NCBI GenBank assembly: GCA_021787845.1
Contig: JAJYLH010000021.1
Location: 1-64,000 of the forward strand
Direction: 5' to 3'
DNA length: 64,000 bases
Origin: Myxococcales bacterium
GTDB taxonomy: Bacteria > Myxococcota > Myxococcia > Myxococcales > JAJYLH01
Under the pieces are notes generated by a model. The model did no database searches. It had not been told where the DNA came from and saw nothing but the letters and a program-made list of their open reading frames with translations. The position numbers were made by a program, and so were the translations under genes. Positions 1-64,000 of the stretch are shown here, piece after piece (the stretch's first letter is position 1; the number at the start of each line of letters is the position of its first letter).

Positions 1-52
1 GGGCAGCCCGAAGCCCTGCGGGCTCCGGGACTGCCCATCCTACTGTCTGTCG
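1..52. repeat. Hairpin repeat, copy 1
   Basis: A 52-base unit that recurs at 94-145 with one change. Its first 36 bases fold into a hairpin: the outer arms GGGCAG and CTGCCC close an inner AGCCC-TGC-GGGCT stem. The tail ends in TACTGTCTGTCG in both copies. The unit begins exactly at the window edge, so a longer array may continue upstream. It resembles a REP-type or terminator-type intergenic element. No gene is supported between 1 and 278. Confidence 0.8.
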
Positions 53-93
53 CCACATCGACGAGCCGCCGCACACATTCGCTCTGGAACGAC

Positions 94-145
94 GGGCAGC
101 CGGAAGCCCTGCGGGCTCCGGGACTGCCCATCCTACTGTCTGTCG
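94..145. repeat. Hairpin repeat, copy 2
   Basis: Second copy of the unit at 1-52, same orientation, differing by one base near position 9 of the unit. It lies about 130 bases past the stop of the minus-strand lipoprotein gene at 279-1886, so one or both copies could end its transcript. The stem is not followed by a clear T tract on either strand. Confidence 0.8.
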
Positions 146-278
146 ATCCGTCAAGCGACAACCACACCCTCCCGGCTGGCGCAGACGCTCCACCCATCAA
201 ACGAACTCACCGCCACTCGGGCGCCGAAGCGGGACCCGGATGGCGGTGAGTCACGCGCGACCTTCACGTCTTACGGCA

Positions 279-1886
279 TCACGGACTGCCGCCGTCCGAT
301 CCGCAGGAGACCGGCACGGCGTCATAGCACCGGGCGACGCAGGCCGAGCAGTAATCGTGGCCATCGGAGTAGCAGACGCTGCCCGGCGCGACGCACCCGA
401 CGCCGCACGCCTGCACGCAGGCGTTGACGTCGGACGAGACGCACTGCCCAGTTACGCAAGTCTCGCCGCTCATGCAGTCGGCGTCGGTCGTGCAGGCGTT
501 GGACATCCCGCCATCCGCGGGGCCGCCGTCCGGCGTGCCGCCATCCGACTCGCAGGACACCTCGGACGCCCCGTTGCAGGCCGCGATGCACGAATTGCAG
601 TAGAACTGGCCGTCGGAGTAGCAGACGGTTCCTGGCGCGACGCAATCCTGGGGGCACGGCTGCTCGCAGGTACCGACATCGGATGGCACGCACTCGCCGC
701 TCTGGCAAACGTAGCCGCTCCCGCAGTCCGCATCGGTTTGGCATGCGATCCCGCCATCGGACGAGCCGCCATCGGACCCGCAGGTGACGGGCACCGCGTC
801 ATGGCAGCGAGCGATGCAATCGTTGCAGTAGCTCTGGCCATCCGAGTAGCAAACGGCTCCCGGCTCGACGCACCCGACGCCGCATTGCTGCTCGCACGTG
901 TTGACGTCGGACGGCGCGCACTCGCCGCTCTGGCAGACGTAGCCGCTCCCGCAGTCCGCATCGGTGAGGCAGGTGGTCGGCTGACCGCCGTCGGAGCCGC
1001 CATCGCTCCCGCCGTCGGACCCGCACGCGACCTGCTCGACGTCATAGCATCGCGCGTCGCAGGCCGAGCAGTAGAACTTGCCATCGGAGAAGCAGAGGCT
1101 TCCGGGAGCCGCGCAGCCGACGCCGCAAGCCTGGAGGCACGCGTCGACGCCCGAAGGGGGCGTGCTGGCCGTGCAGACGCCGTTGACGCAACTGTCGCCG
1201 TTTTCGTAGACGCAGTCGCTGTCCGTGCGGCACGCCATGCTGGCCCCGCCGTCGCCCGACGATCCGGAGACGCAGGCGTTCGCGACGCACGACTCGCCGT
1301 TCGCGCAGTCGCTGTCCGTCGAGCAGCCGCTCCCGCCGTCGGATTCGTTCTGGGTGAACGGTCCGTACTTGGTGAAGCCGTTGACTTGGAAGCTGACGTG
1401 CCCGGCGCCGCTCGCATCGATGCCGGTGATGGTGAGGACGGTCGGGCCGAAGTAGGTGCGCGCACCGGTCGACTCGACGGCGGCGACCCAGAGCGCGTGC
1501 TGGGCGCTGGCCTGGCTCGTTCCCGCCGCGAGCTGGAAGTTCAAGACGATCGTCGCCGGCTTCGAGAAATGCGTGCCCTCCGGTCCGAAGTCGACGACCG
1601 GCCCGGCCGCCTCGGTGCCCGCCGGCGCGACCGCGGAATCGCTCTGCGCGACCGTGATGATCGTGTCCGTCGACAGCGCGCCCGCCGGAATGGTGATGGA
1701 CGTGCCGCCGATCGACGTCGAGTCCGTGCTCGAGACGGCGACCGCGCCGCCCTGGGCAGCCCGGACGAGTTGGCTCTTCTGGAAAGGCGGGCTGCTCTGA
1801 TCGTCGCGCGGTCGCCCGCCGCACGCGGCGACCATCAGCAGGGCGACGCACGCGACCTGCATCGCGGTCGAACGGGACGTTGACAT
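279..1886 (-). CDS. Secreted lipoprotein with Kazal-like Cys repeats
   Basis: Predicted surface or secreted lipoprotein of 535 aa. The ATG at 1886 is chosen because GGAG stands about 8 bases upstream; a GTG at 1907 is possible. A hydrophobic signal ends in a VAAC lipobox (about residue 22). Residues ~55-170 have an IPAGAL...GPEG..F..P pattern like the ZU5-type domain of myxobacterial lipoproteins. The rest is Cys-rich. Five units of the type TDxDC..G..C..G.C are joined by (S)DGG linkers to four units of the type C.APG.VCYSDG..YC..C.A.C....V.C. The latter fit the Kazal/Kazal_2 protease-inhibitor pattern (VC.SDG..Y..C). No enzyme motif is seen. It could inhibit proteases or simply be a disulfide-braced surface protein. 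The domain names are judged by eye. Confidence 0.8.
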   Translation of the reverse strand: MSTSRSTAMQVACVALLMVAACGGRPRDDQSSPPFQKSQLVRAAQGGAVAVSSTDSTSIGGTSITIPAGALSTDTIITVAQSDSAVAPAGTEAAGPVVDFGPEGTHFSKPATIVLNFQLAAGTSQASAQHALWVAAVESTGARTYFGPTVLTITGIDASGAGHVSFQVNGFTKYGPFTQNESDGGSGCSTDSDCANGESCVANACVSGSSGDGGASMACRTDSDCVYENGDSCVNGVCTASTPPSGVDACLQACGVGCAAPGSLCFSDGKFYCSACDARCYDVEQVACGSDGGSDGGSDGGQPTTCLTDADCGSGYVCQSGECAPSDVNTCEQQCGVGCVEPGAVCYSDGQSYCNDCIARCHDAVPVTCGSDGGSSDGGIACQTDADCGSGYVCQSGECVPSDVGTCEQPCPQDCVAPGTVCYSDGQFYCNSCIAACNGASEVSCESDGGTPDGGPADGGMSNACTTDADCMSGETCVTGQCVSSDVNACVQACGVGCVAPGSVCYSDGHDYCSACVARCYDAVPVSCGSDGGSP

Positions 1887-2170
1887 CGAGGTTTCTCCGG
1901 GAGGCACCAGCTCCGGCGCGTATGTTACCCGAACGGACGGTTGTCTTCACGCCCGGCGCGCGAGCCGGCTCCAACGCGCGCCCGAGGCAAGCTGAGCCAT
2001 CATCGGCCGTGCCGGCTCTCCGCGTGGGAGGAAAACGAGTCGGAGCGCGGGCGTTTCTGCGCGCTCCCGCTTCGGCATGAGCACCTTGTTGGGCCAGACC
2101 ATCAGCCTGCACCGACGGCGGGCCGAGGACGCCCGCGCTCCGTTCGGGCGACGCAGGCTGGCGCGGTTTG

Positions 2171-2569
2171 TCAGAGAGGCGCGTTGGCCCTGGGCGGCTC
2201 GCTGTGCCGGACGTATCGGGCGATCTCGCCGAGCAGCACGTTCAGGTCGGGCGGCTTGCGCACGAGACCATCGAGCCCCAACTCGGCGGCGACGCGGTCC
2301 GCTTCCCACACGCCCGTCAGCGCGACAATCGATGTCTCGGCCCGCAAGCCGCGCGTGCGCAGCTCGGCGATGGTCGTCTCCACGTCGAAGCCCGGGATCG
2401 TCAGGTCGAGCAGAACCAGCGCCGGGCGCGCGGCCGCGACGGTGGCGACCAGGTTGCGGCCGTCCGCCAGTTCCCCGACCGAGTAGCCTTCGTCGCGCAG
2501 CACTTCGGCAAGCGTCAACCGGGTCTCGAGCTCGTCATCGACCACCAGCACGTCCATTTCAGGCCCCAT
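2171..2569 (-). CDS. Single-domain response regulator receiver
   Basis: A stand-alone CheY-like receiver of 132 aa. It begins MGPEMDVLVVDDE, so the acidic pair D10-D11 is present; the phosphoacceptor Asp lies in VLLDLT (~D55). Thr/Ala of the switch are in IVALTG and the conserved Lys is in VRKPPD. There is no output domain, so it must act by protein contact or in a phosphorelay. The start could be the ATG at 2569 or the internal ATG at 2557, which has GGGG upstream. No histidine kinase is encoded nearby, so the partner is unknown. Confidence 0.85.
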   Translation of the reverse strand: MGPEMDVLVVDDELETRLTLAEVLRDEGYSVGELADGRNLVATVAAARPALVLLDLTIPGFDVETTIAELRTRGLRAETSIVALTGVWEADRVAAELGLDGLVRKPPDLNVLLGEIARYVRHSEPPRANAPL

Positions 2570-2625
2570 GGGCAAGCCTTGGTCTCGTTCCGCCGGGCGC
2601 CAACCCCTGGTCCAGATTCCTCTCG

Positions 2626-3303
2626 TCACGGGAGGGCCACGCGGTTGGTCGCTTCGATCTCGGCGAGCAGATAGGACGCCGGTCTGGGCACCACGGTACC
2701 GTCGGCGCCGGTCCCGGAGTCGGTGAAGGTCGCGAGGTCGGACAGGAAGTCTTGCGGATGGTCGGGAAGGCGGTCGATTTCGAGCTCGACCGCGGTCGGC
2801 GTCGCCAACAACACCGAGACGCCGGTCATGTCGTGCCAACGCGCGAGGAACTTGCTGAGCTGGTCGACGTCGACGGCGCGCACGCCCGCGTCGCGGAGCA
2901 CCGGGTCGCCGGAGCCGTTGCCGGCCGTGGTTCCAACCGCGACCCAACTGCCGCGCCGGTCGGTGCCGGCCTCGTAGACGACCGGATGCCGAGCAGAGCC
3001 CGTTCCGCCGTCCGGGAGGGCCGCTGTCCGGTCGAGCTCCCGGCGCATCGCGTGGACCGTGAACGCCGCGACAGCTGGTCGCACGAAGAACCAGAAGCCG
3101 ATCGGCGTGCCTTCGCGATCGAACCGGCTGATGACCTTCGTGCGGGGGCCCTCAGGGAGGAGCTCGTAGAGCAGCGCCGGAGCCCCGAGGCGGCGGCGCT
3201 CCAGCTCAGAGAGGACGTGCGGCTTGGTCGGGTCCGTCGCCGCCCGGTGATGGCTCGGACAGCCGGCGCACGCGAGCGCGATGAGCAGCGCGAGGGGGCG
3301 CAT
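2626..3303 (-). CDS. Lipoprotein with possible DUF4253-like C-terminus
   Basis: Putative lipoprotein of about 225 aa starting at the ATG at 3303 (a GTG at 3312 would add three residues). The signal sequence MRPLALLIALACAGC has a lipobox with Cys15. The middle holds FDREGTPIGFWFFVRP and a Trp/Arg-rich segment. The C-terminal part, from the conserved LSKFLARWHDMTGV region onward, recalls the W..RW...TG pattern of DUF4253 proteins, but I could not test this. It ends 57 bases before the receiver gene on the same strand, so the two may be co-transcribed. Function unknown. Confidence 0.65.
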   Translation of the reverse strand: MRPLALLIALACAGCPSHHRAATDPTKPHVLSELERRRLGAPALLYELLPEGPRTKVISRFDREGTPIGFWFFVRPAVAAFTVHAMRRELDRTAALPDGGTGSARHPVVYEAGTDRRGSWVAVGTTAGNGSGDPVLRDAGVRAVDVDQLSKFLARWHDMTGVSVLLATPTAVELEIDRLPDHPQDFLSDLATFTDSGTGADGTVVPRPASYLLAEIEATNRVALP

Positions 3304-3342
3304 GTTCGCCACTCTAACGAACCGGCGGCCGCGGGCCGAGCG

Positions 3343-3642
3343 CTAAAACGGGAGCGGAGGACGCAACGCGGCGAGGCGGCGCCATGTCGGCTGGCCCCAG
3401 TCGGTGCCGGACTCCATCTGCCGACCCGGCTCGATCGGCGACTCGGCGTCCATCAGGTCCTCGTGCGACTCGCGGATGTCCTCGAGCAGGAGCGTCGCCG
3501 GACCCGACGAGCATGGCACCCGGAGCGACGCGGCACGGCCGTTGTGCTCGCCGGCCGGAAGGTCGTAGGCCCGGTCCGGCTCCAGCGACACCGAACCGTC
3601 GACTTCGTCCGAGACATCGAACGGCCAGGGCACGTCGGACAT
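3343..3642 (-). CDS. Small hypothetical protein
   Basis: A 99-aa acidic protein (MSDVPWPFDVSDEVDG...). The start at 3642 is fixed by a strong GGAGG seven bases upstream. Longer in-frame starts up to 3726 lack this. No signal peptide, membrane segment or known motif is recognised. It ends 39 bases before the lipoprotein gene on the same strand. Upstream on the same strand a TTGACA box lies at 3734-3729, but no good -10 box was found at the right spacing. It could be real but fast-evolving. Confidence 0.5.
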   Translation of the reverse strand: MSDVPWPFDVSDEVDGSVSLEPDRAYDLPAGEHNGRAASLRVPCSSGPATLLLEDIRESHEDLMDAESPIEPGRQMESGTDWGQPTWRRLAALRPPLPF

Positions 3643-3750
3643 CGGCACCTCCAGGCAACTTACGATGCCCATCGAAGGCGGCCGGTGCCCGGGGCCAGCC
3701 CGACGACAACTTCGGATAAGGTACATTATGTCAACCAGCGTCGTCTCAAG

Positions 3751-3798
3751 CCGATTGGACCGATCAGTCCGATCCGACCGATCGGTCCGATCCGACGG
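3751..3798. repeat. GATC hairpin repeat, copy A
   Basis: An imperfect palindrome with arms GATTGGACCGATC (3753-3765) and GATCGGTCCGATC (3780-3792) around a 14-base loop. The same 13-14-13 design recurs at 25709-25748 and 52953-52992. This copy lies about 52 bases past the stop of the minus-strand M16 peptidase gene that ends at 3850. It has several GATC sites and no T tract. Confidence 0.85.
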
Positions 3799-3849
3799 CG
3801 TGCGGTCCTTCGTCCAGCTTTCGTCCGGCCCAGCCGCGGCCGCTCGCGG

Positions 3850-5202
3850 TCACCGAAAGTCGTCGACCTTGCGCACCGTCACCGCGCCGAGCCCTTCGAG
3901 CTGCGCCGCGATTTCCCCCGCGCGCCCGACGACGACCACCTTCGCGCCGTCGCTTCCGGGAAACAGCCGCGCCATCTCCACCACCTCGGGCAACGTCGCC
4001 CGCGCGAGCTCGTCGCGGTAGCGCGCGACGACGTCGAACGGCAGTCCGAGAAAACGCGCGCTCGAAAGAGCCTCGGCGAGCTGTTCGTTCGACTCGACCC
4101 GTTCCGGATACAGCCCGATGACGTAGCGCCGCGCCTTGTCCAGCTCCTGCGCCGTCGGCCCTTCGGCTCGAAACGCGTCGAGCACCCCCAGCGACACGTC
4201 GAGGATCTCGCGAGCGGTCTCGCTCTTCGTGAAGGTCGCGAGCGTGACCGCGCCCAGCTCCCGCAGCGCGACCAGGCGCGTCCCGACCGAATACGACAAA
4301 CCGCGATTGACCCGCACCTCGTCCACCAGCCGCGAGGTGAACCCGCCGCCGACCACCGCGTTCGCCAGGACCGCAGCGTAGAAACGCACATCCTTCCGGG
4401 CTATGCCCGGCACCGCGAGCCGCACCTGCGCCTGCGTCGCGTCGGCCTTGTCGACGAGCAGGACGTCGAGGCCGCGCGGCCGTGCTGCCGCCGCCGGCGA
4501 GCTCGACGCCAGGGGCTCGCCCTCCCACTCGCCGAAAGCGTTTCGGGCGAGCTGCACCGCTTCTTCCGGCCGGATGTCGCCAGCAAAGAGCAGGAGCGCT
4601 CCCGCTGGCCGATAGGTCGCGTCGCGAAAGGCGGCGGCATCCTCCCGCCGGAACGTCTCGACCGTCGAGGCGCGGCCGTCGCCCGGGTGCCCGTAGGCAT
4701 GATCCTTTCCGTAGAATATATCGACCAGCGCCCGGTCGGCGACCGAGGACGGTTCGTCGAGAAGCTGCGCGAGAAGCGCGAGCGTCCGCCGGCGGGCCAG
4801 CTCGACCTCGGGCTCGGGAAACGACGCGCGCTGCGCGAGGTCCGCGATGACCTCGAGCGCCCCGGCTGCGTGGTCGCTCGGAACCGTCGCGGTCAAGCCG
4901 GTCGCCTCCAGGCCGGCGTCGACGCCGAGGAGCCCGCCGACCGACTCGATCGCGTCGTCGATCTGGTCGGCCGAACGCCTGGCGGTTCCGCGCCGGAGGA
5001 GGTCCGCCGTGAACGCGGCGAGCCCGTCCTTTCCGAGCGGGTCTCGCGCGCTGCCGGTGCCGATGACCAGCCGCACGGTCACCAGCGGCAGGTCGTGCCG
5101 TTCGACCGTCACCACCGAAAGCCCGTTGGGAAGCGCGGTCTCGGTGAGCGGCGGGAGGGTCATCGGCGCGACGTGAAACGGCAGCGCTTCCGGAGTGTTC
5201 AT
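3850..5202 (-). CDS. M16 peptidase-like protein, non-catalytic subunit
   Basis: A 450-aa M16 (insulinase/pitrilysin) family protein. The ATG at 5202 is preceded by AGAGAGGAAGAGAAGG. It has the family fold markers (LPNGLSVVTVERHDLP near the N-terminus; a late R.NRGLSYSVG segment) but lacks the HxxEH zinc motif: the matching position reads GLAAFTADLL. It should therefore be an inactive, structural half. The gene directly upstream (5409-6755) encodes a partner with an intact HLFEH. Known two-gene M16 systems work as heterodimers of an active and an inactive subunit, which fits this order. No signal peptide is seen, so it may be cytoplasmic. A palindromic repeat sits in the 200-base gap between the two genes. 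Confidence 0.9.
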   Translation of the reverse strand: MNTPEALPFHVAPMTLPPLTETALPNGLSVVTVERHDLPLVTVRLVIGTGSARDPLGKDGLAAFTADLLRRGTARRSADQIDDAIESVGGLLGVDAGLEATGLTATVPSDHAAGALEVIADLAQRASFPEPEVELARRRTLALLAQLLDEPSSVADRALVDIFYGKDHAYGHPGDGRASTVETFRREDAAAFRDATYRPAGALLLFAGDIRPEEAVQLARNAFGEWEGEPLASSSPAAAARPRGLDVLLVDKADATQAQVRLAVPGIARKDVRFYAAVLANAVVGGGFTSRLVDEVRVNRGLSYSVGTRLVALRELGAVTLATFTKSETAREILDVSLGVLDAFRAEGPTAQELDKARRYVIGLYPERVESNEQLAEALSSARFLGLPFDVVARYRDELARATLPEVVEMARLFPGSDGAKVVVVGRAGEIAAQLEGLGAVTVRKVDDFR

Positions 5203-5265
5203 CGCCTTCTCTTCCTCTCTGACGAGCTGGAAATGGCCGGAACATGTTCCGACGCGTTCTCGTTC

Positions 5266-5345
5266 CCGCTCATCCTGAGCGTAGTCGAAGGAGGGGCGGA
5301 AACGTCCTCGGCCGCTTGCCCTTCGACTGCGCTCAGGGTGAGCGG
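5266..5345. repeat. Inverted repeat with GTCGAAGG core
   Basis: Two 26-base arms (5266-5291 and 5320-5345) are near-perfect inverted copies with CTGAGC and GTCGAAGG cores, separated by 28 bases. It lies between the two M16 peptidase genes. A related element lies at 45844-45901. Repeats with TCATCCTGAGC...GTCGAAGG cores are familiar in intergenic DNA of many environmental bacteria. In RNA form it would make a long stem that could affect the transcript linking the two genes. Confidence 0.8.
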
Positions 5346-5408
5346 TCCAGGACAGCAAGACTTTCAAGGTCTTTCTATTCCCGACGCTGGGCGCCGCAGG
5401 CGGCATCG

Positions 5409-6755
5409 CTACCTCTCGGACACGGCCTCGCCGACCGGCACCAGCTCCACCACCGACCGCCGCTCGGGCACCAGGTACCGGCGCGCCGCGGCGCGCACGT
5501 CGTCCGCCGTCACCTGCTCGTAGCGCTCGAGCGTCTGGAACAACGCCCTCCAGGAGCCATGCAGGACCTCGTGCTCCCCGAGGGCGTGCGCCTTGCCGTT
5601 GTGTGTCGCGAGCGCCCGCAGCGTCTGGCCGCGAAGGAGGTTCTTCGCGCGCTCCAGCTCCGCGGCGGGCAACGGACCCGTCTGCAGCTTGACGACCTCC
5701 TCATCGAGAGCCTGGAGCGCTCTGGCTGGGTCCCCCTCCGGAGGGAGCTCCAGCGAGACCTTGAACGTGCTCGGATCGATCCGCCAGTCGAAGTAAGCGA
5801 GGGCGCTGGTCGCGACCTCTTTCTTGCGCACGAGCACGCGCGAGAGCCGGGCGCCCTCCCCGATCGACAGCACGGTCTGCACGAGGTCCAGCGCCGCCGC
5901 GTCGGCGTGGCGCGCCTCGACCGCCTTGTACGCGAGCGCGAGCGCGGGCGCCTGCGCGGCGTGACGAATCTTGACGTATCGCTCGCCGTGCTGTTCGGGC
6001 TCCGCCTGCACGACGCCAGGCAGAGGCGGTCCTGCTGGGATGCTGTGGTAGTGCTCTTCGATGAGCCGCAGGGTCGGCTCGGGCTCGAGATCGCCCACCA
6101 GCACCATCACCGCGTTGTTCGGCGCGTAGTAGGCGCGAAAGTACTCGATGCACTGGGCTTTCGTGATCGCGTCCAAGTCGCCCATCCAGCCGACCACCGG
6201 CCAGTGGTACGAGTGCGCGACGAACGCGGTCGCGTCCAGCAGCTCGTCCATCATCCCGCCCAGGTCGTTGTCGACCCGGTAGCGCCGCTCTTCCTTCACC
6301 ACCTCGCGTTCGCGCTTCAAGCACTCGTCGTCGATGGTCAGCGCCCGCATCCGGTCGCTCTCCAGGTCGACGACCAGCTCGAGCGCGTCCCTGTCGAAGT
6401 CCTCGTAGTAGGCGGTCACGTCGCTCGAGGTGTAGGCGTTCGAAGTGCCACCGCGCGCTTCGAGGAGGCGGTCGAACTCCTTCGGCCCGAACCTCGCGGA
6501 GCCGTTGAACATCATGTGCTCGAAGAGGTGCGAGATGCCGGTGATGCCCGGCCGCTCGTTGCGGCTGCCGACCTTGAAGAACGTGTAGTACGTGATGGTC
6601 GGGAGCCCCGGCTCGGGCAGCAGGCGCACGTTCAACCCGTTCGCCAGCGTGTGCTCGACGACCAGCAAGCGCGACGGGTCGAGCCCGCGCCGGGAGCCCG
6701 ACCGGCCGGGAGCCCCCGGATGGGCTGAGAAACCAGGGTCGGAAAAGCACGGCAT
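5409..6755 (-). CDS. M16 zinc peptidase, catalytic subunit
   Basis: A 448-aa zinc metallopeptidase of family M16. The zinc motif HLFEH is at residues 76-80 (ISHLFEHMMFNG), and the downstream Glu ligand is in the EREVVKEERR segment about 75 residues later. The C-terminal half carries the usual second M16 domain. Family members cleave peptides in a closed chamber made of two halves; the second half is probably the inactive protein of 3850-5202. The start at 6755 has only a modest GAGGG about 12 bases upstream, and the first 30 residues are poorly conserved in style, so a later start is possible. No clear signal peptide is present. Confidence 0.92.
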   Translation of the reverse strand: MPCFSDPGFSAHPGAPGRSGSRRGLDPSRLLVVEHTLANGLNVRLLPEPGLPTITYYTFFKVGSRNERPGITGISHLFEHMMFNGSARFGPKEFDRLLEARGGTSNAYTSSDVTAYYEDFDRDALELVVDLESDRMRALTIDDECLKREREVVKEERRYRVDNDLGGMMDELLDATAFVAHSYHWPVVGWMGDLDAITKAQCIEYFRAYYAPNNAVMVLVGDLEPEPTLRLIEEHYHSIPAGPPLPGVVQAEPEQHGERYVKIRHAAQAPALALAYKAVEARHADAAALDLVQTVLSIGEGARLSRVLVRKKEVATSALAYFDWRIDPSTFKVSLELPPEGDPARALQALDEEVVKLQTGPLPAAELERAKNLLRGQTLRALATHNGKAHALGEHEVLHGSWRALFQTLERYEQVTADDVRAAARRYLVPERRSVVELVPVGEAVSER

Positions 6756-6884
6756 CGAAAAAGCCCTCGGGCGTTCTTTGAGGTCCGCGCAAGCTAGGGC
6801 CCTGATGCCGGCCGGTCAACCGATCGGCGTTGGCGCTTCGTCGATGCCTGCATTCGAGTTACAAGCAAGGCCCAGGAGGCGCTG

Positions 6885-7919
6885 ATGGTCGACGAGCAAC
6901 GGCTGGAGAGCTTGTGCGAGCAGGCGGAGGCGGCCCTCGAGAACGCGCAGCCCGAGGCCGCTCGCGACCTGATGGAAGAAGCGCTGGCGCTCTCGCCTCG
7001 CTTCGGGCCGGCGCTCCTCCTGAAGATCGAGGCGCTCTTCGCGCTCGGCGAGGTCGATGACGCTCTCGCCGCCGCGGATGACTGCGCGCAGCTCGTCGCC
7101 GACGACCCGCGGGCGCTGGTGCGGCTCGCGGATCTCCTGATTCTGGGGAACGGCGAGGACCCCGAGGTGGTGCGCACCGCCCTGTCGCACCTCGCGCAAG
7201 CGCAGCGGGCCTCCCTGCGCCTAACGGATCCGCTCTTGCACAGCGACCTGGAGCGCTCCCGGGGGCAGGCGCTGCTCGCGCTCGACGACCTCCCCGGCGC
7301 CGCGCAGGCGCTCGAGCGGGCACGCGAGCTCGCCGCCGACGCAGCCGACGACGACCTCCTCGTCGAGCTCGCGATGATCTGGTTCGAGACGCTGCGCTTC
7401 TCTGAGGCGGCGGCGCTCCTGAAGAGCGTTCTGAACCGGGACCCGGAGCACGCCGACGCCGTCCACTACCTCGGCCTGCTCGCGGAACGGCAGGGCGACC
7501 AGCGGCAAGCGCAGGAGCTTTTCGAGCGCGCGAGGGAGATCGACCCCGAGTCCTATCCGGAACCGGTGAGCGTGACCGATGTCGAGCTCCAGGAGGCCAT
7601 CACCCGGGCCAAGGCGGCGCTGCCCCCGCGGGTGGGCGAGTTCCTCGACGCGGCTCGCATCGCCGTCGAGCCGCTCCCGCCGCTGGAGCTGCTGAAGGGA
7701 CCGCCAGCGCTCTCGCCCCTCGCCACGGCCATCACCCGAGAGCCCTCCGGCTCACCGGCAGCGCAGCCGGGTACCATTCACCTCTACCGCCAGAACTTGG
7801 TCCGCTACTGCGCCGACCGCGACGAGCTGGACGACGAAATCGCGGCCACCTTGCTCCACGAGGCCATCCACGCCCCGGGTTGGAGCGACGACGAGCCCTA
7901 CGAGCACGGGCTGCACTGA
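6885..7919 (+). CDS. TPR protein fused to a minimal zincin domain
   Basis: A 344-aa protein. The ATG follows AGGAGG by six bases. Residues ~5-210 are a run of TPR-like helical pairs (for example GLLAERQGDQRQAQELFERA). Residues ~235-344 look like the small zincin family PF06262: a P.R...FLDAARIAVEPLP segment, then IHLYRQNLVRYCADRDEL, then HEAIH (H325-E-x-x-H329), followed by acidic residues that may supply the third zinc ligand. Stand-alone members of that family are ~110-130 aa, so the long TPR front is unusual. The TPR half may bring a partner or substrate to the peptidase. It is divergent from the M16 pair, with which it may share a promoter region. Confidence 0.85.
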   Translation: MVDEQRLESLCEQAEAALENAQPEAARDLMEEALALSPRFGPALLLKIEALFALGEVDDALAAADDCAQLVADDPRALVRLADLLILGNGEDPEVVRTALSHLAQAQRASLRLTDPLLHSDLERSRGQALLALDDLPGAAQALERARELAADAADDDLLVELAMIWFETLRFSEAAALLKSVLNRDPEHADAVHYLGLLAERQGDQRQAQELFERAREIDPESYPEPVSVTDVELQEAITRAKAALPPRVGEFLDAARIAVEPLPPLELLKGPPALSPLATAITREPSGSPAAQPGTIHLYRQNLVRYCADRDELDDEIAATLLHEAIHAPGWSDDEPYEHGLH

Positions 7920-7949
7920 TTTCGCCGGGGCGGGGCTGGCTTCTCGCGG

Positions 7950-9464
7950 CTACTTCGCCAGGAAGGCGGACGAGAGCGCTCCCATGCTCCATTTCGTCGG
8001 CTGGCCGTCGACGAAATAGGTGTTCATGAGGTGCAGGAGCGGTGTCGGGAAGTAAAAGGTCGCCCAGGTCGTCGTGTCGGCGGGCATGCAGTCGGCCAGG
8101 AACGGATCCCACTTCGCGGGGTCGCACTCTTTCGGGTCGAAGAGGACGTTCGGGTCGACGATGACGCCGAGGACTTGAACGATCGCGCCGACCGACTTGC
8201 CTTGCGGCGGCAGGACCGAAAGGGCCTTCACGACCGGGTCGAGCTCGGCCGGAAGCGGCGTCGGAATCCGCGGCGCGAGCACGACCGCGTGCAGCCAGGC
8301 GCCGCCCGCCGGCACCTGCCAGACGTACGTCCCCGTGACGATGTCCCGGGTGAGGCTCCACTGGTCGAGCACCTTCGGCGCCGGGGTGACGGGACCGCTC
8401 CCGGGCACCACGTCGCCGCCGACGAGCTGCAGGAGCCCTCCCGAAGCCCTCGTGACCGTGAAGTCGATGGTGTAGCTCGTCCCCGCGGCGAGTTCGCTGC
8501 CCATCCGATGGTGGACGCCCTTCCCGTCGACCGCCTCGAGGAGAACCTGCGGTCCGTGCGGGGAGCTGGAGACGAAGGTCGCGCCGGCGCGGATTCCCGC
8601 GACGATGCCCTGGTAACCGAGAGCCTTGCCGCTGAGCTTGGCGAACGCCGCGTCCCCCGGCTTTTCGACGTAGGTCGTCGGCACCGCCGGCGGGACGATC
8701 ATGTGGCGGTCGCTCCCTCCGAGGAGCGCCGGGTGATAGCCGCGCGTCAGCATCCCGTACCAGAACCACAGCGCCTGCTCGTTCGCGCCGCCCCCCGAAT
8801 GCGCTACCGCTCCCTGGATGTAGTCGTTGTGGATGCCGGTCTCCTGCGCCTCCGCCTCGAAGTCGGCCTCGGTCGTCTCCCCGAAAAAGCCCATCCAGGG
8901 ACCGTTCCACACCTCGACGCCGTCGATGCCGTCCGTGCCCCACATCCAGCGGTTGTACTGGCAGGGGTGGTTGACCGAGAAGAGCGCCCCTTGCGCGTGG
9001 GTGGCGGCGATCGCCGCGAGGGTGTGGTCGTTCTTGCTCTGGCCGGCGGCGGGCACCTGGTCGACGAAGGCGCGGATGCCGATGGTGTTGGCGTGCCCGG
9101 TGTCGCCGTACTCCTCGCCGGGAATCACGATCAGGTGGTCGGAGTGGAAGGCCGGGTCCTGGAGAGCGGCAGCGGTGCGGTGGTCACTGACTTCGATGAA
9201 GTCGAGGCCGTCGCCGGTCCAGTCGGGGTGCGCTTTCACCCACACCGGCGCGCGCCAGGCGTCGGCGATCAAGAGCGCCTGGCCGAGGTCGTCGCCGCCC
9301 TGCCGCTTGGCGTCCTCCGAATAGTTGGTGTGGAAGTGGAGGTCGCCCCGGTACCAGCCGGTCGCCTGGGTGGCGGCGTTTCCCGGGTTCGGGGCGGGCG
9401 CCGGATCCGACCCGCAGCCCGTCGCGAACGCGAGAACGAGCGCGAAAGTGACCGCCCGCGACAT
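7950..9464 (-). CDS. PHP-domain (CehA/McbA-like) lipoprotein
   Basis: A 504-aa predicted lipoprotein starting at the ATG at 9464: MSRAVTFALVLAFATGCGSD has a lipobox with Cys17. Next comes a PHP-type metal-dependent hydrolase domain: the first motif is GDLHFHTNYSED, then EVSDHR, PGEEYG, SVNHP and a late GGSDRH. These are the expected metal ligands of CehA/McbA-like phosphoesterases. The C-terminal ~200 residues look like a beta-rich accessory domain. It should act outside the cytoplasm on an unknown phosphoester or related substrate. It converges with the TPR-zincin gene, with 30 bases between stops. Confidence 0.85.
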   Translation of the reverse strand: MSRAVTFALVLAFATGCGSDPAPAPNPGNAATQATGWYRGDLHFHTNYSEDAKRQGGDDLGQALLIADAWRAPVWVKAHPDWTGDGLDFIEVSDHRTAAALQDPAFHSDHLIVIPGEEYGDTGHANTIGIRAFVDQVPAAGQSKNDHTLAAIAATHAQGALFSVNHPCQYNRWMWGTDGIDGVEVWNGPWMGFFGETTEADFEAEAQETGIHNDYIQGAVAHSGGGANEQALWFWYGMLTRGYHPALLGGSDRHMIVPPAVPTTYVEKPGDAAFAKLSGKALGYQGIVAGIRAGATFVSSSPHGPQVLLEAVDGKGVHHRMGSELAAGTSYTIDFTVTRASGGLLQLVGGDVVPGSGPVTPAPKVLDQWSLTRDIVTGTYVWQVPAGGAWLHAVVLAPRIPTPLPAELDPVVKALSVLPPQGKSVGAIVQVLGVIVDPNVLFDPKECDPAKWDPFLADCMPADTTTWATFYFPTPLLHLMNTYFVDGQPTKWSMGALSSAFLAK

Positions 9465-9687
9465 GGTCGGCAGGATACTCCCGGAAACCGGCGCCGGCCC
9501 CAGGGCCGTCATCCGGCCGCGAGCCGGTCGGAGATGCGCCCCGCCGGGCTGCGCCTCGGTTGACACTCCTGCGGACGGCGGGGTATCTCCCGAGGCCGTT
9601 ATGTAAGCTGTTTTTTCTGGCGCAAGGGAAGGCCCTGCGAGGCGGTTGGCGACGAGCTCGCGGGCGATTGCGGGAAGAGGACCACCG

Positions 9688-10788
9688 ATGGCGAAAAGCC
9701 TCCTGCTGGCCGACGACAGCGTCACGTTTCATCGGGTGGTCGAGATCTGCCTCGGCCAGGAGGACGTGACGGTCGTTGCGACGAAGAGTGCCGACGAGGC
9801 GCTGGCGAAGGCGAGGGAAATCCGCCCGCAGGTGATCCTGGCGGACAGCGCGATGCCCGGCAAGAGCGGTTACGACCTCACCCAGGAGCTCAAACGGGAC
9901 CCGGGCCTCGCCCACATTCCGGTGCTCATCCTCGCCTCGCCCAGCGATGGGCCGGTGGACGAGAACCGGGTGCGTTCCTGTGGGGCTGAAGCAGTCCTGC
10001 CGAAACCGTTCCAGTCGCAAGCGCTGATCGACGAAGTGCGCAAGCTTCTCGTGGCCGCGAAGCCGGCCCCGGCGCCCGCTCCCCGCCCGCCGCCGGCCGC
10101 CGTCCGTCCGCCCGCACCCGCCGCTAGGCCCGGTCCGGCGCCCGGCCGGCCCGTTCCGGCGGGAGCCCCAGCGCCTGTCGGGACCGCCGCTGCTCCCCGT
10201 CCGATGCCCGCCGCCCGGCCGACCCCTGGGGCCCCCTCCGTTCCCCCGCCGGTGCGCCCGCGGCCAGCGGGTGTCGCGGGGAGCCCGCCGAACCGGCCGG
10301 GGACCCCGGGAGCGCCGCCGCAAGCCGCCCCGCGACCGCCGGCGACGAAGCCGCCGACTCCGACGCCCCCTCGCCCAGCAGGAACGGTGCCGCCTCCCGC
10401 TCGTCCGGCCGGTGCGGTGCCCGCACGTCCCGCCGGAGCTGCGCCTGCACGGCTGGCCCCAACGGCGCCGCCCCCTGCCCGTCCGGCCGTCCGGCCGGCG
10501 CCGCGCCCAGCGGGAACGGTGCCGCCCCCCGCGCGCCCGACCGGAGCGCCGCCGCCTCGGCCGGTCGCGACGATTCCGGCGCCGGTGCGACCGACGGCGG
10601 CCTCCCCGGCGCAGCGTCCGGCGGTCAGCCCGCAGAGTCAGGCCGCGCTCTTGCGCGCGGCGCTGAGCCAGGCGACCCGGGAGATGATCGAGAAGGTCGT
10701 GTGGGAAGTCGTCCCGGAGCTGGCGGAGACGATGATTCGGGAGCAGCTCGACCGCATGGCGAAGGAGCGCCAGCGCCGCGGGGAGTAG
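9688..10788 (+). CDS. Receiver with Pro/Ala linker and C-terminal helix
   Basis: A 366-aa three-part protein. The start at 9688 is chosen for AGAGG nine bases upstream. Residues 1-120 are a receiver (LLLADDS; phospho-Asp D53 in ILADSAMPG; LPKPF switch Lys). Residues ~125-310 are almost wholly Pro, Ala, Arg and Gly, a disordered linker. The last ~50 residues form a predicted amphipathic helix (MIEKVVWEVVPELAETMI). This layout is common in myxobacteria, where the EVVPELAE tail appears in several regulators. No DNA-binding domain is seen, so output is probably by protein contact. Confidence 0.88.
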   Translation: MAKSLLLADDSVTFHRVVEICLGQEDVTVVATKSADEALAKAREIRPQVILADSAMPGKSGYDLTQELKRDPGLAHIPVLILASPSDGPVDENRVRSCGAEAVLPKPFQSQALIDEVRKLLVAAKPAPAPAPRPPPAAVRPPAPAARPGPAPGRPVPAGAPAPVGTAAAPRPMPAARPTPGAPSVPPPVRPRPAGVAGSPPNRPGTPGAPPQAAPRPPATKPPTPTPPRPAGTVPPPARPAGAVPARPAGAAPARLAPTAPPPARPAVRPAPRPAGTVPPPARPTGAPPPRPVATIPAPVRPTAASPAQRPAVSPQSQAALLRAALSQATREMIEKVVWEVVPELAETMIREQLDRMAKERQRRGE

Positions 10789-10844
10789 CGCGGTTCCGGC
10801 CATGCCGGACCGCGACCGGCGGAGGCGAGCGCTGCTGGAGTTCG

Positions 10845-11130
10845 TCAGCCGTCGGGTCGTCTGGGCCATCGGGCCTGGCGAAGGCGACGTGGACCGAAAC
10901 CGGCGCGCGCGCCCGTCCGCGCGCCCGGATCGAGCTCCATCGACTTCCCCCGACCGCGTCGCTCGATGAGCACGCGGATCGCATCCTCGGTGTCGCGGCT
11001 GCGCCGGAGTCGCGCGGGTTCTCGCTTCGGGCCACGGGTGGTAGAGGACGACGACCCGAGGCCCGAAGACGTGGAGCTCGACTCGCACCTCGTATAGGCC
11101 GCCGGCCTTCCGAACCGTGTTATCTGCCGG
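10845..11130 (-). pseudogene. Possible frameshifted HPF/RaiA-like remnant
   Basis: The 408-base gap between the receiver gene and valS holds no intact gene. On the minus strand, one frame reads GGLYEVRVELHVFGPRVVV (from about 11100). The next frame then reads DTEDAIRVLIERRG (about 11000-10955). Together they recall the strand-strand-helix core of ribosome-associated HPF/RaiA-like proteins (YEVRVEL...VVV...ED...A...), with one frameshift between them and the N-terminus lost against valS. The likeness is by eye and could be chance. Confidence 0.3.
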
Positions 11131-11196
11131 CGCCCGTGTTCGTCCCCGACGACGCGGCCGACGGTTCGCAGCGATTTCCACGAGAGGTTGCTTGAG

Positions 11197-13875
11197 ATGC
11201 CCACCGACAGCGCTGCCGCCCACGAGCTCGCGAAGAGCTACGACCCGAAGGAGGTCGAGAGCCGCTGGACCGACTCCTGGGAGTCGCGCGGTTTCTTCCG
11301 GGCCGACGCGCGCTCGCACAAGCCGTCCTTCACCATCGTCCTGCCGCCGCCGAACATCACCGGCGCCCTCCACATGGGCCACGCGCTGACCGCGACCATC
11401 CAGGACATCATGGTCCGGCACAAGCGGATGAGCGGGTTCAACGCGCTGTGGCTGCCGGGCATCGACCACGCCGGCATCGCGACCCAGATGGTGGTCGAGC
11501 GCGAGCTGAAGAAGACGGAGAAGAAATCGCGCCACGACCTCGGGCGAGAGGCCTTCGTCGAGCGCGTGTGGAAGTGGAAGGAGAAGACCGGCAATCGCAT
11601 CCAGTTCCAACACCGCGCGCTGGGCGCCTCGCTCGACTGGAGCCGCGAGCGGTTCACGATGGACGCCGGTTCGAACCGGGCGGTGAACGAGGTCTTCGTC
11701 CGCCTCTACGAGGAGGGCCTGCTCTACCGCGCCGAGCGGCTCATCAACTGGTGCCCGAGCTGTCAGACAGCGCTCTCGGACCTCGAGGTCGACCACGAGG
11801 AGGGAGCGAAAGGGGAGCTGTGGAGCTTCGCCTACCCCTTGGCCGACGGCTCGGGCGAAATCGTGGTCGCCACCACCCGCCCGGAGACGATGCTGGGCGA
11901 CACCGCCGTCGCTGTCCATCCCGACGACGAGCGCTATCGGGCGCTCGTCGGGAAGAACGTGCGCCACCCGATCACCGGCCGCGAGTTCGCGATCATCGCC
12001 GATGCGATTCTGGTCGATCCCGAGTTCGGCACCGGGGCGGTGAAGGTGACGCCGGCGCACGATTTCAACGACTTCGCGGTCGGCCAGCGGCATTCGCTTC
12101 CGCTGATCGACGTGCTCGACCCGGACGGCAGGCTCAATGAGAACGGCGGCCCTTTCGCTGGGCTGGACCGCTTCGAAGCCCGGAAAGCGGTGAAGGCCCG
12201 CTTGGCCGAGCTGGGGCTCGACCGTGGCGCGCAGGAGCATGTGCTCGCGCTCGGACGCTGCCAGCGCTGCGCCACCGTGGTCGAGCCGTACCTGTCGAAG
12301 CAGTGGTACGTGAAGATCGAGCCGCTCGCGAAGAAGGCCATCGCCGCCGTCGAGGACGGGCGCACCCGGTTCGTTCCCGAGACGTGGACCAACACCTACT
12401 TCGCCTGGATGCGCAACATCCACGACTGGTGCATCTCCCGGCAGCTCTGGTGGGGGCACCAGATTCCGGCCTGGTACGTCGAGGGCGCTTCGGGCGAGAT
12501 CATCGTCGCCCGAACCGAGCAGGATGCCTACAGCAAGGCGCGCGCTCGCCACGGCGACGGCGTGAAGCTCGTCCGCGACGAGGACGTGCTCGACACCTGG
12601 TTCAGCTCGGGCCTGTGGCCCTTCTCGACCCTGGGCTGGCCGGAGAAGACCGACGACCTCGCGACGTTCTATCCGACGAGCGTCATGGAGACCGGTTTCG
12701 ACATCATCTTCTTCTGGGTCGCTCGGATGATGATGTTCGGGCTCCATTTCATGAAGGACGTGCCCTTCCGCACCGTGTACCTGCACGCGATGGTGCGCGA
12801 CGAAAAGGGCGAGAAGATGAGCAAGGTCAAGGGGAACGTCATCGACCCGCTGGACGTGACCGCGAAGTACGGGGCGGACGCGATGCGTTTCACCCTCGCC
12901 TCGATGGCCGCGCAGGGGCGCGACATCAAGCTCAGCTTGAAGCGCATCGAGGGCTACCGGGCCTTCGGCAACAAGCTGTGGAACGCCACCCGCTTCGCGC
13001 TGATGAACCTGGGCGACTACGACCACGCCGCCGCGCAGGCCGCGCCCCGGTCGGACGCGGACCGGTGGATTCTCGCGCGTACGCGCACGGCCGCGCTGGA
13101 GGTCGACCGGGCGCTCGAAGAGTACCGCTTCAGCGACTACGCCTCGGTCGTCTACCAGTTCGTCTGGGGCGACCTGTGCGACTGGTACATCGAGCTGTCC
13201 AAGACCGCTCTCTATGGGGAGGACCCCAAGGGGCGGGCGGCAGCGCAGTATGCCCTCGTCACCGCGCTCGACGCCGCGCTGCGGATGCTGCACCCGGCGA
13301 TGCCGTTCATCACCGAGGAGCTGTGGCAACGACTCCCGGCAGCGCTCAAGGCCGCCGAGAGCATCTGCATCGCGCCCTTCCCCATCGCCGCGGATTTTCC
13401 GGAGGACGAAGCGATCGAGCGCGAGTTCAAGCCTATCTTGAGCGCTATCCTGGCCCTGCGGGCCTTCCGGGGAGAGAGTGGGCTGCCGTTCGGCACACGG
13501 TTCACGGCGTCCGTGGTCGCGTCTGGCCCGACCGCCGAGGCGATTCGGAAGTACCGGGCGCTGGTGGAGAAGCTGACCAACACCGACGTGGTCTTCGGCT
13601 GGGAGGAGCCGGTTGCGCACGCGGTGTTGCCGGGCGAGGGGTTCGAGATCCGGGTCGCCCTGGAAGGGCTGGTGAACCTCGCCGAGGAGCGGCTGCGCAC
13701 CGAGAAGGACCTCGGGCGCATCGTCGCCGAGCTGGCCGGCATCGAGGCGCGTCTCGCCAACTCGAGCTTCGTCGCTCGCGCTCCCGCGGAAATCGTGGAG
13801 AAGGATCGGGCGCGCGCCGCCGAGCTCCACGCCCGCCGCGAACGGCTGGGGAGGCACCTGCAAAGCCTCGGCTGA
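11197..13875 (+). CDS. valS: Valyl-tRNA synthetase
   Basis: Charges tRNA-Val with valine and edits mischarged threonine; cytoplasmic class I synthetase of 892 aa, of normal length. The HIGH box is PPPNITGALHMGHAL (near residue 50) and the KMSKS box is GEKMSKVKGNVIDP. The CP1 editing domain is present (VVATTRPETMLGDTAVAV). The anticodon-binding region includes DWYIELSKTALYG, and the last ~65 residues form the coiled-coil tail typical of ValS. The ATG at 11197 has GAGAGG nine bases upstream; a TTG at 11188 is an in-frame alternative. It stands alone, with a 400-base gap before it. Confidence 0.98.
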   Translation: MPTDSAAAHELAKSYDPKEVESRWTDSWESRGFFRADARSHKPSFTIVLPPPNITGALHMGHALTATIQDIMVRHKRMSGFNALWLPGIDHAGIATQMVVERELKKTEKKSRHDLGREAFVERVWKWKEKTGNRIQFQHRALGASLDWSRERFTMDAGSNRAVNEVFVRLYEEGLLYRAERLINWCPSCQTALSDLEVDHEEGAKGELWSFAYPLADGSGEIVVATTRPETMLGDTAVAVHPDDERYRALVGKNVRHPITGREFAIIADAILVDPEFGTGAVKVTPAHDFNDFAVGQRHSLPLIDVLDPDGRLNENGGPFAGLDRFEARKAVKARLAELGLDRGAQEHVLALGRCQRCATVVEPYLSKQWYVKIEPLAKKAIAAVEDGRTRFVPETWTNTYFAWMRNIHDWCISRQLWWGHQIPAWYVEGASGEIIVARTEQDAYSKARARHGDGVKLVRDEDVLDTWFSSGLWPFSTLGWPEKTDDLATFYPTSVMETGFDIIFFWVARMMMFGLHFMKDVPFRTVYLHAMVRDEKGEKMSKVKGNVIDPLDVTAKYGADAMRFTLASMAAQGRDIKLSLKRIEGYRAFGNKLWNATRFALMNLGDYDHAAAQAAPRSDADRWILARTRTAALEVDRALEEYRFSDYASVVYQFVWGDLCDWYIELSKTALYGEDPKGRAAAQYALVTALDAALRMLHPAMPFITEELWQRLPAALKAAESICIAPFPIAADFPEDEAIEREFKPILSAILALRAFRGESGLPFGTRFTASVVASGPTAEAIRKYRALVEKLTNTDVVFGWEEPVAHAVLPGEGFEIRVALEGLVNLAEERLRTEKDLGRIVAELAGIEARLANSSFVARAPAEIVEKDRARAAELHARRERLGRHLQSLG

Positions 13876-13926
13876 CGGATTCGGTAGGCGGGAGCGAAGC
13901 CGCACACCTTGAGCGCTTCCGGGATG

Positions 13927-14502
13927 CTACTTGGGCGGCGCGCCCGCGGTCGTGCCGTTCTCCGCCTCGTGGTAGCCAGCAACGGTCTTGCCCGGCGTCG
14001 TGGCGTCCGCGCGGGCCTCAGCCGCGAGTTGCCGCATCCGGCGCCGCTTGCGTCGTTCAGCCGTCCGCATCTTGCGGGTGATCGCGAGCTGCATCTTCGC
14101 GTTCTCGCACTGCAGGATACTGACGTGCTGATGCCGGCGGCGCAGGTCCTGGCCTTCCATCACCCAGCCGGCGCTCGCCGCCAGGCGCGACTCGACCACG
14201 TCGAGCTCGTGCTCGAGCTGCGTCGCCTTCCGGATCGCCGGCGAGTCGATGGGGCGCATGGGCTGGGGCCGGTTCGACCAGCGCCCGAGCGCGAAGGCGC
14301 CCCCCAGGGCGAGCGCGGGCCAGGCCCGATGCGCCAGGCGGCGTCCGGCCGCGCGCCATCGCAGCTTCGCTCGGCTCGGGTCGCCCGCCCCGCCCATCCC
14401 ATCCTCAGGCGGCCGCTCGACTTCCAGACCGCGAGAGGAAAAGTTGGGCGACGAATCGCGCCGGGCAAGCGGGTGGTTCTTGCCACCGCGCAGATGAGAC
14501 AC
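13927..14502 (-). CDS. Hypothetical basic protein, possible membrane anchor
   Basis: A 191-aa, strongly basic protein starting at GTG 14502. A short hydrophobic stretch (AWPALALGGAFALGRW, residues ~60-76) may anchor it in the membrane. It is followed by a helical, Lys/Arg-rich segment (RKMRTAERRKRRRMRQ) that could form a coiled coil. No family is recognised. It begins seven bases after the stop of the gene at 14510-15178 and is probably co-transcribed with it. Confidence 0.6.
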   Translation of the reverse strand: MSHLRGGKNHPLARRDSSPNFSSRGLEVERPPEDGMGGAGDPSRAKLRWRAAGRRLAHRAWPALALGGAFALGRWSNRPQPMRPIDSPAIRKATQLEHELDVVESRLAASAGWVMEGQDLRRRHQHVSILQCENAKMQLAITRKMRTAERRKRRRMRQLAAEARADATTPGKTVAGYHEAENGTTAGAPPK

Positions 14503-14509
14503 GCGCTGG

Positions 14510-15178
14510 CTACTTACGCGGCAGTGCTTTCAAGAGGGCCTTCCCGTCCTTGATCACGATCTTGAAGTCGACGCTCCGGCACCCGTTCTTCTCGAGCAGC
14601 ACCGGCACCTGGCGGCGCAGCGACTTTCCGAGCCCCTCCACGGTCAGCCCCTCGGTCGGTTCTCCGGTGCGCTTACGAGCAGCGACGAGGCTCTCGTACA
14701 GCGCACGAACCTGGCCGTCGGAGACGCCAGCGGCCGGCTCCGGGGCCGCCGGTGGCGCGGTCGGCGTCGACGGCTCGTCGTTCAGCCGGCCCTTGAGCCG
14801 AAGCTTGAACTGGTCGGCGCGATAGGTGCCGTCCTCGCGCTCCTGGAGGCTGCGCACCCACATCCGGTCGTAGCTCTGGAATTTCGACTGGAGCTGGTCG
14901 AGTTGGAACCGGAGCGCGGTGCCTCTCAGGAGCCCTCCCGCCTTGAGCTTGCGCAGCCGCTCGGCGAGACGGTCGCGCCGGCGCACCGGCGAGCGCCGGT
15001 TCAAGCCGAGCAGGTACTGGTCGAAAGCGACTCGCAGGTCCACCAGCTCCTTCTCGATCAGCGCGAGCTCCTCGACCGGGTTGAGCAACTTGTTGCCCAG
15101 AGCGTCCTGCCGCCGCAGCGGCCGACCAGGTGCTGTCGGGTCGTCGAAGGCCACGGGCGAGAGTGTAGCAAGATCCAC
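14510..15178 (-). CDS. MXAN_5187 C-terminal-domain-like protein
   Basis: A 222-aa protein. The N-terminal half is helical with EELALIEKELVDLRVAFDQY and LGLNRRSPVRRRDRL, and a W..S.QEREDGTY segment follows. The C-terminal ~65 residues (RTGEPTEGLTVEGL ... CRSVDFKIVIKDGKALLKA) match what I recall of the domain named after Myxococcus MXAN_5187. That domain is almost confined to myxobacteria and relatives, so it supports the taxonomic placing. Related proteins often sit near or within signalling genes; the function is unknown. No signal peptide. Divergent from the dehydrogenase gene at 15249. Confidence 0.75.
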   Translation of the reverse strand: MDLATLSPVAFDDPTAPGRPLRRQDALGNKLLNPVEELALIEKELVDLRVAFDQYLLGLNRRSPVRRRDRLAERLRKLKAGGLLRGTALRFQLDQLQSKFQSYDRMWVRSLQEREDGTYRADQFKLRLKGRLNDEPSTPTAPPAAPEPAAGVSDGQVRALYESLVAARKRTGEPTEGLTVEGLGKSLRRQVPVLLEKNGCRSVDFKIVIKDGKALLKALPRK

Positions 15179-15248
15179 GCGAAGGCCCGCCTCGCCGGCT
15201 CCCCGAGAGGCTATGCTCCGGCCGCCCGCTCACCGAAGGGAGCCCACG

Positions 15249-16106
15249 ATGGACCTCACCGAAATCCGCCGCCTCGCCATCCTCGGCGCCGGCACCATGG
15301 GCCACGGCATCGCACAAATCGCGGCGCGGGCGGGCCTCGAGACGGTGCTCTTCGACGTCAGCGAGGAGGCGCTGGCGCGCGGGCTGGAGAAGGTCGCCGG
15401 AGGCTTGGCGAAAGCGGTGCAGAAGGGCAAGCTCGCTGCCGTGGAGCTTCCGGCGGCGCAGGCGCGGGTCCGGGCCGAGCGCGACCTCGCGTCGGCCGTG
15501 GCGAATGCCGAGCTGGTCGTCGAGTCCGCCCCGGAGAGCCTCGCACTGAAGAAGCAGATCTTCGCCGAAGTGAGCGCGCTCGTCCGCCCGGAGGCGATCC
15601 TCGCGACCAACACGAGCTCGCTCCCCGTCACCGAAATCGCGTCCGCCGCGACGCACCCGGAGCGCGTGGTCGGCCTGCACTTCTTCAACCCCCCGGCGGC
15701 GATGGCGCTCGTCGAAATCGTCCGCGGCGAGCGGACGTCGCCCGAGACCGTCGCCCTCGCGCGCGGCGTGGCGGAGCGGCTGGGCAAAGAGGTGGTGGTG
15801 GTGCGCGACTCGGCCGGCTTCGCGACGAGCCGCCTCGGCATCGCCCTCGCCCTGGAGGCGATGCGCATGTTCGAGGAGGGCGTCGCGGGCGCGGAGGAAA
15901 TCGATCGGGCGCTGGTCTTGGGCTACGGGCATCCGATGGGACCGCTCGCGCTGACCGACCATGTCGGGTTGGACGTGCGGCTCGCGGTCGCGGAGCACCT
16001 GGCTCACGAGCTGGGCGAGCGCTTTCGCCCTCCCCAGGTGCTGCGGCGCCTGGTGCGCGCGGGCAAGCTCGGCCGGAAGACGGGCGAGGGCTTTTACAAG
16101 TACTGA
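15249..16106 (+). CDS. hbd: 3-hydroxybutyryl-CoA dehydrogenase
   Basis: An NAD-dependent 3-hydroxyacyl-CoA dehydrogenase of 285 aa, the size of single-domain Hbd/PaaH-type enzymes. It oxidises 3-hydroxyacyl-CoA (probably short-chain) in fatty-acid or butyrate/PHB metabolism. The Rossmann motif is LAILGAGTMGHGIA at the N-terminus. The catalytic Ser/His/Glu region is present (ATNTSSLPVTEIA, then GLHFFNPPAAMALVEIV). The C-terminal dimerisation domain ends in GKLGRKTGEGFYKY, as usual. The ATG at 15249 has GGGAG eight bases upstream. It stands alone. Confidence 0.95.
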   Translation: MDLTEIRRLAILGAGTMGHGIAQIAARAGLETVLFDVSEEALARGLEKVAGGLAKAVQKGKLAAVELPAAQARVRAERDLASAVANAELVVESAPESLALKKQIFAEVSALVRPEAILATNTSSLPVTEIASAATHPERVVGLHFFNPPAAMALVEIVRGERTSPETVALARGVAERLGKEVVVVRDSAGFATSRLGIALALEAMRMFEEGVAGAEEIDRALVLGYGHPMGPLALTDHVGLDVRLAVAEHLAHELGERFRPPQVLRRLVRAGKLGRKTGEGFYKY

Positions 16107-16188
16107 CCCATCGGCGCACGTTATAGTCGGCCGAGTCTTCGGAGGCGTCCCTAGAAAGCTAGGCGTTCGGTCTTCTTTGGAGGTGTCG

Positions 16189-16758
16189 ATGGCGCGCAAG
16201 GTCGAGGCGAGCTCGGGTCCGAAAGCGCGCCGGACGAAGAACTCGGAATCGCGCCCGGTGAGCTCCTCCGGCACCGCTGCCCGACCTCGGGTGCGCCGCA
16301 AGGCACCAGAACCGCTCGAGCCGACCCCCAGCGCTGCCGAGGAGGCGCTCGCCCTGGAGGCGTTCAACCGCCGCTACTACGACGCCTTTCAATCGCTCTC
16401 GGGCGACGAGATGGCGAAGCTGTGGTGGCACGACGAGCAGGCGAGCTGCATCCACCCCGGGTGGGATATCCGGACCGGCTGGTCGAACGTGCGCGCGGCC
16501 TACGAGGACATCTTCGAGAGCACCAAGTCCATCCGCTTCGCCCTGGGCGATGTGCGGGTGCGCGTCCTGGGGGACCTCGCGTACGTCACCTGCGTCGAGA
16601 ACCTGCTGAGCGAAGAGGACGACTCGAGCGACTATCTGGGCGCGGTGCTGGCGACGAACGTCTACGAGCGCCGCCACGGCGAGTGGAAGATGATCCACCA
16701 CCACGCGAGCCCGGTGGCCACCGACGACGCCGACCTCCCCGAGGGCCCCCTGCACTAA
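16189..16758 (+). CDS. SnoaL/NTF2-like domain protein
   Basis: A 189-aa protein. The ATG follows GGAGG by six bases. The first ~55 residues are basic and disordered. The rest looks like an NTF2-like (SnoaL/DUF4440 type) cone-shaped domain: FNRRYYDAFQSLSGDEMAKLWWHDE, HPGWDIRTGWSNVRAAYEDIF, and a closing RRHGEWKMIHHHASP. Such domains bind or modify small ligands, but the partner cannot be deduced here. The Lys/Arg-rich N-terminal tail is an unusual addition. It converges with the msrB gene. Confidence 0.75.
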   Translation: MARKVEASSGPKARRTKNSESRPVSSSGTAARPRVRRKAPEPLEPTPSAAEEALALEAFNRRYYDAFQSLSGDEMAKLWWHDEQASCIHPGWDIRTGWSNVRAAYEDIFESTKSIRFALGDVRVRVLGDLAYVTCVENLLSEEDDSSDYLGAVLATNVYERRHGEWKMIHHHASPVATDDADLPEGPLH

Positions 16759-16802
16759 GTCGTATTCCGAAAGCGATATCGATCAGTGAAAGCGCTGCCG
16801 CT

Positions 16803-17357
16803 CTACTTTTTCGCCGCGCCTTCGAACAACGCCCGGTAGTCGCCGTAGCCCTCGGCCTCGAGCCGGTCGACGGGGACGAACCGGAGCGCGGCCGAGTTGA
16901 TGCAGAAGCGTCTTCCGGTCGGGGCGGGGCCGTCATCGAAAACGTGGCCGAGGTGCGAGTCGGCCCGGGCGCTGCGGACCTCGGTGCGGGCGCGCGCGAG
17001 CGTGAGGTCGGGCCGGGTCGTCAGGTGCGCCGCGTCGACCGGCCGGGTGAAGCTCGGCCAGCCAGTGCCCGAGTCGAACTTGTCGCGCGAGCTGAAGAGC
17101 GGCTCGCCGCTGACCACGTCGACGTAGAGCCCTTCGGCGTGGTGATCCCAGAACTCGTTGTGGAACGGCGGCTCGGTCGCCGAGCACTGCGTCACGTCGA
17201 ACTGCTCCTGCGTCAAGGTCCGCTCGAGCGTCGCCTCGTCCGGCTTCTTCGATGGCGCCATCCCGCCTCCCGCTGCGTCCAGATAGATTCCGGCGCCACA
17301 GACCGTCAGCCCGAGAAACGCCGCGATGAGCGGCGCGACGACGAAGAGCTTCGACAC
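16803..17357 (-). CDS. msrB: Membrane-anchored methionine sulfoxide reductase B
   Basis: Reduces the R-epimer of methionine sulfoxide in oxidised proteins. It is 184 aa from a GTG at 17357, chosen for GAGGAGG about eight bases upstream. Residues 1-25 are a hydrophobic anchor or signal ([16 protein letters not shown]), so it should work in the periplasm. The MsrB core is complete: [30 protein letters not shown], and the catalytic Cys in [12 protein letters not shown]. The two CxxC zinc motifs of many MsrBs are absent. It is followed on the same strand by no close gene. Confidence 0.93.
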
Positions 17358-17445
17358 TGAAGACCTCCTCGTCCAGACCGACTCTTGCCCTGCCGCGGTG
17401 TTACAGCGCGCTGCCCACCCGCAGGCCATCCTGCTGCGGTGTCCC

Positions 17446-17991
17446 TCAGCGCACCAGCGCGGTTTCGATGTCCAGCGACTGTTGGCAGGCTTCCGCCCAC
17501 TCGCCCGGGTCGGTCGTCACCATCACCGCGGCGGTGTCGATGAATAGGGCTCCGAGAGCGCTGCCGATGAGCGCGCCGGTGTTCAGGTAGGCACGGACGC
17601 GCCCCGGGTCCAACAGCCGCGTGCCGACGAGCGCGAGATAGCTCTGGGCACCGTCGAGGCTGCGCTCGGCGATGCCGCCGATCTCCTCGTCGATGTGGTG
17701 CATCCGGTCGAGCACCGCGCGGTGGTCGCTCTTCGGGTCGTCCAGCCGGTGCACGCGCAGGATGATTTCGCTCTCCTTGAGGAGCGCCCCCGGCGTCGCT
17801 TCCAGCTCAAAGATCGGCTCGCCGTCGACCACTTCCGTCACCTCGAGCGACGCGCCGGGCGTCTCCTCGGCGTAGGCGTTCGAACAGACCTCGATCAGGC
17901 GGGGAATCTCCTGCAGGGTGACGGCGCGCGCGGTGAAGAGCGCGAGCAACCGCTTCGGACGATCGAGCTGGGCAGGACCGGTCACGGGCAT
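17446..17991 (-). CDS. Hypothetical protein
   Basis: A 181-aa soluble protein ([19 protein letters not shown]...). No family is recognised with confidence. Visible features are an acidic middle ([17 protein letters not shown]), [14 protein letters not shown], and a C-terminal [19 protein letters not shown] segment somewhat like DUF4261-type proteins that assess a stored value. No signal peptide. It starts 36 bases after the stop of tyrS on the same strand and may be the last gene of the tyrS operon. Confidence 0.6.
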
Positions 17992-18027
17992 CTCAAGACT
18001 CCAGAGCAGGCGGGTTCGAACGAACGA

Positions 18028-19251
18028 TCATGCCACCTCGACGCGGACCTTGACGCGTTTGCCCACCGTGACGTCGTGGGACCCGGGGAGCACCGCGCGC
18101 CGCCAGTCGGTGACGCGCTCGCCGTCGACCGTCACGCCGCCCTGGATGATGACCGCCTGGGCCTTGGCACCGCTCTCGGCGAGCTTGGCCTGGACGAGCA
18201 GCTTGTTGAGCGGCAGCGATGCTGCTTCCCCGAGCGAGACGCGAACGGTCTGGATGTCGCCGGCCGTGCCCGCCGCCTCGTCGCCGTGGAAGCGCGCGAC
18301 GATTTCCCGCGCGAAGAGCGCCTTCGCCTCGTTCGGGTGCAGCTCGGCGGCCGCGACCTTCGACCTCATCTCCTCGATTTCGCCGATCGATCGCGAGGAC
18401 AGGAGCTGCATGTACCGCCACAGCAACTCGTCGGCGATCGGCATCAGCTTCTGGAACTGCACGTCGGGCGGCTCGGTGATGCCGACGTAGTTGCCGAGGC
18501 TCTTCGACATCTTGTCGCCGACGATCTTGCCGTCGACCGCCTTTGCGTCGAGGCCTTCGAGAATCGGGCCGGTCAGCACCACCTGCGGCGCGAGCCCCTC
18601 TTCGCGCATGAGCTGCCGGCCGACGAGGAGGTTGAAGAGCTGGTCGGAGCCGCCGAGCTCCACGTCCGCCCGCACGGCCACCGAGTCCCAGCCCTGCGCC
18701 AGCGGGTAGACCAGCTCATGGATGGAGATCGGCCGCTGCTCGCGTACCCGCTTGGCGAAATCGTCGCGCTCGAGCATGCGCATCACCGTGTAGCGGGCCT
18801 CGAGGCGGATGACGTCGGCGAAGGTCATCTTCCCCAGCCACTCGGAATTGAAGCGAATCTCGGTGCGCTCGGGATCGAGAATCTTGAAGACCTGGGACTT
18901 GTAGGTTTCCGCGTTCTGGCGCACCTCGTCCATCGACAGCGGCGGCCTCGTCGCGTTCTTGCCTGTCGGGTCGCCGATGGTCGCCGTGAAGTCGCCGACG
19001 ATGAACACCGGCAAGTGGCCGAACTCCTGGAAGCGCCGCAGCCGCTGAAGGACCACCGTGTGCCCGAGGTGAATGTCCGGCGTCGTGGGATCGGCACCCC
19101 ACTTGATCCTCAGCGGCACTCCCGTCTCGTAGGAGCGCTTCAGCCTCGCCCGCAGCTCGGGCTCGGTCTCCAGGTTGACCGCGCCCCGGGTGACCTCGGC
19201 GAACTGCTCGTCCGGCGTCGCCCGGCGAACCAGGTTCTTGTCGTCCAACAT
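18028..19251 (-). CDS. tyrS: Tyrosyl-tRNA synthetase
   Basis: Charges tRNA-Tyr; class I, 407 aa. The HIGH-type box is PDIHLGHT (H61-H64), the KMSKS box is GDKMSKSLGN (247-251), and GGSDQLFN of the Tyr pocket is present. A C-terminal S4-type RNA-binding domain (residues ~340-407) ends in VTVGKRVKVRVEVA. The longer TyrS form with SIHELVYPLAQGWDS is the TyrZ-like type common in deltaproteobacteria. It starts 11 bases after the stop of ymdB, completing the fthC-rny-ymdB-tyrS series. Confidence 0.97.
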   Translation of the reverse strand: MLDDKNLVRRATPDEQFAEVTRGAVNLETEPELRARLKRSYETGVPLRIKWGADPTTPDIHLGHTVVLQRLRRFQEFGHLPVFIVGDFTATIGDPTGKNATRPPLSMDEVRQNAETYKSQVFKILDPERTEIRFNSEWLGKMTFADVIRLEARYTVMRMLERDDFAKRVREQRPISIHELVYPLAQGWDSVAVRADVELGGSDQLFNLLVGRQLMREEGLAPQVVLTGPILEGLDAKAVDGKIVGDKMSKSLGNYVGITEPPDVQFQKLMPIADELLWRYMQLLSSRSIGEIEEMRSKVAAAELHPNEAKALFAREIVARFHGDEAAGTAGDIQTVRVSLGEAASLPLNKLLVQAKLAESGAKAQAVIIQGGVTVDGERVTDWRRAVLPGSHDVTVGKRVKVRVEVA

Positions 19252-19262
19252 CCGAAAGCTCC

Positions 19263-20051
19263 TCACTCCAGCGCGCACGCCCGCTGTAGCCGCGCGATCG
19301 ACCGGGCGCGCCCGCTGTCGTCGTCGATCTCGACGATGGCGCCGTGCAGCCACACGTCGGTCTCGGCCGGCTTGAGGGCTGCCGGCCGCTGCGAGAGCAT
19401 CCGTTTGAGCGCGCCCTCCACCTTCATCCCGATGATCGAGTCGCGCGGCCCGCACATCCCCGCGTCGGTGAGAAAAGCGGTGCCGTTCGGCAGGAGCCGC
19501 TCGTCCGCCGTCTGCACGTGCGAATGGCTGCCGATCACCGCGCTCACCCGGCCGTCGAGGTAGCGGCCCATCGCCCACTTCTCGCTGGTCGCCTCCGCGT
19601 GCAGGTCGACCAGGATCATCCGCACGCCCTCGCCGCGCAGCTTCTCGACCGCCTCGTCGGCCGCCCGGAAGGGGTCGTCGAGCGGCTTCATGAAGATTCT
19701 GCCCTCCAGGTTCACTACGCCCAGCCGGAAGCCGTCCCGCTCGACGATGGCAAACCCGCGTCCCGGCGCCCCAGGCGGGTAGTTCAGCGGCCGCAGAATC
19801 CGCCCGTTCGGGTCCTCCAGCAGCGGCACGATCTCGCTCTTGCTCCAGATGTGGTTCCCGCCCGTCAACAGGTCGACGTGGGCCAGGAGCGCTTGCGCAT
19901 CCTTGGGCGTGATGCCGATGCCTCCGGCGACGTTCTCCCCGTTGGCGACGATCACATCGACGCGCTCGTCGCGCCGGATCTCGGCGGCCAGTCCTTCCAC
20001 CGCGAGGCGTCCGGCCCGGCCGAAGATGTCTCCGAGAAACAAGAGCCTCAC
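19263..20051 (-). CDS. ymdB: YmdB-family metallophosphoesterase
   Basis: A 262-aa enzyme of the TIGR00282 family; the Bacillus YmdB is a 2',3'-cyclic nucleotide phosphodiesterase. All motifs are visible: MRLLFLGDIFGRAGR, VANGENVAGGIGI, TGGNHIW, VDLHAEATSEK, VIGSHSHVQT and TDAGMCGPRDS. Length is normal. It is the usual neighbour of rny in many bacteria, here with 60 bases between them, and precedes tyrS by 11 bases. A role linked to RNA turnover is inferred from this context. Confidence 0.94.
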   Translation of the reverse strand: MRLLFLGDIFGRAGRLAVEGLAAEIRRDERVDVIVANGENVAGGIGITPKDAQALLAHVDLLTGGNHIWSKSEIVPLLEDPNGRILRPLNYPPGAPGRGFAIVERDGFRLGVVNLEGRIFMKPLDDPFRAADEAVEKLRGEGVRMILVDLHAEATSEKWAMGRYLDGRVSAVIGSHSHVQTADERLLPNGTAFLTDAGMCGPRDSIIGMKVEGALKRMLSQRPAALKPAETDVWLHGAIVEIDDDSGRARSIARLQRACALE

Positions 20052-20111
20052 GTGGAAACCTCGACGTCGCCGCAGGCCGGTAGGGCCACACCCGCCCGGG
20101 TACGCTCTCGC

Positions 20112-21815
20112 CTACCTCGCGATCTCCACCGCCCGGGTCTCGCGGATCACCATCACCTTGATCTGGCCGGGGTAGGAGACTTCCTTCTCGATTCTTCGCG
20201 CGATGTCCCGGCTGAGCAGCACCGCCATTTCGTCGGAGACCCGCCCGTTGTCCACGATCACCCGCATCTCGCGCCCGGCCTGCACCGCGAACGCCCGCTC
20301 GACGCCGGGGAACGAAAGGGAGATGCGCTCGAGGTCTTCGAGCCGCTTGACGTAGCTCTCCACCGTCCCGCTGCGCGCGCCCGGCCGCGCCCCGCTGATG
20401 GCGTCGCCCGCCGCCACCAGGTGCGCGAGCAGCGTCTCGGGCTTCACGTCGTCGTGGTGCGCCCGGATGGCGTGGACCACCGGCTCCTTCTCCCCGTACT
20501 TCTTCGCCAGGTCCGCGCCGATGACCGCGTGCCCACCCTCGACCTCGTGGCTGACCGCCTTGCCCAAGTCGTGCAGGAGGCCCGCGCGCCGCGCCTGCTT
20601 GACGTTCAGCCCCATCTCGCCCGCCATCTCGCCGACGAGAAAGCCGACCTCGATCGCGTGCTGCCACTGGTTCTGCGTGTGGCTCGTCCGGTAGCGCAAG
20701 GTGCCGAGGAGCTTGACGATTTCGGGGTGGAAGCCGGTCAGGCCGAGCTCGAAAATCGCCTTCTCGCCCCACTGCTTGAGCGACGCCTCCACCTCCCGCT
20801 GCTGCTTCTCGACGACCTCCTCGATCCGCGCCGGATGGATGCGCCCGTCCTTCATGAGCTCCTCGATAGCCCTCCTGGCCACCTCACGCCGGACCGGATG
20901 GAAGCCCGACAGCGTGATGCTTTCCGGCGTGTCGTCGATCAGGATGTCGATGCCGGTCGCCGCCTCCAGCGCCCGGATGTTGCGCCCCTCGCGCCCGATG
21001 ATGCGGCCCTTCATCTCGTCGCTCTGCAGGTGCACCGTGCTCACCGTGTGCTCGACCGAGTAGTCGCCCGCGTAGCGCTGGATGGCGATGCCGACGATGC
21101 GGCCCGTGCGCTCCTTCGCCTCCTCGTTCGCCTCCTCCTCCAGCCTGGCGACGGTCTTCGCCGCCTCGTGCCGGGCCTCCTCGAGGATGCCCTCGATCAC
21201 CTGCTTCTTCGCTTCCTCCGAGGTCAACCCGGCCGCCCGCTCCAGCCGCGCCGTCGCCTCGGCGACCAGGGTCCGGTAGCGCTCCTCCTCCCCGCCGAGC
21301 CGCTGCTCCGTCTCCCGCGCCTGCTTCTCGCGCCGGAGCAGGTCCTGGTCGCGCTGGTCGTGCAGCGCGAGCTTGCGGTCGAGCTGCTCCTCCTTCTGCT
21401 CCAGCCGCTCCTCGAGCCGGGACACTTCCGCCCGCTTCTTCTCCAGCGCGCTCTCCGCTTCCACCCGCGCCCTGAGGGCGATTTCCTTCGACTCGAGCGC
21501 GAGCTTCTGCCGCTCGGCGCCGATTTCCAGCTCCGCTTTCTGCCGGGCCGCCTCCGTCTCGGCCCGCGCCTGGTCTCGCGCCGCCTGCGCCTGTGCCGCG
21601 AGGCGCGCCGCGTCCGCTTTCGTCGCGTCGGCGGCCACGCGCTGGCTTTCCGCCTCCTGGGCGAGCTTGCGCCCCTCCTCCAGCGCCCCCGCGCGAGCCC
21701 TCTCGGCGAGCTCGTGCGCTTTCACTTGCCAGGAGCCCTTCAGCCAGAAGAAGACGCCCGCGGCGGCCGCCAGCGCGCCGAGAACGAAGCCGATGATCAG
21801 GTCCAACCGTTGCAT
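20112..21815 (-). CDS. rny: Ribonuclease Y
   Basis: Membrane-anchored endoribonuclease that starts decay of many mRNAs. It is 567 aa from the ATG at 21815 (a start at 21842 is less likely). Order of parts: one N-terminal transmembrane helix (~5-25), a long charged coiled coil (~30-240), a KH domain with GRIIGREGRNIR (~270-280), and an HD domain with metal pair H415-D416 (AGLLHDLGKAV) plus HAIRAHHDD. It lies in the fthC-rny-ymdB-tyrS run. In many deltaproteobacteria zapA stands before fthC; it is missing here. Confidence 0.97.
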   Translation of the reverse strand: MQRLDLIIGFVLGALAAAAGVFFWLKGSWQVKAHELAERARAGALEEGRKLAQEAESQRVAADATKADAARLAAQAQAARDQARAETEAARQKAELEIGAERQKLALESKEIALRARVEAESALEKKRAEVSRLEERLEQKEEQLDRKLALHDQRDQDLLRREKQARETEQRLGGEEERYRTLVAEATARLERAAGLTSEEAKKQVIEGILEEARHEAAKTVARLEEEANEEAKERTGRIVGIAIQRYAGDYSVEHTVSTVHLQSDEMKGRIIGREGRNIRALEAATGIDILIDDTPESITLSGFHPVRREVARRAIEELMKDGRIHPARIEEVVEKQQREVEASLKQWGEKAIFELGLTGFHPEIVKLLGTLRYRTSHTQNQWQHAIEVGFLVGEMAGEMGLNVKQARRAGLLHDLGKAVSHEVEGGHAVIGADLAKKYGEKEPVVHAIRAHHDDVKPETLLAHLVAAGDAISGARPGARSGTVESYVKRLEDLERISLSFPGVERAFAVQAGREMRVIVDNGRVSDEMAVLLSRDIARRIEKEVSYPGQIKVMVIRETRAVEIAR

Positions 21816-21897
21816 TCGATGTCGCCCTTCTTTGGCTTCCACGGCTGGTCGGTCACGCCGGTGGAATCCAGGTGTTCGTGTGTCGGCCAGGCCGCCC

Positions 21898-22509
21898 TCA
21901 AGACGGGCAGCGCAAGGGTCCTCCTTCGTCGGTCACGATGAGCTGGACCGGTCGATCGTGCGCCTCGCGGGGGAGCTCATCGACCACCTGGAAGGCGTAA
22001 GCGAAGCCGATGAGCAGCACCGGCGCCGGAAGGCTCGCGAGGGCGCGGTCGTAGTAGCCTCCCCCGCGGCCGAGGCGATGGCCGGTCCGGTCGAACGCGC
22101 GGCCGGGCACCACGATCGCCAGCGGGAGAATCTCCGGCGCGTCGAGCGGGGGCTCCCGGATGCCTTGCGCGCCGGCGACGAGGGAGGCGAGCGGCGCGGA
22201 CTGGAAGCGCAGGTTCGGCCCGTCCATCCGCGGAAACAGGACGGGATGGCGGCAGCCCAGCTCCAGGGCGGCAGCCTCGCAGGACAGCTCGGTGGCGGTG
22301 GGAGCGAAAAGCGCGACCGGCCCGCCTTCCGGGACGTTCGTCTCGACCGCGCGCACGAGCGCCCGGCTCGCCAGCGCCGAGCGAGAGGCCCGGTCGGCCG
22401 GCGCGACCGCCCGCAGCTTCTCCAGCATCAGCGCGCGCAGCCGCGCCTTCTCCGCCCCTGGCCCGGGACCGGCGATCCCCGCGTTCGTTGCGACGGCCCG
22501 GTCGGTCAC
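21898..22509 (-). CDS. fthC: 5-formyltetrahydrofolate cyclo-ligase
   Basis: Converts 5-formyl-THF to 5,10-methenyl-THF using ATP; folate one-carbon metabolism. About 203 aa from a GTG at 22509, which has GGAGG eleven bases upstream and gives a normal family length. An upstream GTG at 22578 would add 23 residues. The ATP/folate site motifs are VVPGRAFDRTGHRLGRGGGYYDR and LIGFAYAFQVVDELP. The N-terminal KARLRALMLEKLRA helix is typical. A putative structured RNA is upstream, as 6S RNA is often found before this gene in proteobacteria. Confidence 0.94.
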   Translation of the reverse strand: MTDRAVATNAGIAGPGPGAEKARLRALMLEKLRAVAPADRASRSALASRALVRAVETNVPEGGPVALFAPTATELSCEAAALELGCRHPVLFPRMDGPNLRFQSAPLASLVAGAQGIREPPLDAPEILPLAIVVPGRAFDRTGHRLGRGGGYYDRALASLPAPVLLIGFAYAFQVVDELPREAHDRPVQLIVTDEGGPLRCPS

Positions 22510-22943
22510 GTCAGGTCGAGCCTCCAGGGCGGGCGGCTCGCTCGAGGCGAGTCGCTCCTGGGGAGGCTGCTCTTTCACCTTCGCTTCGAGGCCGCCTTCA
22601 GAACGGCGACCCTAGCGCCGCGGGACCGGTCTCGCTCGGGTGCGGCGCCCTCGCCGACCCCTCGGATGCGAGGGGCGGCGAAGCTCGGGATGGCGGCGTC
22701 GCACGGGCATCGAAACACTTGAAGGCGCGGCCGACCCTCGTCGGACCGCGAGAACGTCACGTCAGCGCTCCGGCGTCCCCTCGGGAGACCTCGAAGCGAA
22801 GGCCGGAAGGCAGCTCCCGGCGAAAGAAGACGGCGACCCGCGAGCCAAGCGCTCCTTGCCGCCGCGACCCGGCGCCGCGCGAAAAAGAGCGCGGGGACAG
22901 GCCAAGCCGAACGACGCGCCGGCCCGTCACGACCGACACGGAG

Positions 22944-22974
22944 GAACGAAAGACGGGCGGCCGAAAAGCCCGTC
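22944..22974 (-). terminator. Rho-independent terminator of candidate RNA
   Basis: On the minus strand a perfect 7-bp stem GACGGGC/GCCCGTC (22974-22968 with 22958-22952) with a 9-base loop is followed at once by TTTCGTT. It lies 15 bases past the 3' end of the candidate structured RNA and faces the right way to end it. Confidence 0.55.
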
Positions 22975-22988
22975 GCTTCCGAAAGAGA

Positions 22989-23187
22989 CTCCCACCACCC
23001 TGGCCGTGTGTCGGGGGAGCGCTGGAACCAGCAGCCCCTAGGTGGACCCCCTTGGCGCTCCTCGTCAGGCTTCTCCGTCGCCCTTTCGAGCGGGGAGCTT
23101 GCACACGGAGGTGCGCTTTGAGAGGCCCGGCAGTTCGCTTACGGTTCGCAGGCCTGAAACCGGCATCGCGTGCCGGGCAGTGGGAAG
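22989..23187 (-). ncRNA. Candidate structured RNA, possibly 6S RNA
   Basis: Within the 800-base gap before fthC the minus strand can fold into a closed RNA of ~199 bases. The ends pair over 15 bp with one bulge on each side (23187-23172 with 23004-22989). Two of these pairs are G-U in the minus-strand RNA, which would be A-C mismatches on the other strand, so the minus strand is the likely transcript. Inside are CCGTGTG/CACACGG and GGAGCGC/GCGCTCC stems. A promoter-like pair lies upstream and a terminator downstream. Location, length and a CGGAGAAGCCT segment suggest 6S RNA, but the central loop is very lopsided, so another RNA class is possible. The flanking DNA, 22579-22940 and 23292-23379, shows nothing else. 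Confidence 0.4.
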
Positions 23188-23262
23188 CGAAAAGCGCTCC
23201 CTTCAAACCTCCCGGGCGGGCCATCGTCGAGGTGCCGTCCCGCCCCGCTTCAAGGAGAAGGA

Positions 23263-23291
23263 CCGTAACACCCGCCTCCTCGGGCGGTCAA
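23263..23291 (-). promoter_or_regulatory. Sigma-70-like promoter for candidate RNA
   Basis: Minus strand: TTGACC (23291-23286), a 17-base spacer, then TTACGG (23268-23263), or TACGGT one base on with a TG in front. It points into the candidate RNA and would start transcription about 65 bases before its first stem. The -10 match is modest. Confidence 0.35.
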
Positions 23292-23379
23292 CGGATTCGT
23301 GGCGTCTCGTGGTGTCGGCCGCGGGCGCTGCCGGCGCGTCCCCTCGGTCGGCGGCGGCCCTCGGCTAGAATCGGTCCTG

Positions 23380-24276
23380 ATGCTCGCGCGCATGAAGGCG
23401 TGGCTCGCGCTTGCGCTCGTGCTCGGCTCGTCGGCTAGAGCCGACGCGAAGGGCACCCGGGTCCCTCGTGTGCAGGGGCTGTGGGACACCCCCCAGGGGC
23501 GGGTCGCGCTCGCGCGGCACGGGTCCCGGGTGACGGGCGTCTTGGTCGAGCCCGTCGCCGGCTCGCCCCTCGGACGCGACCAGAAGGTGCTCGAGGGCAC
23601 GTTCTATCAGGACAACCTGACGGCGCGCGTCCGCCTGGGGCTCGTGGCCAAGACCTGCGGCAAGGTCGACAGGAGCGGTTTCGTCGTGCTGCTGTTGACC
23701 CGGTCGGGAAAGCTGACCGGGAGCCTCGCGTCGCGGGAGCGCTGCGCGGCGGGCGTCGACTCGGTCCTCTTCGTCCGGTCGAAGGACCAGTCGCGCCGCG
23801 GTCGCCAAGCGAGAGCGCAAGCGTCCCCCGAGCCGCCCGACGAAGGGCTCGACCGCGGGCACCCGCCCCGCGCCGCGGTCTCCCGGTTGCTCGGGCAGGG
23901 GCTGTTGCTGATGCAGGCGGGCCGGTACGAGGAGGCGCGCAAGCTCTTCCTCGAGGCGACGCGTCTTTCGCCGCACCGGGGAGAGGCGTACAACGGCGTG
24001 GGGGCGACGTACGCGATGCGCGAGGACTACGAGACCGCGGTCCGATGGTACAAGACCGGGCTCGAGAACGCGCCCGGGTTTTCCGACCTCTACTTCAACC
24101 TCGCCTGCGCCTACGCGCAGATGGACCAGAAGGAGATGGCGTTTCGCTACCTGGAGCTGGCCGCGCGCAAGGGATATGGCCAGGCGAAGATGCTCGACGA
24201 CTCCGACCTCGACCCCCTGCGCAAGGACCCCCGCTTCGAAAAGATCGAGACGCTGATGCGAAACCCTTCGCTCTAG
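23380..24276 (+). CDS. Secreted TPR protein
   Basis: A 298-aa exported protein with signal peptide MLARMKAWLALALVLGSSARADA. Starts at 23380 or the ATG at 23392 are both possible; neither has a strong ribosome site. Residues ~30-130 form a beta-rich domain (GLWDTPQGRVALARHGSRVTG) with three Cys. A variable basic linker follows. Residues ~175-290 hold two to three TPRs (AYNGVGATYAMREDYETAVR, YFNLACAYAQMDQKEMA) and a closing DDSDLDPLRKDPRF motif often seen at the end of such repeats. It is followed after 23 bases by a protein kinase gene, so they may act together. Confidence 0.8.
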   Translation: MLARMKAWLALALVLGSSARADAKGTRVPRVQGLWDTPQGRVALARHGSRVTGVLVEPVAGSPLGRDQKVLEGTFYQDNLTARVRLGLVAKTCGKVDRSGFVVLLLTRSGKLTGSLASRERCAAGVDSVLFVRSKDQSRRGRQARAQASPEPPDEGLDRGHPPRAAVSRLLGQGLLLMQAGRYEEARKLFLEATRLSPHRGEAYNGVGATYAMREDYETAVRWYKTGLENAPGFSDLYFNLACAYAQMDQKEMAFRYLELAARKGYGQAKMLDDSDLDPLRKDPRFEKIETLMRNPSL

Positions 24277-24299
24277 AGCGCCGTGCCGCCAGGCTCCTG

Positions 24300-25229
24300 A
24301 TGCCCGCACCCGTCGAGAACGCCCACGTCTTCGGAAAGTATGAGCTGCTCTCGCGGCTCGGCAAAGGAGGCATGGCGGAGGTGTTCAAGGCGCGGGTCGT
24401 GTCCGGCCCCAACGCCGGCGAGGTGGTCGCTCTCAAGCGGCTGCTCCCCGAGCTCGCGCAGGACCCCGAGTGTCTCGACCTCTTCACGAACGAGGCGGAC
24501 CTTTCGCGGCTCCTCCAGCATCCGACGATCGTGCAGGTGGTCGACGCGGGGGAGGTGAACGACGTCTGGTATCTGGCGATGGAGTACATCGACGGCCGGG
24601 ACCTGGGGGTGGTTCTCACCCGCTGCCGCGAGCGGCACATCCTGCTGCCGATCGACTTCGCCATCTACATCGCGCGCAAGCTTCTCGAGGCGCTGGCGTT
24701 CGTGCACGACGCGAAGGGGCCGGGAGGGCAGCCGCTCAACGTGGTGCACTGCGACATCTCGCCCTCGAACGTCTTCATCAGCAAGAACGGGGAGGTGAAG
24801 CTGGGCGACTTCGGCATCGCGAAGGTGCGCAGCCTCGACAAGTGGGACGACGGCGAGTTGGTGTGGGGAAAGCTCTCGTATCTCTCGCCGGAGCAGCTCA
24901 CGGGTCAGATTTTCGACCGGCGGGCGGACCTGTGGGGAGCGGGAACGCTCCTGTACGAGATGCTGACGAACCGCAAGCCGTTCGTCGGCAAGAACGCGGC
25001 GGAGCTCAAGGGCGCCATCAAGGGGGGCAAGCCGCTGTCGATCACCAGCTCGCGCAACGTCTCGGTGGGCCTCGAGCAAGTGATTTTGAAAGCGCTCTCG
25101 AAGCGGCCGAAGGACCGGTACGCGACGGCCGGGGAGTTCTCCGACGCCCTCGGGCAGCACTTCCAGAGCGAAATCGGAACGCCGCTCGGCATCGCTGCCG
25201 TGGTGCGCGGGTTGTTCGGGGTGAAGTAG
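24300..25229 (+). CDS. Ser/Thr protein kinase with HCD catalytic loop
   Basis: A 309-aa Hanks-type protein kinase without a membrane segment. The glycine loop is LGKGGMAEVF, the ATP-binding Lys is K46 (VALKRLL), the catalytic loop reads HCDISPSNVF (Asp152) and DFG is at D170. The loop has Cys in place of the usual Arg (HCD, not HRD), so activation-loop phosphorylation may not be needed. This version with SPSN is frequent in myxobacterial kinases. The C-terminal tail is short with no sensor domain. The gene lies 23 bases after the TPR gene on the same strand. Confidence 0.93.
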   Translation: MPAPVENAHVFGKYELLSRLGKGGMAEVFKARVVSGPNAGEVVALKRLLPELAQDPECLDLFTNEADLSRLLQHPTIVQVVDAGEVNDVWYLAMEYIDGRDLGVVLTRCRERHILLPIDFAIYIARKLLEALAFVHDAKGPGGQPLNVVHCDISPSNVFISKNGEVKLGDFGIAKVRSLDKWDDGELVWGKLSYLSPEQLTGQIFDRRADLWGAGTLLYEMLTNRKPFVGKNAAELKGAIKGGKPLSITSSRNVSVGLEQVILKALSKRPKDRYATAGEFSDALGQHFQSEIGTPLGIAAVVRGLFGVK

Positions 25230-25350
25230 TTCCGGAGTTGTCGGCCCGGGTCGTGCTACCTTCCGCGCCCGCCGCGATGGTCGCGGCGGAACGACGTTCG
25301 TGGACGAGCCGCGGTTGGCAGTCGCGGGCAGCTCGGGGAAACCAAACGCC

Positions 25351-25641
25351 ATGGCCAGCTCGAAGTCGAAGCACAAGCGCACGATCATGAGGAACCGGCA
25401 GCGCCACAAGCGGCAGGAGAAGCGCAAGAAGACTGCCGCCGAGGAGGCCGCGAAGGCCGCGCCGGCGAAGCCGGAAAAGCCCAGGCGCGCCAAGGCCGAG
25501 AAGGCCGAAAAGGCCGAGAAGGCCGAAAAGCCGGAGAAGGCCGAAAAGGCCGAGAAGGCCGAAAAGCCGGAGAAGGCCGAGAAGGCCGAGAAGGCAGGGA
25601 AAGCTGGGAAGCAGGAGAAGAGCGCCGCCTCAAAGGCGTAG
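25351..25641 (+). CDS. Lys/Glu/Ala-rich low-complexity protein
   Basis: A 96-aa, very basic protein. The first ~40 residues are Arg/Lys-rich (KHKRTIMRNRQRHKRQEKRKK). The rest is a tandem KAEKAEKPE-type repeat coded by a repeating AAGGCCGA(G/A) DNA pattern. It resembles histone-H1-like or nucleoid-binding tails of bacteria, though an RNA-binding role is equally open. The number of repeats probably varies by slippage. A GC-rich ribosome site is not obvious. It converges with the acyl-CoA dehydrogenase gene, with a GATC hairpin between. Confidence 0.65.
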   Translation: MASSKSKHKRTIMRNRQRHKRQEKRKKTAAEEAAKAAPAKPEKPRRAKAEKAEKAEKAEKPEKAEKAEKAEKPEKAEKAEKAGKAGKQEKSAASKA

Positions 25642-25704
25642 CGCTCCCGCTAAGCTTTCCAGCGACCTTCGACTGGAGCTCGGCGCTCGACACCGTCGCT
25701 GGTC

Positions 25705-25750
25705 GACCGATCGGACCGATCGGTCGGATCCGACAGATCGGTCCGATCGA
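25705..25750. repeat. GATC hairpin repeat, copy B
   Basis: Perfect 13-bp arms GATCGGACCGATC (25709-25721) and GATCGGTCCGATC (25736-25748) around a 14-base loop; same design and orientation as copies A and C. It lies midway between two convergent gene ends (25641 and 25810), 60 bases past the stop of the minus-strand gene. Confidence 0.88.
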
Positions 25751-25809
25751 ACGCGAGGCGCGCCGGGGCGACAGCGTCGGGCGCGGCCGTCACCGCGCGA
25801 AGGGCCAGC

Positions 25810-27510
25810 TCAGGCTGGCGTCACCGTGGCGTCGACCAGCGCGACCATGTCCTCGGCGCTCGTCCGCGCCTGCGGAGCGTGGTGCCTGCGAATCAGGCGG
25901 CGCAGGGCCGCGGCGATCGACCGGCCGGCTTGGGAATCCTCGGCAGCGCTCTCGAGGAGCAGCGCGAAATCGTACGCGAAGTAGAGCCGGTCGGTGAAGG
26001 TCCTCAGGATTCCCGCGGCGCGGTCCTGCCCCTCGGCGGCGATGACCTCGAGGTCCTTCTGCGCGAGCTGGACGATCTCCGCGATCTGCCGCGCTTCCTG
26101 GGCGAGGCGCTGCGGCGACCGTTCGAGGCGCTCCCGGACCTCCTCGAACAGCGTCAGGTGTGCCCCGGTCTTCACGATTGCCCGCAGCGCGTCGAGGATC
26201 AGGATGTTCGTCGTGCCCTCCCAGACCGGCAGGACCTGCATGTCGCGCAGGAGCCGGGGCATCGGCGAGTCCTCGATGTAGCCGTTGCCGCCGAGGAGCT
26301 CGACGCCCTCGCTCGCCGCCCACACCGCCACTTTCGCCGTGTAGTACTTCGCGAGCGGCGTAACGACGCGCACCATCTTCTTCGCCGTCGGGTCGCCTCG
26401 GTCGCCCTCCGAAACGAGCTGGACCAGCTTGAACACCAGCGCCTTCGCGCCGATCTCCTCCGCGTTCAGGTCCGCGAGCGTCTCCCGCACCAGAGGCAGT
26501 TCGAGAGCGGTCTTGCCAAACGCCCGGCGCGAGCGGAGGTACTCGGTCGCCTCGTGCACCACCCGCCGCATCCCCGACGCGGAGCACAGCGCGTTCCACA
26601 GCCGCGACGTGTTCAGCATCTCCGCCATCTGCTTGAAGCCCCGGTGCAGGTCGCCGACCAGCTCCGCGTCGGCGCCGTCCAGCACCACCTCTCCCGTCGG
26701 CATCGACCGCACGCCCAGCTTGTCCTTGAGCCGGTCGATGCGCTGGCCGTTGAGCGTGCCATCCGCCCGCCGGTGCGCCATCAGGAACAGCCCGAGGCCC
26801 TTGGTGCCCGCCGGCGCCCCGTCCGGCCTCGCCAGCACCAGCGCCAGCTCGCCGTCCACGTTCGAGCAGAACCACTTCTCGCCATAGAGCTTCCAGGAGC
26901 CGTCCTCTTGCGGTACCGCTCGGGTGGCGTTGGCGCCGACGTCGGAGCCGCCCTGCTTCTCGGTGAGGAACATCGCGCCGCGGGCGAGCTGGTCGGGGTC
27001 GCGCGCGGACAGCCGCGGGACGTGGCGCTCCTGTTGCTCCTTCGAGCCGAACAGCTCGAGCACCCGCGCGATGCCGTCGGTCATGCAGACCGGGCAGGAT
27101 TGGCCGCACTCGGCCTGGGCGAAGAGAAAGCTCAAGGCCATCCCCGCGACCTGCTCGGCGCCGCGGTGGACCTGGCGCACCTCGCGGTCGTACTTCACCG
27201 TCAACATCCCCGAGCCGTACGAGACCGCTTCCATCTCCCGGTAGGCCTGCGGGTAGACGACCTCGTCGACGCGATGGCCGTAGCGGTCGAAATTCTTGAG
27301 CACCGGCGTCTGCTTGTCGCACAGGGCCGCGCGCTCCTCGACGACCGCCGGCACCTCTGCGCCCATCCTCCGTAGCTTCGGCCAGACCCACGCCCGGGTC
27401 TCTTCCGGCAGCAGGCGCGCCAAGAGCGATTGCAGAACCGGATCCTGGGTGAAGAAGTTCGGGTGCTCCGAGCGGTCGGCGGACAGGACGCGAAACGGCG
27501 TGTCGGACAT
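25810..27510 (-). CDS. Acyl-CoA dehydrogenase (AidB/long-form type)
   Basis: An FAD-dependent acyl-CoA dehydrogenase family protein of 566 aa, longer than the ~380 aa of classic members. It has the family segments MTDGIARVLELFG, FLTEKQGGSDVGA, YGEKWFCSN, and EGVELLGGNGYIEDSPMPRLLRDMQVLPVWEGTT (first 20 residues are the catalytic-loop region). The extra N- and C-terminal helical regions resemble AidB and related large members that bind DNA or act on long or unusual acyl chains. No neighbouring beta-oxidation genes. The exact substrate cannot be read from the sequence. Confidence 0.92.
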   Translation of the reverse strand: MSDTPFRVLSADRSEHPNFFTQDPVLQSLLARLLPEETRAWVWPKLRRMGAEVPAVVEERAALCDKQTPVLKNFDRYGHRVDEVVYPQAYREMEAVSYGSGMLTVKYDREVRQVHRGAEQVAGMALSFLFAQAECGQSCPVCMTDGIARVLELFGSKEQQERHVPRLSARDPDQLARGAMFLTEKQGGSDVGANATRAVPQEDGSWKLYGEKWFCSNVDGELALVLARPDGAPAGTKGLGLFLMAHRRADGTLNGQRIDRLKDKLGVRSMPTGEVVLDGADAELVGDLHRGFKQMAEMLNTSRLWNALCSASGMRRVVHEATEYLRSRRAFGKTALELPLVRETLADLNAEEIGAKALVFKLVQLVSEGDRGDPTAKKMVRVVTPLAKYYTAKVAVWAASEGVELLGGNGYIEDSPMPRLLRDMQVLPVWEGTTNILILDALRAIVKTGAHLTLFEEVRERLERSPQRLAQEARQIAEIVQLAQKDLEVIAAEGQDRAAGILRTFTDRLYFAYDFALLLESAAEDSQAGRSIAAALRRLIRRHHAPQARTSAEDMVALVDATVTPA

Positions 27511-27647
27511 CCAGGCTCTCCTCCAGGTTCCCGTGGTCTTCGCGCCGAGGAGTCTAGCCCCATCTCGGTCGCGCCTCGAAGCGGTCGCGTCGGGCGCCGA
27601 GCGGCGCGGCGCATCGGCTATGATCGCGCTTCGAGGGCCGTGAACCG

Positions 27648-28874
27648 GTGGCGATGCTGATCGGCGAAATGCTGGTGCGGGCGGGAGCGCTCCTGCCGGC
27701 CGACGTGGACGAAGCGGTCAGTTGGCAGGTGCTCTACGGCGGCCGGCTGGGGACGAACCTGCTCGAGCTGGGCCTCGTCGAGGAGCGGGTGCTCGCCGAG
27801 ACCCTGGGACGGCAGCTCTCCTGCGAGGCGACGTTCGGCGAGGTGGAGCTCGCGCAGGCCATCGTCCAGATGATTCCGCGGCAGGTCGCGCGCCGGCGGG
27901 AAATGGTTCCCTGGCGCGTGGAGGGGAAGCGGCTAAAGGTGCTGTGCGCCTCGCCCCGTGAGAACCTGGAGGTCCTCGACGAAATCGGCTTTCGCCTCGC
28001 CAAGCTGGTGCGGCCGGTGGTGGCCCCCGAGTTCCGGATCCATCAGTGCCTTCGCCGGTATTTCGATTCGTCCCTCCCGATGCGGTCGCTCGATTTCGGG
28101 CTCCGGCCGCGGCGGCGGACCGCGCCGGCGCCCGGAGCGCCGCCGACCGACGCCGCGGATCTGATCGACGACCAGGCGTTCGCCGACCTCTACCAGCGCG
28201 TGATCGCCGCGCCCCAGTCTTCCTGGCGCGCCCTGGATGGGGAGCCGGCGGCGCTCGCGACCACCGACAGCGGTCCGGCAGAGCCTACGCCGCTTGCCGG
28301 CTCCGCGCCCGCCGAACAGGAGCTGTTTCTCGACGCCAGCGCCATCCTGCGGCCGGTCGAGGAAACGGAACCGGAGGACCTGGCGCCCCTCGATTTTCCG
28401 GGCGCCCTGGCGGCCATCGGCCTCGCCGGCGAGCGGGAGCAGGTGGCCCGAGCGGTGCTCCGCTACGCCCGTTCGAAGGCGGCAAGAGCGGTGCTGCTGA
28501 GCATCCAGAGGGACTTCGCCTTGGGCTGGGACGCGCTGGGCGAGGGCCTCTCGCCGGAACAGGCCCGTCGCATCGCCCTGCCCTTGACCGCCCCCAGCGC
28601 CTTTCGCCTGGTGCGTGAGAGCCGGTCGCACTACATCGGACCGCTCGCCAAGGAGCCGGGCAACGTCCACTTCCTCAAGGGCCTCGGGAAGCAATGGCCA
28701 GCGAGTGCGGTGCTGCTCCCCGTGCTGTTCCGCGGAAACGTCGTGTACATCCTGTACGTGGACAACGGCCACCGGCGGCAGGTGAACCCCGACATCGGCG
28801 AGCTGCTCATCCTCTCCCAGAACATCACCCGCTCGATGGAGCAGCTCGTCGCCAAACGTCGTGCCGCCCGCTAG
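27648..28874 (+). CDS. MshEN-like domain protein
   Basis: A 408-aa protein. The GTG at 27648 has GAGGG ten bases upstream. The N-terminal ~130 residues (MLIGEMLVRAGALLPADVDEAV ... LGTNLLELGLV) match the GspE/MshE N-terminal type that in some proteins binds cyclic di-GMP. The secretion ATPase that normally follows is missing. After a Pro/Ala/acidic linker, a C-terminal ~170-residue domain (VARAVLRYARSKAARAVLLSI ... VLLPVLFRGNVVYILYVDNGH) looks GAF-like. The layout suggests a c-di-GMP or small-ligand sensor. It is directly upstream of the TonB-like gene. Confidence 0.8.
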   Translation: MAMLIGEMLVRAGALLPADVDEAVSWQVLYGGRLGTNLLELGLVEERVLAETLGRQLSCEATFGEVELAQAIVQMIPRQVARRREMVPWRVEGKRLKVLCASPRENLEVLDEIGFRLAKLVRPVVAPEFRIHQCLRRYFDSSLPMRSLDFGLRPRRRTAPAPGAPPTDAADLIDDQAFADLYQRVIAAPQSSWRALDGEPAALATTDSGPAEPTPLAGSAPAEQELFLDASAILRPVEETEPEDLAPLDFPGALAAIGLAGEREQVARAVLRYARSKAARAVLLSIQRDFALGWDALGEGLSPEQARRIALPLTAPSAFRLVRESRSHYIGPLAKEPGNVHFLKGLGKQWPASAVLLPVLFRGNVVYILYVDNGHRRQVNPDIGELLILSQNITRSMEQLVAKRRAAR

Positions 28875-28916
28875 ACGGTTTGCGCGCCGTCGGCTTTCGT
28901 CGATACCTTGCTCGCC

Positions 28917-30317
28917 ATGGGGCGCGCGCGGTCCGAGCGCCAGGGGGCTCGGCGGCGGCTGCTTGTCGGCCTGGCGGTTGCGCTCCTGCTCCACGTCGCG
29001 TTCCTGGGGCTCGTCTTCGAGCAGAAGGGCCCAGGTTGGGCGCCGGCCAACGTCATCACCATCGAGCTGCGAAACTTGCCGGCACCGACGCGCTCGACGC
29101 GACCACCGGTGCTCGTGGCCGCGAGAAGGCGCGTGCGGCGACTTCCCGCGAGCCGCCCCCGCGCACGCGCGAAACGCGCAGGGGCGAGCCTGCGGCCGGA
29201 GGCGCGAGTCTCGAACCAGGCCGGGGGCTCCGGTTCCGGCGCGGGGGGCGTCGCGTCGCTCGGGCCGTGGCGGGTGCGGGCAGCGCAGACGCATCATGAA
29301 ACCGCTCCCGTAGATCTGAAGCGCAGCCGACAGGCAACATCCCTGTCGAAGATCGATCTCTTCCCGCAGGCCGCGCTCGTCGCGGGAAAGGCGCGATGGC
29401 GCGCCGCGCACGGCGGGGGAGGCGGCGGCGGTCTCGGAGGCCAGGCCGCCGGCGGAATCGGCCATCACCGCGGCGCCGGGCACGGCACCGGCGTTGGCGC
29501 GGGCGACGGCCCGGCGGCGGAGAGGGCGCGCGTCGGCCGCCGTATCGCCCGGGACATCGCCGACGCCGAGGCCGCGAGCCGGGTGCGCGACGGCCTGTTC
29601 GACCCATATTTCGTGGGGTTGGAGCACGCCATCCGGCGGGGCTTCCATCCGACGGTCGGGATGCTCGGCGGCGCCGACGGACAAGGTCTCGTTCCGGGGA
29701 TCGTGAACATGGCGAAGAGCTGGGGCGCTGCCGGAGGGCAGTGGGCGCGGAGTGGCAGCCCCTTTCCAGATGGGAAGAAGCCGGCGGGCCTCGTCACCCG
29801 GCACGAGGTCGAGCGTGCGCCCGGGGGCACCAGCGGCTTCGACCCCATCGATTTCATGAACCGCTGGAACGACGGTGAATTCGAGACCCCGGGCGGCGCC
29901 GTCATCGTCGAGCTGACGCAAGACGCGGGCGGGAAGCCCCTCCGGGCGACCATCGTGCATACGAGCGGCAACGACCTGCTCGACCGGGCCGCGCTGATGG
30001 CGGTCGAGAGCGCTGCTGCCAAGCGCATCGCGCCCATGCACGGCCTGGGGCTGGGTGGCCCCACCATCCGGTCGCGCTGGAAGGTCGAGGCGCATTTCGT
30101 CACCAACACCGCGGCGCTCCCGCCGGATCCGACCGGGGGGCTCGGAGGCGGCTTCATCAACCACGGCTCGGGCATCCTCCCCGGCTTGATGGCCGGCGGC
30201 ACCTTCGACGATTCGACCGGCGAGGTGACCATCAACACTCCGGGCAAGACCAAGGTTCTGACTCGCGTCACGCTCCTCGCCGTCTATGGCGGCGAGACGA
30301 GGCCACATCCCGGGTGA
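28917..30317 (+). CDS. TonB-family energy transducer-like protein
   Basis: A 466-aa protein with one N-terminal transmembrane helix (LLVGLAVALLLHVAFLGLVF), then a long Pro/Arg/Gly-rich periplasmic region and a C-terminal TonB-like domain (~residues 325-410: AVIVELTQDAGGKPLRATIV, LLDRAALMAVESAA, RSRWKVEAHF). It would pass energy from an inner-membrane complex to an outer-membrane receptor or act in gliding/adhesion machinery, as some myxobacterial TonB-like proteins do. No exbB/exbD or receptor gene is nearby. The ATG at 28917 is chosen; TTG at 28908 is in frame. Confidence 0.8.
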   Translation: MGRARSERQGARRRLLVGLAVALLLHVAFLGLVFEQKGPGWAPANVITIELRNLPAPTRSTRPPVLVAARRRVRRLPASRPRARAKRAGASLRPEARVSNQAGGSGSGAGGVASLGPWRVRAAQTHHETAPVDLKRSRQATSLSKIDLFPQAALVAGKARWRAAHGGGGGGGLGGQAAGGIGHHRGAGHGTGVGAGDGPAAERARVGRRIARDIADAEAASRVRDGLFDPYFVGLEHAIRRGFHPTVGMLGGADGQGLVPGIVNMAKSWGAAGGQWARSGSPFPDGKKPAGLVTRHEVERAPGGTSGFDPIDFMNRWNDGEFETPGGAVIVELTQDAGGKPLRATIVHTSGNDLLDRAALMAVESAAAKRIAPMHGLGLGGPTIRSRWKVEAHFVTNTAALPPDPTGGLGGGFINHGSGILPGLMAGGTFDDSTGEVTINTPGKTKVLTRVTLLAVYGGETRPHPG

Positions 30318-30408
30318 GGGGTCACTGGAAGCGGACGCGAACCCTTGACACAGATCGGCTCCGCTGTCTTGGGGCGGCTGCCTCGCCGAGGTGCGTGACC
30401 GCTCCCGC

Positions 30409-32673
30409 TCAGCCGGGATGGCACTCGGTGTCGTAGATGACGACGATGGTCGCGCCGGGCTTGGGAATGGCGTTGTCGCTGAAGACGACCGCGTTCGACG
30501 AGGCGTCATAGGTCCAGTCGACCGAAGGTCTTTGGGCGCGACCGTCGACCGCGACGTCGATGCTGCTCGGAATCGGCGCGCGCGAGAGGGGGAATCCTCG
30601 GCGGGCACCGAAAGCGTCGAGGCCGAGGTCGGTGGCGAGTCGACCCCAGTCGGCCGAGCAGATGGAGCGGAACTGCCCCCCGGTTGCCTGCTGGACCGCG
30701 AGGTATCGGTCGCCGCTCTTCGCATCGCCGTAGGGGCTGGTGCAACCGGGCTCGCCTGCCGCGTTCAGATGGCCCGAGCTCGACGCGTCGCCGACCACCG
30801 CGGAGACCGACACGAGGCCCGCGCCGCGAGGTCCTTTCAGCGTCCGGAAGAAGTCGATGTAGAAGTCGACCGGCGCGTCCGACTGGTCATCCTCGTCGCT
30901 GACCTCGATCACCGCGAGGCGTGCGTCGGGCCGCAAGAAGCCTCGGTTGGCCCGAGGGTCGTCGATCAGCGGATCGGTCAGCGCAGCGTACGTCGCGGCC
31001 AGACCCCTCTCGGTACCGCTGCCGGCAGACCCCAGCGCTGTCACTGTGCTCGACAGCTCGACCGCCGCGTTCGGCCCCGGCGTGATGATCTTCGGCCTCC
31101 CCTGGAATCGCCCCTGCTGCGACGGGTCGTCCATGTCGGTCGTGATCACCGCGACGTGGTAGTCGGTGCCCATCTCGTCGGCGACGGCCAGGAACTGCGC
31201 CGCGTTCTTCGCGAGGTCGCCGTGCTCCGCCTCGGTCGAGCCGGAGTTGTCGACCATGAAGAGCACGTCCGCCTCGGTCAGCGCCGCCTGGGTGAACGTG
31301 TCCGTCTGGCTCGCGAGCGACGTCCCCCCGCCGTGGAGCTGGACGGTGAGGACCGGGTCGGAGGCGGGAACGTTGGTCGCGTCCGAGAGAATCTCGAGGT
31401 TCGCGGCGTCCGCGGTGTCGCTGGTCGGGTGGTAGCTCACGCGCACCGTCAGCTCGCCGCCCGGACCGAGCGCGTACGGCAGCGACAGCGGACCGAGCTG
31501 GAAGGTCCCCGGCGGGGTCGCGCCCAGCGGAACGATCGAGACCGACTCGATCGTCGTCGGCGCGCCGCCGATGTTGAAGAGCGAGACCTTCTGCGCCTCC
31601 GACTCGCATCCCGTGGTGACGAGGCCGAAGTCGAGCTCGCTCGGCAGGGCCGACAGGTCGCTGCCGACGCCCTCGCCGCTCAGCGCCCAGGCGGTGCAGC
31701 CGGGCGTCACCACGCCGCCGAAAGCGGGACACGCCGTGCCGTCGAACGTCGACGTGTCCGACGTGTCGACCTCCAGGGTGACTCCGACACCGCTGCCGCT
31801 ATCCGGCACCGGTGCGCCATACCATCGCACCGCGTCGGGCATGAACGCGACCGTCACCACGGTCGACTCGCCCGGCAGCAGGGTCGTGCTCAAGACACTC
31901 CCGACGCGGAAGTAGGGCGCGTCATTCGAGGACTGCAGCCCCGAGCCGACGATCCGGGCATTCGACAACGTGCAGGGCGCGCCGCCGACGTCCCGGAACG
32001 TCACCGGCAGGTCTCGCTCTGCGCCCACGGCCACCTCGCCGAAGTCGAGCTCCGCGCCGAGCGTTCCGGTCGGCCCCGGGACAACGTCGAGGCGACAGGC
32101 GTCGACCACCTTCGGGGTCCCTTCGAGGCGCGTCTCGAGCTGCTTCACCGGCGCGCCGGACGAAGCATCCGCGAAAGGAATCGACAGCTCGGCGGTGTCC
32201 GGGCCTGCCTCGTCCTGCGGCGCGTAGCTCACGGTGAAGGTCGCGGTCTGACCCTCCCGCACCACGGTGCCCACCGCCGGCGCCTCGACGAGCGCGAACC
32301 GCCCGCCTTCGCCTGGCGCGATCTGGGCGGGCCTGGGAAGCACGCAATCGCCGCCGCCACGGTTTTCGACGATGTACGCCCGCTGCAACGAGGCGCCGAC
32401 GGGCACCGTTCCGAAATCCAGCACCTCCGAAGCGGCCTGGAGGTCGCAAGCGCTGCCGCCCCCCTTCCCGCTGAGCGTCGCGACGGCGCGCGGGGAATCG
32501 CCGAGCGGGCCGAGCGCGGGCCGTCGAGCGAGGAGGAGAGGTCGGGTGACCTCGAGCGGCCTTCCTCCGCAGTCGCACCCGGACCCGGCGGCAAGCAGGG
32601 CGAGCGCTAGCAGCGATGGCAGCATCGAAGCCGCGAAAGCGGGACGCGGCGGACCCGAAGCGGCGGTCTTCAT
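30409..32673 (-). CDS. VWA lipoprotein with choice-of-anchor-D repeats
   Basis: A 754-aa predicted lipoprotein from the ATG at 32673 (GGAG about ten bases upstream). The signal ends in a SGCDCGG Cys cluster. Residues ~55-440 hold three Ig-like choice-of-anchor-D units, each with LDFG.V..G......V and GG..C markers. Residues ~450-660 are a von Willebrand A domain: the metal site starts VLFMVDNSGST, with a second Asp in TTDMDD and EVSDEDD. Related myxobacterial proteins occur in large numbers and are thought to bind surfaces or scaffolds. Converges with the TonB-like gene. Confidence 0.88.
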   Translation of the reverse strand: MKTAASGPPRPAFAASMLPSLLALALLAAGSGCDCGGRPLEVTRPLLLARRPALGPLGDSPRAVATLSGKGGGSACDLQAASEVLDFGTVPVGASLQRAYIVENRGGGDCVLPRPAQIAPGEGGRFALVEAPAVGTVVREGQTATFTVSYAPQDEAGPDTAELSIPFADASSGAPVKQLETRLEGTPKVVDACRLDVVPGPTGTLGAELDFGEVAVGAERDLPVTFRDVGGAPCTLSNARIVGSGLQSSNDAPYFRVGSVLSTTLLPGESTVVTVAFMPDAVRWYGAPVPDSGSGVGVTLEVDTSDTSTFDGTACPAFGGVVTPGCTAWALSGEGVGSDLSALPSELDFGLVTTGCESEAQKVSLFNIGGAPTTIESVSIVPLGATPPGTFQLGPLSLPYALGPGGELTVRVSYHPTSDTADAANLEILSDATNVPASDPVLTVQLHGGGTSLASQTDTFTQAALTEADVLFMVDNSGSTEAEHGDLAKNAAQFLAVADEMGTDYHVAVITTDMDDPSQQGRFQGRPKIITPGPNAAVELSSTVTALGSAGSGTERGLAATYAALTDPLIDDPRANRGFLRPDARLAVIEVSDEDDQSDAPVDFYIDFFRTLKGPRGAGLVSVSAVVGDASSSGHLNAAGEPGCTSPYGDAKSGDRYLAVQQATGGQFRSICSADWGRLATDLGLDAFGARRGFPLSRAPIPSSIDVAVDGRAQRPSVDWTYDASSNAVVFSDNAIPKPGATIVVIYDTECHPG

Positions 32674-33161
32674 CGAGCGCTCCGTTCGCCGAGGCGACCG
32701 ACCGATTCTCGCACCATAGGCCGCGGGACGGCAATGCAACGGCCTGACGAAACCGAGGCGCGACGGCCCGCCGCCAATGACCCAGCGCCTGTCGCGACGC
32801 GCCCCGAACGACCGCGCGCAAGGCCGGGCCGCCGAGGAATCGCTGTTGCGCCGACCGCCGGGCATCGCGTGGCCCATGCTAGCTTGCCGGCCGCCATGCC
32901 GCCGTGCCTCGGCGCGCTCGCGTCATCGACTGCCCGATGCTCCGCGACAACGCGACGATCCTCGTTCCGCTCCGTCTCGACGCTTGGCGGGAGCGGTGTC
33001 GGCGAGCGCGCCGAGGCCCCTTCGCCGATTGGCTCAGCCGCACCGCTCCTGGATGACGTTCTGGCGCGCCGCGCCGTCGCCCGGTCATGGGTCTTCCGGC
33101 GCGCCCCCGGGTCCCTGGTCTCGTCTCGAGCACGCCTGCTCGTTTCTCGAAAGCGCTGAAG
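32674..33161. other. Divergent intergenic region
   Basis: A 488-base gap between two genes that point away from each other (VWA lipoprotein and asnB). Several open frames cross it but none has a ribosome site, composition or motif that supports a gene. It should hold both promoters; no convincing -10/-35 pair was picked out. Confidence 0.5.
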
Positions 33162-35063
33162 ATGTGCGGGATCCTCGGCGTCTGGGCGCCCGACCCAGAG
33201 GAGGCGGAAACGGCGGCCCGTCGCGGGCTCGACGCCCTGCGGCACCGCGGCCCGGACGATTTCGGCTTCGCCACCCTCCGGCTCGGCGACGGCGTTCTCG
33301 CCCTCGCGCACGCGCGGCTCGCGATTCTCGACCTGAGCCCCGACGCCCGCCAGCCGATGTTCTCCGGGGGGCTCCCCGAGGGGGCGCGCGGCACCAGCGT
33401 TCCCGGGCCACCCGCCGCCGTCGTCTTCAACGGCGAAATCTACAATTTCCGCGCGCTCGCCGAGGGCCTCGCCCGCGCCCGCGGCCTCGCCTTCCGCTCG
33501 AGCGGCGACACCGAGGTGCTCCTTCAGGGCCTGCGCGCCGAGGGCCTTTCGTTCGTCGACCGCTTGCGGGGGATGTTCGCCTTCGCCTTCGTCGAGCCGG
33601 ACGAGGCCCGCGTCACCCTCGTCCGCGACCGGCTCGGCATCAAGCCCCTCTACTACGCTTCTACTGGGCAGAGATTCGTCTTCGGCTCCGAGGTCCGGGC
33701 GCTCCTCGCCACCGGCCTCTTGCGCTCCGCGCTCGACCCGAAGGGGCTCGCCCGCTTTCTCGCCTACGGCGCCGTGCAGGATCCCGACACCCTGGTCGCG
33801 GGGGTCCGCTCGCTTCCGCCCGCCCATTCCCTCGCGTTCGAACGCGGCCGTCTCGGTGCCCCGCACCGCTACTGGTCCCTTCCGACCCGGGCGGACCCGG
33901 CGCCGACCCGCGCCGAAGCGGTCGCCGAAATCCGCCGTGTGCTGAGCGAAACCACGGCCCTCCACCTGGTGTCGGACGTGCCCGTCGGCGCGTTCCTCTC
34001 GGGCGGCATCGACAGCTCGGCGCTGGTGGGCCTCGCCGCGGGTCTCCAACCCACGCCGGTGCGCACGGTGACGGTGGTCAGCGCCGACCGTTCCACGCCT
34101 GACGAGAGCCCTCTCGCTGAGCTCGTCGCCCGCCGTCACCGGACCGATCACTTCGTCGACCCGCTCCTGCCGCGGGACGCCATCGAGCGCACCCGCCGTT
34201 CGACCGCCGCCCTCGACCTGCCGAGCGTCGACGGCGCGAACACCTACCTCGTCAGCGAGGCCGTCCGGCGCGCGGGCTGTACGGTTGCGCTCTCGGGACT
34301 CGGCGGCGACGAGATCTTCCTCGGCTATCTGCCATTTCGTCACCTGCGCCGCGCGCTCGTCCCCGGCAGGCTCCCCGGCGCGGCTCTCACCCAGCGTCTG
34401 ATCGAGCTGCTCGCGCCGGTCGACCGTCACCTCCCGCTGCGGGTCGCCTCGCTCCTGTCGACCGACGGCGCTCTCCCAAAGCTACTGGCCCAGCAGCGAG
34501 CGCTCTTCTTTCGCCCGACCGTCGAAGCGTTGGTGGAGCCCGCCTATCGGGCGCCGCGGGACCTGGCGCCGTGGACCTCGCTCGATCCCGAGGAGACCCC
34601 GGACGATCCGGTCAACGTCGCCTCCGCCTTCGAGCTGCGCGGCTATTGCCAGAACACCCTCTTGCGCGACGCGGACCAGATGAGCATGGCGCACGGGTTG
34701 GAGCTTCGGGTGCCTTACCTCGACCACGTGCTGGTCGAGACGCTTCTGCGCCTCCCGGGAGCGCTCAAGCTCGGCGGCGAGACCAACAAGCCGCTCCTGG
34801 TCGAGGCCGCCCGCGACGTGCTTCCCGAGCCGATCTACCGGCACCCGAAGAGGGGCTTCGCCCTCGCCATCCCGACCTTGATGCGCAGCACCCTGCGGCC
34901 GAACGTCGAGCGCTCGCTCCTGTCGCCGCATCCGGTCTTCGCGCGGAGCCCGCGCCGCCGGCTGTGGCAGCGCTTCCTCGCCGGGGACGATCGCCTCGCC
35001 TCGCGCGTGTGGGCGCTGCATCGCGCGGTCCGGTGGATGGAAAGCGTCCTCGACCTGCGCTGA
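33162..35063 (+). CDS. asnB: Asparagine synthase (glutamine-hydrolysing)
   Basis: Makes asparagine, or amidates another substrate, using glutamine and ATP. It is 633 aa. It starts MCGILGVWAP: Met removal would expose the catalytic Cys2 of the class II glutaminase. The N-terminal domain has RHRGPDDFG, LAHARLAILDLSP and VVFNGEIYNFRAL. The synthetase domain has the ATP pyrophosphatase loop FLSGGIDSSAL and ALSGLGGDEIFLGY, then MSMAHGLELRVPYLD. The long form is typical of AsnB enzymes in exopolysaccharide or antigen clusters (asnB/WbpS-like), but none is nearby here. A 101-base gap separates it from the ABC importer genes. Confidence 0.95.
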   Translation: MCGILGVWAPDPEEAETAARRGLDALRHRGPDDFGFATLRLGDGVLALAHARLAILDLSPDARQPMFSGGLPEGARGTSVPGPPAAVVFNGEIYNFRALAEGLARARGLAFRSSGDTEVLLQGLRAEGLSFVDRLRGMFAFAFVEPDEARVTLVRDRLGIKPLYYASTGQRFVFGSEVRALLATGLLRSALDPKGLARFLAYGAVQDPDTLVAGVRSLPPAHSLAFERGRLGAPHRYWSLPTRADPAPTRAEAVAEIRRVLSETTALHLVSDVPVGAFLSGGIDSSALVGLAAGLQPTPVRTVTVVSADRSTPDESPLAELVARRHRTDHFVDPLLPRDAIERTRRSTAALDLPSVDGANTYLVSEAVRRAGCTVALSGLGGDEIFLGYLPFRHLRRALVPGRLPGAALTQRLIELLAPVDRHLPLRVASLLSTDGALPKLLAQQRALFFRPTVEALVEPAYRAPRDLAPWTSLDPEETPDDPVNVASAFELRGYCQNTLLRDADQMSMAHGLELRVPYLDHVLVETLLRLPGALKLGGETNKPLLVEAARDVLPEPIYRHPKRGFALAIPTLMRSTLRPNVERSLLSPHPVFARSPRRRLWQRFLAGDDRLASRVWALHRAVRWMESVLDLR

Positions 35064-35164
35064 CCCGCGGCGGTCCCGAAGGGCGGCAGCGTTCGTGGCG
35101 AGGCTTGCGAAGAACCGGCCGAACGGGGAAGCTTGAGGCGCGCTCCACCGTCGCCTTGGCCCGC

Positions 35165-36196
35165 ATGCGCCCGCTCCTCGTCACGATCGGTCTGCTCGTC
35201 GCCCTCTTCGTCGCCCTCCTCTTCGTTCGCCCGCGTCAGGCGGCGGCGCGCCACGGCGACGGGCCGCGGGTGGGCATCGTCTTCGACGTCGGCGGTCGGG
35301 GCGACAAGAGCTTCAACGACGGCGCCTGGCGCGGCGCCGAACGCGCGGCCCGAAAGCTCGGCGCGAACGTGCGCTTCATCGAGCCCGGCGACGGCAGCGA
35401 CCGCGCCGCGGGCCTGCGCATCTTCGCGTCGGAAGGCATGCAACTCGTCGTTGGCGTCGGCTTCATCTTCACCGACGATTTGATCGACGTGGCGCGCGAG
35501 TACCCGAAGGTCGATTTCGCCGGCATCGACTTCGCCCCCAAGGTGGACAAGAGCGGTCACCCCCTCCCGCCGCCGCCGAACCTGGTGGCGCTGAAGTTCC
35601 GCGAGCAGGAGGGCTCGTTCCTCGTGGGCGCCATCGCCGCCCTCGTCGGCGGCTCGAAGAAGCTCGGCTTCGTCGGCGGGATGGACGTGCCGCTCATCCA
35701 CAAGTTCGAGGCGGGCTATCGCGCGGGCGTCCGGGCGGTCTGTCCCGACTGCACCGTGCTCGCGCAGTACGCGGGCGTGACGCCGGAAGCGTTTCGCAAC
35801 CCCGAGCGCGGCAAGGAGCTGGCGCTGAGCCAATACCAGTCGGGCGTGAACGTCATCTTCCACGCCTCCGGCTCGACGGGCTTGGGCGTCTTCGAGGCCG
35901 CCCGGGCGATGGACAAGCTCGCCATCGGCGTCGACGCCGACCAGTACGGCGAGGCGCCGGGGCACGTGCTCACCTCGATGGTCAAACGGGTCGACGTCGC
36001 GGTCTTCGACGTGATTCGCGAGGTGAAGGAGGGGAAGTTCCACGGCGGCATCGAGTCCTTGGGGCTCAAGGAAGGCGGCGTCGACTACGTCTACGACCGC
36101 GAGAACGCGAGGCTGATTCCGCCAGCGGTGCGCGCCCGGGTCGAAGCGCTGCGGCAGGGCATCATCGCTGGCCGCATCCAGGTGCCCGACCAATGA
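35165..36196 (+). CDS. BMP-family ABC substrate-binding protein
   Basis: A 343-aa periplasmic binding protein of the BMP/PnrA (nucleoside) type. The N-terminal anchor is hydrophobic (LLVTIGLLVALFVALLFV) without a lipobox Cys, so it is an anchored or cleaved protein. The family core is RVGIVFDVGGRGDKSFNDGA, VVGVGFIFTDDL, NLVALKFREQEGSFL, LGFVGGMD and NVIFHASGSTGLG, all close to purine-nucleoside binding lipoproteins. Its stop overlaps the ATPase start by four bases (ATGA). It is the first gene of a four-gene importer. Confidence 0.92.
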   Translation: MRPLLVTIGLLVALFVALLFVRPRQAAARHGDGPRVGIVFDVGGRGDKSFNDGAWRGAERAARKLGANVRFIEPGDGSDRAAGLRIFASEGMQLVVGVGFIFTDDLIDVAREYPKVDFAGIDFAPKVDKSGHPLPPPPNLVALKFREQEGSFLVGAIAALVGGSKKLGFVGGMDVPLIHKFEAGYRAGVRAVCPDCTVLAQYAGVTPEAFRNPERGKELALSQYQSGVNVIFHASGSTGLGVFEAARAMDKLAIGVDADQYGEAPGHVLTSMVKRVDVAVFDVIREVKEGKFHGGIESLGLKEGGVDYVYDRENARLIPPAVRARVEALRQGIIAGRIQVPDQ

Positions 36197-37728
36197 ACGC
36201 GCGTTCGAGCCTCGCGGTCCGGATGGCCAGGGTCGACAAGGCCTTCGGACCGGTCCTGGCGACCAAGAGCGCTTCCCTGGAGGTGCAGCTCGGGGAGATC
36301 CACGCGCTGGTCGGCGAGAACGGCGCCGGCAAGTCGACCTTGATGCGGATTCTGGGCGGCCTCATCGCGCCGGACGCCGGCCGGGTGGAGGTCTTTGGCC
36401 GGGAAGTCACGGGTTGGACGACGCGCGCGGCGATTCAGGCGGGCGTGGGCGTGGTCCACCAGCACTTCATGCTGGTGCGGCCGCTGACCGTCGCCGAGAA
36501 CGTGGTGCTGGGTCAGGAGCCGAAACGGTTCGGACTCTTCGACAAGGCTGCCGCCCGGCGCGCGGTGGCGGAGCTGATCGAGAGGACCGGGCTGCGCGTT
36601 CCTGTCGACCGACCCGTTTCCGAGCTCTCGGTCGGCGGGGCGCAGCGGGTGGAAATCCTGAAGACGCTCTACCGCGGCGCGAAGCTGTTGGTGCTCGACG
36701 AGCCGACCGCGGTGCTCTCGCCGGTCGAGGTCCGGGAGCTGTGGGGCGTTCTGCGCAGCCTGCAAAGCGGCGGCGCTACCGTGGTCCTCATCACCCACAA
36801 GCTCGACGAGGTGATGGAGATCTCCTCTCGCGTGACGGTGATGCGCCGGGGCGAGACGATCGTGAGCATCGCCACCCGGGAGACCAGCCCCACGGAATTG
36901 GCGAGGGCGATGGTCGGACGCGCCGTCGCTCTTGCCTCTCAACAACGCCAAGCGGAACCGGTGAAGCAGAAAGGAAGCGCACTCGAGGTCCGCGACCTGC
37001 TTGTCGCTGGCGCCCGTCGGGCGCGGGCGGTCGACTCGGTCAGCTTGACGGTCGCGCCGGGCGAGATTCTCGGCGTCGCTGGCGTCGAGGGCAACGGCCA
37101 GACCGAGCTCGTCGAGGCGATCGCCGGCCTTCGCCCCGCAAGCTTCGGCAGCATCCGCCTCGGAGGCCGCGAGGTGGCGACCTTCAGCGTACGCGAGCGC
37201 ATCGCCGCGGGCTTCTCGCACATTCCCGAGGACCGGCAGCGCCGGGGGCTGGTGCTCGACTATTCGGTCGCCGAGAATCTCGTGCTCGGGCTCCAGGAGC
37301 GCTTCTGTAGGCACGGCATCCTCGATCGCCGCGCCATCGCCGAACGCGCCCGCCGGCTGGTCGCCGAGTTCGACATCCGTCCGGCCGACGCGCAGGCGCC
37401 CGCGCGAGCGCTCAGTGGCGGCAACCAGCAGAAGGTCGTCATCGCCCGGGAGATGGGCCGGGACTTTCAGGTTCTGCTCGCGGCGCAGCCGACCCGGGGC
37501 GTCGACGTCGGCGCCATCGAGTTCATCCACGGCCGCCTGCGCGAGGCGCGGGCCGCCGGCAAGACCATCCTCCTCGTCTCGGCCGACCTGAACGAAGTGC
37601 TCGCGCTGTCCGACCGCATCGCGGTGATGTACGGCGGTCGCCTCGTTGCCTTGCTCCCCCGCGCGGAGGCGACGGTGGAGATTCTCGGCGCGCAAATGAC
37701 CGGCGCCGGCCGGAAAGAGGCGGCTTGA
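36193..37728 (+). CDS. ABC transporter ATPase (nucleoside, duplicated)
   Basis: A 511-aa ATPase with two ABC domains, of the RbsA/YufO type. Domain 1: Walker A GENGAGKST, signature ELSVGGAQRVEIL, Walker B LLVLDEPTAVLSP. Domain 2 has a degenerate Walker A (GVEGNGQTEL), signature LSGGNQQKVVIAR and QPTRGVDVGAIEF, as is usual in this family. It powers uptake of the ligand held by the BMP protein, with which it overlaps; it then overlaps the first permease (TGATG). Confidence 0.95.
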   Translation: MNARSSLAVRMARVDKAFGPVLATKSASLEVQLGEIHALVGENGAGKSTLMRILGGLIAPDAGRVEVFGREVTGWTTRAAIQAGVGVVHQHFMLVRPLTVAENVVLGQEPKRFGLFDKAAARRAVAELIERTGLRVPVDRPVSELSVGGAQRVEILKTLYRGAKLLVLDEPTAVLSPVEVRELWGVLRSLQSGGATVVLITHKLDEVMEISSRVTVMRRGETIVSIATRETSPTELARAMVGRAVALASQQRQAEPVKQKGSALEVRDLLVAGARRARAVDSVSLTVAPGEILGVAGVEGNGQTELVEAIAGLRPASFGSIRLGGREVATFSVRERIAAGFSHIPEDRQRRGLVLDYSVAENLVLGLQERFCRHGILDRRAIAERARRLVAEFDIRPADAQAPARALSGGNQQKVVIAREMGRDFQVLLAAQPTRGVDVGAIEFIHGRLREARAAGKTILLVSADLNEVLALSDRIAVMYGGRLVALLPRAEATVEILGAQMTGAGRKEAA

Positions 37729-38909
37729 TGCTCCGCTTCACCGGTCTCGCCAACCAGGACCGCCGCCGTCGGCTGGAAGAGGCGCTGCTGCCTACCCTGG
37801 TGGCGCTTCTCGTCGCGCTGGTCTGCGGCGAGCTGTTGATCCTCGCGCACGGCGAGTCGCCGGCCGAGGTCTACCGTGAGCTCCTGCAGGGCACCTGGGG
37901 CAACGCCTATGGCCTCGGGCAGGTGCTCTTCAAGGCGACGACGCTGACCTTCACCGGTCTTGCCGTGGGGCTGGGCTTACGGGCAGGGCTCTTCAACATC
38001 GGCGCCGAGTCGCAGCTCGCGGCGGGCGGTTTCGCCGCCGCTCTCACCGGGCTGGCGCTCCCCTCGGGGACCCCCGCGCTGGCGGCGATTCCGGTCTGCC
38101 TTCTCGCGGCGATACTCGGCGGCGGCTTGGTGGGAGCGGTGCCGGGGGTCTTGAAGGCGAAGTTCGGCGCGCACGAGGTGATCGTCACCATCATGCTGAA
38201 CTTCGTGGTCCTGGCCGCCTTGAATTGGGTGGTGGTCGCGCACCTGCACGTTCCGGAGTCGGTCCACACCCCGGAAATCCACGCCGGCGGGCTGGCCAAG
38301 CTGTCGCGGATCTTCCCCTCCTTCCACGGCTCCGCCGCGAACCTGTCGCTGGTCGTCGCGCTCTTGACGGTGATCGGCACCGCTTTCGTCCTCTTCCGCA
38401 CCCGCTTCGGTTTCGACCTGCGCGCGGTCGGCCTCCAGCCCGACGCGGCGGAGTACGGTGGCGTTCGGCCGAGCCGGATCTACCTGCTCGCGCTGACATT
38501 CTCCGGCGCGCTCGCGGGCTTGGGGGGCATCAACTCGGTCCTCGGCTACCACGGCTACTACGAGGACGGGTTCGCCGGCGGCGCGGGGTTCCTCGGCATC
38601 GCGGTCGCGCTCGTCGGGCGCAACGACCCCTTCGGCATCGCGCTCGCGGCGCTGTTCTTCGCGACACTCTCCCAGGGCGGCCTCGCCATCCACGCGCTGG
38701 TGCCGCGGCAGATGATGGAGGTCCTGCAAGCGATCGTGATCATCGCGGTCGCCGCCTCGGTCCCCGAGGTGCGACGCATCCTGCGCCTCGCCAGGCGACC
38801 GCGACCGACCATCGACCGATCCTCGACCGCGTCGACCGCCGCCGATGGGCCAGCAGGACCGCAAGAGCCTGGCGTTAACGTATCGGCAGGCCACGGGGGC
38901 TCTCGATGA
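37728..38909 (+). CDS. ABC transporter permease, nucleoside type (1)
   Basis: A 393-aa inner-membrane permease with about eight to ten hydrophobic helices (for example LLPTLVALLVALVCGELLIL and a GLGLRAGLFNIGAESQLAAG core). The N-terminal and C-terminal parts match the larger YufP/NupP-like subunit of BMP-type importers. The ATG at 37728 overlaps the ATPase stop (TGATG); a TTG at 37725 is next to it. Its own stop overlaps the second permease by four bases. Confidence 0.92.
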   Translation: MLRFTGLANQDRRRRLEEALLPTLVALLVALVCGELLILAHGESPAEVYRELLQGTWGNAYGLGQVLFKATTLTFTGLAVGLGLRAGLFNIGAESQLAAGGFAAALTGLALPSGTPALAAIPVCLLAAILGGGLVGAVPGVLKAKFGAHEVIVTIMLNFVVLAALNWVVVAHLHVPESVHTPEIHAGGLAKLSRIFPSFHGSAANLSLVVALLTVIGTAFVLFRTRFGFDLRAVGLQPDAAEYGGVRPSRIYLLALTFSGALAGLGGINSVLGYHGYYEDGFAGGAGFLGIAVALVGRNDPFGIALAALFFATLSQGGLAIHALVPRQMMEVLQAIVIIAVAASVPEVRRILRLARRPRPTIDRSSTASTAADGPAGPQEPGVNVSAGHGGSR

Positions 38910-39778
38910 GCGTCGTCGACCTTGTCGCGCAGGTCGTCCGCATCGCGACGCCCTACCTCCTGGCGGCGGCCGGCGGCGTCATCGCCGAGCGCTCGGGGGT
39001 CATCAGCCTCACCCTCGAAGGGTTCATGCTCGGCGGCGCCTTCACCGCCGCGCTGGGCACCTATTTCTTCCACAGCCTCGCCCTGGGGGTCCTCTGCGGC
39101 ATTGCGGGAGGGCTGCTGCTCGCTGGGATTCACGCCGGCGCCTCCATCCGCCTGCGCGCCGACCAGGTGGTGAACGGCATCGCCATCAACCTCCTCGCGG
39201 TCGGCGCGACCCGTTACTTCCTTCGTATCGCCTTCGACAGCGCCTCCAATTCGCCACGCATCGCCGGCTTCAACGAGTCGCCGGGCCTCGTCGGCCTCGT
39301 CGAGAACCCGCTGGTCTGGGCGGGCCTCCTCGCCCTGCCGGTCGCCTGGCTCATGCTCAACCGGACCGCTTTCGGACTGCGTGTGCGGGCGAGCGGCGAG
39401 CACCCGGAAGCGGCGAGGAGCGTCGGCGTTCCCGTAGGGCGGGTGCAGCTCTGGGCGGTGCTCTGGTCTGGAGCCCTCGCGGGCCTGGCGGGCGTCTACC
39501 TGGCGCTCGACCAGCACCAGTTCTCGGACCAGATGACCGCGAGCCGGGGCTACATCGCGCTCGCGGCGATCATCTTCGGCGCCTGGGAGCCCTTGCGCGC
39601 CGGGCTCGCCTGCCTCCTCTTCGCTGCGGCCGAGACGCTGGAAATCCACCTGCAGGGCACGTCTCTCGTTCCGCCGCAAGTGGTGGAGATGATTCCCTAC
39701 GCGCTGACGATCATCGCGCTCGCGGGCGTCGTGCGGCGTGTCGCTCCGCCGGCGGCGCTCGGCCGCGCCCAGGAATGA
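38906..39778 (+). CDS. ABC transporter permease, nucleoside type (2)
   Basis: A 290-aa second permease of the YufQ/NupQ type, with about eight hydrophobic helices and the family segment ERSGVISLTLEGFMLGGAF and a GEHPEAARSVGVPVGRVQ loop. It completes the importer and is last in the operon; the next gene is convergent, 30 bases on. Substrate is probably nucleosides, by family; purine versus other cannot be told. Confidence 0.92.
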   Translation: MSVVDLVAQVVRIATPYLLAAAGGVIAERSGVISLTLEGFMLGGAFTAALGTYFFHSLALGVLCGIAGGLLLAGIHAGASIRLRADQVVNGIAINLLAVGATRYFLRIAFDSASNSPRIAGFNESPGLVGLVENPLVWAGLLALPVAWLMLNRTAFGLRVRASGEHPEAARSVGVPVGRVQLWAVLWSGALAGLAGVYLALDQHQFSDQMTASRGYIALAAIIFGAWEPLRAGLACLLFAAAETLEIHLQGTSLVPPQVVEMIPYALTIIALAGVVRRVAPPAALGRAQE

Positions 39779-39808
39779 AGAATAGCAGCGCTGTTGGTTA
39801 CCGTCTCG

Positions 39809-41407
39809 TCAGTATCGCCCGACCAGCGTGGCGCGGCCGCCCCACTCGTTCGCGTCAGCGAGAACGCGCACGTATGGGTCTTGAGGAGAGCGACGTTCCA
39901 GCGCGGTGATATTTGCGTCCCGCTGAAAGTGAACCTCGACGTAGCCCGCGAGGTGCCCTCCGACGATGTCCACGCGAACGAACGCCTTGGCACCCAGGAG
40001 CGGTGCTGCTGTGCAGGGTCCGGTGGCGCACGGAGGCAGGATCTCGTACTCGCCTGGGTTGTCGATGACGACGGTCGGCGCTTGCGGCAGCGCCTCCTGC
40101 GGAATGTTCCCTGCCAGGGCTTTCGGAAACGAGCCTGTGAACGTACTGGGCGCTTCAAGCCCCGCGGCGATTCCGGGGGTCAGTCGCAGGCGCGGCAGGT
40201 GGAAGTCGCTTCGCACCGTGAAGAAGGTTTCGGGCGTCGTGTCATCCGCGGGCGAAATCGCCTGGAACGGGTCGAAACCTGGCACGTTCAGGAGGATGAA
40301 GGCGAGGCTGCGCATCATCGCGGTCGCCTCGAAGCGCCAGGCACCGTCTTGCATCCGCAGCTCCAGGTCGCTGGCCCAGGCATTCTGGGCGGTCGACTTC
40401 GTCGGATGATCGGGATCCTGCAAGGTCGTCGCGACCCACGTCGCCTCGCCGGAGACCACGTACGACAGCCCCGCGCGATCGGTGCGCTTGCGAAAGGCGT
40501 GATCAGGCGAGGTCGGATCTCGCGTCGCGAGCGAGTAGTCGATCTCGCGCGGAACGCCCGCCCCGTGAGCGTACGAAAGCTGGACGGAAGCGCCGTAGCT
40601 CCTCACCGGCTGACCGAGCACGCCTTCCTTCGGATTGACGCCGCGATCGAACCAACCGCCGTTCGCCTCCAGCCGCAGCGACGCAGGGAGATCGACACCG
40701 GCGCCGCCCAGCACGGCACCGACGTAATGGGTCTTGTTGTCGACGACATCGAGCAACGACGTCGCTTTCGCACCGACAAACGCCTGGACGCGACCTTTTC
40801 TGAGCGCGAGCCGTGCTCCGGGAACGGCGCCCGAAGTGAGCGCAAAATCGGCGAGGTCAGGGTTGGTAGCGTGAAGGAATATCGCACTACCGCCCCACGA
40901 GACGCCCCACCGGTAGCCGAGTCGAAGACGGTCGGACGAGTAGGGATAGAGCGCGAGCGAAATCCCTTCACCCGTCCTCCAGCCGTGCGGGCGCCATCGT
41001 AGACGCAAGAAGCTGGAATCGTCCGCCGGGAGCCATGCAAGCTCGCTCGTGGCAGTGCCTTCCAACGGCACGAGCGACGGATTGAACCAGCCCAGCGCCA
41101 GCCCGATGTCTCCTGAAAGCGACGACGTCCCTAGACGCGGATGGAAGATGAACGTGGTCTCGCTCAGCGCATCCGACCGCGTGTCGAAGTTGTCGTAGAA
41201 CTGGTAGTAGTCGTCGTAGGTTTGGTCGGGCGTGCAGAAGCCGAATCCGCCGCCACCGACCGAATCCGCGCAGACGCTTGCCGGAAATCGAAGTTGAACG
41301 AGCCCGGCCGCGCGGACGGTGGTCGGGAGCGCTATCGCCAGGCAGCAGAAGACGACGAACGAGCGAAGGTTCGGCCCAAGGCTGATGACGCGACGATGCG
41401 GGCGCAT
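39809..41407 (-). CDS. Putative outer-membrane barrel protein
   Basis: A 532-aa exported protein. The ATG at 41407 is followed by a signal with FVVFCCLAIALPTTVRAAG. The rest has many short alternating beta strands ending in aromatic residues and a C-terminal ...VGRY, as expected of an outer-membrane barrel. There are few Cys and a paired-Trp segment (LRLRWRPHGWRTGEGISLA). No family is recognised. Base use seems more mixed at third positions than in neighbours, but this was not measured. It is divergent from the FadR-type regulator and may share its control region. Confidence 0.65.
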   Translation of the reverse strand: MRPHRRVISLGPNLRSFVVFCCLAIALPTTVRAAGLVQLRFPASVCADSVGGGGFGFCTPDQTYDDYYQFYDNFDTRSDALSETTFIFHPRLGTSSLSGDIGLALGWFNPSLVPLEGTATSELAWLPADDSSFLRLRWRPHGWRTGEGISLALYPYSSDRLRLGYRWGVSWGGSAIFLHATNPDLADFALTSGAVPGARLALRKGRVQAFVGAKATSLLDVVDNKTHYVGAVLGGAGVDLPASLRLEANGGWFDRGVNPKEGVLGQPVRSYGASVQLSYAHGAGVPREIDYSLATRDPTSPDHAFRKRTDRAGLSYVVSGEATWVATTLQDPDHPTKSTAQNAWASDLELRMQDGAWRFEATAMMRSLAFILLNVPGFDPFQAISPADDTTPETFFTVRSDFHLPRLRLTPGIAAGLEAPSTFTGSFPKALAGNIPQEALPQAPTVVIDNPGEYEILPPCATGPCTAAPLLGAKAFVRVDIVGGHLAGYVEVHFQRDANITALERRSPQDPYVRVLADANEWGGRATLVGRY

Positions 41408-41499
41408 GCCGAGCACCCAAGCACCCGATCCGTTAGCCGTCAAGCATTTGATCCCCGTCGCCTGGAAGGGCACTTGCGTTTCGCCGAGGGCCTTGCTAC

Positions 41500-41510
41500 T
41501 GGTCGGACCA
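41500..41510. promoter_or_regulatory. FadR-type operator, perfect palindrome
   Basis: TGGTCGGACCA is a perfect 11-base palindrome 34 bases before the start codon of the GntR/FadR-family gene. It fits the consensus of FadR-subfamily operators (TGGT-N3-ACCA). It sits where it would block the promoter of the operon that begins at 41545, so self-control is likely. It could also touch the divergent barrel gene. Confidence 0.7.
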
Positions 41511-41544
41511 CCGGACCGGAGGGGGTCCGGAGGAGGCGCGCGAG

Positions 41545-42243
41545 GTGTTCGAGCGAATCGAGCGCAAAGGGGTGGCCGACCAGATCGCCTCGTCGCTGCG
41601 CGAAGCGATCGTCGGCGGGCGGCTGCGCGCGGGCGACGCCTTGCCCAGCGAGCGGGAGTTGGCGACGCGCTACGAGGTGAACCGGTCGAGCGTGCGCGAA
41701 GCGCTGAGGCGGCTGGAGGCGTGGGGCCTCGTCGAAATCCGCCAGGGCGGCGCGACGCGGGTGCGCGACGTGCTCGTCTCCGCCGGCCTCCAGGTGCTGC
41801 CGTACCTCATCGAGCCGCGGGGCCGGGTCAATCGAGCCATCGTCCGCGACCTGCTCGAGCTGCGCGCGATGTTCCTCGCCTGGTGTGCCCAGAGCGCCGC
41901 CGAGCGCGCGAACGCCACGACGGTCGCGCGGCTCGACCGCCTGGCGAAGGCGCTGTCGGAGGCTAGAAGCCCTTCCGAGCTCCAGCAGCTCGACTACGAC
42001 TTCTTCGAAACGCTGGTGAAGTCGAGCGGCAACCGGGTGCTGCTCTTGATGGCGAACGTCGTGCGCGAGGTCTACATGGCCCACCGCGAGCGCTTCGTCG
42101 CGATGTACGCCGACGGCGCCTTCGACGCCGAGCACCATCGAGAAGCGGTCGCGGCCATCCGCGCCCGGAACCCGACGGCGGCCGCGGCGGCGATGAGGGC
42201 TCACGCGCTGGCCGGAATCGCTGCCGTCGAGGAGATTCGCTGA
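41545..42243 (+). CDS. GntR-family regulator, FadR subfamily
   Basis: A 232-aa transcription factor. The GTG at 41545 follows a GGAGGAGG box. N-terminal winged helix-turn-helix: GRLRAGDALPSERELATRYEVNRSSVREALRRLEAWGLVEI (shortened here). The C-terminal all-helical FCD-like ligand domain has RAIVRDLLELRAMF and FFETLVKSSGNRVLLLM, with the HH pair in the C-terminal part (AEHHREAVAAI) as possible metal ligands. A matching operator lies 34 bases upstream. It is the first gene of a four-gene operon; the ligand is probably an acid or acyl product of that pathway. Confidence 0.92.
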   Translation: MFERIERKGVADQIASSLREAIVGGRLRAGDALPSERELATRYEVNRSSVREALRRLEAWGLVEIRQGGATRVRDVLVSAGLQVLPYLIEPRGRVNRAIVRDLLELRAMFLAWCAQSAAERANATTVARLDRLAKALSEARSPSELQQLDYDFFETLVKSSGNRVLLLMANVVREVYMAHRERFVAMYADGAFDAEHHREAVAAIRARNPTAAAAAMRAHALAGIAAVEEIR

Positions 42244-43274
42244 TGCTTGCCTCGCTGTTCGCGTCGCGCCCGCCGAACGCCTGCCGCTTCGTCGACACCC
42301 TTCCCGGCCACGTCGAGAGCTACTTCCTCCGCGCGAACGATCCGCGGCGGCCGCGGGCGATTTGGCTCAAGGCGACGATTCTGCAGCCGCGTTCGGGTCC
42401 GCCGGTCGCGGAGTCCTGGGGCATCTTTTTCGACGGCGATGAGAACCGCACGCTGGCGCACCGGGAGACGAGACCGCTCTCGTCCAGCACGTTTCCCGAT
42501 CCGCGCGAGGCGAAGATCGCGGTCGCCGGCTGTACGTTTTCGCTCTCCCCGGCCGGCAGCTCCGCCGGTGAGCTCGAAAGTCCGCGCGGGAAGCTCGCCT
42601 GGAACCTCTCTTGGACCCGGGAGCCCTCCCGGATGGGCGAACCGCTTTCGCTCTACCCGCATCCGGCGCTGGTCGAAGGCCCGTTCCCGAAGACGAAGAT
42701 CCTGACGCCGTTGCCGGCGCTCTTCTTCTCCGGGACCATCGCCGCGGCCGGCGAAACCATCGCGGTCGACCGCTGGCCGGGGATGCAAGGCCACAACTGG
42801 GGCGCCGAGCACCCGTGGGAGTACGCCTGGGGCCAGTGCCTCTTCCCGAATTCGTCCGGCGGCCTCGAGGCGATGGTCGAAGGCTTCAGCGGCCGGCTGC
42901 GCCTCGCCGGAAGGACCACGCCAGCGCTCTCGGCCCTCGTCGTGCGCCGCCACGACCGGACGTTTCGCTTCGACCGGCTCCTCGACCTCTGGCGACAGAC
43001 CGCGCGGATCACCGACCGGACGTGGACGCTCGCGATGCGCGGCGGCGACGGCGAGGTCGAGCTGTCGATGGACGCCGGCGCGCAGCCCATCGCCTGCCTC
43101 GGCTACCGCAACCCCGACGGGCGGCTGTCGTACTGCCTGAACACCAAGCTCGCCCGCGTTCACCTGAAGCTCAAACCCAAGTCAGCAGCGCCGCTGGAGC
43201 TCGAGAGCGCTCACGGTGGTGCTCTCGAATTCCTCCGCCACGCGCCCGATCCGAAGATCGCCGAAGTCGTCTGA
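42243..43274 (+). CDS. Tocopherol-cyclase/CrtC-like protein
   Basis: A 343-aa protein translationally linked to the regulator (start and stop overlap). It has no signal peptide. Its motif GMQGHNWGAEHPWEYAWGQC (residues ~178-197) recalls the GHNWG core of tocopherol cyclase and hydroxyneurosporene-synthase (CrtC)-like lipocalin-type proteins. Those act on isoprenoid lipids. The rest is beta-rich. It is followed after 17 bases by a small gene and then a GMC oxidoreductase, so a terpenoid- or sterol-like substrate is a reasonable guess. No direct proof of enzyme activity is visible. Confidence 0.75.
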   Translation: MLASLFASRPPNACRFVDTLPGHVESYFLRANDPRRPRAIWLKATILQPRSGPPVAESWGIFFDGDENRTLAHRETRPLSSSTFPDPREAKIAVAGCTFSLSPAGSSAGELESPRGKLAWNLSWTREPSRMGEPLSLYPHPALVEGPFPKTKILTPLPALFFSGTIAAAGETIAVDRWPGMQGHNWGAEHPWEYAWGQCLFPNSSGGLEAMVEGFSGRLRLAGRTTPALSALVVRRHDRTFRFDRLLDLWRQTARITDRTWTLAMRGGDGEVELSMDAGAQPIACLGYRNPDGRLSYCLNTKLARVHLKLKPKSAAPLELESAHGGALEFLRHAPDPKIAEVV

Positions 43275-43291
43275 CGACACAGGAGAAAGCC

Positions 43292-43765
43292 ATGAAAACG
43301 TCGTTCGTGGAAACCATGCGCGGCTCGCTCACGACGCAAGACGGGCTGAAGCATCCCCTCGATTTCGAAATCAAGGCCGAGGCCCCTTCCCTCTTGCGCT
43401 TCCTGCGCGACGGCACCTTGCAGCTCTCCGGCGTCCTCCACGCCTCGCCGTGGGCGTCGGAGGTCCCGGCGGCGGGGACGATGGAAATCGCCCTCGCGCA
43501 CGGGCGCATCGGCTACCGCCTGCGGTTCGGGACGTTCCGGCTCGAAGGCGACAAGCGGGTGCGCCCGGCCGCCCTCCTCCCCTCGATGACCACGCTTCCG
43601 GTCACGCTGAGCGATAGCGCTGGCACCCAGCTCGCGACCGGCGAGGTCCGCTTCGACCTGCGCGACCTCCCGGGCTTCCTGCGTTCCTTCCTTCCGTTCC
43701 GGCGCCTGGCCCAACAGCGCCTCGACGAGAAGCGGCGGAACGTCGAGCAACGTCCGGCCGCCTGA
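43292..43765 (+). CDS. Small GMC-associated protein
   Basis: A 157-aa protein with a strong AGGAG site. It reads like a beta-rich domain: METMRGSLT..., then LHASPWASEVPAAGTMEIAL, IGYRLRFGTFRLEGDK, and a DLRDLPGFLRSFLPF C-terminus. I recall a similar domain fused to or next to GMC/cholesterol-oxidase-like enzymes (a GTL..YRL.F....G..K....TTL pattern). If so, this is a split partner of the next gene. It overlaps the first possible start of the oxidoreductase. Confidence 0.65.
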   Translation: MKTSFVETMRGSLTTQDGLKHPLDFEIKAEAPSLLRFLRDGTLQLSGVLHASPWASEVPAAGTMEIALAHGRIGYRLRFGTFRLEGDKRVRPAALLPSMTTLPVTLSDSAGTQLATGEVRFDLRDLPGFLRSFLPFRRLAQQRLDEKRRNVEQRPAA

Positions 43766-43788
43766 TGCGCGGCTCTTCGGAGGTGGCG

Positions 43789-45729
43789 ATGTCGACGGCT
43801 GGTTCGATGCCGGAGGGCTCCCTTTCCCCGGCCGAGCGGGCGCTGCTGCTCGAAATCGCGCGCACGGCGCTCCCCGGTGGGCGCCTGCTCGGAGCGGCGG
43901 ACGCGGCGACGGTCGAGCGCGCGGAGGCCTTCGTCGACTCGCTCGGCCAGAGCCCGCGCCGAGCGTACCGGGGTCTCTTGTGGTCCATCGAGTCGAGCGC
44001 GCTCGCGCGGCACCGCCGCCGCTTCGGACAGCTCCCCTTCGGGCGCCGGATCGACCTGCTGTCCCAATGGAAGAACAACGAGGTGCTGCGGGTGCCGCTG
44101 CGGGCGCTGCTCGCGCCGCTGAAGTTCGGGTACTTCGGCGACCCTGGCGCCTACGCCGCCCTCGGTTGCCGCTACGCGCCCGACCCGGTCCAGCCGGAAA
44201 AGAAACGCTGGGAATCCCAGGTCCTCGACGGCGCGACGCTCGAGGCTGACGAAACGCTGGAGTGCGACGCGGTGGTGGTCGGGACCGGTGCCGGAGGGGC
44301 ACCGGTCGCGAAGGAGCTCGCCGAGGCCGGTCACGCGGTGCTGCTCGTCGAGGAGGGCACCTACGTTCGCCGGGACGGGTTCTCCGGCCGCCCCTTGGAG
44401 ATGATGGCCCGCCTCTGGCGCGACTATGGCGCCACCATCACCGTCGGAAACACCGCGATTCCGGTGCCCGTCGGCCGGTCGGTGGGCGGGACCACCACCA
44501 TCAACGCCGGCACCTCGCTTCGGGCGCCAGAAGCGCTCCTGCGCTCCTGGGTGGCGGAGCACGGCCTCGAGGACCTCTCCCCCGAGAAGCTCGACCCGTT
44601 CTACGCGCGGGTCGAGGCGGTGCTCGGGGTGGCGGAAGCGACGCCGAAGGCCTACGGCGGTCCTGGAAGGCTCATCGCCCGCGGCTGCGACGCGCTCGGC
44701 TACTCGCACCGGCCGCTCCGGCGCAACGCGCCCGACTGCGACGGCCAGGGGCTGTGTACCTTCGGCTGCCCGACCGACGCCAAGCGTTCGACCAACGTCT
44801 CCTACGTGCCGCTGGCGCTGGAACGGTCGGCGCAGCTTCTGACCCACGTCAAGGTGGAGAAGGTTCTCGTCGAAAACGGTCGCGCGGTCGGCGTCGTCGG
44901 GAGGGCCCAGCGTCCGGAGGGGCGGGAGGTCACGGTCACCGTCCGGGCGAAGGTGGTGGTCCTCGCCTGCGGCGCGCTGCACACGCCGGCGCTGCTCCTC
45001 AAGAACGGCCTCGCGAACGGGTCCGGCGAAGTCGGGAAGAACCTTTCCATCCACCCGGCGGGCGCGGCGATGGGCCTCTTCGACGAGCCGGTGGAGAGCT
45101 GGCGTGCGGCGCCGCAGGGCTACTCGATCGACCACTTCGCGAAGAGCGACGGCATCCTCTTCGAGGGGGGGTCGACACCGCTGGAGGTCACCTCGGCGTC
45201 GCTGGGCGGCTTCGGTCCCGAACACCAGGAGCTGATGGAGCGCTACAACAACCAGCTCAACTTCGGCTTCCTGGTGAAAGACGTCTCCCGCGGGCGCGTG
45301 CGCGTCAGGCGCGACGGCCGGCCGTGGATGAGCTACTGGCTCGGCGAGCACGACCGGGTTCGGCTCCAGAAAGGGATGGCGATTCTCGCGCGGGTCTTCT
45401 TCGCCGGCGGCGCGCGCGAGGTCTGGCCGTGGGTGTTCGGCTGGGAGCGGCTGCGCGACCCGAGCGAGGTCGACCGGCTGGAGCGGGCGCACATTCCGGC
45501 GCGCCACTTCGACCTGACCGCGTACCATCCGCTCGGCACCGCCCGGCTCGGCGTCGACCCGAAGAGATCGGTCGTCGGTCCTACCCACGAAGCGCACGAC
45601 CTGCCGAACTTGTACGTCTGTGACGGCTCGTCGGTCCCGAGCTCGCTCGGCGTCAACCCGCAGGTCACCATCATGGCGATGGCCTTGCGCGCGAGCGGCT
45701 TCATCGCCGAGCGCATCGAGCGGCTCTAG
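43789..45729 (+). CDS. GMC-family FAD oxidoreductase
   Basis: A 646-aa FAD alcohol oxidoreductase; the ATG at 43789 has GGAGG six bases upstream. The first ~95 residues resemble the small gluconate-2-dehydrogenase subunit-3 type, here fused. The FAD-binding motif is DAVVVGTGAGGAPVAKEL (~160-180) and GRSVGGTTTINAGT follows. A Cys cluster C317, C323, C327 (DCDGQGLCTFGCPTDA) could bind a metal or make disulfides. The active-site His is in YHPLGTAR and the Asn in NPQVTIMAMA. It ends the operon. It should oxidise a lipid-like alcohol, perhaps a sterol or terpenoid. Confidence 0.9.
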   Translation: MSTAGSMPEGSLSPAERALLLEIARTALPGGRLLGAADAATVERAEAFVDSLGQSPRRAYRGLLWSIESSALARHRRRFGQLPFGRRIDLLSQWKNNEVLRVPLRALLAPLKFGYFGDPGAYAALGCRYAPDPVQPEKKRWESQVLDGATLEADETLECDAVVVGTGAGGAPVAKELAEAGHAVLLVEEGTYVRRDGFSGRPLEMMARLWRDYGATITVGNTAIPVPVGRSVGGTTTINAGTSLRAPEALLRSWVAEHGLEDLSPEKLDPFYARVEAVLGVAEATPKAYGGPGRLIARGCDALGYSHRPLRRNAPDCDGQGLCTFGCPTDAKRSTNVSYVPLALERSAQLLTHVKVEKVLVENGRAVGVVGRAQRPEGREVTVTVRAKVVVLACGALHTPALLLKNGLANGSGEVGKNLSIHPAGAAMGLFDEPVESWRAAPQGYSIDHFAKSDGILFEGGSTPLEVTSASLGGFGPEHQELMERYNNQLNFGFLVKDVSRGRVRVRRDGRPWMSYWLGEHDRVRLQKGMAILARVFFAGGAREVWPWVFGWERLRDPSEVDRLERAHIPARHFDLTAYHPLGTARLGVDPKRSVVGPTHEAHDLPNLYVCDGSSVPSSLGVNPQVTIMAMALRASGFIAERIERL

Positions 45730-45772
45730 TTTCCGGACTCTGGAGTTCGGCGCAGAAGCCCTCCCATCGACC

Positions 45773-45800
45773 TTGCGCTTCCGACCCGTGTTCCTATTTA
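45773..45800 (+). promoter_or_regulatory. Possible promoter before sigma-factor gene
   Basis: TTGCGC (45773-45778), a 16-base spacer, then TATTTA (45795-45800). This AT-rich patch is the only one in the 356-base gap before the ECF sigma gene. The distance to the start codon (290 bases) is long, and a palindromic repeat lies in between, so the assignment is weak. Confidence 0.3.
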
Positions 45801-45843
45801 GTGACCTGAATAGAATAACCTCGACCAGCCGTGCCGTCCTAGA

Positions 45844-45901
45844 CCGCTCACCCCGAGCCCGTCGGCGAGCGCCGGATGAGCTTCGTCGAAGGGGTGAGCG
45901 G
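45844..45901. repeat. Inverted repeat related to 5266-5345
   Basis: Perfect 11-base arms CCGCTCACCCC and GGGGTGAGCGG flank a core with GATGAGC and CGTCGAAGG. It shares arm and core sequences with the element at 5266-5345 and is followed by a further CCTTCGACTGCGC at 45925. It lies between the GMC gene and the ECF sigma gene. Confidence 0.75.
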
Positions 45902-46085
45902 CCCAGGGCGTTGCCGCCCATCCTTCGACTGCGCATCGCGCGGGAACGAGAAAGCGCCCAAACAGCTTCGGGTCGTCTCCTCGACGCACCTGACGACTCC
46001 TGGGACGGGACGCGAGCCTCCGGCGGCCGACGCGCGGTCCCGGGAAATGAAGCCCCGGCGGCCCAGGTGACACGAGGGCCGGCAG

Positions 46086-46700
46086 ATGCGTACCCTCGAC
46101 GCCCGCATGGACCGCTCCTCCGAACCTGCGCCGCGCGTGGCCGAACGGCCGTTCGGCCCCGAATTCCGGGATTTCTACGAGCGCCACTTCGCCTTCGTCT
46201 ATCGGGTGGTGGCCCGCCTCGCCGGGCCCGAAGGCGACGTCGACGACCTGCTCCAGGAGATCTTCGCCATCGCCGGCCAGAAGCTTCCCGAATTCCAGGG
46301 CCGGGCGAAGGAGACGACCTGGCTCTACCGCATCGCCGCCAACGTGGTCAGCGCCGACCGGCGCAAACGCCGCCGACAGCACCTGTTGTCGATGCGCTGG
46401 CTCAAGCCGGCCGCGGGCGAGGAGGTCGTCGAAAGCCCGGACCGCGAGGTCGAACGGTCCGACGCCCACCGCCTGGTCCACGGCATCCTCGCCGAAATGA
46501 GCGAGAAGAAGCGGGCGGTGTTCATCCTCTTCGAGCTCGAAGGGATGCCCGGCCAGGACGTGGCGGAGGTCGTCGGGTGCCCCCTCGACACCATGTGGAC
46601 GCGCCTATTCCACGCCCGGCGGGAATTCAAGCGGATCCTGGCGGAGCGCGGAATCCGCTCGACGGCCGACCTGTCGGCCCTGCCGGGAGCGACCAGGTGA
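46086..46700 (+). CDS. ECF-family RNA polymerase sigma factor
   Basis: A 204-aa sigma-70 family factor. The ATG follows GAGGG by about eight bases. Sigma region 2: RDFYERHFAFVYRVVARLAG, DVDDLLQEIFAIA, then TTWLYRIAANVVSADRRKRR. Region 4: LAEMSEKKRAVFILFELEGM and an AEVVGCPLDTMWTRLFHARREF helix-turn-helix. Regions 1 and 3 are absent, as in ECF factors. The FecR-like gene overlaps its stop by four bases, so that protein is the likely partner or anti-sigma factor. Confidence 0.93.
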   Translation: MRTLDARMDRSSEPAPRVAERPFGPEFRDFYERHFAFVYRVVARLAGPEGDVDDLLQEIFAIAGQKLPEFQGRAKETTWLYRIAANVVSADRRKRRRQHLLSMRWLKPAAGEEVVESPDREVERSDAHRLVHGILAEMSEKKRAVFILFELEGMPGQDVAEVVGCPLDTMWTRLFHARREFKRILAERGIRSTADLSALPGATR

Positions 46701-48502
46701 ACGACCCCTCCTTCCAGCCGCGGCGTTGGCGCGAGAGCTTGGACCTCGCGCCGCTCGTGGAGGCCGAGAGCGCCCTTTCTCCGCCCGAGGGGCTTCAGGA
46801 GCGCATCTACCATGCGCTGGCGCTCCGGTTCTCCCCGATGGCCGAGGCGGCTTCCGACCCCGAGCTGCGCTCGCTCCTTTTGCGGGCCGCCCTCGAGCCG
46901 CCCGCCGGCCTCAAGGAGCGCGTCCTGCGCGAGGTGACCGAAGAGGCCCTCGCCCGCCTGGGGCTCGCCGAGCCCGCTCGCCTGGCCGCGGCGAGCGATC
47001 CGGCTGCCCTCCTGCTCTCGCGGGCGGCGACGCTGGACCCGCCCGCCGGACGCCGCGCCCGGGGGCTGCTCAGGCTCACCCCGGGTCCCCGCCGGCGCCG
47101 GCCGGCGTTCGTGCTCGCCCCCCTCGCCCTCGCCGCCGCTCTCACCGGGCTGGTCCTCTTCCTCTGGCCGAGAGCGCATCCACCCACCGGGACCTCCCTG
47201 GCGGTCGGCACGTTCGGCCCGGTCGCGGTCCTGCGGGCGGGCGCGCTCTTGGCTCCCCACGCGACGCTCGAGGTGGGCGACGCCCTCACCGCCTTGTCCA
47301 ACGATCCACAACGATTGCGTCTGGCCGGGGTCGGCGACTTCTTCTTCGGCGGTCAGGGCGGCCGACTCGCGCTCGAGAAGAACGACGCCGGAGGGGTCCT
47401 GCTCGCCCTCTCGGGCGGACGCATCGCCGTCCACGCCGTCCATCGGCCCCCGACCGCGCCGCTCGTCGTCGAGGCGGGAGACACCCGGGTGCGAATCGTG
47501 GGAACGATCTTCAGCGTCGACGCGACCGGGCCGAACGTTCGCGTCGCGGTGCGCGAAGGGCTCGTGCGGGTGACCCGCGGGACGCAGGTGACCTTCGTCG
47601 GCTCCGGGCAGGTCTGGTCCGCTTCCGCGGGGGTGAGCCGCTCCCGCCCGCCGTCCTGGGCGAATACCCTGATGCAAACCCTTGCGGGTCGAGCGGTGCC
47701 GCGTCCGGCTCCGTCCGCCCCGGGCACGGCTCGCGTCGCGGCCTCCGTGCCGCCAGCGACGAGCCTCGCCAAGGCGCCGCCAGCGCCGACGTCGCGCCCG
47801 CGGCCACGGTCGCGTCCCTCGCCGGTGACCACGGCACCGCTGCCGCCACTCGCTTCCGCAGCCGGACGCCCGGCGGCCGCGCAACCCGCCGTCGACCTGG
47901 TCGCGCTGGCGCGGGGCTTGATGGGCAAGTCCAAGGTCGAGCTGCGACGCATCGGTCGCGATGCCGCGCGGCAGGGCGATCTGACGACCGAGGCGGGCGC
48001 GCTCTACGCGCTGTCCTTCGCCGCCGACGCGACCGGGGCGGACCGCGCGGCGACCTTGGCGCAGCTCGCCCACCTGCTCGACGAGCAGCTCGCCGATCCA
48101 GCCGAGGCCCTCCGCATCTGGCGCTACCTCGCGGACAAGAGCCCAGCCGACCGGCCAGAGGCGGTGGCGAGCGAGTTCGAGGTCGACGTCGAGCTCGGGC
48201 GCCAGGCCGAGTTGGCCCGGGCCTTCGCCGAGTGCGTGCGCGCCTGCTCGCCGGACGACCTCGCGGTGGCGCGGTGGACGAGAGCGCTGGCGCTGGCCGA
48301 TTCGCCGCGCTACGCGGCACTTTTGAAAGCGGCCAAGCGCATCGCTCCCACGGCCCAGCACGCGGCGGTCCTGACCTACGAGCAGCGCGCGCGGCTGCTC
48401 GCGGTCACCCAACCCGAGCGCGCCCGCCGTCTCGCGCGTTTCGCGGCCAAGCTTGCGCCCGACGACCTCGATGCCGACGTGCGCGCGCTGCTGAACGAGT
48501 GA
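46697..48502 (+). CDS. FecR-domain membrane protein with TPR tail
   Basis: A 601-aa protein starting at a GTG that overlaps the sigma gene stop (GTGA). Residues ~1-130 are cytoplasmic and hold repeated helical modules (LSPPEGLQERIYHAL; LEPPAGLKERVLREV). One transmembrane helix follows (FVLAPLALAAALTGLVLFLW). The periplasmic part has a FecR domain (~155-310; GDTRVRIVGTIFSVDATG, VAVREGLVRVTRG), a long Pro/Ala linker, and a TPR-like tail (~400-601). It probably senses a periplasmic signal and holds the sigma factor. The N-terminal repeats replace a standard zinc-type anti-sigma domain. Confidence 0.85.
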   Translation: MNDPSFQPRRWRESLDLAPLVEAESALSPPEGLQERIYHALALRFSPMAEAASDPELRSLLLRAALEPPAGLKERVLREVTEEALARLGLAEPARLAAASDPAALLLSRAATLDPPAGRRARGLLRLTPGPRRRRPAFVLAPLALAAALTGLVLFLWPRAHPPTGTSLAVGTFGPVAVLRAGALLAPHATLEVGDALTALSNDPQRLRLAGVGDFFFGGQGGRLALEKNDAGGVLLALSGGRIAVHAVHRPPTAPLVVEAGDTRVRIVGTIFSVDATGPNVRVAVREGLVRVTRGTQVTFVGSGQVWSASAGVSRSRPPSWANTLMQTLAGRAVPRPAPSAPGTARVAASVPPATSLAKAPPAPTSRPRPRSRPSPVTTAPLPPLASAAGRPAAAQPAVDLVALARGLMGKSKVELRRIGRDAARQGDLTTEAGALYALSFAADATGADRAATLAQLAHLLDEQLADPAEALRIWRYLADKSPADRPEAVASEFEVDVELGRQAELARAFAECVRACSPDDLAVARWTRALALADSPRYAALLKAAKRIAPTAQHAAVLTYEQRARLLAVTQPERARRLARFAAKLAPDDLDADVRALLNE

Positions 48503-48587
48503 GGCTTGGCGCCAGGGCGCCTGTGCGGGTCGGGCTCACGCCGATCATCTCGATTCTTGCCGGGCGCGGCCGCGGTCTGTTACGACC

Positions 48588-49151
48588 GTGAGCGTGACCC
48601 GCCGGAGCCTCGTTTGTTGCGCGGCGTTCTTGGCGCTGGGCGGCTGCCGGCTCCTGGAACCGCCGGCGACCGGGAAGGCTCCCGCTGACCTCACCCTCCG
48701 CGGCGTGGTGCTCGACCAGTACCAGCACGGCATCTTGACCGCGAAGGCGCGGATGAGCGTCGTGGGTTACGAGCGCGCCGACGACCGGGCTCACGCCGAA
48801 AGGCTGCGGCTGCACCCCTTGTCGAACGGCACCAGCGAGGGGACGCTGGCGAGCCTGCGGGCGGACGCGCGCCTCGGGAAGCGGGTGGTCGAGCTCTCCG
48901 GTGGCACCCGTTGGGTGTCGACCGGCGGCGACGAGATGTCGGCCCCGAGGTGCCACATCGACCTCAGCACGAGGCGGTTTCGCGGGGACGACCCGGTGAG
49001 CTTGAGCGGTCCCGGCTACCAGGCGAAAGGAGATCGGTTCCACGGCCGTTACGGGCCGGGCGGGCGCCTCGTCCTCGAAGGGCACGCCCAGGCGGCGACC
49101 GAGGGCGCCGTCGAGGCGGGCGCGCAAGCGGCCACCCGGGGCGAGCGATGA
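48588..49151 (+). CDS. lptC: LptC-like LPS-export lipoprotein
   Basis: A 187-aa lipoprotein. GTG start; signal ends in FLALGGC (Cys20). The rest is a beta-jellyroll of the LptC/OstA type (LTLRGVVLDQYQHGIL, ADARLGKRVVELSGG, YQAKGDRFHGRYGPGG). LptC normally has a transmembrane anchor; a lipid anchor here is a variant. It helps pass LPS from the inner-membrane complex to LptA. The stop overlaps the lptA start (ATGA). First gene of lptC-lptA-lptB-rpoN. Confidence 0.8.
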   Translation: MSVTRRSLVCCAAFLALGGCRLLEPPATGKAPADLTLRGVVLDQYQHGILTAKARMSVVGYERADDRAHAERLRLHPLSNGTSEGTLASLRADARLGKRVVELSGGTRWVSTGGDEMSAPRCHIDLSTRRFRGDDPVSLSGPGYQAKGDRFHGRYGPGGRLVLEGHAQAATEGAVEAGAQAATRGER

Positions 49152-50047
49152 TCGCGGCGGTCGTGGCGATGGCGCTGGCGGCCGGCTCGGCGGGTGCGCA
49201 AGTGCCCGGCGTTGGGCCGGCGCCGATTCCTGGTGGGCAGGATGGCACCCATTCCACGGGAGCGCCGCCGCCCAGTCGCCTGGTGCTCACGAGCGACGAG
49301 CTGTCGGTCACTCCTGGAACGCATGTCGCGGTGGCGACCGGCGCCGTCCACGCCCGTTCGTCGGAGATGGACGTGACCTGCGACCGCGGCCGGGCGACCT
49401 ACGAATCGAACCCGTCTGGAGCGACCCGGCAAGTCGATGAGCTGGACGCGAGCGGTCACGTCCACCTGATTCGGACGCTCGACGGGCTCGTGGCCGACGC
49501 CGCCTCGGCGACCTGGTGGCGCGCGACCAACGAGATGGTGCTGGAGGGCGACGCGGTCGTCCATCGCGGGAACGACGTGCTCCGGGGGTCGAGGATCACG
49601 GTCTGGCTCGCGAACGACGGGTACGACGCCGACCATCCGCGGGTGCTCCTCGCGCGCTCGAGCGAGCCCGCGCGCGTGTCGGCGACCCGTCTTGCGGTCC
49701 GCGACGGCGGCCGGTCGGCGCGCTTCACGGGAGCGGTGCATCTCTCCCAGGGCGAGACGCGGGCGACGAGCGACCGGATGGACGCGGCGATCGATGGGTC
49801 GGGACTCGACCAGAAAGCGCTCTCGCGCCTGGTGCTCCTCGGGCACGCGCGCATCGTGAAAGGCGCGATGATCGCCACCGCGCGGCGGGCGACCTACGAC
49901 GCGACCAACGGCGACCTCGTCCTGACGGGCGCGCCGCGGGTGGACTCGAAGGGCGACGTCATCGAAGGCGAGCGCATCACGGTCAACGGCCGGACCGGAC
50001 AGGCTCGGGCCGAACGGGCGACGGCGCACGTGAAGGCGGACCGATGA
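49148..50047 (+). CDS. lptA: LptA-like periplasmic LPS-transport protein
   Basis: A 299-aa protein with a signal peptide ([17 protein letters not shown]). It has two OstA-type repeats of the LptA fold: [20 protein letters not shown] through [11 protein letters not shown], and [20 protein letters not shown]. It bridges the periplasm between LptC and the outer membrane. It is longer than E. coli LptA (185 aa) because of a Pro-rich front and a second repeat. Start and stop both overlap the neighbours by four bases, so the three lpt genes are one translational unit. Confidence 0.85.
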
Positions 50048-50778
50048 GCGTCCTTCGTCTGCGCGCGCAAGGGCTGTCCAAGTCGTACCGCCGCCGGCGG
50101 GTGGTGGACGAGGTCTCCTTTCACGTCGAGCCGGGCGAGGTGGTGGGGCTGCTCGGCCCGAACGGCGCCGGGAAGACGACGAGCTTTCGCATCGTGGCCG
50201 GGCTCGTGACGCCGGATGCGGGCCGGGTGTTCCTCGGCGACGACGAGCTGTCGGGGCTGCCGCTGCATCTGCGGGCGCGGCGCGGGCTCGGGTACCTGCC
50301 GCAGGAGCCGTCGGTCTTTCGCAAGCTCACGGTCCTCGACAACTTCGTCGCGGCCCTCGAGGCGCTGCCGGGCGTGAGCGGTGCCGAGAGGCGCAAGCGG
50401 GCGGAGGCGCTCGTCGCGGAGTTCCGGCTGGAAGCCTTGCGTGACTCCCTCGGCGAACAGCTCTCGGGGGGGGAGCGGCGGCGGGTGGAGATTGCGCGGT
50501 CGCTGATTCCGGGGCCGAAGTTCATCCTTTTCGACGAGCCGTTCGCGGGGGTCGACCCGATCGCGGTCGGCGACCTGCAGAAACAGATTGCCGGTCTGCG
50601 CCATCGGGGTCTGGGCGTCTTGATCACCGACCACTCCGCGCGAGAGACGCTCGGCATCTGCGACCGGGCGTACCTGCTGTCGAACGGGCGGATTCTCGAG
50701 GAGGGCACCCCGACCGAGCTCGCCGCGAGCGGTCGAGCGAGAGCGGTCTACCTGGGCGAACACTTCTCGCTCGGCTAG
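50044..50778 (+). CDS. lptB: LPS export ABC transporter ATPase LptB
   Basis: A 244-aa cytoplasmic ATPase that powers LPS extraction. Walker [11 protein letters not shown]-loop [13 protein letters not shown], signature [15 protein letters not shown], Walker [14 protein letters not shown] and H-loop ITDHSARET are all normal for LptB. It follows lptA with a four-base overlap. The rpoN gene starts 350 bases later, the standard order. Confidence 0.97.
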
Positions 50779-51127
50779 CGCGACCCCCCGTCGGTCGATC
50801 GCTGCCCGGTCGGTCGAAAATCTGCAAAAGCAAATCGCGGACCTCGCCCGAAGCTCAGGGCGTGGGTCGGTCTGCCAACCACTTGACGATTCAGAAAAGT
50901 CAAGCGCGCAGCTCCGCGTCGCCCAGAAACCCGCTCAAGAGCCTGTTTCGGCTCTCCTACCGATGGTTTGGGAAGGATGCGCGGCGGAGGACGTTGCAAG
51001 ATTTCGGCCATGGACGGAGACTCGGGGTGCCGCGGGGGCGGCGGGAGGCCAGGAGCCGGCCCGCCGTCTCGCAAGGGCGGGTCGCGTGGGGACGAGCGGG
51101 TCCCCCCAGTCCGGCGGCGGAGGTGCG
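50779..51127 (+). other. Intergenic region before rpoN
   Basis: A 349-base stretch between lptB and rpoN. Open frames cross it without supporting features. It may hold a separate rpoN promoter or a leader. I saw no clear hairpin terminator and no -24/-12 sigma-54 box. Confidence 0.4.
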
Positions 51128-52630
51128 ATGGGTCTCGAGATCAAGCAGAGCATGAAGCTCACCCAGCAACTGGTGATGACGCCCCAGTTGCAACAGGCGA
51201 TAAAGCTCCTGCAACTGGGGCGCCTCGAGCTCGTGCAGCGGGTCCAGGAGGAGCTGTTGCAAAATCCGCTCCTGGAGGAGTCGCCGGACCTCCAGCCGGA
51301 GGAGGAGCTTCCCGGGGAGCTGGCGATCCTCGGCGTGGAAGAACCGCCGCCGGAGGCGCAGCCGGAGCCGAACCGCACCGAGGAAGTCAAGGGGGAGGAG
51401 GGCAAGAACGAGTTCGACTGGGACGGCTACCTCGACAAGTACCAGGACCAGCCGCCGACCCCCAACACGCACGACCGCTCGGCCGAGGAGCTGCCGAGCT
51501 ACCAGGAGACGCTGACCCGCGAGGAGTCGCTCCATGAGCACCTCGAGTTCCAGCTCCGGATGGACGACTGCGCGCCGGAGGAGCGGCTGGCGGGGTTCGA
51601 GATCATCGGCAACCTGACCGACGACGGCTACCTGCCGCCCGACGAGGCGGGGGGCGATCCGCTCCTGCAAATCGCCATCGAGGCGGGTGTCAGCGCGGCC
51701 GCCGCGGAGCGGGCGCTCAAGCGCATCCAACACTACGATCCGATCGGCTGCGGGTCGCGCGACTTGCAGGAGTGTCTGCTGATTCAGGCGAAACGCTGGA
51801 TGGCGCAGGCTCACGGCGACCCGTCGGAAGCGGACGGCGAGCTGGTGCTGGCGATTCTGCAGGGGCACCTGAAAGCGCTCGAAGCGATGAACTACCCGGC
51901 CATCGCCCGGGACCTGAAGGTGGCGCTCGACGAGGTGGTCGAGGCGGTCCGGGTCATCCGGTCCTTCGAGCCCAAGCCCGGGCGCAACTTCACGACCCAG
52001 GAGCCGCAGTACATCACGCCGGACGTCTTCGTCCACAAGCTGGGCGAGAAGTACGTGGTGCAGCTCAATGACGACGGGCTCTCGAAGCTACGGATCAGCG
52101 AGAGCTACCGGCGGGCGCTCAGGGCGGACGGCAAGGTGCCCAAGGACTACGTGCAGGAGAAGCTGCGGAGCGCGGTGTGGCTCATCCGTTCGATCCACCA
52201 GCGCCAGCGAACGATCTACAAAGTGACGGAATCGATCATGAAGTTTCAGCGGGATTTCCTCGACCGGGGGGTGCAGTATTTGAAGCCTCTCATCCTGCGC
52301 AACATCGCGGACGACATCGGGATGCACGAGTCGACGGTGTCGCGGGTGACGGCCAACAAGTACGTCCACACGCCGCAGGGGATTTACGAGCTCAAGTATT
52401 TCTTCAACAGCTCGATCGCGCGGCAGAGCGGCGACGACATCGCGAGCGAGGCGGTGAAGTCGAAGATCCGCAGCTTTGTGGCGCACGAGCCTCCGGACCT
52501 GCCCTACTCCGATCAGAAGCTGGTCGAGCTGCTCGGTAGCCAGGGAATCAAGATTGCCCGCCGCACCGTCGCCAAGTACCGGGACGCCTTGGGCATCCAG
52601 CCCTCGGGCCGCCGGCGAAGGTACTTCTGA
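51128..52630 (+). CDS. rpoN: RNA polymerase sigma-54 factor
   Basis: A 500-aa sigma-54 factor for enhancer-dependent promoters. Region I is Gln/Leu-rich (LTQQLVMTPQLQQAIKLLQL). Region II is acidic. Region III has the core-binding and helix-turn-helix parts (GMHESTVSRVTANKYVHTPQG). The RpoN box ARRTVAKYRDAL is at the C-terminus. The ATG at 51128 has GGAGG five bases upstream. Length is typical. Order lptB-rpoN is conserved, but hpf and ptsN do not follow directly here. Confidence 0.98.
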   Translation: MGLEIKQSMKLTQQLVMTPQLQQAIKLLQLGRLELVQRVQEELLQNPLLEESPDLQPEEELPGELAILGVEEPPPEAQPEPNRTEEVKGEEGKNEFDWDGYLDKYQDQPPTPNTHDRSAEELPSYQETLTREESLHEHLEFQLRMDDCAPEERLAGFEIIGNLTDDGYLPPDEAGGDPLLQIAIEAGVSAAAAERALKRIQHYDPIGCGSRDLQECLLIQAKRWMAQAHGDPSEADGELVLAILQGHLKALEAMNYPAIARDLKVALDEVVEAVRVIRSFEPKPGRNFTTQEPQYITPDVFVHKLGEKYVVQLNDDGLSKLRISESYRRALRADGKVPKDYVQEKLRSAVWLIRSIHQRQRTIYKVTESIMKFQRDFLDRGVQYLKPLILRNIADDIGMHESTVSRVTANKYVHTPQGIYELKYFFNSSIARQSGDDIASEAVKSKIRSFVAHEPPDLPYSDQKLVELLGSQGIKIARRTVAKYRDALGIQPSGRRRRYF

Positions 52631-52663
52631 CCGAGCGCGAGGTTTCGCCGCAAGATTGCTGGT

Positions 52664-52867
52664 TGGTTTGACGCATGCCTATCCGGTCGACACACTTGGA
52701 GCCGGAGACATCAGCGTCCGGGTCGGATGCGGCGTCCCGAGCCAACCCGGGCACTGACGTGCCCGGCTCCAACGTCCGGCAAGTGTGTCAACCGGATAGG
52801 CATGGTTTGACGCAAGTGCCCGTCAGGGAGCGCCGGCCCGGGTGAGCGACTCCGAGTTGCGTCAACC
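52664..52867. repeat. Nested long palindrome between convergent genes
   Basis: Three nested inverted repeats. Outer arms of 25 bases (52674-52698 and 52780-52804) match at all but one base. Inner arms of 29 bases (52698-52726 and 52742-52770) match at most positions and fold inside the first. A third pair lies at 52804-52815 and 52857-52867 (GGTTTGACGCAA with TTGCGTCAACC). GGTTTGACGCA also appears at 52664. The whole would make a stem-loop over 200 bases. It lies in the 406-base gap between rpoN and a convergent lipoprotein gene. The remainder of that gap holds only the GATC hairpin. Confidence 0.85.
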
Positions 52868-52950
52868 AGACCAGCAGACGCCGCCAGAAAGCCGTTTTCG
52901 CCCCATCGCTTGCCGGCCTTGCCGGAAAGGCCGGACGTCGGCAACCCCCA

Positions 52951-52994
52951 CCGATCGGACCGATCAGTCGGATCCGACCGATCGGTCTGATCGG
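52951..52994. repeat. GATC hairpin repeat, copy C
   Basis: Arms GATCGGACCGATC (52953-52965) and GATCGGTCTGATC (52980-52992) with a 14-base loop, one mismatch. Same orientation and geometry as copies A and B. It lies 42 bases past the stop of the minus-strand lipoprotein gene. Confidence 0.88.
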
Positions 52995-53036
52995 CGCACG
53001 CGGCCCGAACGCGGCCGCATCGCACGCCCGTGGCGT

Positions 53037-55199
53037 CTAGTTCGTGTCGGGCGTACAGGCTGCGCCGTCGTCCTGAGCATCCGTGACGGTGGTGACGGAA
53101 TCGACCGGGTTCACGGTGATGCCGCTGCTCCCGACCGTGATCGTCGCGACCGTCCACTTCTGCCGTTGAAGGAGTGGTTTCGTGAAGGTCGTTCCGCCGT
53201 TCGGGCCCCACTGGACGCCCTTGATGAAGATGCGAACGTTGGCCGTCGCCGGCCCGAAGGACGTGGTGCCGCAATCGCTCCCACCGCCGTTCTGGTAGCC
53301 GCACTGGCGGTCGCAGTAGTTGAAGACCACGACCGTGTACGTCGCATCGAACGGAGCTTGATCGGTGTCGTTCTCCGGTCCGTAACCCCAGAGCTGGTCG
53401 ATGTCGAGGGTCGGATCGTCGGTATAGACGTTGTCGGCCTGGCAGGTGTTGTTGAGCCCCCAGTCGACGGTGTCGGTCGCGAGAATGCCCGAATGGCAGC
53501 TCGACGGATCGGAGCACTTGCAATCCGCGTAGAAGCAGTCCGTCCCGCTGCCACCGCCGCCGAACAAGCCGCCACCCCCAGCATCGTCGAAGGCACCGCT
53601 CGGGCCGATGAAGTGCAGATCGAGGTCGTCGAACGCCTCGGGCCACGTCAACTGGACGTGGATGTCCCCCTTGGAGACGACGTGCACCACCGCGTCGACC
53701 GGCGCGGAGTCGCAGCCGAACTGATCGCTCGCGACCAGCTCGACCTTGTAGTCGCCGTCCAGCTCCGCGAAGAGCTTGGTCGGGTTGCCGCTGAGGGCGG
53801 TCAGGTTCTGGTTGCCGTTGGGCGGCTGGCTGACGAGCCGCCAGGTGTACTTCGCACCCCCGCGCGGCACCGTCGAGCTGCTGGCGTTGAAAGTGACGGT
53901 CGTCAGCGGCACCACCGTCGGGTTCGAGGTGATGTCGGTCGAGCCGTTCAGGATGCGGATGACCGCGGTCGGCCGGGTGCCGGGGGAGTCGCAGCCTGCC
54001 GGCGCGCCGTCGCCCTTCACCGGAACCGGCCCGTGCTGGTACTCGGTCGCGAGATAGAAGTTTCCCGTGAAGTGGGCCACCGCCGAAGGCGTGAAGGCCA
54101 GCTCGACGTTCACCTGGTCGCCGGGCTTCATGTCGAGCGGGATGGCCGGCACGGTCGAGGGGGTCATCGCGAAGTCCTGCTGCGAGCCGCCGTCCTCGGA
54201 GAAGGTGAACTGGGTCAGGTGGTACTCGACGTAGCCGCAGTTCTTCAGGTTGAGCGTCAGCTTGCGGGTCGTGCCGACCGGAATCGAGCCGAAGTCGAGC
54301 CCGCCGGTCGGCAGGATGCACAGGGCCGGGCCTTCGCCGTTCGCCTTGATGGGCAGCGTCACCGGGTTGTGGGCGTCGCTCGAGCTGATGATGAGGCTCC
54401 CGGTCTCGTCGCCGCTGGCAGTCGGCTTGAAGACCACCGGCACGTCCAGGTACTTGCTCGGCGCCACCGTCCCTTTCGCCTGCGCCGCCGGGACCGAGAA
54501 GTCGGGGAAGGAGGACTCGGTGACGACGTTCGACACCACGAGCGAGCCCGCGCCGTCGTTGTGGATGCGCACTGCGCGCGTCACCGTCGTGCCGTCGGCG
54601 GCTGGTCCGAAGTCGAGCGTCGGAATCACCGGCGGGCTCTTTGTGAAATCGGTGCAGGCGTTCGGGTCCTCGGTGGGGGTCGGCTCGGTGCCGTCCGGCC
54701 TGAGGACACACACCCGGATGTCCGACTGGACCCCGGTGCCCTTGACGTTGACGGTCACCGTCGGGTGGTCGGTGTCGTCCGAGGCGATGGTGAAGCTCCC
54801 CGAGACCGCTCCTGGCTTGTTCGGGATGAAGCGCACCCGCAGGCGGGCGCAGGAGCCGGAAGCGACGGTGGTGCCGCCGTCGTTGTCGACGTGGCGCGAG
54901 GCGCCCGAGCAGTCGGTCTGGTACACGCCTTGGAGAAGGAAGACGCTGGGGAGCGCCTTGGTGTTCGGCGCCTGCACGTTCAAATCGCCGGTGCCGATGT
55001 CGCTGACGTCGACGAGCTTCGAAGCCGTGGTGCCCACCGCGACCTCGCCGAAGTCGATGTCGACCGGCTGGACCTGGATGGTGGCATAGACCGACTTGGT
55101 CTTGGTGTCGCAGTTGCAGCCGCTCGCCGCCGCCGCCGCCAGGGCCGCGGCGACGGCCCAGCGAATGGGTCTGCACGAGAACAGCGGAACAGCGCGCAT
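53037..55199 (-). CDS. Choice-of-anchor-D lipoprotein
   Basis: A 720-aa predicted lipoprotein. The ATG at 55199 has GGAG nearby; the signal ends in AAAASGC (Cys28). Residues ~45-390 hold three Ig-like choice-of-anchor-D units (DIDFGEVAVGTTASKLVDV; TLDFGPAADGTTVTRAV; GLDFGSIPVGTTRKL). A PKD-like unit follows (~395-500, FNASSSTVPRGGAKYTWRL), then a Gly/Cys-rich C-terminal domain with DLDLHFIGPSGAFDD and CxDxCxCSDPSSC, close to the DUF4114-like or metal-binding ends of such proteins. Surface binding is likely. The gene breaks the usual rpoN-hpf order. Confidence 0.85.
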   Translation of the reverse strand: MRAVPLFSCRPIRWAVAAALAAAAASGCNCDTKTKSVYATIQVQPVDIDFGEVAVGTTASKLVDVSDIGTGDLNVQAPNTKALPSVFLLQGVYQTDCSGASRHVDNDGGTTVASGSCARLRVRFIPNKPGAVSGSFTIASDDTDHPTVTVNVKGTGVQSDIRVCVLRPDGTEPTPTEDPNACTDFTKSPPVIPTLDFGPAADGTTVTRAVRIHNDGAGSLVVSNVVTESSFPDFSVPAAQAKGTVAPSKYLDVPVVFKPTASGDETGSLIISSSDAHNPVTLPIKANGEGPALCILPTGGLDFGSIPVGTTRKLTLNLKNCGYVEYHLTQFTFSEDGGSQQDFAMTPSTVPAIPLDMKPGDQVNVELAFTPSAVAHFTGNFYLATEYQHGPVPVKGDGAPAGCDSPGTRPTAVIRILNGSTDITSNPTVVPLTTVTFNASSSTVPRGGAKYTWRLVSQPPNGNQNLTALSGNPTKLFAELDGDYKVELVASDQFGCDSAPVDAVVHVVSKGDIHVQLTWPEAFDDLDLHFIGPSGAFDDAGGGGLFGGGGSGTDCFYADCKCSDPSSCHSGILATDTVDWGLNNTCQADNVYTDDPTLDIDQLWGYGPENDTDQAPFDATYTVVVFNYCDRQCGYQNGGGSDCGTTSFGPATANVRIFIKGVQWGPNGGTTFTKPLLQRQKWTVATITVGSSGITVNPVDSVTTVTDAQDDGAACTPDTN

Positions 55200-55444
55200 G
55201 GTGGGACTCCCGATGGCCGACCGAAACGCTATCGTATCCGAGGCAAGCCGGCTGGCACACCCGACCAGGCCGCCTCGGGGGGCAATCGTGCTAGCAAGAC
55301 GCGTGCCCCGAGACCGACCGCCGGTTCTTGCGGTGCGTCACGCGAATCGGGGGCGTCGCCTGTTCAGTCTCTGGACAGTGCCCGCCCCGAAGGTGCGACA
55401 TCGGTGCACCATGTCGTCGCTGCGGCGAGCACCCGGGCTCCATT

Positions 55445-56401
55445 ATGCTCAGCGCGATGCCCGGCACGTCCGCCAGCGAACCGCTCGTCGAGCTGATCCA
55501 TCGCCGGGTCGTCATCGTCACGGGGAAAGGCGGGGTCGGGAAGACCACCGTCGCCTCGGCGATCGGCCGGCTCGGAGCGCAGGCGGGTAAGCGCGTGCTC
55601 ATCGCCGAGATGGGCAGCGAGCCTGGCGCGCCCTCGGGCGTGAGGCAGGTGCTGACCGGCTCGGACGACGCGCTCGGCGAGGAGCCGACGGAGCTGGGCG
55701 AGAACCTCTTCGGCGTGCTCTTGACGCCGGAGGCGGGCCACCGGGCGTTCTTGCGCGACGTGCTCCCGCTCGGGTTTCTCGCCGACCGGGCGCTGCGCGC
55801 CGAGCCCCTGAAGCGCTTCCTCTCGGCGGCGCCGGCGTTCGCCGAGCTGGGGATGCTCTATCGGGGTTTGAAGCTGGTGCGGGAGGAGAAGCGCGGGAAG
55901 CCGGTGTGGGACCTCGTGGTCATCGACGCGCCGGCGAGCGGGCACGCGCTCGCGTTCGCGACGCTGCCGGAGGTGGCGCTCAAGATCATCCCCGGCGGGC
56001 CGATCGGTCGGGCGGTGAAGGCGGGCCACGCGATGCTGACCGACCCCGCGACGACGGTGGCGCTCGTCACCACGCTCCCCGAGACCCTGCCGGTCACCGA
56101 GGCGCTGGAGCTGGTGCGCGGCCTGGAGAAGAGCCGGGTGCTCGTCCACGGGGTGGTCGCGAACCTGGTGCCGGACGACCCGTTCACCGAGAGCGAACAC
56201 GCCCTCTTGGACCGCACCCTCTCTCAAGGAGGGGCGCCGGAGACCTTCCTCGGCTCGCGGTCGCTCGGGCGCCTCAAGCGCGCGCGCGACGCGCTCCAAG
56301 GCCTGCGCGCGCAGGTGCAGGAAAAGATCTATACGGTGCGCGAGCACGCCTCGCGCGGCCCCGAGCTCGTCCTCGACGTCGCCCGTGAGCTGGCCGCATG
56401 A
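55445..56401 (+). CDS. ArsA/GET3-family ATPase (1)
   Basis: A 318-aa P-loop ATPase. The deviant Walker A is TGKGGVGKTTVA (~residues 26-37) as in ArsA, GET3 and MinD-like proteins. DLVVIDAPASGHALAF is the Walker B/switch II region. The usual anion-binding Cys residues of true ArsA are not visible, so arsenite pumping is unlikely. It overlaps the next ArsA-like gene by four bases. A paired ArsA-like operon of this sort is common in actinobacteria and myxobacteria and of unknown function. Start at ATG 55445 or 55457. Confidence 0.88.
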   Translation: MLSAMPGTSASEPLVELIHRRVVIVTGKGGVGKTTVASAIGRLGAQAGKRVLIAEMGSEPGAPSGVRQVLTGSDDALGEEPTELGENLFGVLLTPEAGHRAFLRDVLPLGFLADRALRAEPLKRFLSAAPAFAELGMLYRGLKLVREEKRGKPVWDLVVIDAPASGHALAFATLPEVALKIIPGGPIGRAVKAGHAMLTDPATTVALVTTLPETLPVTEALELVRGLEKSRVLVHGVVANLVPDDPFTESEHALLDRTLSQGGAPETFLGSRSLGRLKRARDALQGLRAQVQEKIYTVREHASRGPELVLDVARELAA

Positions 56402-57519
56402 GCGCCGTCAGGATCGATGCGATGAGCGGTTCGGAGGTCGAGGAGCTCGTGGAGGGCAAGCGGGTGCTCGTCCTGTGCGGCGCCGGCGGGGTCGGGAAGA
56501 CCACCACCTCGGCAGCGCTCGCGCTCGCCGGCGCCCGTGCCGGTAAGCGCGTCTTGGTCCTCACCATCGACCCCGCCCGCCGGCTCGCCCAGGCGCTGGG
56601 GATTCCCGACCACGCCGAAGAGCCGACCCCCGTGCCGGCGGAGCGGCTCCAGGCGGCGGGGGTGGACGGCTCGGGCACCCTCGACGCCTGGATGCTCGAC
56701 CCGCGCGTCGTCTTCGAAGGCCTCGTGCGCAAGCTCTCCTCGCCGGACAAAGCCGAGGTCATTCTCGACAGCCGCCTCTACCGGCACCTGACCGACCTCA
56801 TCGCGGGGATGCAGGAGTACACGGCGGCCGAGGCGCTCTACTCGTTCGCCCACGAAGGGCGCTACGACCTGATCGTGCTCGACACGCCGCCGTCCAGGAG
56901 CGCTCTCGACTTCCTCGAGGCGCCCGGGCGGCTCGGGCGGTTCCTGGAGGACGGCGTGGTCCAGCTCTTCCTGCCGAAGGAAGGGGGGCTCTTGCGGCGG
57001 GCGGGGAGGTTCTTGAGCCAGATCTTCGCCCGGGTGTTCGGGGAGTCGTTCGTCGAGGAGCTGCAGGTGTTCCTCTCCGCCTTCAGCGGGATGTTCACGG
57101 CCCTTCGGGCCCACACCCGGGGCGTACGGGAGCTGCTCCAGTCGAAGGACGCGGCGTTCTTGCTCGTCACTTCCACCGACGAGGAGGCCGTCGACGAAGC
57201 GCTCTACTTCCAGGAGAAGCTCATCGAGCGGGCGCTGCCGTTCGCCGGGTTCGTGCTGAACCGGTCGTATGCCGCCCTGGAGCGCTGCCGTCACCCGGAA
57301 GAGCTGCCGCCCCTTTCGACCGCGGAGGAGCGGGCGGCGATGGCGAAGCTCGGCCGGCTCGCCGACCGGGAGCGGTCGCAGGCGAGGGAAGATCGGAGGC
57401 TGCTCGACAAGTTGAAGGCCCTGGCGGGGCGTGGGTTCGCGGTCGCCGCGCCGCACCTGGGCGAGGCGGTCGAAGACTTGCCGGGCCTTTTGCGCCTGGC
57501 GCGCGGGATGGCCGACTAG
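56398..57519 (+). CDS. ArsA/GET3-family ATPase (2)
   Basis: A 373-aa partner ATPase: Walker A CGAGGVGKTTTSAALAL, DPARRLAQALGI, and LIVLDTPPSRSALDFL. The middle (FLPKEGGLLRRAGRFLSQIF and EELQVFLSAFSGMFTAL) is a long helical insert typical of this subgroup, which could hold a hydrophobic cargo. It likely forms a heterodimer with the previous protein. Signals for targeting tail-anchored proteins are not visible, so the role is open. Confidence 0.88.
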   Translation: MSAVRIDAMSGSEVEELVEGKRVLVLCGAGGVGKTTTSAALALAGARAGKRVLVLTIDPARRLAQALGIPDHAEEPTPVPAERLQAAGVDGSGTLDAWMLDPRVVFEGLVRKLSSPDKAEVILDSRLYRHLTDLIAGMQEYTAAEALYSFAHEGRYDLIVLDTPPSRSALDFLEAPGRLGRFLEDGVVQLFLPKEGGLLRRAGRFLSQIFARVFGESFVEELQVFLSAFSGMFTALRAHTRGVRELLQSKDAAFLLVTSTDEEAVDEALYFQEKLIERALPFAGFVLNRSYAALERCRHPEELPPLSTAEERAAMAKLGRLADRERSQAREDRRLLDKLKALAGRGFAVAAPHLGEAVEDLPGLLRLARGMAD

Positions 57520-57723
57520 GCCGGCGAGGTCGGAGGGGTGGCCGATGGCAAAGGTGCGCCAGGGCGTGGAGCCGAGCGAAATGATTGCCACCGCCGCCAC
57601 GGGTTCTGTAGGCTTGCTCCCGATGGTCTTCCCGGCGCGCAAAGACCGAGCGCGACTTGTCTCTTTTTCGTTGGACGTAAGCGAAAGCCGCCGACCGGCG
57701 GCGCTGCAAAGGAGCGTCGTGCC

Positions 57724-58293
57724 ATGCAGGTCAACGTCACGTTCCGCCACCTCGCGCCGAGCGACGCGCTCAAGGCGTTCGCGAAGGAGAAGGTGGAGCA
57801 CGTCAAGAAGTACCTGGACCAGACGAGCGACGCGCAGGTGATTCTCTCGCTGGAGAAGCACCTGCACCACGCGGAGGTGCTGGTCCATTCGGGGCCGTTC
57901 TTCCTGCGCGGCAAGGAGAAGAGCGACGACATGTACGCGTCCATCGGCCTCGCGATGGACAAGATCGAGCGGCAGCTCAAGCGCTACAAGGAGCGGCTGC
58001 GCCAGCACAAGCCGGCCGGGCACCACAACGCGATGGCGTCGAAGGTGACCCAGTCCATCGTCGAGGTCGAAGAGGCGCCGGGGCAGGAGGACCGCCTCCC
58101 CATCTCGAAGGTGGTCGCGCAGAACGAGCTGTTGGCGAAGAAGATGACCATCGACGAGGCCGTGACGCAGATCGACCTGATGGACAGCGCCTTTCTCGTC
58201 TTCACGAACGCCGACACCAACCACGTCGCGGTGCTCTATCGGCAGAAGGACGAGCGGACCTTCGGGCTCATCGACGCGGTCGCCTCGGTCTAG
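57724..58293 (+). CDS. hpf: Ribosome hibernation-promoting factor, long form
   Basis: A 189-aa long-form HPF. N-terminal RaiA/HPF domain (MQVNVTFRHLAPSDALKAFA ... ~residues 1-105), then a linker and the C-terminal dimerisation domain (ISKVVAQNELLAKKMTIDEAV, FLVFTNADTNHVAVLYRQKD). It dimerises 70S ribosomes to 100S in stationary phase. It lies with ptsN, as usual downstream of rpoN, but here three genes intervene. Confidence 0.95.
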   Translation: MQVNVTFRHLAPSDALKAFAKEKVEHVKKYLDQTSDAQVILSLEKHLHHAEVLVHSGPFFLRGKEKSDDMYASIGLAMDKIERQLKRYKERLRQHKPAGHHNAMASKVTQSIVEVEEAPGQEDRLPISKVVAQNELLAKKMTIDEAVTQIDLMDSAFLVFTNADTNHVAVLYRQKDERTFGLIDAVASV

Positions 58294-58440
58294 GGGCCGA
58301 GCGCCCTCAGGCGGCGGTTCTTCGTGCGGCGGCCGCCCGTGCCGGCGGGGTGCGGGCGGGATGCAATCGAGCGTTGCCTCGGGGCGGTGGCGGGTGTTAG
58401 TAGCGGCCCTCCGGCCGTGGGCCGAAAGCACGGGGTCGAC

Positions 58441-58911
58441 ATGAAGATCGTCGAGTTTCTGCGGCCGGAGCTGGTCCTGGACGAGCTGAAGGCGACCGAG
58501 AAGACCGCGGCGCTGCGGGAAATCTGCTCGTTTCTCGCGTCGCGCGACGCGAGCCTGCCGCCGGAGGACCAGCTCTTCCAGGTGCTGGAGGAGCGCGAGC
58601 AACTGCGTTCGACGGGCATCGGCGACCACGTGGCGATTCCGCACGGGCGGTTCTCGGGGCTCGAGCGGTTGACGGCGGCGTTCGCCCGGTCGAGGGAGGG
58701 CATCGAGTTCGTCGGGACCGACGACAATCCGGGGCTCTTCCAGCACTTCATCGTGGTCTTCGCGCCGGAGAACTCCGCGGGGCTGCACCTGAAGGCGCTG
58801 GCGCGGATCACGCGGCTGTTCAAGAAACCCGAGCTCCGGGAGGCGATTCTCGCCGCCCCGGACGCCGCCGGCATCTACCGGATCATCGCCGACGAGGACG
58901 CGAAGAGCTGA
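58441..58911 (+). CDS. ptsN: Nitrogen PTS EIIA component
   Basis: A 156-aa EIIA-Ntr protein. The phosphorylated His68 is in GIGDHVAIPHGRF; the C-terminal GLHLKALARITRLFKKPELRE is typical. It relays PTS-Ntr phosphorylation and adjusts nitrogen or potassium balance. The usual next genes, rapZ and npr, are not here; the following gene is convergent. Confidence 0.95.
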   Translation: MKIVEFLRPELVLDELKATEKTAALREICSFLASRDASLPPEDQLFQVLEEREQLRSTGIGDHVAIPHGRFSGLERLTAAFARSREGIEFVGTDDNPGLFQHFIVVFAPENSAGLHLKALARITRLFKKPELREAILAAPDAAGIYRIIADEDAKS

Positions 58912-58971
58912 AGCGCTGCCGGTGACCTTCGCGGGTCGACCTCGCTCGGCGACGAGACCGCTCGGCCCGGT

Positions 58972-59532
58972 TCAGTGGATCGACGCGCCGACCGGCACGC
59001 CCGGCTCCGCGCCCGCCGGCACGTAGCCGACGCCCTTCTCCAGCACCTCTACGATCGCCCGGCTGAACGCCGGAATGTCGCCCGGCTGCCGGCTCGTCAC
59101 CAGGTTCCCGTCGACCACCACCTCCTGGTCGTAGACCTCGATTCCCGCGCGCAGCAGGTCGTCCTGGACCGTCCGCCAGGCGGTCACCCGGCGCCCGTCG
59201 AGCATCCCGGCGGCGAGGAGAAGCTGCGGGCCGTGGCAGATGGCGAAGACCGGCTTGTTCCTGAACGCCTGCGCGAAGCGGATGAATCGCTCGTCCGCGC
59301 GAAGCTGGTCCGGCGAGTAGCCGCCCGGGATGAGGAGCGCGTCGTAGTCTTCCGGGTTCGCCTCGTCGATGGTGTCGCTCGGCCTGACGCGGACGGCCTC
59401 GTGGTAGCCGGCGATCGGGTCCCGGTGCGGTGCGATGACCTCGACCTGGTGCCCCGCCTGGCGGAGGGCCTCGATCGGCTCCGACAGCTCGTGATCCTCG
59501 AACCCTTGGGTCGCGACGCAAGCGATTCGCAT
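58972..59532 (-). CDS. PfpI/DJ-1 family protein
   Basis: A 186-aa protein of the PfpI/YhbO type. The ATG at 59532 is six bases after AGGAGG (GTG at 59538 overlaps that site). The nucleophile is Cys99 in PVFAICHGPQLLLAAG and the conserved Glu12 is in GFEDHE; His100 follows. Members have been described as glyoxalase or deglycase-type stress proteins; protease activity is doubtful. Converges with ptsN. Confidence 0.92.
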   Translation of the reverse strand: MRIACVATQGFEDHELSEPIEALRQAGHQVEVIAPHRDPIAGYHEAVRVRPSDTIDEANPEDYDALLIPGGYSPDQLRADERFIRFAQAFRNKPVFAICHGPQLLLAAGMLDGRRVTAWRTVQDDLLRAGIEVYDQEVVVDGNLVTSRQPGDIPAFSRAIVEVLEKGVGYVPAGAEPGVPVGASIH

Positions 59533-59572
59533 GGCCACCCTCCTTGGTCGAAAATAGTCGCGAAACGCGGCG

Positions 59573-61690
59573 CTAGCGGGGAACGTCGTAGATGCGCACG
59601 CCCGCGCCCTCGAAGATCGAGCGAAGGCCGAGCTGGGTCTCCAGGAGGTAGCGCGACTCGGCGCGATCGACGACCACGTAGCGGACGCCGAGCTTTCGCA
59701 AGTGAGCGAGCGCCGCCGCGCGCGGCAGCCGGCACGAGCGGCGGTGGAAGCGGGCGCTTCCCGAGAAGCCTAGCGGCACGGCCGGCGGCCCGAGGACGGA
59801 CGCGGGCTCGCCCGGCCCCTGCCAGGTCACCCGGAGGAGCGCACCGCCGCCGTCCTGCTCGTAGCGAACCTCGACCCGGTGGCTGCCTGGCGAAAGCGCT
59901 ACCGTTCCCTCGCGGCGCCGCGGGGGATGGATGCCGCCGTCGTCGACCACCAGGCGGCCGTCGACGAGGAGCACGGCGCCGTCGTCGCTGTCGACGGTGA
60001 AGGTGGTGCGACCGGCGCGGGCGACGGCGAGCTCGCCGGTGACGTCGAAGGAGAAGTCCGTCGGCTCGGCGCCGGGAACGATCGGCCGGGAGAAGTCCAG
60101 GTCGAGCCGGGTGAGCTTCAGCGGTGCCGCCTCCTCGGGCGCGTTCCAGGCGAGGAGCGGCCCGGCGACGGGGTCCTCCCGGAGGGCCTCGGAAAGCCGC
60201 TCGGGCGTGCGGGTCAGATAGCCGCCGAGAATCGGATGGCGGTGGAGCGTCTGGTGCCAGAGGGGGCGCAGGTCGCGGCAGGCGTCGAGCACGGCGAAGG
60301 GTTCCGGGTCGCGGGCCCAGGCGACCATCGGCGCCGGAGTCGGGAAGGAGGAGGTGACGAAGGCGTGAGGAACGTGCTCGGCGACGGCGATGCAGGCAAG
60401 CGGGAGCGCAAGCTTCCACGAGAAGCGCTTCGCCAGGGCGTCGAGGGCGGGGGCGAGCGCGGCGGCGAGGCCGAAGGTCGCGGCGAAGGCGAGCCGGACC
60501 GGAACACCGGTGAAGCGAAGGAGCGCAAACGCGTGGACGACCCAGGCGTAGGGGAGCCGGTCGGGCCAAGCGACGCGGCCACCGACGTGGAGGCTGGGCC
60601 CGAGCGAGAGCACGATGCCCAGGAGCGCTGCCGTCAGGTAGGTCCCCACCCGCGGGGCGCGCAAGAGGAGCCCGGCGAGGACCAGGGCGACGAGGACGTA
60701 GCCGAGATAGGTGGCGTTCTCGGCGGGGTTTCCGGTCCAGGCGCGCCAGGCGCTCGTGAAGGGGGCAAGAGCGCTCGCGCCGTTCGGGAGGAAGAACGAC
60801 TGCACGTCGGCGGAGTAGAACCAGGCCGGATGCGCGCCGCCGATGGGCTCTTTCGCGCGCTCGCGGAGCATCGCGAGGCCGAGCGGCGCGACGAGGACCA
60901 GGTAGGTGGCGCACATCGAGAGCGCCTGGAGCGCCATCCGGCCGAGCCGCCGCCCGCGGTCGCGGACGATCTTTCCGCCGAGGATCGCGGCCGAGAGGAT
61001 GAACGCGTCGAAGAGGCCGTACCAGCTCGCGAGCGAGGTGACGCAAAGCAGCGCTCCGCCCGCGAACACGAAGCGCCAGCGGCCCTGGTCGAGGAGGTGG
61101 ACGAAGGCGATGACGTAGAGCGGCACCCACTCCATCGCCACGAGGTGCATGTGGCCGAGCGCGTGCCCGAAGTGGTAGGTCGAAAAAGTGTACGCGCAGC
61201 CCGAGAGGAACGAGGCGAGGCGCGAGGCGCCGGTCTCGCGCCCGAGGGCGTACATCGCGAGGCCGCTCCCGGCGAACGCCCCGAGGACGAGCAGGTTGAA
61301 CGAAGTCCAGGCGCCGAACGCCGCCCGCAAGGGGATGAAGAGGAGCGCATCGGGCAGGTCGAAGGTCTGGAACACGAGCGTCGTTCCCGTCGGGTGCCAG
61401 AGGTCATGGGTGAAGAAAGGGCTCCTGCCGGACAGAAGCGCCCTGCGCACCCACTCGAAGCCCCAGAGGGTCTGCCAGTTGTCGCCGGTGTCGCCGGCCA
61501 GCCGGCTCGTCAGGTGCAAGCACAAGGGCCAGGTGAAGGCGAGCGCGAGCACCCCGTAGCCGGCGACGACCGCCAGCCCGAGGAGCCAGGCGCGGGCGCG
61601 CGGGGGCCCGCGCGCGGGCTCGATCTGCCCCTGGGGGACCCGCGCGCGGGTGCCGCCAGCGGGGAATGCGACGCCCATCGGCGCTGTCAT
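59573..61690 (-). CDS. Polytopic membrane protein with PA14-like tail
   Basis: A 705-aa inner-membrane protein. Start at ATG 61690. Residues ~35-420 hold about ten hydrophobic helices with loops typical of GT-C/YfhO-like proteins: GDTGDNWQTLWGFEWVRRAL, THDLWHPTGTTLVF, and an aromatic-rich TYHFGHALGHMHLVAMEW. The C-terminal ~260 residues are soluble and include a PA14-like beta domain (VDSDDGAVLLVDGRLVVDDG...). The first loop may hold a catalytic acidic residue. It might transfer sugars to a surface lipid. No clear family name. Confidence 0.75.
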   Translation of the reverse strand: MTAPMGVAFPAGGTRARVPQGQIEPARGPPRARAWLLGLAVVAGYGVLALAFTWPLCLHLTSRLAGDTGDNWQTLWGFEWVRRALLSGRSPFFTHDLWHPTGTTLVFQTFDLPDALLFIPLRAAFGAWTSFNLLVLGAFAGSGLAMYALGRETGASRLASFLSGCAYTFSTYHFGHALGHMHLVAMEWVPLYVIAFVHLLDQGRWRFVFAGGALLCVTSLASWYGLFDAFILSAAILGGKIVRDRGRRLGRMALQALSMCATYLVLVAPLGLAMLRERAKEPIGGAHPAWFYSADVQSFFLPNGASALAPFTSAWRAWTGNPAENATYLGYVLVALVLAGLLLRAPRVGTYLTAALLGIVLSLGPSLHVGGRVAWPDRLPYAWVVHAFALLRFTGVPVRLAFAATFGLAAALAPALDALAKRFSWKLALPLACIAVAEHVPHAFVTSSFPTPAPMVAWARDPEPFAVLDACRDLRPLWHQTLHRHPILGGYLTRTPERLSEALREDPVAGPLLAWNAPEEAAPLKLTRLDLDFSRPIVPGAEPTDFSFDVTGELAVARAGRTTFTVDSDDGAVLLVDGRLVVDDGGIHPPRRREGTVALSPGSHRVEVRYEQDGGGALLRVTWQGPGEPASVLGPPAVPLGFSGSARFHRRSCRLPRAAALAHLRKLGVRYVVVDRAESRYLLETQLGLRSIFEGAGVRIYDVPR

Positions 61691-61826
61691 ACGCCATCTG
61701 GCGCGACGAGAACGAGCCTCGGGCCGCCGGCAGCACGAACGACGAAGGAGCGCTTGTTCGCCCGCAGACCGCTCACTATGCTCTGGAAGCTCGGCTTGAC
61801 GCCGACTTTGGACCAAGCCCAGGACC

Positions 61827-64000
61827 ATGACCCAGAAAACTCTGACCCGTTTCGCCCGCCGGCTCGCGCTCGTGCTCTGCGCCGGCGCGGTCGCCCTGCT
61901 CGCCCTGAGCGTCAGCCACAAGCCGCTCGCGGCGCCGTCGGCGCTGGCCGACCCGCCCCTCCCGAGCGCCACGGACTCCAAGAGCGGTGCCGCCTACGAC
62001 CTGTCGTCGCTCCAGGTCTTCCGGCAGGTGGTCGTCTATATCAAGGACGACTACGTCGACCCGGTGCGCATCCACCCGAAGCACATGTTCATGGCCGCCC
62101 TGGAGGCGGTGGAGAGGACGAGCGCCGAGGTGATGGTCAAGGGCAGCGCCCAATCCGGGCACGTCGAGGTCACCTGCGGCAACGCCACCCAGGCCTTCGA
62201 CTTCTCCGACGTCACCTCGATCTGGATGATCCCCCATCGCATCCGGCCGATCTTCGCCTTCATACAGAAGAACCTGCTCCCGACGGAGAACCGCCGGAAC
62301 ATCGAGTACGCCGCGATCAACGGGATGCTCTCGACGCTCGACCCGCACTCGTGGTTCTTGAACCCCGAGAGCTACCGGGAGATGCAGCTCCAGACGAAGG
62401 GGGAGTTCGGCGGCATCGGGTTCGTCATCGCGATGGAGAAGGAGCGCCTGACGGTGAAGAAGGTGCTCAAGCACACGCCGGCGTCGAAGGCGGGGATCAA
62501 GGCGGGCGACCACATCACCCGCATCGAGGACGAGAGCACGATCAACATGGACCTGAACGACGCGGTGTCGCTCCTGCGCGGCAAGCCGGGGACGCCGGTG
62601 CGGCTCTGGATTCAGCGTGGCAACAGGCCGGAGAAGCTCCTCCACATCACCCGGGCGAGCATCTCCATCGACAGCGTGACGAGCCAGCTTCTCGCGGGCG
62701 GAGTCGGCTACGTGCACATCTCGTCCTTCGCCGGCACCACCAGCGCCGACCTGAAGACCGCCATCCAGCAGATGGCCGAGGACAACCACGGCCCGCTCAA
62801 GGGCTTGGTGATGGACCTGCGCTCGAACCCGGGCGGCCTCTTGGAGCAGGCCTACCAGGTGGCGGACATGTTCATCGACAAGGGCACCATCGTCACCACC
62901 GCGGAGATGGGTGACAAGCTCCGGGAGCCGAAGGTCGCGCACGACGACCCGACCGACCGGGCGTTCCCGCTCGCGGTGCTGGTCAACTCCGAGTCGGCGA
63001 GCGCGAGCGAAATCGTCACCGGCGCGCTGAAGAACCTGAACCGGGCGCCGATCATCGGCCGGCAGACCTTCGGCAAGGGCTCGGTGCAGGTGCTCTACGA
63101 AATCCAGGCGCCGGGCACGGCCAAGGAGGCCGCGCTCAAGCTGACCATCGCGCAGTACCTGACCCCGGGCGACAAGTCGATCCAGGGCATCGGGGTGACG
63201 CCGGACATCGAGCTCTTGCCGGCGCGGGTGACGAGGAACCGGGTCGACCTCTTCACCTCGCCGCACCTGATGCGCGAGACCGACCTCGACAAGCCGTTCC
63301 AGGCGGGCTTCACCGACGTGCCGCAGCCGGTCTCGGTCGCCCTCCCGAAGCCGAAGATCCGGCTGCGCTACGTCCAGCCTCCGGCGAAGACGGTCGCCGG
63401 CCTTTCGAGCACCAGCGGCACCGGGGCGGGCGGACGCGACCTGAAGGACGTGCAGCAGGACGACAACGACGACGACAGCTACCTCGACGCGGAGCCGGAC
63501 GACGACCACGTCACGAGCGACTACCAGGTGGAATTCGCTCGCCGGCTCCTGCTGGCGGCGCCGAAGACCGACCGGGTGGGCCTCTTGAAGGCGGCCCAGC
63601 CGTTCCTCGCCAAGGAGCGGGCGGTCGAACGCGCGAAGATCGACCAGGCGATCGAGAAGCTCGGCGTCGACTGGTCGGTGACGCCGCGGGTGAAGGGGAC
63701 GCCCGAAGCGCGGGTCAGCTTCACCGCAACCCCGGAGCCGACGATGGCCGGCCGCTTCATGACGCTCCAGATCTCCGTCACGAACACCGGCACCGCTCCC
63801 TTCGAGCGGCTGCGCGCCTCGACCAAGTGCGACGAGCGCAAGACCGCCTATCAGGGCATGTGCCAGGTGTTGGAGGACCGCGAGTTCCTCTTCGGCGACG
63901 TGGCGCCGGGCGAGACCCGGACCTGGTCGACCTCGTTCAAGATTCCGAACCACCTGCCGGCCGCGGACGAGGACCTCTCGCTCGTCTTCGACGACGCCCA
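61827..64000 (+). CDS. S41 C-terminal processing protease (partial)
   Basis: Starts at ATG 61827 and runs off the window end with no stop seen (at least 724 aa). N-terminal signal or anchor (LALVLCAGAVALLALSVS). A ~100-residue segment precedes the PDZ domain (GGIGFVIAMEKERLTV, ~195-275). The S41 core has DLRSNPGGLLEQAY, the catalytic serine in SESASASEIVTG (~387-398) and Lys417 in QTFGKGSVQ. After ~470 it has an acidic DDDD-rich linker and a long C-terminal extension with an Ig-like end, not usual in CtpA. It should cleave envelope proteins. Confidence 0.93.
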   Translation, partial: MTQKTLTRFARRLALVLCAGAVALLALSVSHKPLAAPSALADPPLPSATDSKSGAAYDLSSLQVFRQVVVYIKDDYVDPVRIHPKHMFMAALEAVERTSAEVMVKGSAQSGHVEVTCGNATQAFDFSDVTSIWMIPHRIRPIFAFIQKNLLPTENRRNIEYAAINGMLSTLDPHSWFLNPESYREMQLQTKGEFGGIGFVIAMEKERLTVKKVLKHTPASKAGIKAGDHITRIEDESTINMDLNDAVSLLRGKPGTPVRLWIQRGNRPEKLLHITRASISIDSVTSQLLAGGVGYVHISSFAGTTSADLKTAIQQMAEDNHGPLKGLVMDLRSNPGGLLEQAYQVADMFIDKGTIVTTAEMGDKLREPKVAHDDPTDRAFPLAVLVNSESASASEIVTGALKNLNRAPIIGRQTFGKGSVQVLYEIQAPGTAKEAALKLTIAQYLTPGDKSIQGIGVTPDIELLPARVTRNRVDLFTSPHLMRETDLDKPFQAGFTDVPQPVSVALPKPKIRLRYVQPPAKTVAGLSSTSGTGAGGRDLKDVQQDDNDDDSYLDAEPDDDHVTSDYQVEFARRLLLAAPKTDRVGLLKAAQPFLAKERAVERAKIDQAIEKLGVDWSVTPRVKGTPEARVSFTATPEPTMAGRFMTLQISVTNTGTAPFERLRASTKCDERKTAYQGMCQVLEDREFLFGDVAPGETRTWSTSFKIPNHLPAADEDLSLVFDDA

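Follow-up and report, generated by a model that had tools for sequence, protein, structure and literature searches.

A FadR-type operon of Myxococcota joins a GMC oxidoreductase with two uncharacterized beta-barrel protein families and may oxidize hydrophobic alcohols

We analyzed a window of 64,000 nucleotides (the whole stretch of DNA under study) from a Myxococcales genome, available as a 6.24-Mb assembly of 153 contigs that is 98% complete. Between positions 41545 and 45729, four open reading frames, as called, follow each other head to tail on the + strand, tightly spaced and partly overlapping. The locus contains the following features:

39809 to 41473, - strand: divergent, signal-peptide-bearing, beta-rich protein, probably of the outer membrane (from the ORF and its position relative to the operator)
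41500 to 41510, no strand: putative FadR-type operator, TGGTC-G-GACCA, ahead of fadR in the stretch that separates it from the divergent gene (from sequence and conservation)
41545 to 42243, + strand: fadR, FadR-family (GntR, FCD/FadR_C) regulator of 232 aa with a GTG start (from Pfam, a PDB match, and the family alignment)
42243 to 43274, + strand: CrtC-like, calycin-fold protein of 343 aa (AttH/CrtC/tocopherol-cyclase superfamily; from alignments, AlphaFold, and Foldseek)
43292 to 43765, + strand: small beta-barrel protein of 157 aa without a Pfam family (from AlphaFold and from a domain fused to GMC proteins in other lineages)
43765 to 45729, + strand: GMC flavoprotein oxidoreductase of 654 aa with a Gluconate_2-dh3-like N-terminal domain (from Pfam, the alignment, and the tree)

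The junctions between fadR and the CrtC-like gene and between the beta and GMC genes are TGATG overlaps, and 17 nt separate the CrtC-like gene from the beta gene, which bears out the initial annotation of a single tightly linked operon. The GMC start may instead be the ATG at 43789. A simple sigma-70 promoter scan found no promoter. Pfam and NCBIfam searches with the divergent protein gave no match; its gene shares the operator region and occupies the position of an aldehyde dehydrogenase (ALDH) gene in relatives, and its membership in the system is uncertain.

The fadR product scored above the Pfam cut-offs for GntR (2e-24), FCD (2e-17), and FadR_C (3e-9), that is, it combines the GntR winged helix with the FCD/FadR_C effector domain of a FadR-type regulator, as initially proposed. 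Its closest PDB chain is Rv0494/Fatty acid metabolism regulator (E=1e-18). The NCBIfam FadR models gave 77 to 80 bits against cut-offs of 189 to 249, and the E. coli FadR equivalog (TIGR02812) was rejected at 77 bits versus a cut-off of 249. The F-H of the FCD metal-ligand motif reads D-F-F in all 11 of the 11 aligned orthologues, Phe standing for the metal His, and this D-F-F matches the LDYNIF segment of the aligned FadR-type PDB chain. Because F-H is replaced as in that chain, a metal-carboxylate effector seems unlikely for this regulator.

We found the perfect palindrome TGGTCGGACCA at 41500 to 41510, between fadR and the divergent gene, so that an operator of the TGGTNNNACCA type stands at the regulator's own promoter, where the initial annotation had placed it. 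Genome-wide the pattern is no more common than chance, with four perfect sites against three for the reversed control in 6.24 Mb. A wider regulon was discarded, as the other three perfect sites gave no related genes; two of them were examined, and both lie in or beside unrelated genes. The palindrome is perfect in 18 of 22 homologous fadR upstream regions, with one mismatch in 3 more, and a second copy (at least 9/10) is present in the same upstream stretch at all 12 of the 12 loci with a divergent ALDH gene. This conservation at fadR promoters and the doubling at ALDH loci strongly support a putative operator that would mediate both autoregulation and shared control.

The four genes, whose conservation as a set had been named as a check on the initial reading, do stay together. 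The CrtC-like protein was found in 76 of 195 genomes of the phylum, and in 14 other Myxococcota genomes, from about seven families, it is at least 46% identical and the FadR-CrtC-like-beta-GMC order is kept wherever the contig reaches, with one genome (G056) being without FadR; the same order also occurs in further MAGs. A scan of a named-genome collection gave no match with the single CrtC-like sequence, but an alignment query returned 80 loci, which were then read with profiles of each gene. Near relatives in this collection came almost exclusively from Myxococcota or deltaproteobacterial MAGs, and at most Myxococcota loci we saw the same operon, in many cases with an ALDH gene in divergent orientation. 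Four Nocardia loci, as well as L086 and L102, encode a FadR-type regulator, an ALDH, a CrtC-like protein, and one fused beta-GMC protein. Alcanivoracaceae, HdN1, and Fluviicoccus have a GMC protein, a remote beta homologue (22 to 44 bits), and a CrtC-like protein, with the gene order GMC-beta-CrtC-like in Alcanivoracaceae and HdN1. Some relatives carry a CrtC-like gene without GMC. In Nocardia and in alkane-degrading Gammaproteobacteria, the three lipid genes are again found together, in another order or as fusions. Such an old association, in which genes changed places or fused more than once, speaks for physical cooperation of the proteins, and those of the operon may interact directly.

We then analyzed the sequences of the proteins. 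The GMC protein matched GMC_oxred_N (6e-51) and GMC_oxred_C (1e-22) and has the GxGxxG FAD motif together with the catalytic His and His/Asn; the FAD glycines G173/G175/G178 and the catalytic His588 and Asn631 are invariant in the GMC alignment. The fused N-terminal domain that had been noticed initially is Gluconate_2-dh3-like, a weak match that 7 of the 13 members gave (best, 3.6e-5), and presumably this N terminus resembles that of plant and yeast fatty alcohol oxidases. Choline oxidases and cholesterol oxidases were matched about equally in sequence searches. A tree of 71 GMC proteins places the core operon enzymes in one group (99/96), adjoined by a group in which C-terminal beta fusions predominate (100/99). 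The N-terminal beta fusions cluster with the enzymes of Gammaproteobacteria (85/95), and short paralogues form a set far away from these.

The fusions concern the small beta protein, which AlphaFold predicts to be a beta barrel with helices (pLDDT 91). None of 14 members of its family matched Pfam, a sequence search of solved structures gave nothing meaningful, and a PDB fold search returned only weak lipocalin-like matches (best E, 0.0045; TM about 0.4). The domain is fused at the N terminus of GMC proteins in Nocardia, several Myxococcota MAGs, and others, and at the C terminus at loci L033, L126, L130, and L141, where a CrtC-like gene is nearby and usually divergent.

The CrtC-like protein had been described as tocopherol-cyclase/CrtC-like, a label that holds for the fold and fails for CrtC identity. 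Its AlphaFold model (pLDDT 94.4) gave as best Foldseek matches in the PDB AttH NE1406, kievitone hydratase, Fsa2, and 25-phosphosteroid lyase (2ich, 7a0q, 7e5t, and 9fzn), with E values of 1e-9 to 1e-6 and 10 to 13% identity; TM is about 0.5 to 0.58 to 2ich, 7a0q, and 7e5t (E, 1e-9 to 1e-8). The protein therefore has the two-domain lipocalin-like fold of the AttH/CrtC calycin superfamily. Sequence and profile searches of solved structures matched no member of this superfamily, Pfam CrtC (PF07143) was not matched, and Tocopherol_cycl (PF14249) reached E=0.019 and 14.5 bits, below its gathering cut-off of 26.6 (best across the family, E=0.0025). Carotenoid hydratase requires His239, Trp241, Tyr266, and Asp268 (PMC4717167). 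We scored this tetrad as H-x-W-24-Y-x-D; Roseobacter litoralis CrtC carries it at the same spacing (H119, W121, Y146, and D148), and it is absent from all 46 of the 46 aligned members of the CrtC-like family. A comparison of the family with real CrtC by hhalign gave nothing meaningful (E=0.23 over 27 columns), and AttH-type PF07143 proteins of relatives were of no use as CrtC stand-ins. On the missing catalytic residues and the lack of homology, we reject a CrtC hydratase. The family has its own invariant residues (His184, Asn185, Trp186, His190, Glu213, Cys298, Asn300, and Lys302) and is a distinct branch of the calycin fold. An invariant stretch in it reads His184-Asn-Trp186-Gly.

ALDH genes frequently accompany the operon in relatives, divergent or on the same strand (Pfam Aldedh, 4e-86), and the best solved relatives of their products are steroid ALDH, class 3 ALDH, and fatty aldehyde dehydrogenase. 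In the window, no ALDH gene adjoins the operon; a 58%-identical ALDH (L225) is encoded on another contig of the same genome, where the stretch inspected contains no perfect operator.

The operon joins known kinds of parts with two uncharacterized beta-barrel families. We propose, with slightly better than even confidence, that it serves to oxidize hydrophobic primary alcohols, with a long chain and perhaps methyl-branched or isoprenoid, under repression by the FadR-family regulator. The neighboring fatty-aldehyde-type ALDH, the hydrocarbon-degrading hosts, and the FadR-type control suggest that long-chain or branched alcohols are oxidized to acids. The GMC flavoenzyme would convert the alcohol into the aldehyde, and the fatty-aldehyde-type ALDH, whose gene adjoins the operon in most relatives but lies elsewhere in this genome, would convert the aldehyde into the acid, which would enter acyl-CoA metabolism. 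The repressor would occupy TGGTCNGACCA, and a long-chain acyl-CoA or a fatty acid would probably release it. Both barrel proteins may bind the lipid and present it to the GMC enzyme, the small beta protein acting as a detachable GMC domain, and the calycin-fold protein may add an acid/base step through its invariant His/Glu. The substrate, the inducer, and the roles of the barrel proteins are our reading of homology and gene context.

The initial annotation had suggested that the set oxidizes or hydrates an isoprenoid or sterol lipid. Its theme of lipid oxidation stands, CrtC-type hydration is unsupported (given the absent tetrad and the null profile comparison), and we found no specific support for a sterol or carotenoid substrate. 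We consider it unlikely that, in a sterol or isoprenoid pathway, hydration (or dehydration or cyclization) of a hydrocarbon chain by the CrtC-like protein yields a product that the GMC enzyme oxidizes. The fold is shared with isoprenoid and steroid hydratases, lyases, and cyclases such as kievitone hydratase and 25-phosphosteroid lyase, the invariant polar cluster His184, Asn185, His190, Glu213, Asn300, and Lys302 suggests chemistry, among solved proteins a steroid aldehyde dehydrogenase is closest to the ALDH, and cholesterol oxidase is among the GMC matches. However, the family lacks the CrtC tetrad and any hhalign match to real CrtC, no solved superfamily member was matched by sequence, a GMC enzyme is unable to oxidize the tertiary alcohol of a CrtC-type reaction, and the annotated neighbors examined include no steroid-ring or carotenoid genes.

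Less probable still is a biosynthetic operon making a modified lipid (an aldehyde, ketone, or hydroxy lipid for membrane, spore, or pigment) that FadR couples to fatty acid supply. Locus L086 has a NAD_binding_4 gene, of the fatty acyl-CoA reductase type, within the operon, and biosynthetic Diels-Alderases are among the calycin-fold relatives, but no synthase or transferase gene is consistently linked, and degradation better fits the ALDH and the hydrocarbon-degrading hosts. That the genes are chance neighbors from unrelated pathways, for which nothing speaks except the weakness of individual annotations, is hardly credible and is refuted by the order conserved in several families and phyla, the gene fusions, and the shared operator. 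Overall, the initial observation is confirmed and strengthened, and its interpretation was partly right.

A bolder and more doubtful proposal, which we put forward tentatively, is that the calycin-fold protein is a new type of enzyme, with a catalytic set among His184, His190, Glu213, Asn300, and Lys302, that acts on the lipid handled by the GMC enzyme. The two would belong to an obligate complex of three parts, ranging from Myxococcota to Nocardia and oil-degrading Gammaproteobacteria, and this complex would have a mycobacterial counterpart. Alcohol oxidation would offer a coherent function for an unnamed gene set of three phyla, and the fusions and shared regulation tie two uncharacterized protein families to it. 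Predictions follow on how Alcanivorax degrades branched alkanes and on the uncharacterized Rv0492c-Rv0493c pair beside the fatty-acid-responsive Rv0494. Thanks to the operator and the gene fusions, a few purified proteins would suffice to test the system.

Full-text literature searches found no published description of the exact four-gene set, in line with the initial statement that no described pathway with this set is known, and we compared its parts with the closest known systems. The regulator resembles E. coli FadR in its GntR and FadR_C similarity, in its TGGTC-N-GACCA-type site, and in the LDYxxF that stands where the FCD metal motif has D-x-x-F-H, but the acyl-CoA-binding C terminus of FadR is unaligned with it and it is not an equivalog. 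AttH NE1406 (2ich), kievitone hydratase, Fsa2/Phm7, and 25-phosphosteroid lyase share the two-domain calycin fold with the CrtC-like protein, yet they are without detectable sequence homology at 10 to 13% identity, and the CrtC-like protein has invariant residues of its own.

In gene composition, the operon can be likened to LaoABC-LaoR of Pseudomonas aeruginosa (PA0364-PA0367), a GMC, ALDH, and regulator cluster for long-chain alcohol oxidation (PMC7318663, PMC6107682). The cluster has a GMC alcohol dehydrogenase, an ALDH, and a dedicated regulator, a composition seen in relatives of the operon, whereas in the window no ALDH gene is adjacent. LaoR is TetR-type and LaoB is an inner-membrane protein, while the regulator here is FadR-type, and descriptions of LaoABC mention neither a CrtC-like protein nor a small beta protein. 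In Alcanivorax borkumensis, the GMC alcohol oxidase ABO_1174 matches the long-chain-alcohol oxidase FAO1 (FunFam) and was seen during growth on pristane only (PMC6850023). In Alcanivoracaceae, GMC-beta-CrtC-like genes form one operon, other Alcanivorax having the three-gene set as well, and the Alcanivoracaceae genome tested has one GMC of ~650 aa. ABO_1174 may be the GMC of the Alcanivorax operon, beside the CrtC-like gene. These loci differ from ours in gene order, and no FadR-type gene was detected alongside.

Rv0494-Rv0493c-Rv0492c of Mycobacterium tuberculosis is apparently among the nearest described systems. Judging by synteny, Rv0493c would be CrtC-like. Three genomes of the Nocardia family have a divergent FadR gene followed by CrtC-like, ~110-aa, and GMC genes; the ~110-aa middle gene was tested as a beta-protein homologue and is unlike the beta protein. 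Rv0494 adjoins the operon rv0492c-rv0493c (PMC10100808, PMC4301838) and is described as fatty-acid responsive in the title of a reference of PMC4301838. The layout implied for Rv0494 and Rv0493c-Rv0492c, remotely similar to the operon, matches that of the three Nocardia family loci.

The regulator gene fadR shares its operator region with a divergently oriented ORF:

39809-41473, minus strand, 554-aa ORF, start resembling a signal peptide

This ORF, for which Pfam and NCBIfam searches returned no match, occupies in the window the position held in relatives by the gene for a fatty-aldehyde-type aldehyde dehydrogenase (ALDH). Further out, the operon is flanked by the following genes:

34571-39778, plus strand, nucleoside-type ABC transporter operon: one Bmp/PnrA-type substrate-binding protein, one ABC ATPase and two BPD_transp_2 permeases
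46086-52630, plus strand, in this order: Sigma-70-type (ECF-like) factor, large ORF, LptC, LptA/LptD_N, LptB-like ABC ATPase and RpoN (sigma-54)

We found that fadR and ALDH are separated by an inserted gene in the operon of one relative (locus L086), and that two genes follow the Nocardia operon:

L086:1089-2183, NAD_binding_4 (fatty acyl-CoA reductase-type) gene
L105:13417-14903, 85-aa gene and 407-aa gene

The 85-aa and 407-aa genes had no match in Pfam, and a pair corresponding to them in size, the criterion used for matching, was present in two other loci (L107 and L108). Loci L044 to L047, which come from the same order as the genome of the window, carry a remote CrtC-like paralogue; upstream of it, in place of the operon genes, lies a conserved uncharacterised gene of ∼186 aa.
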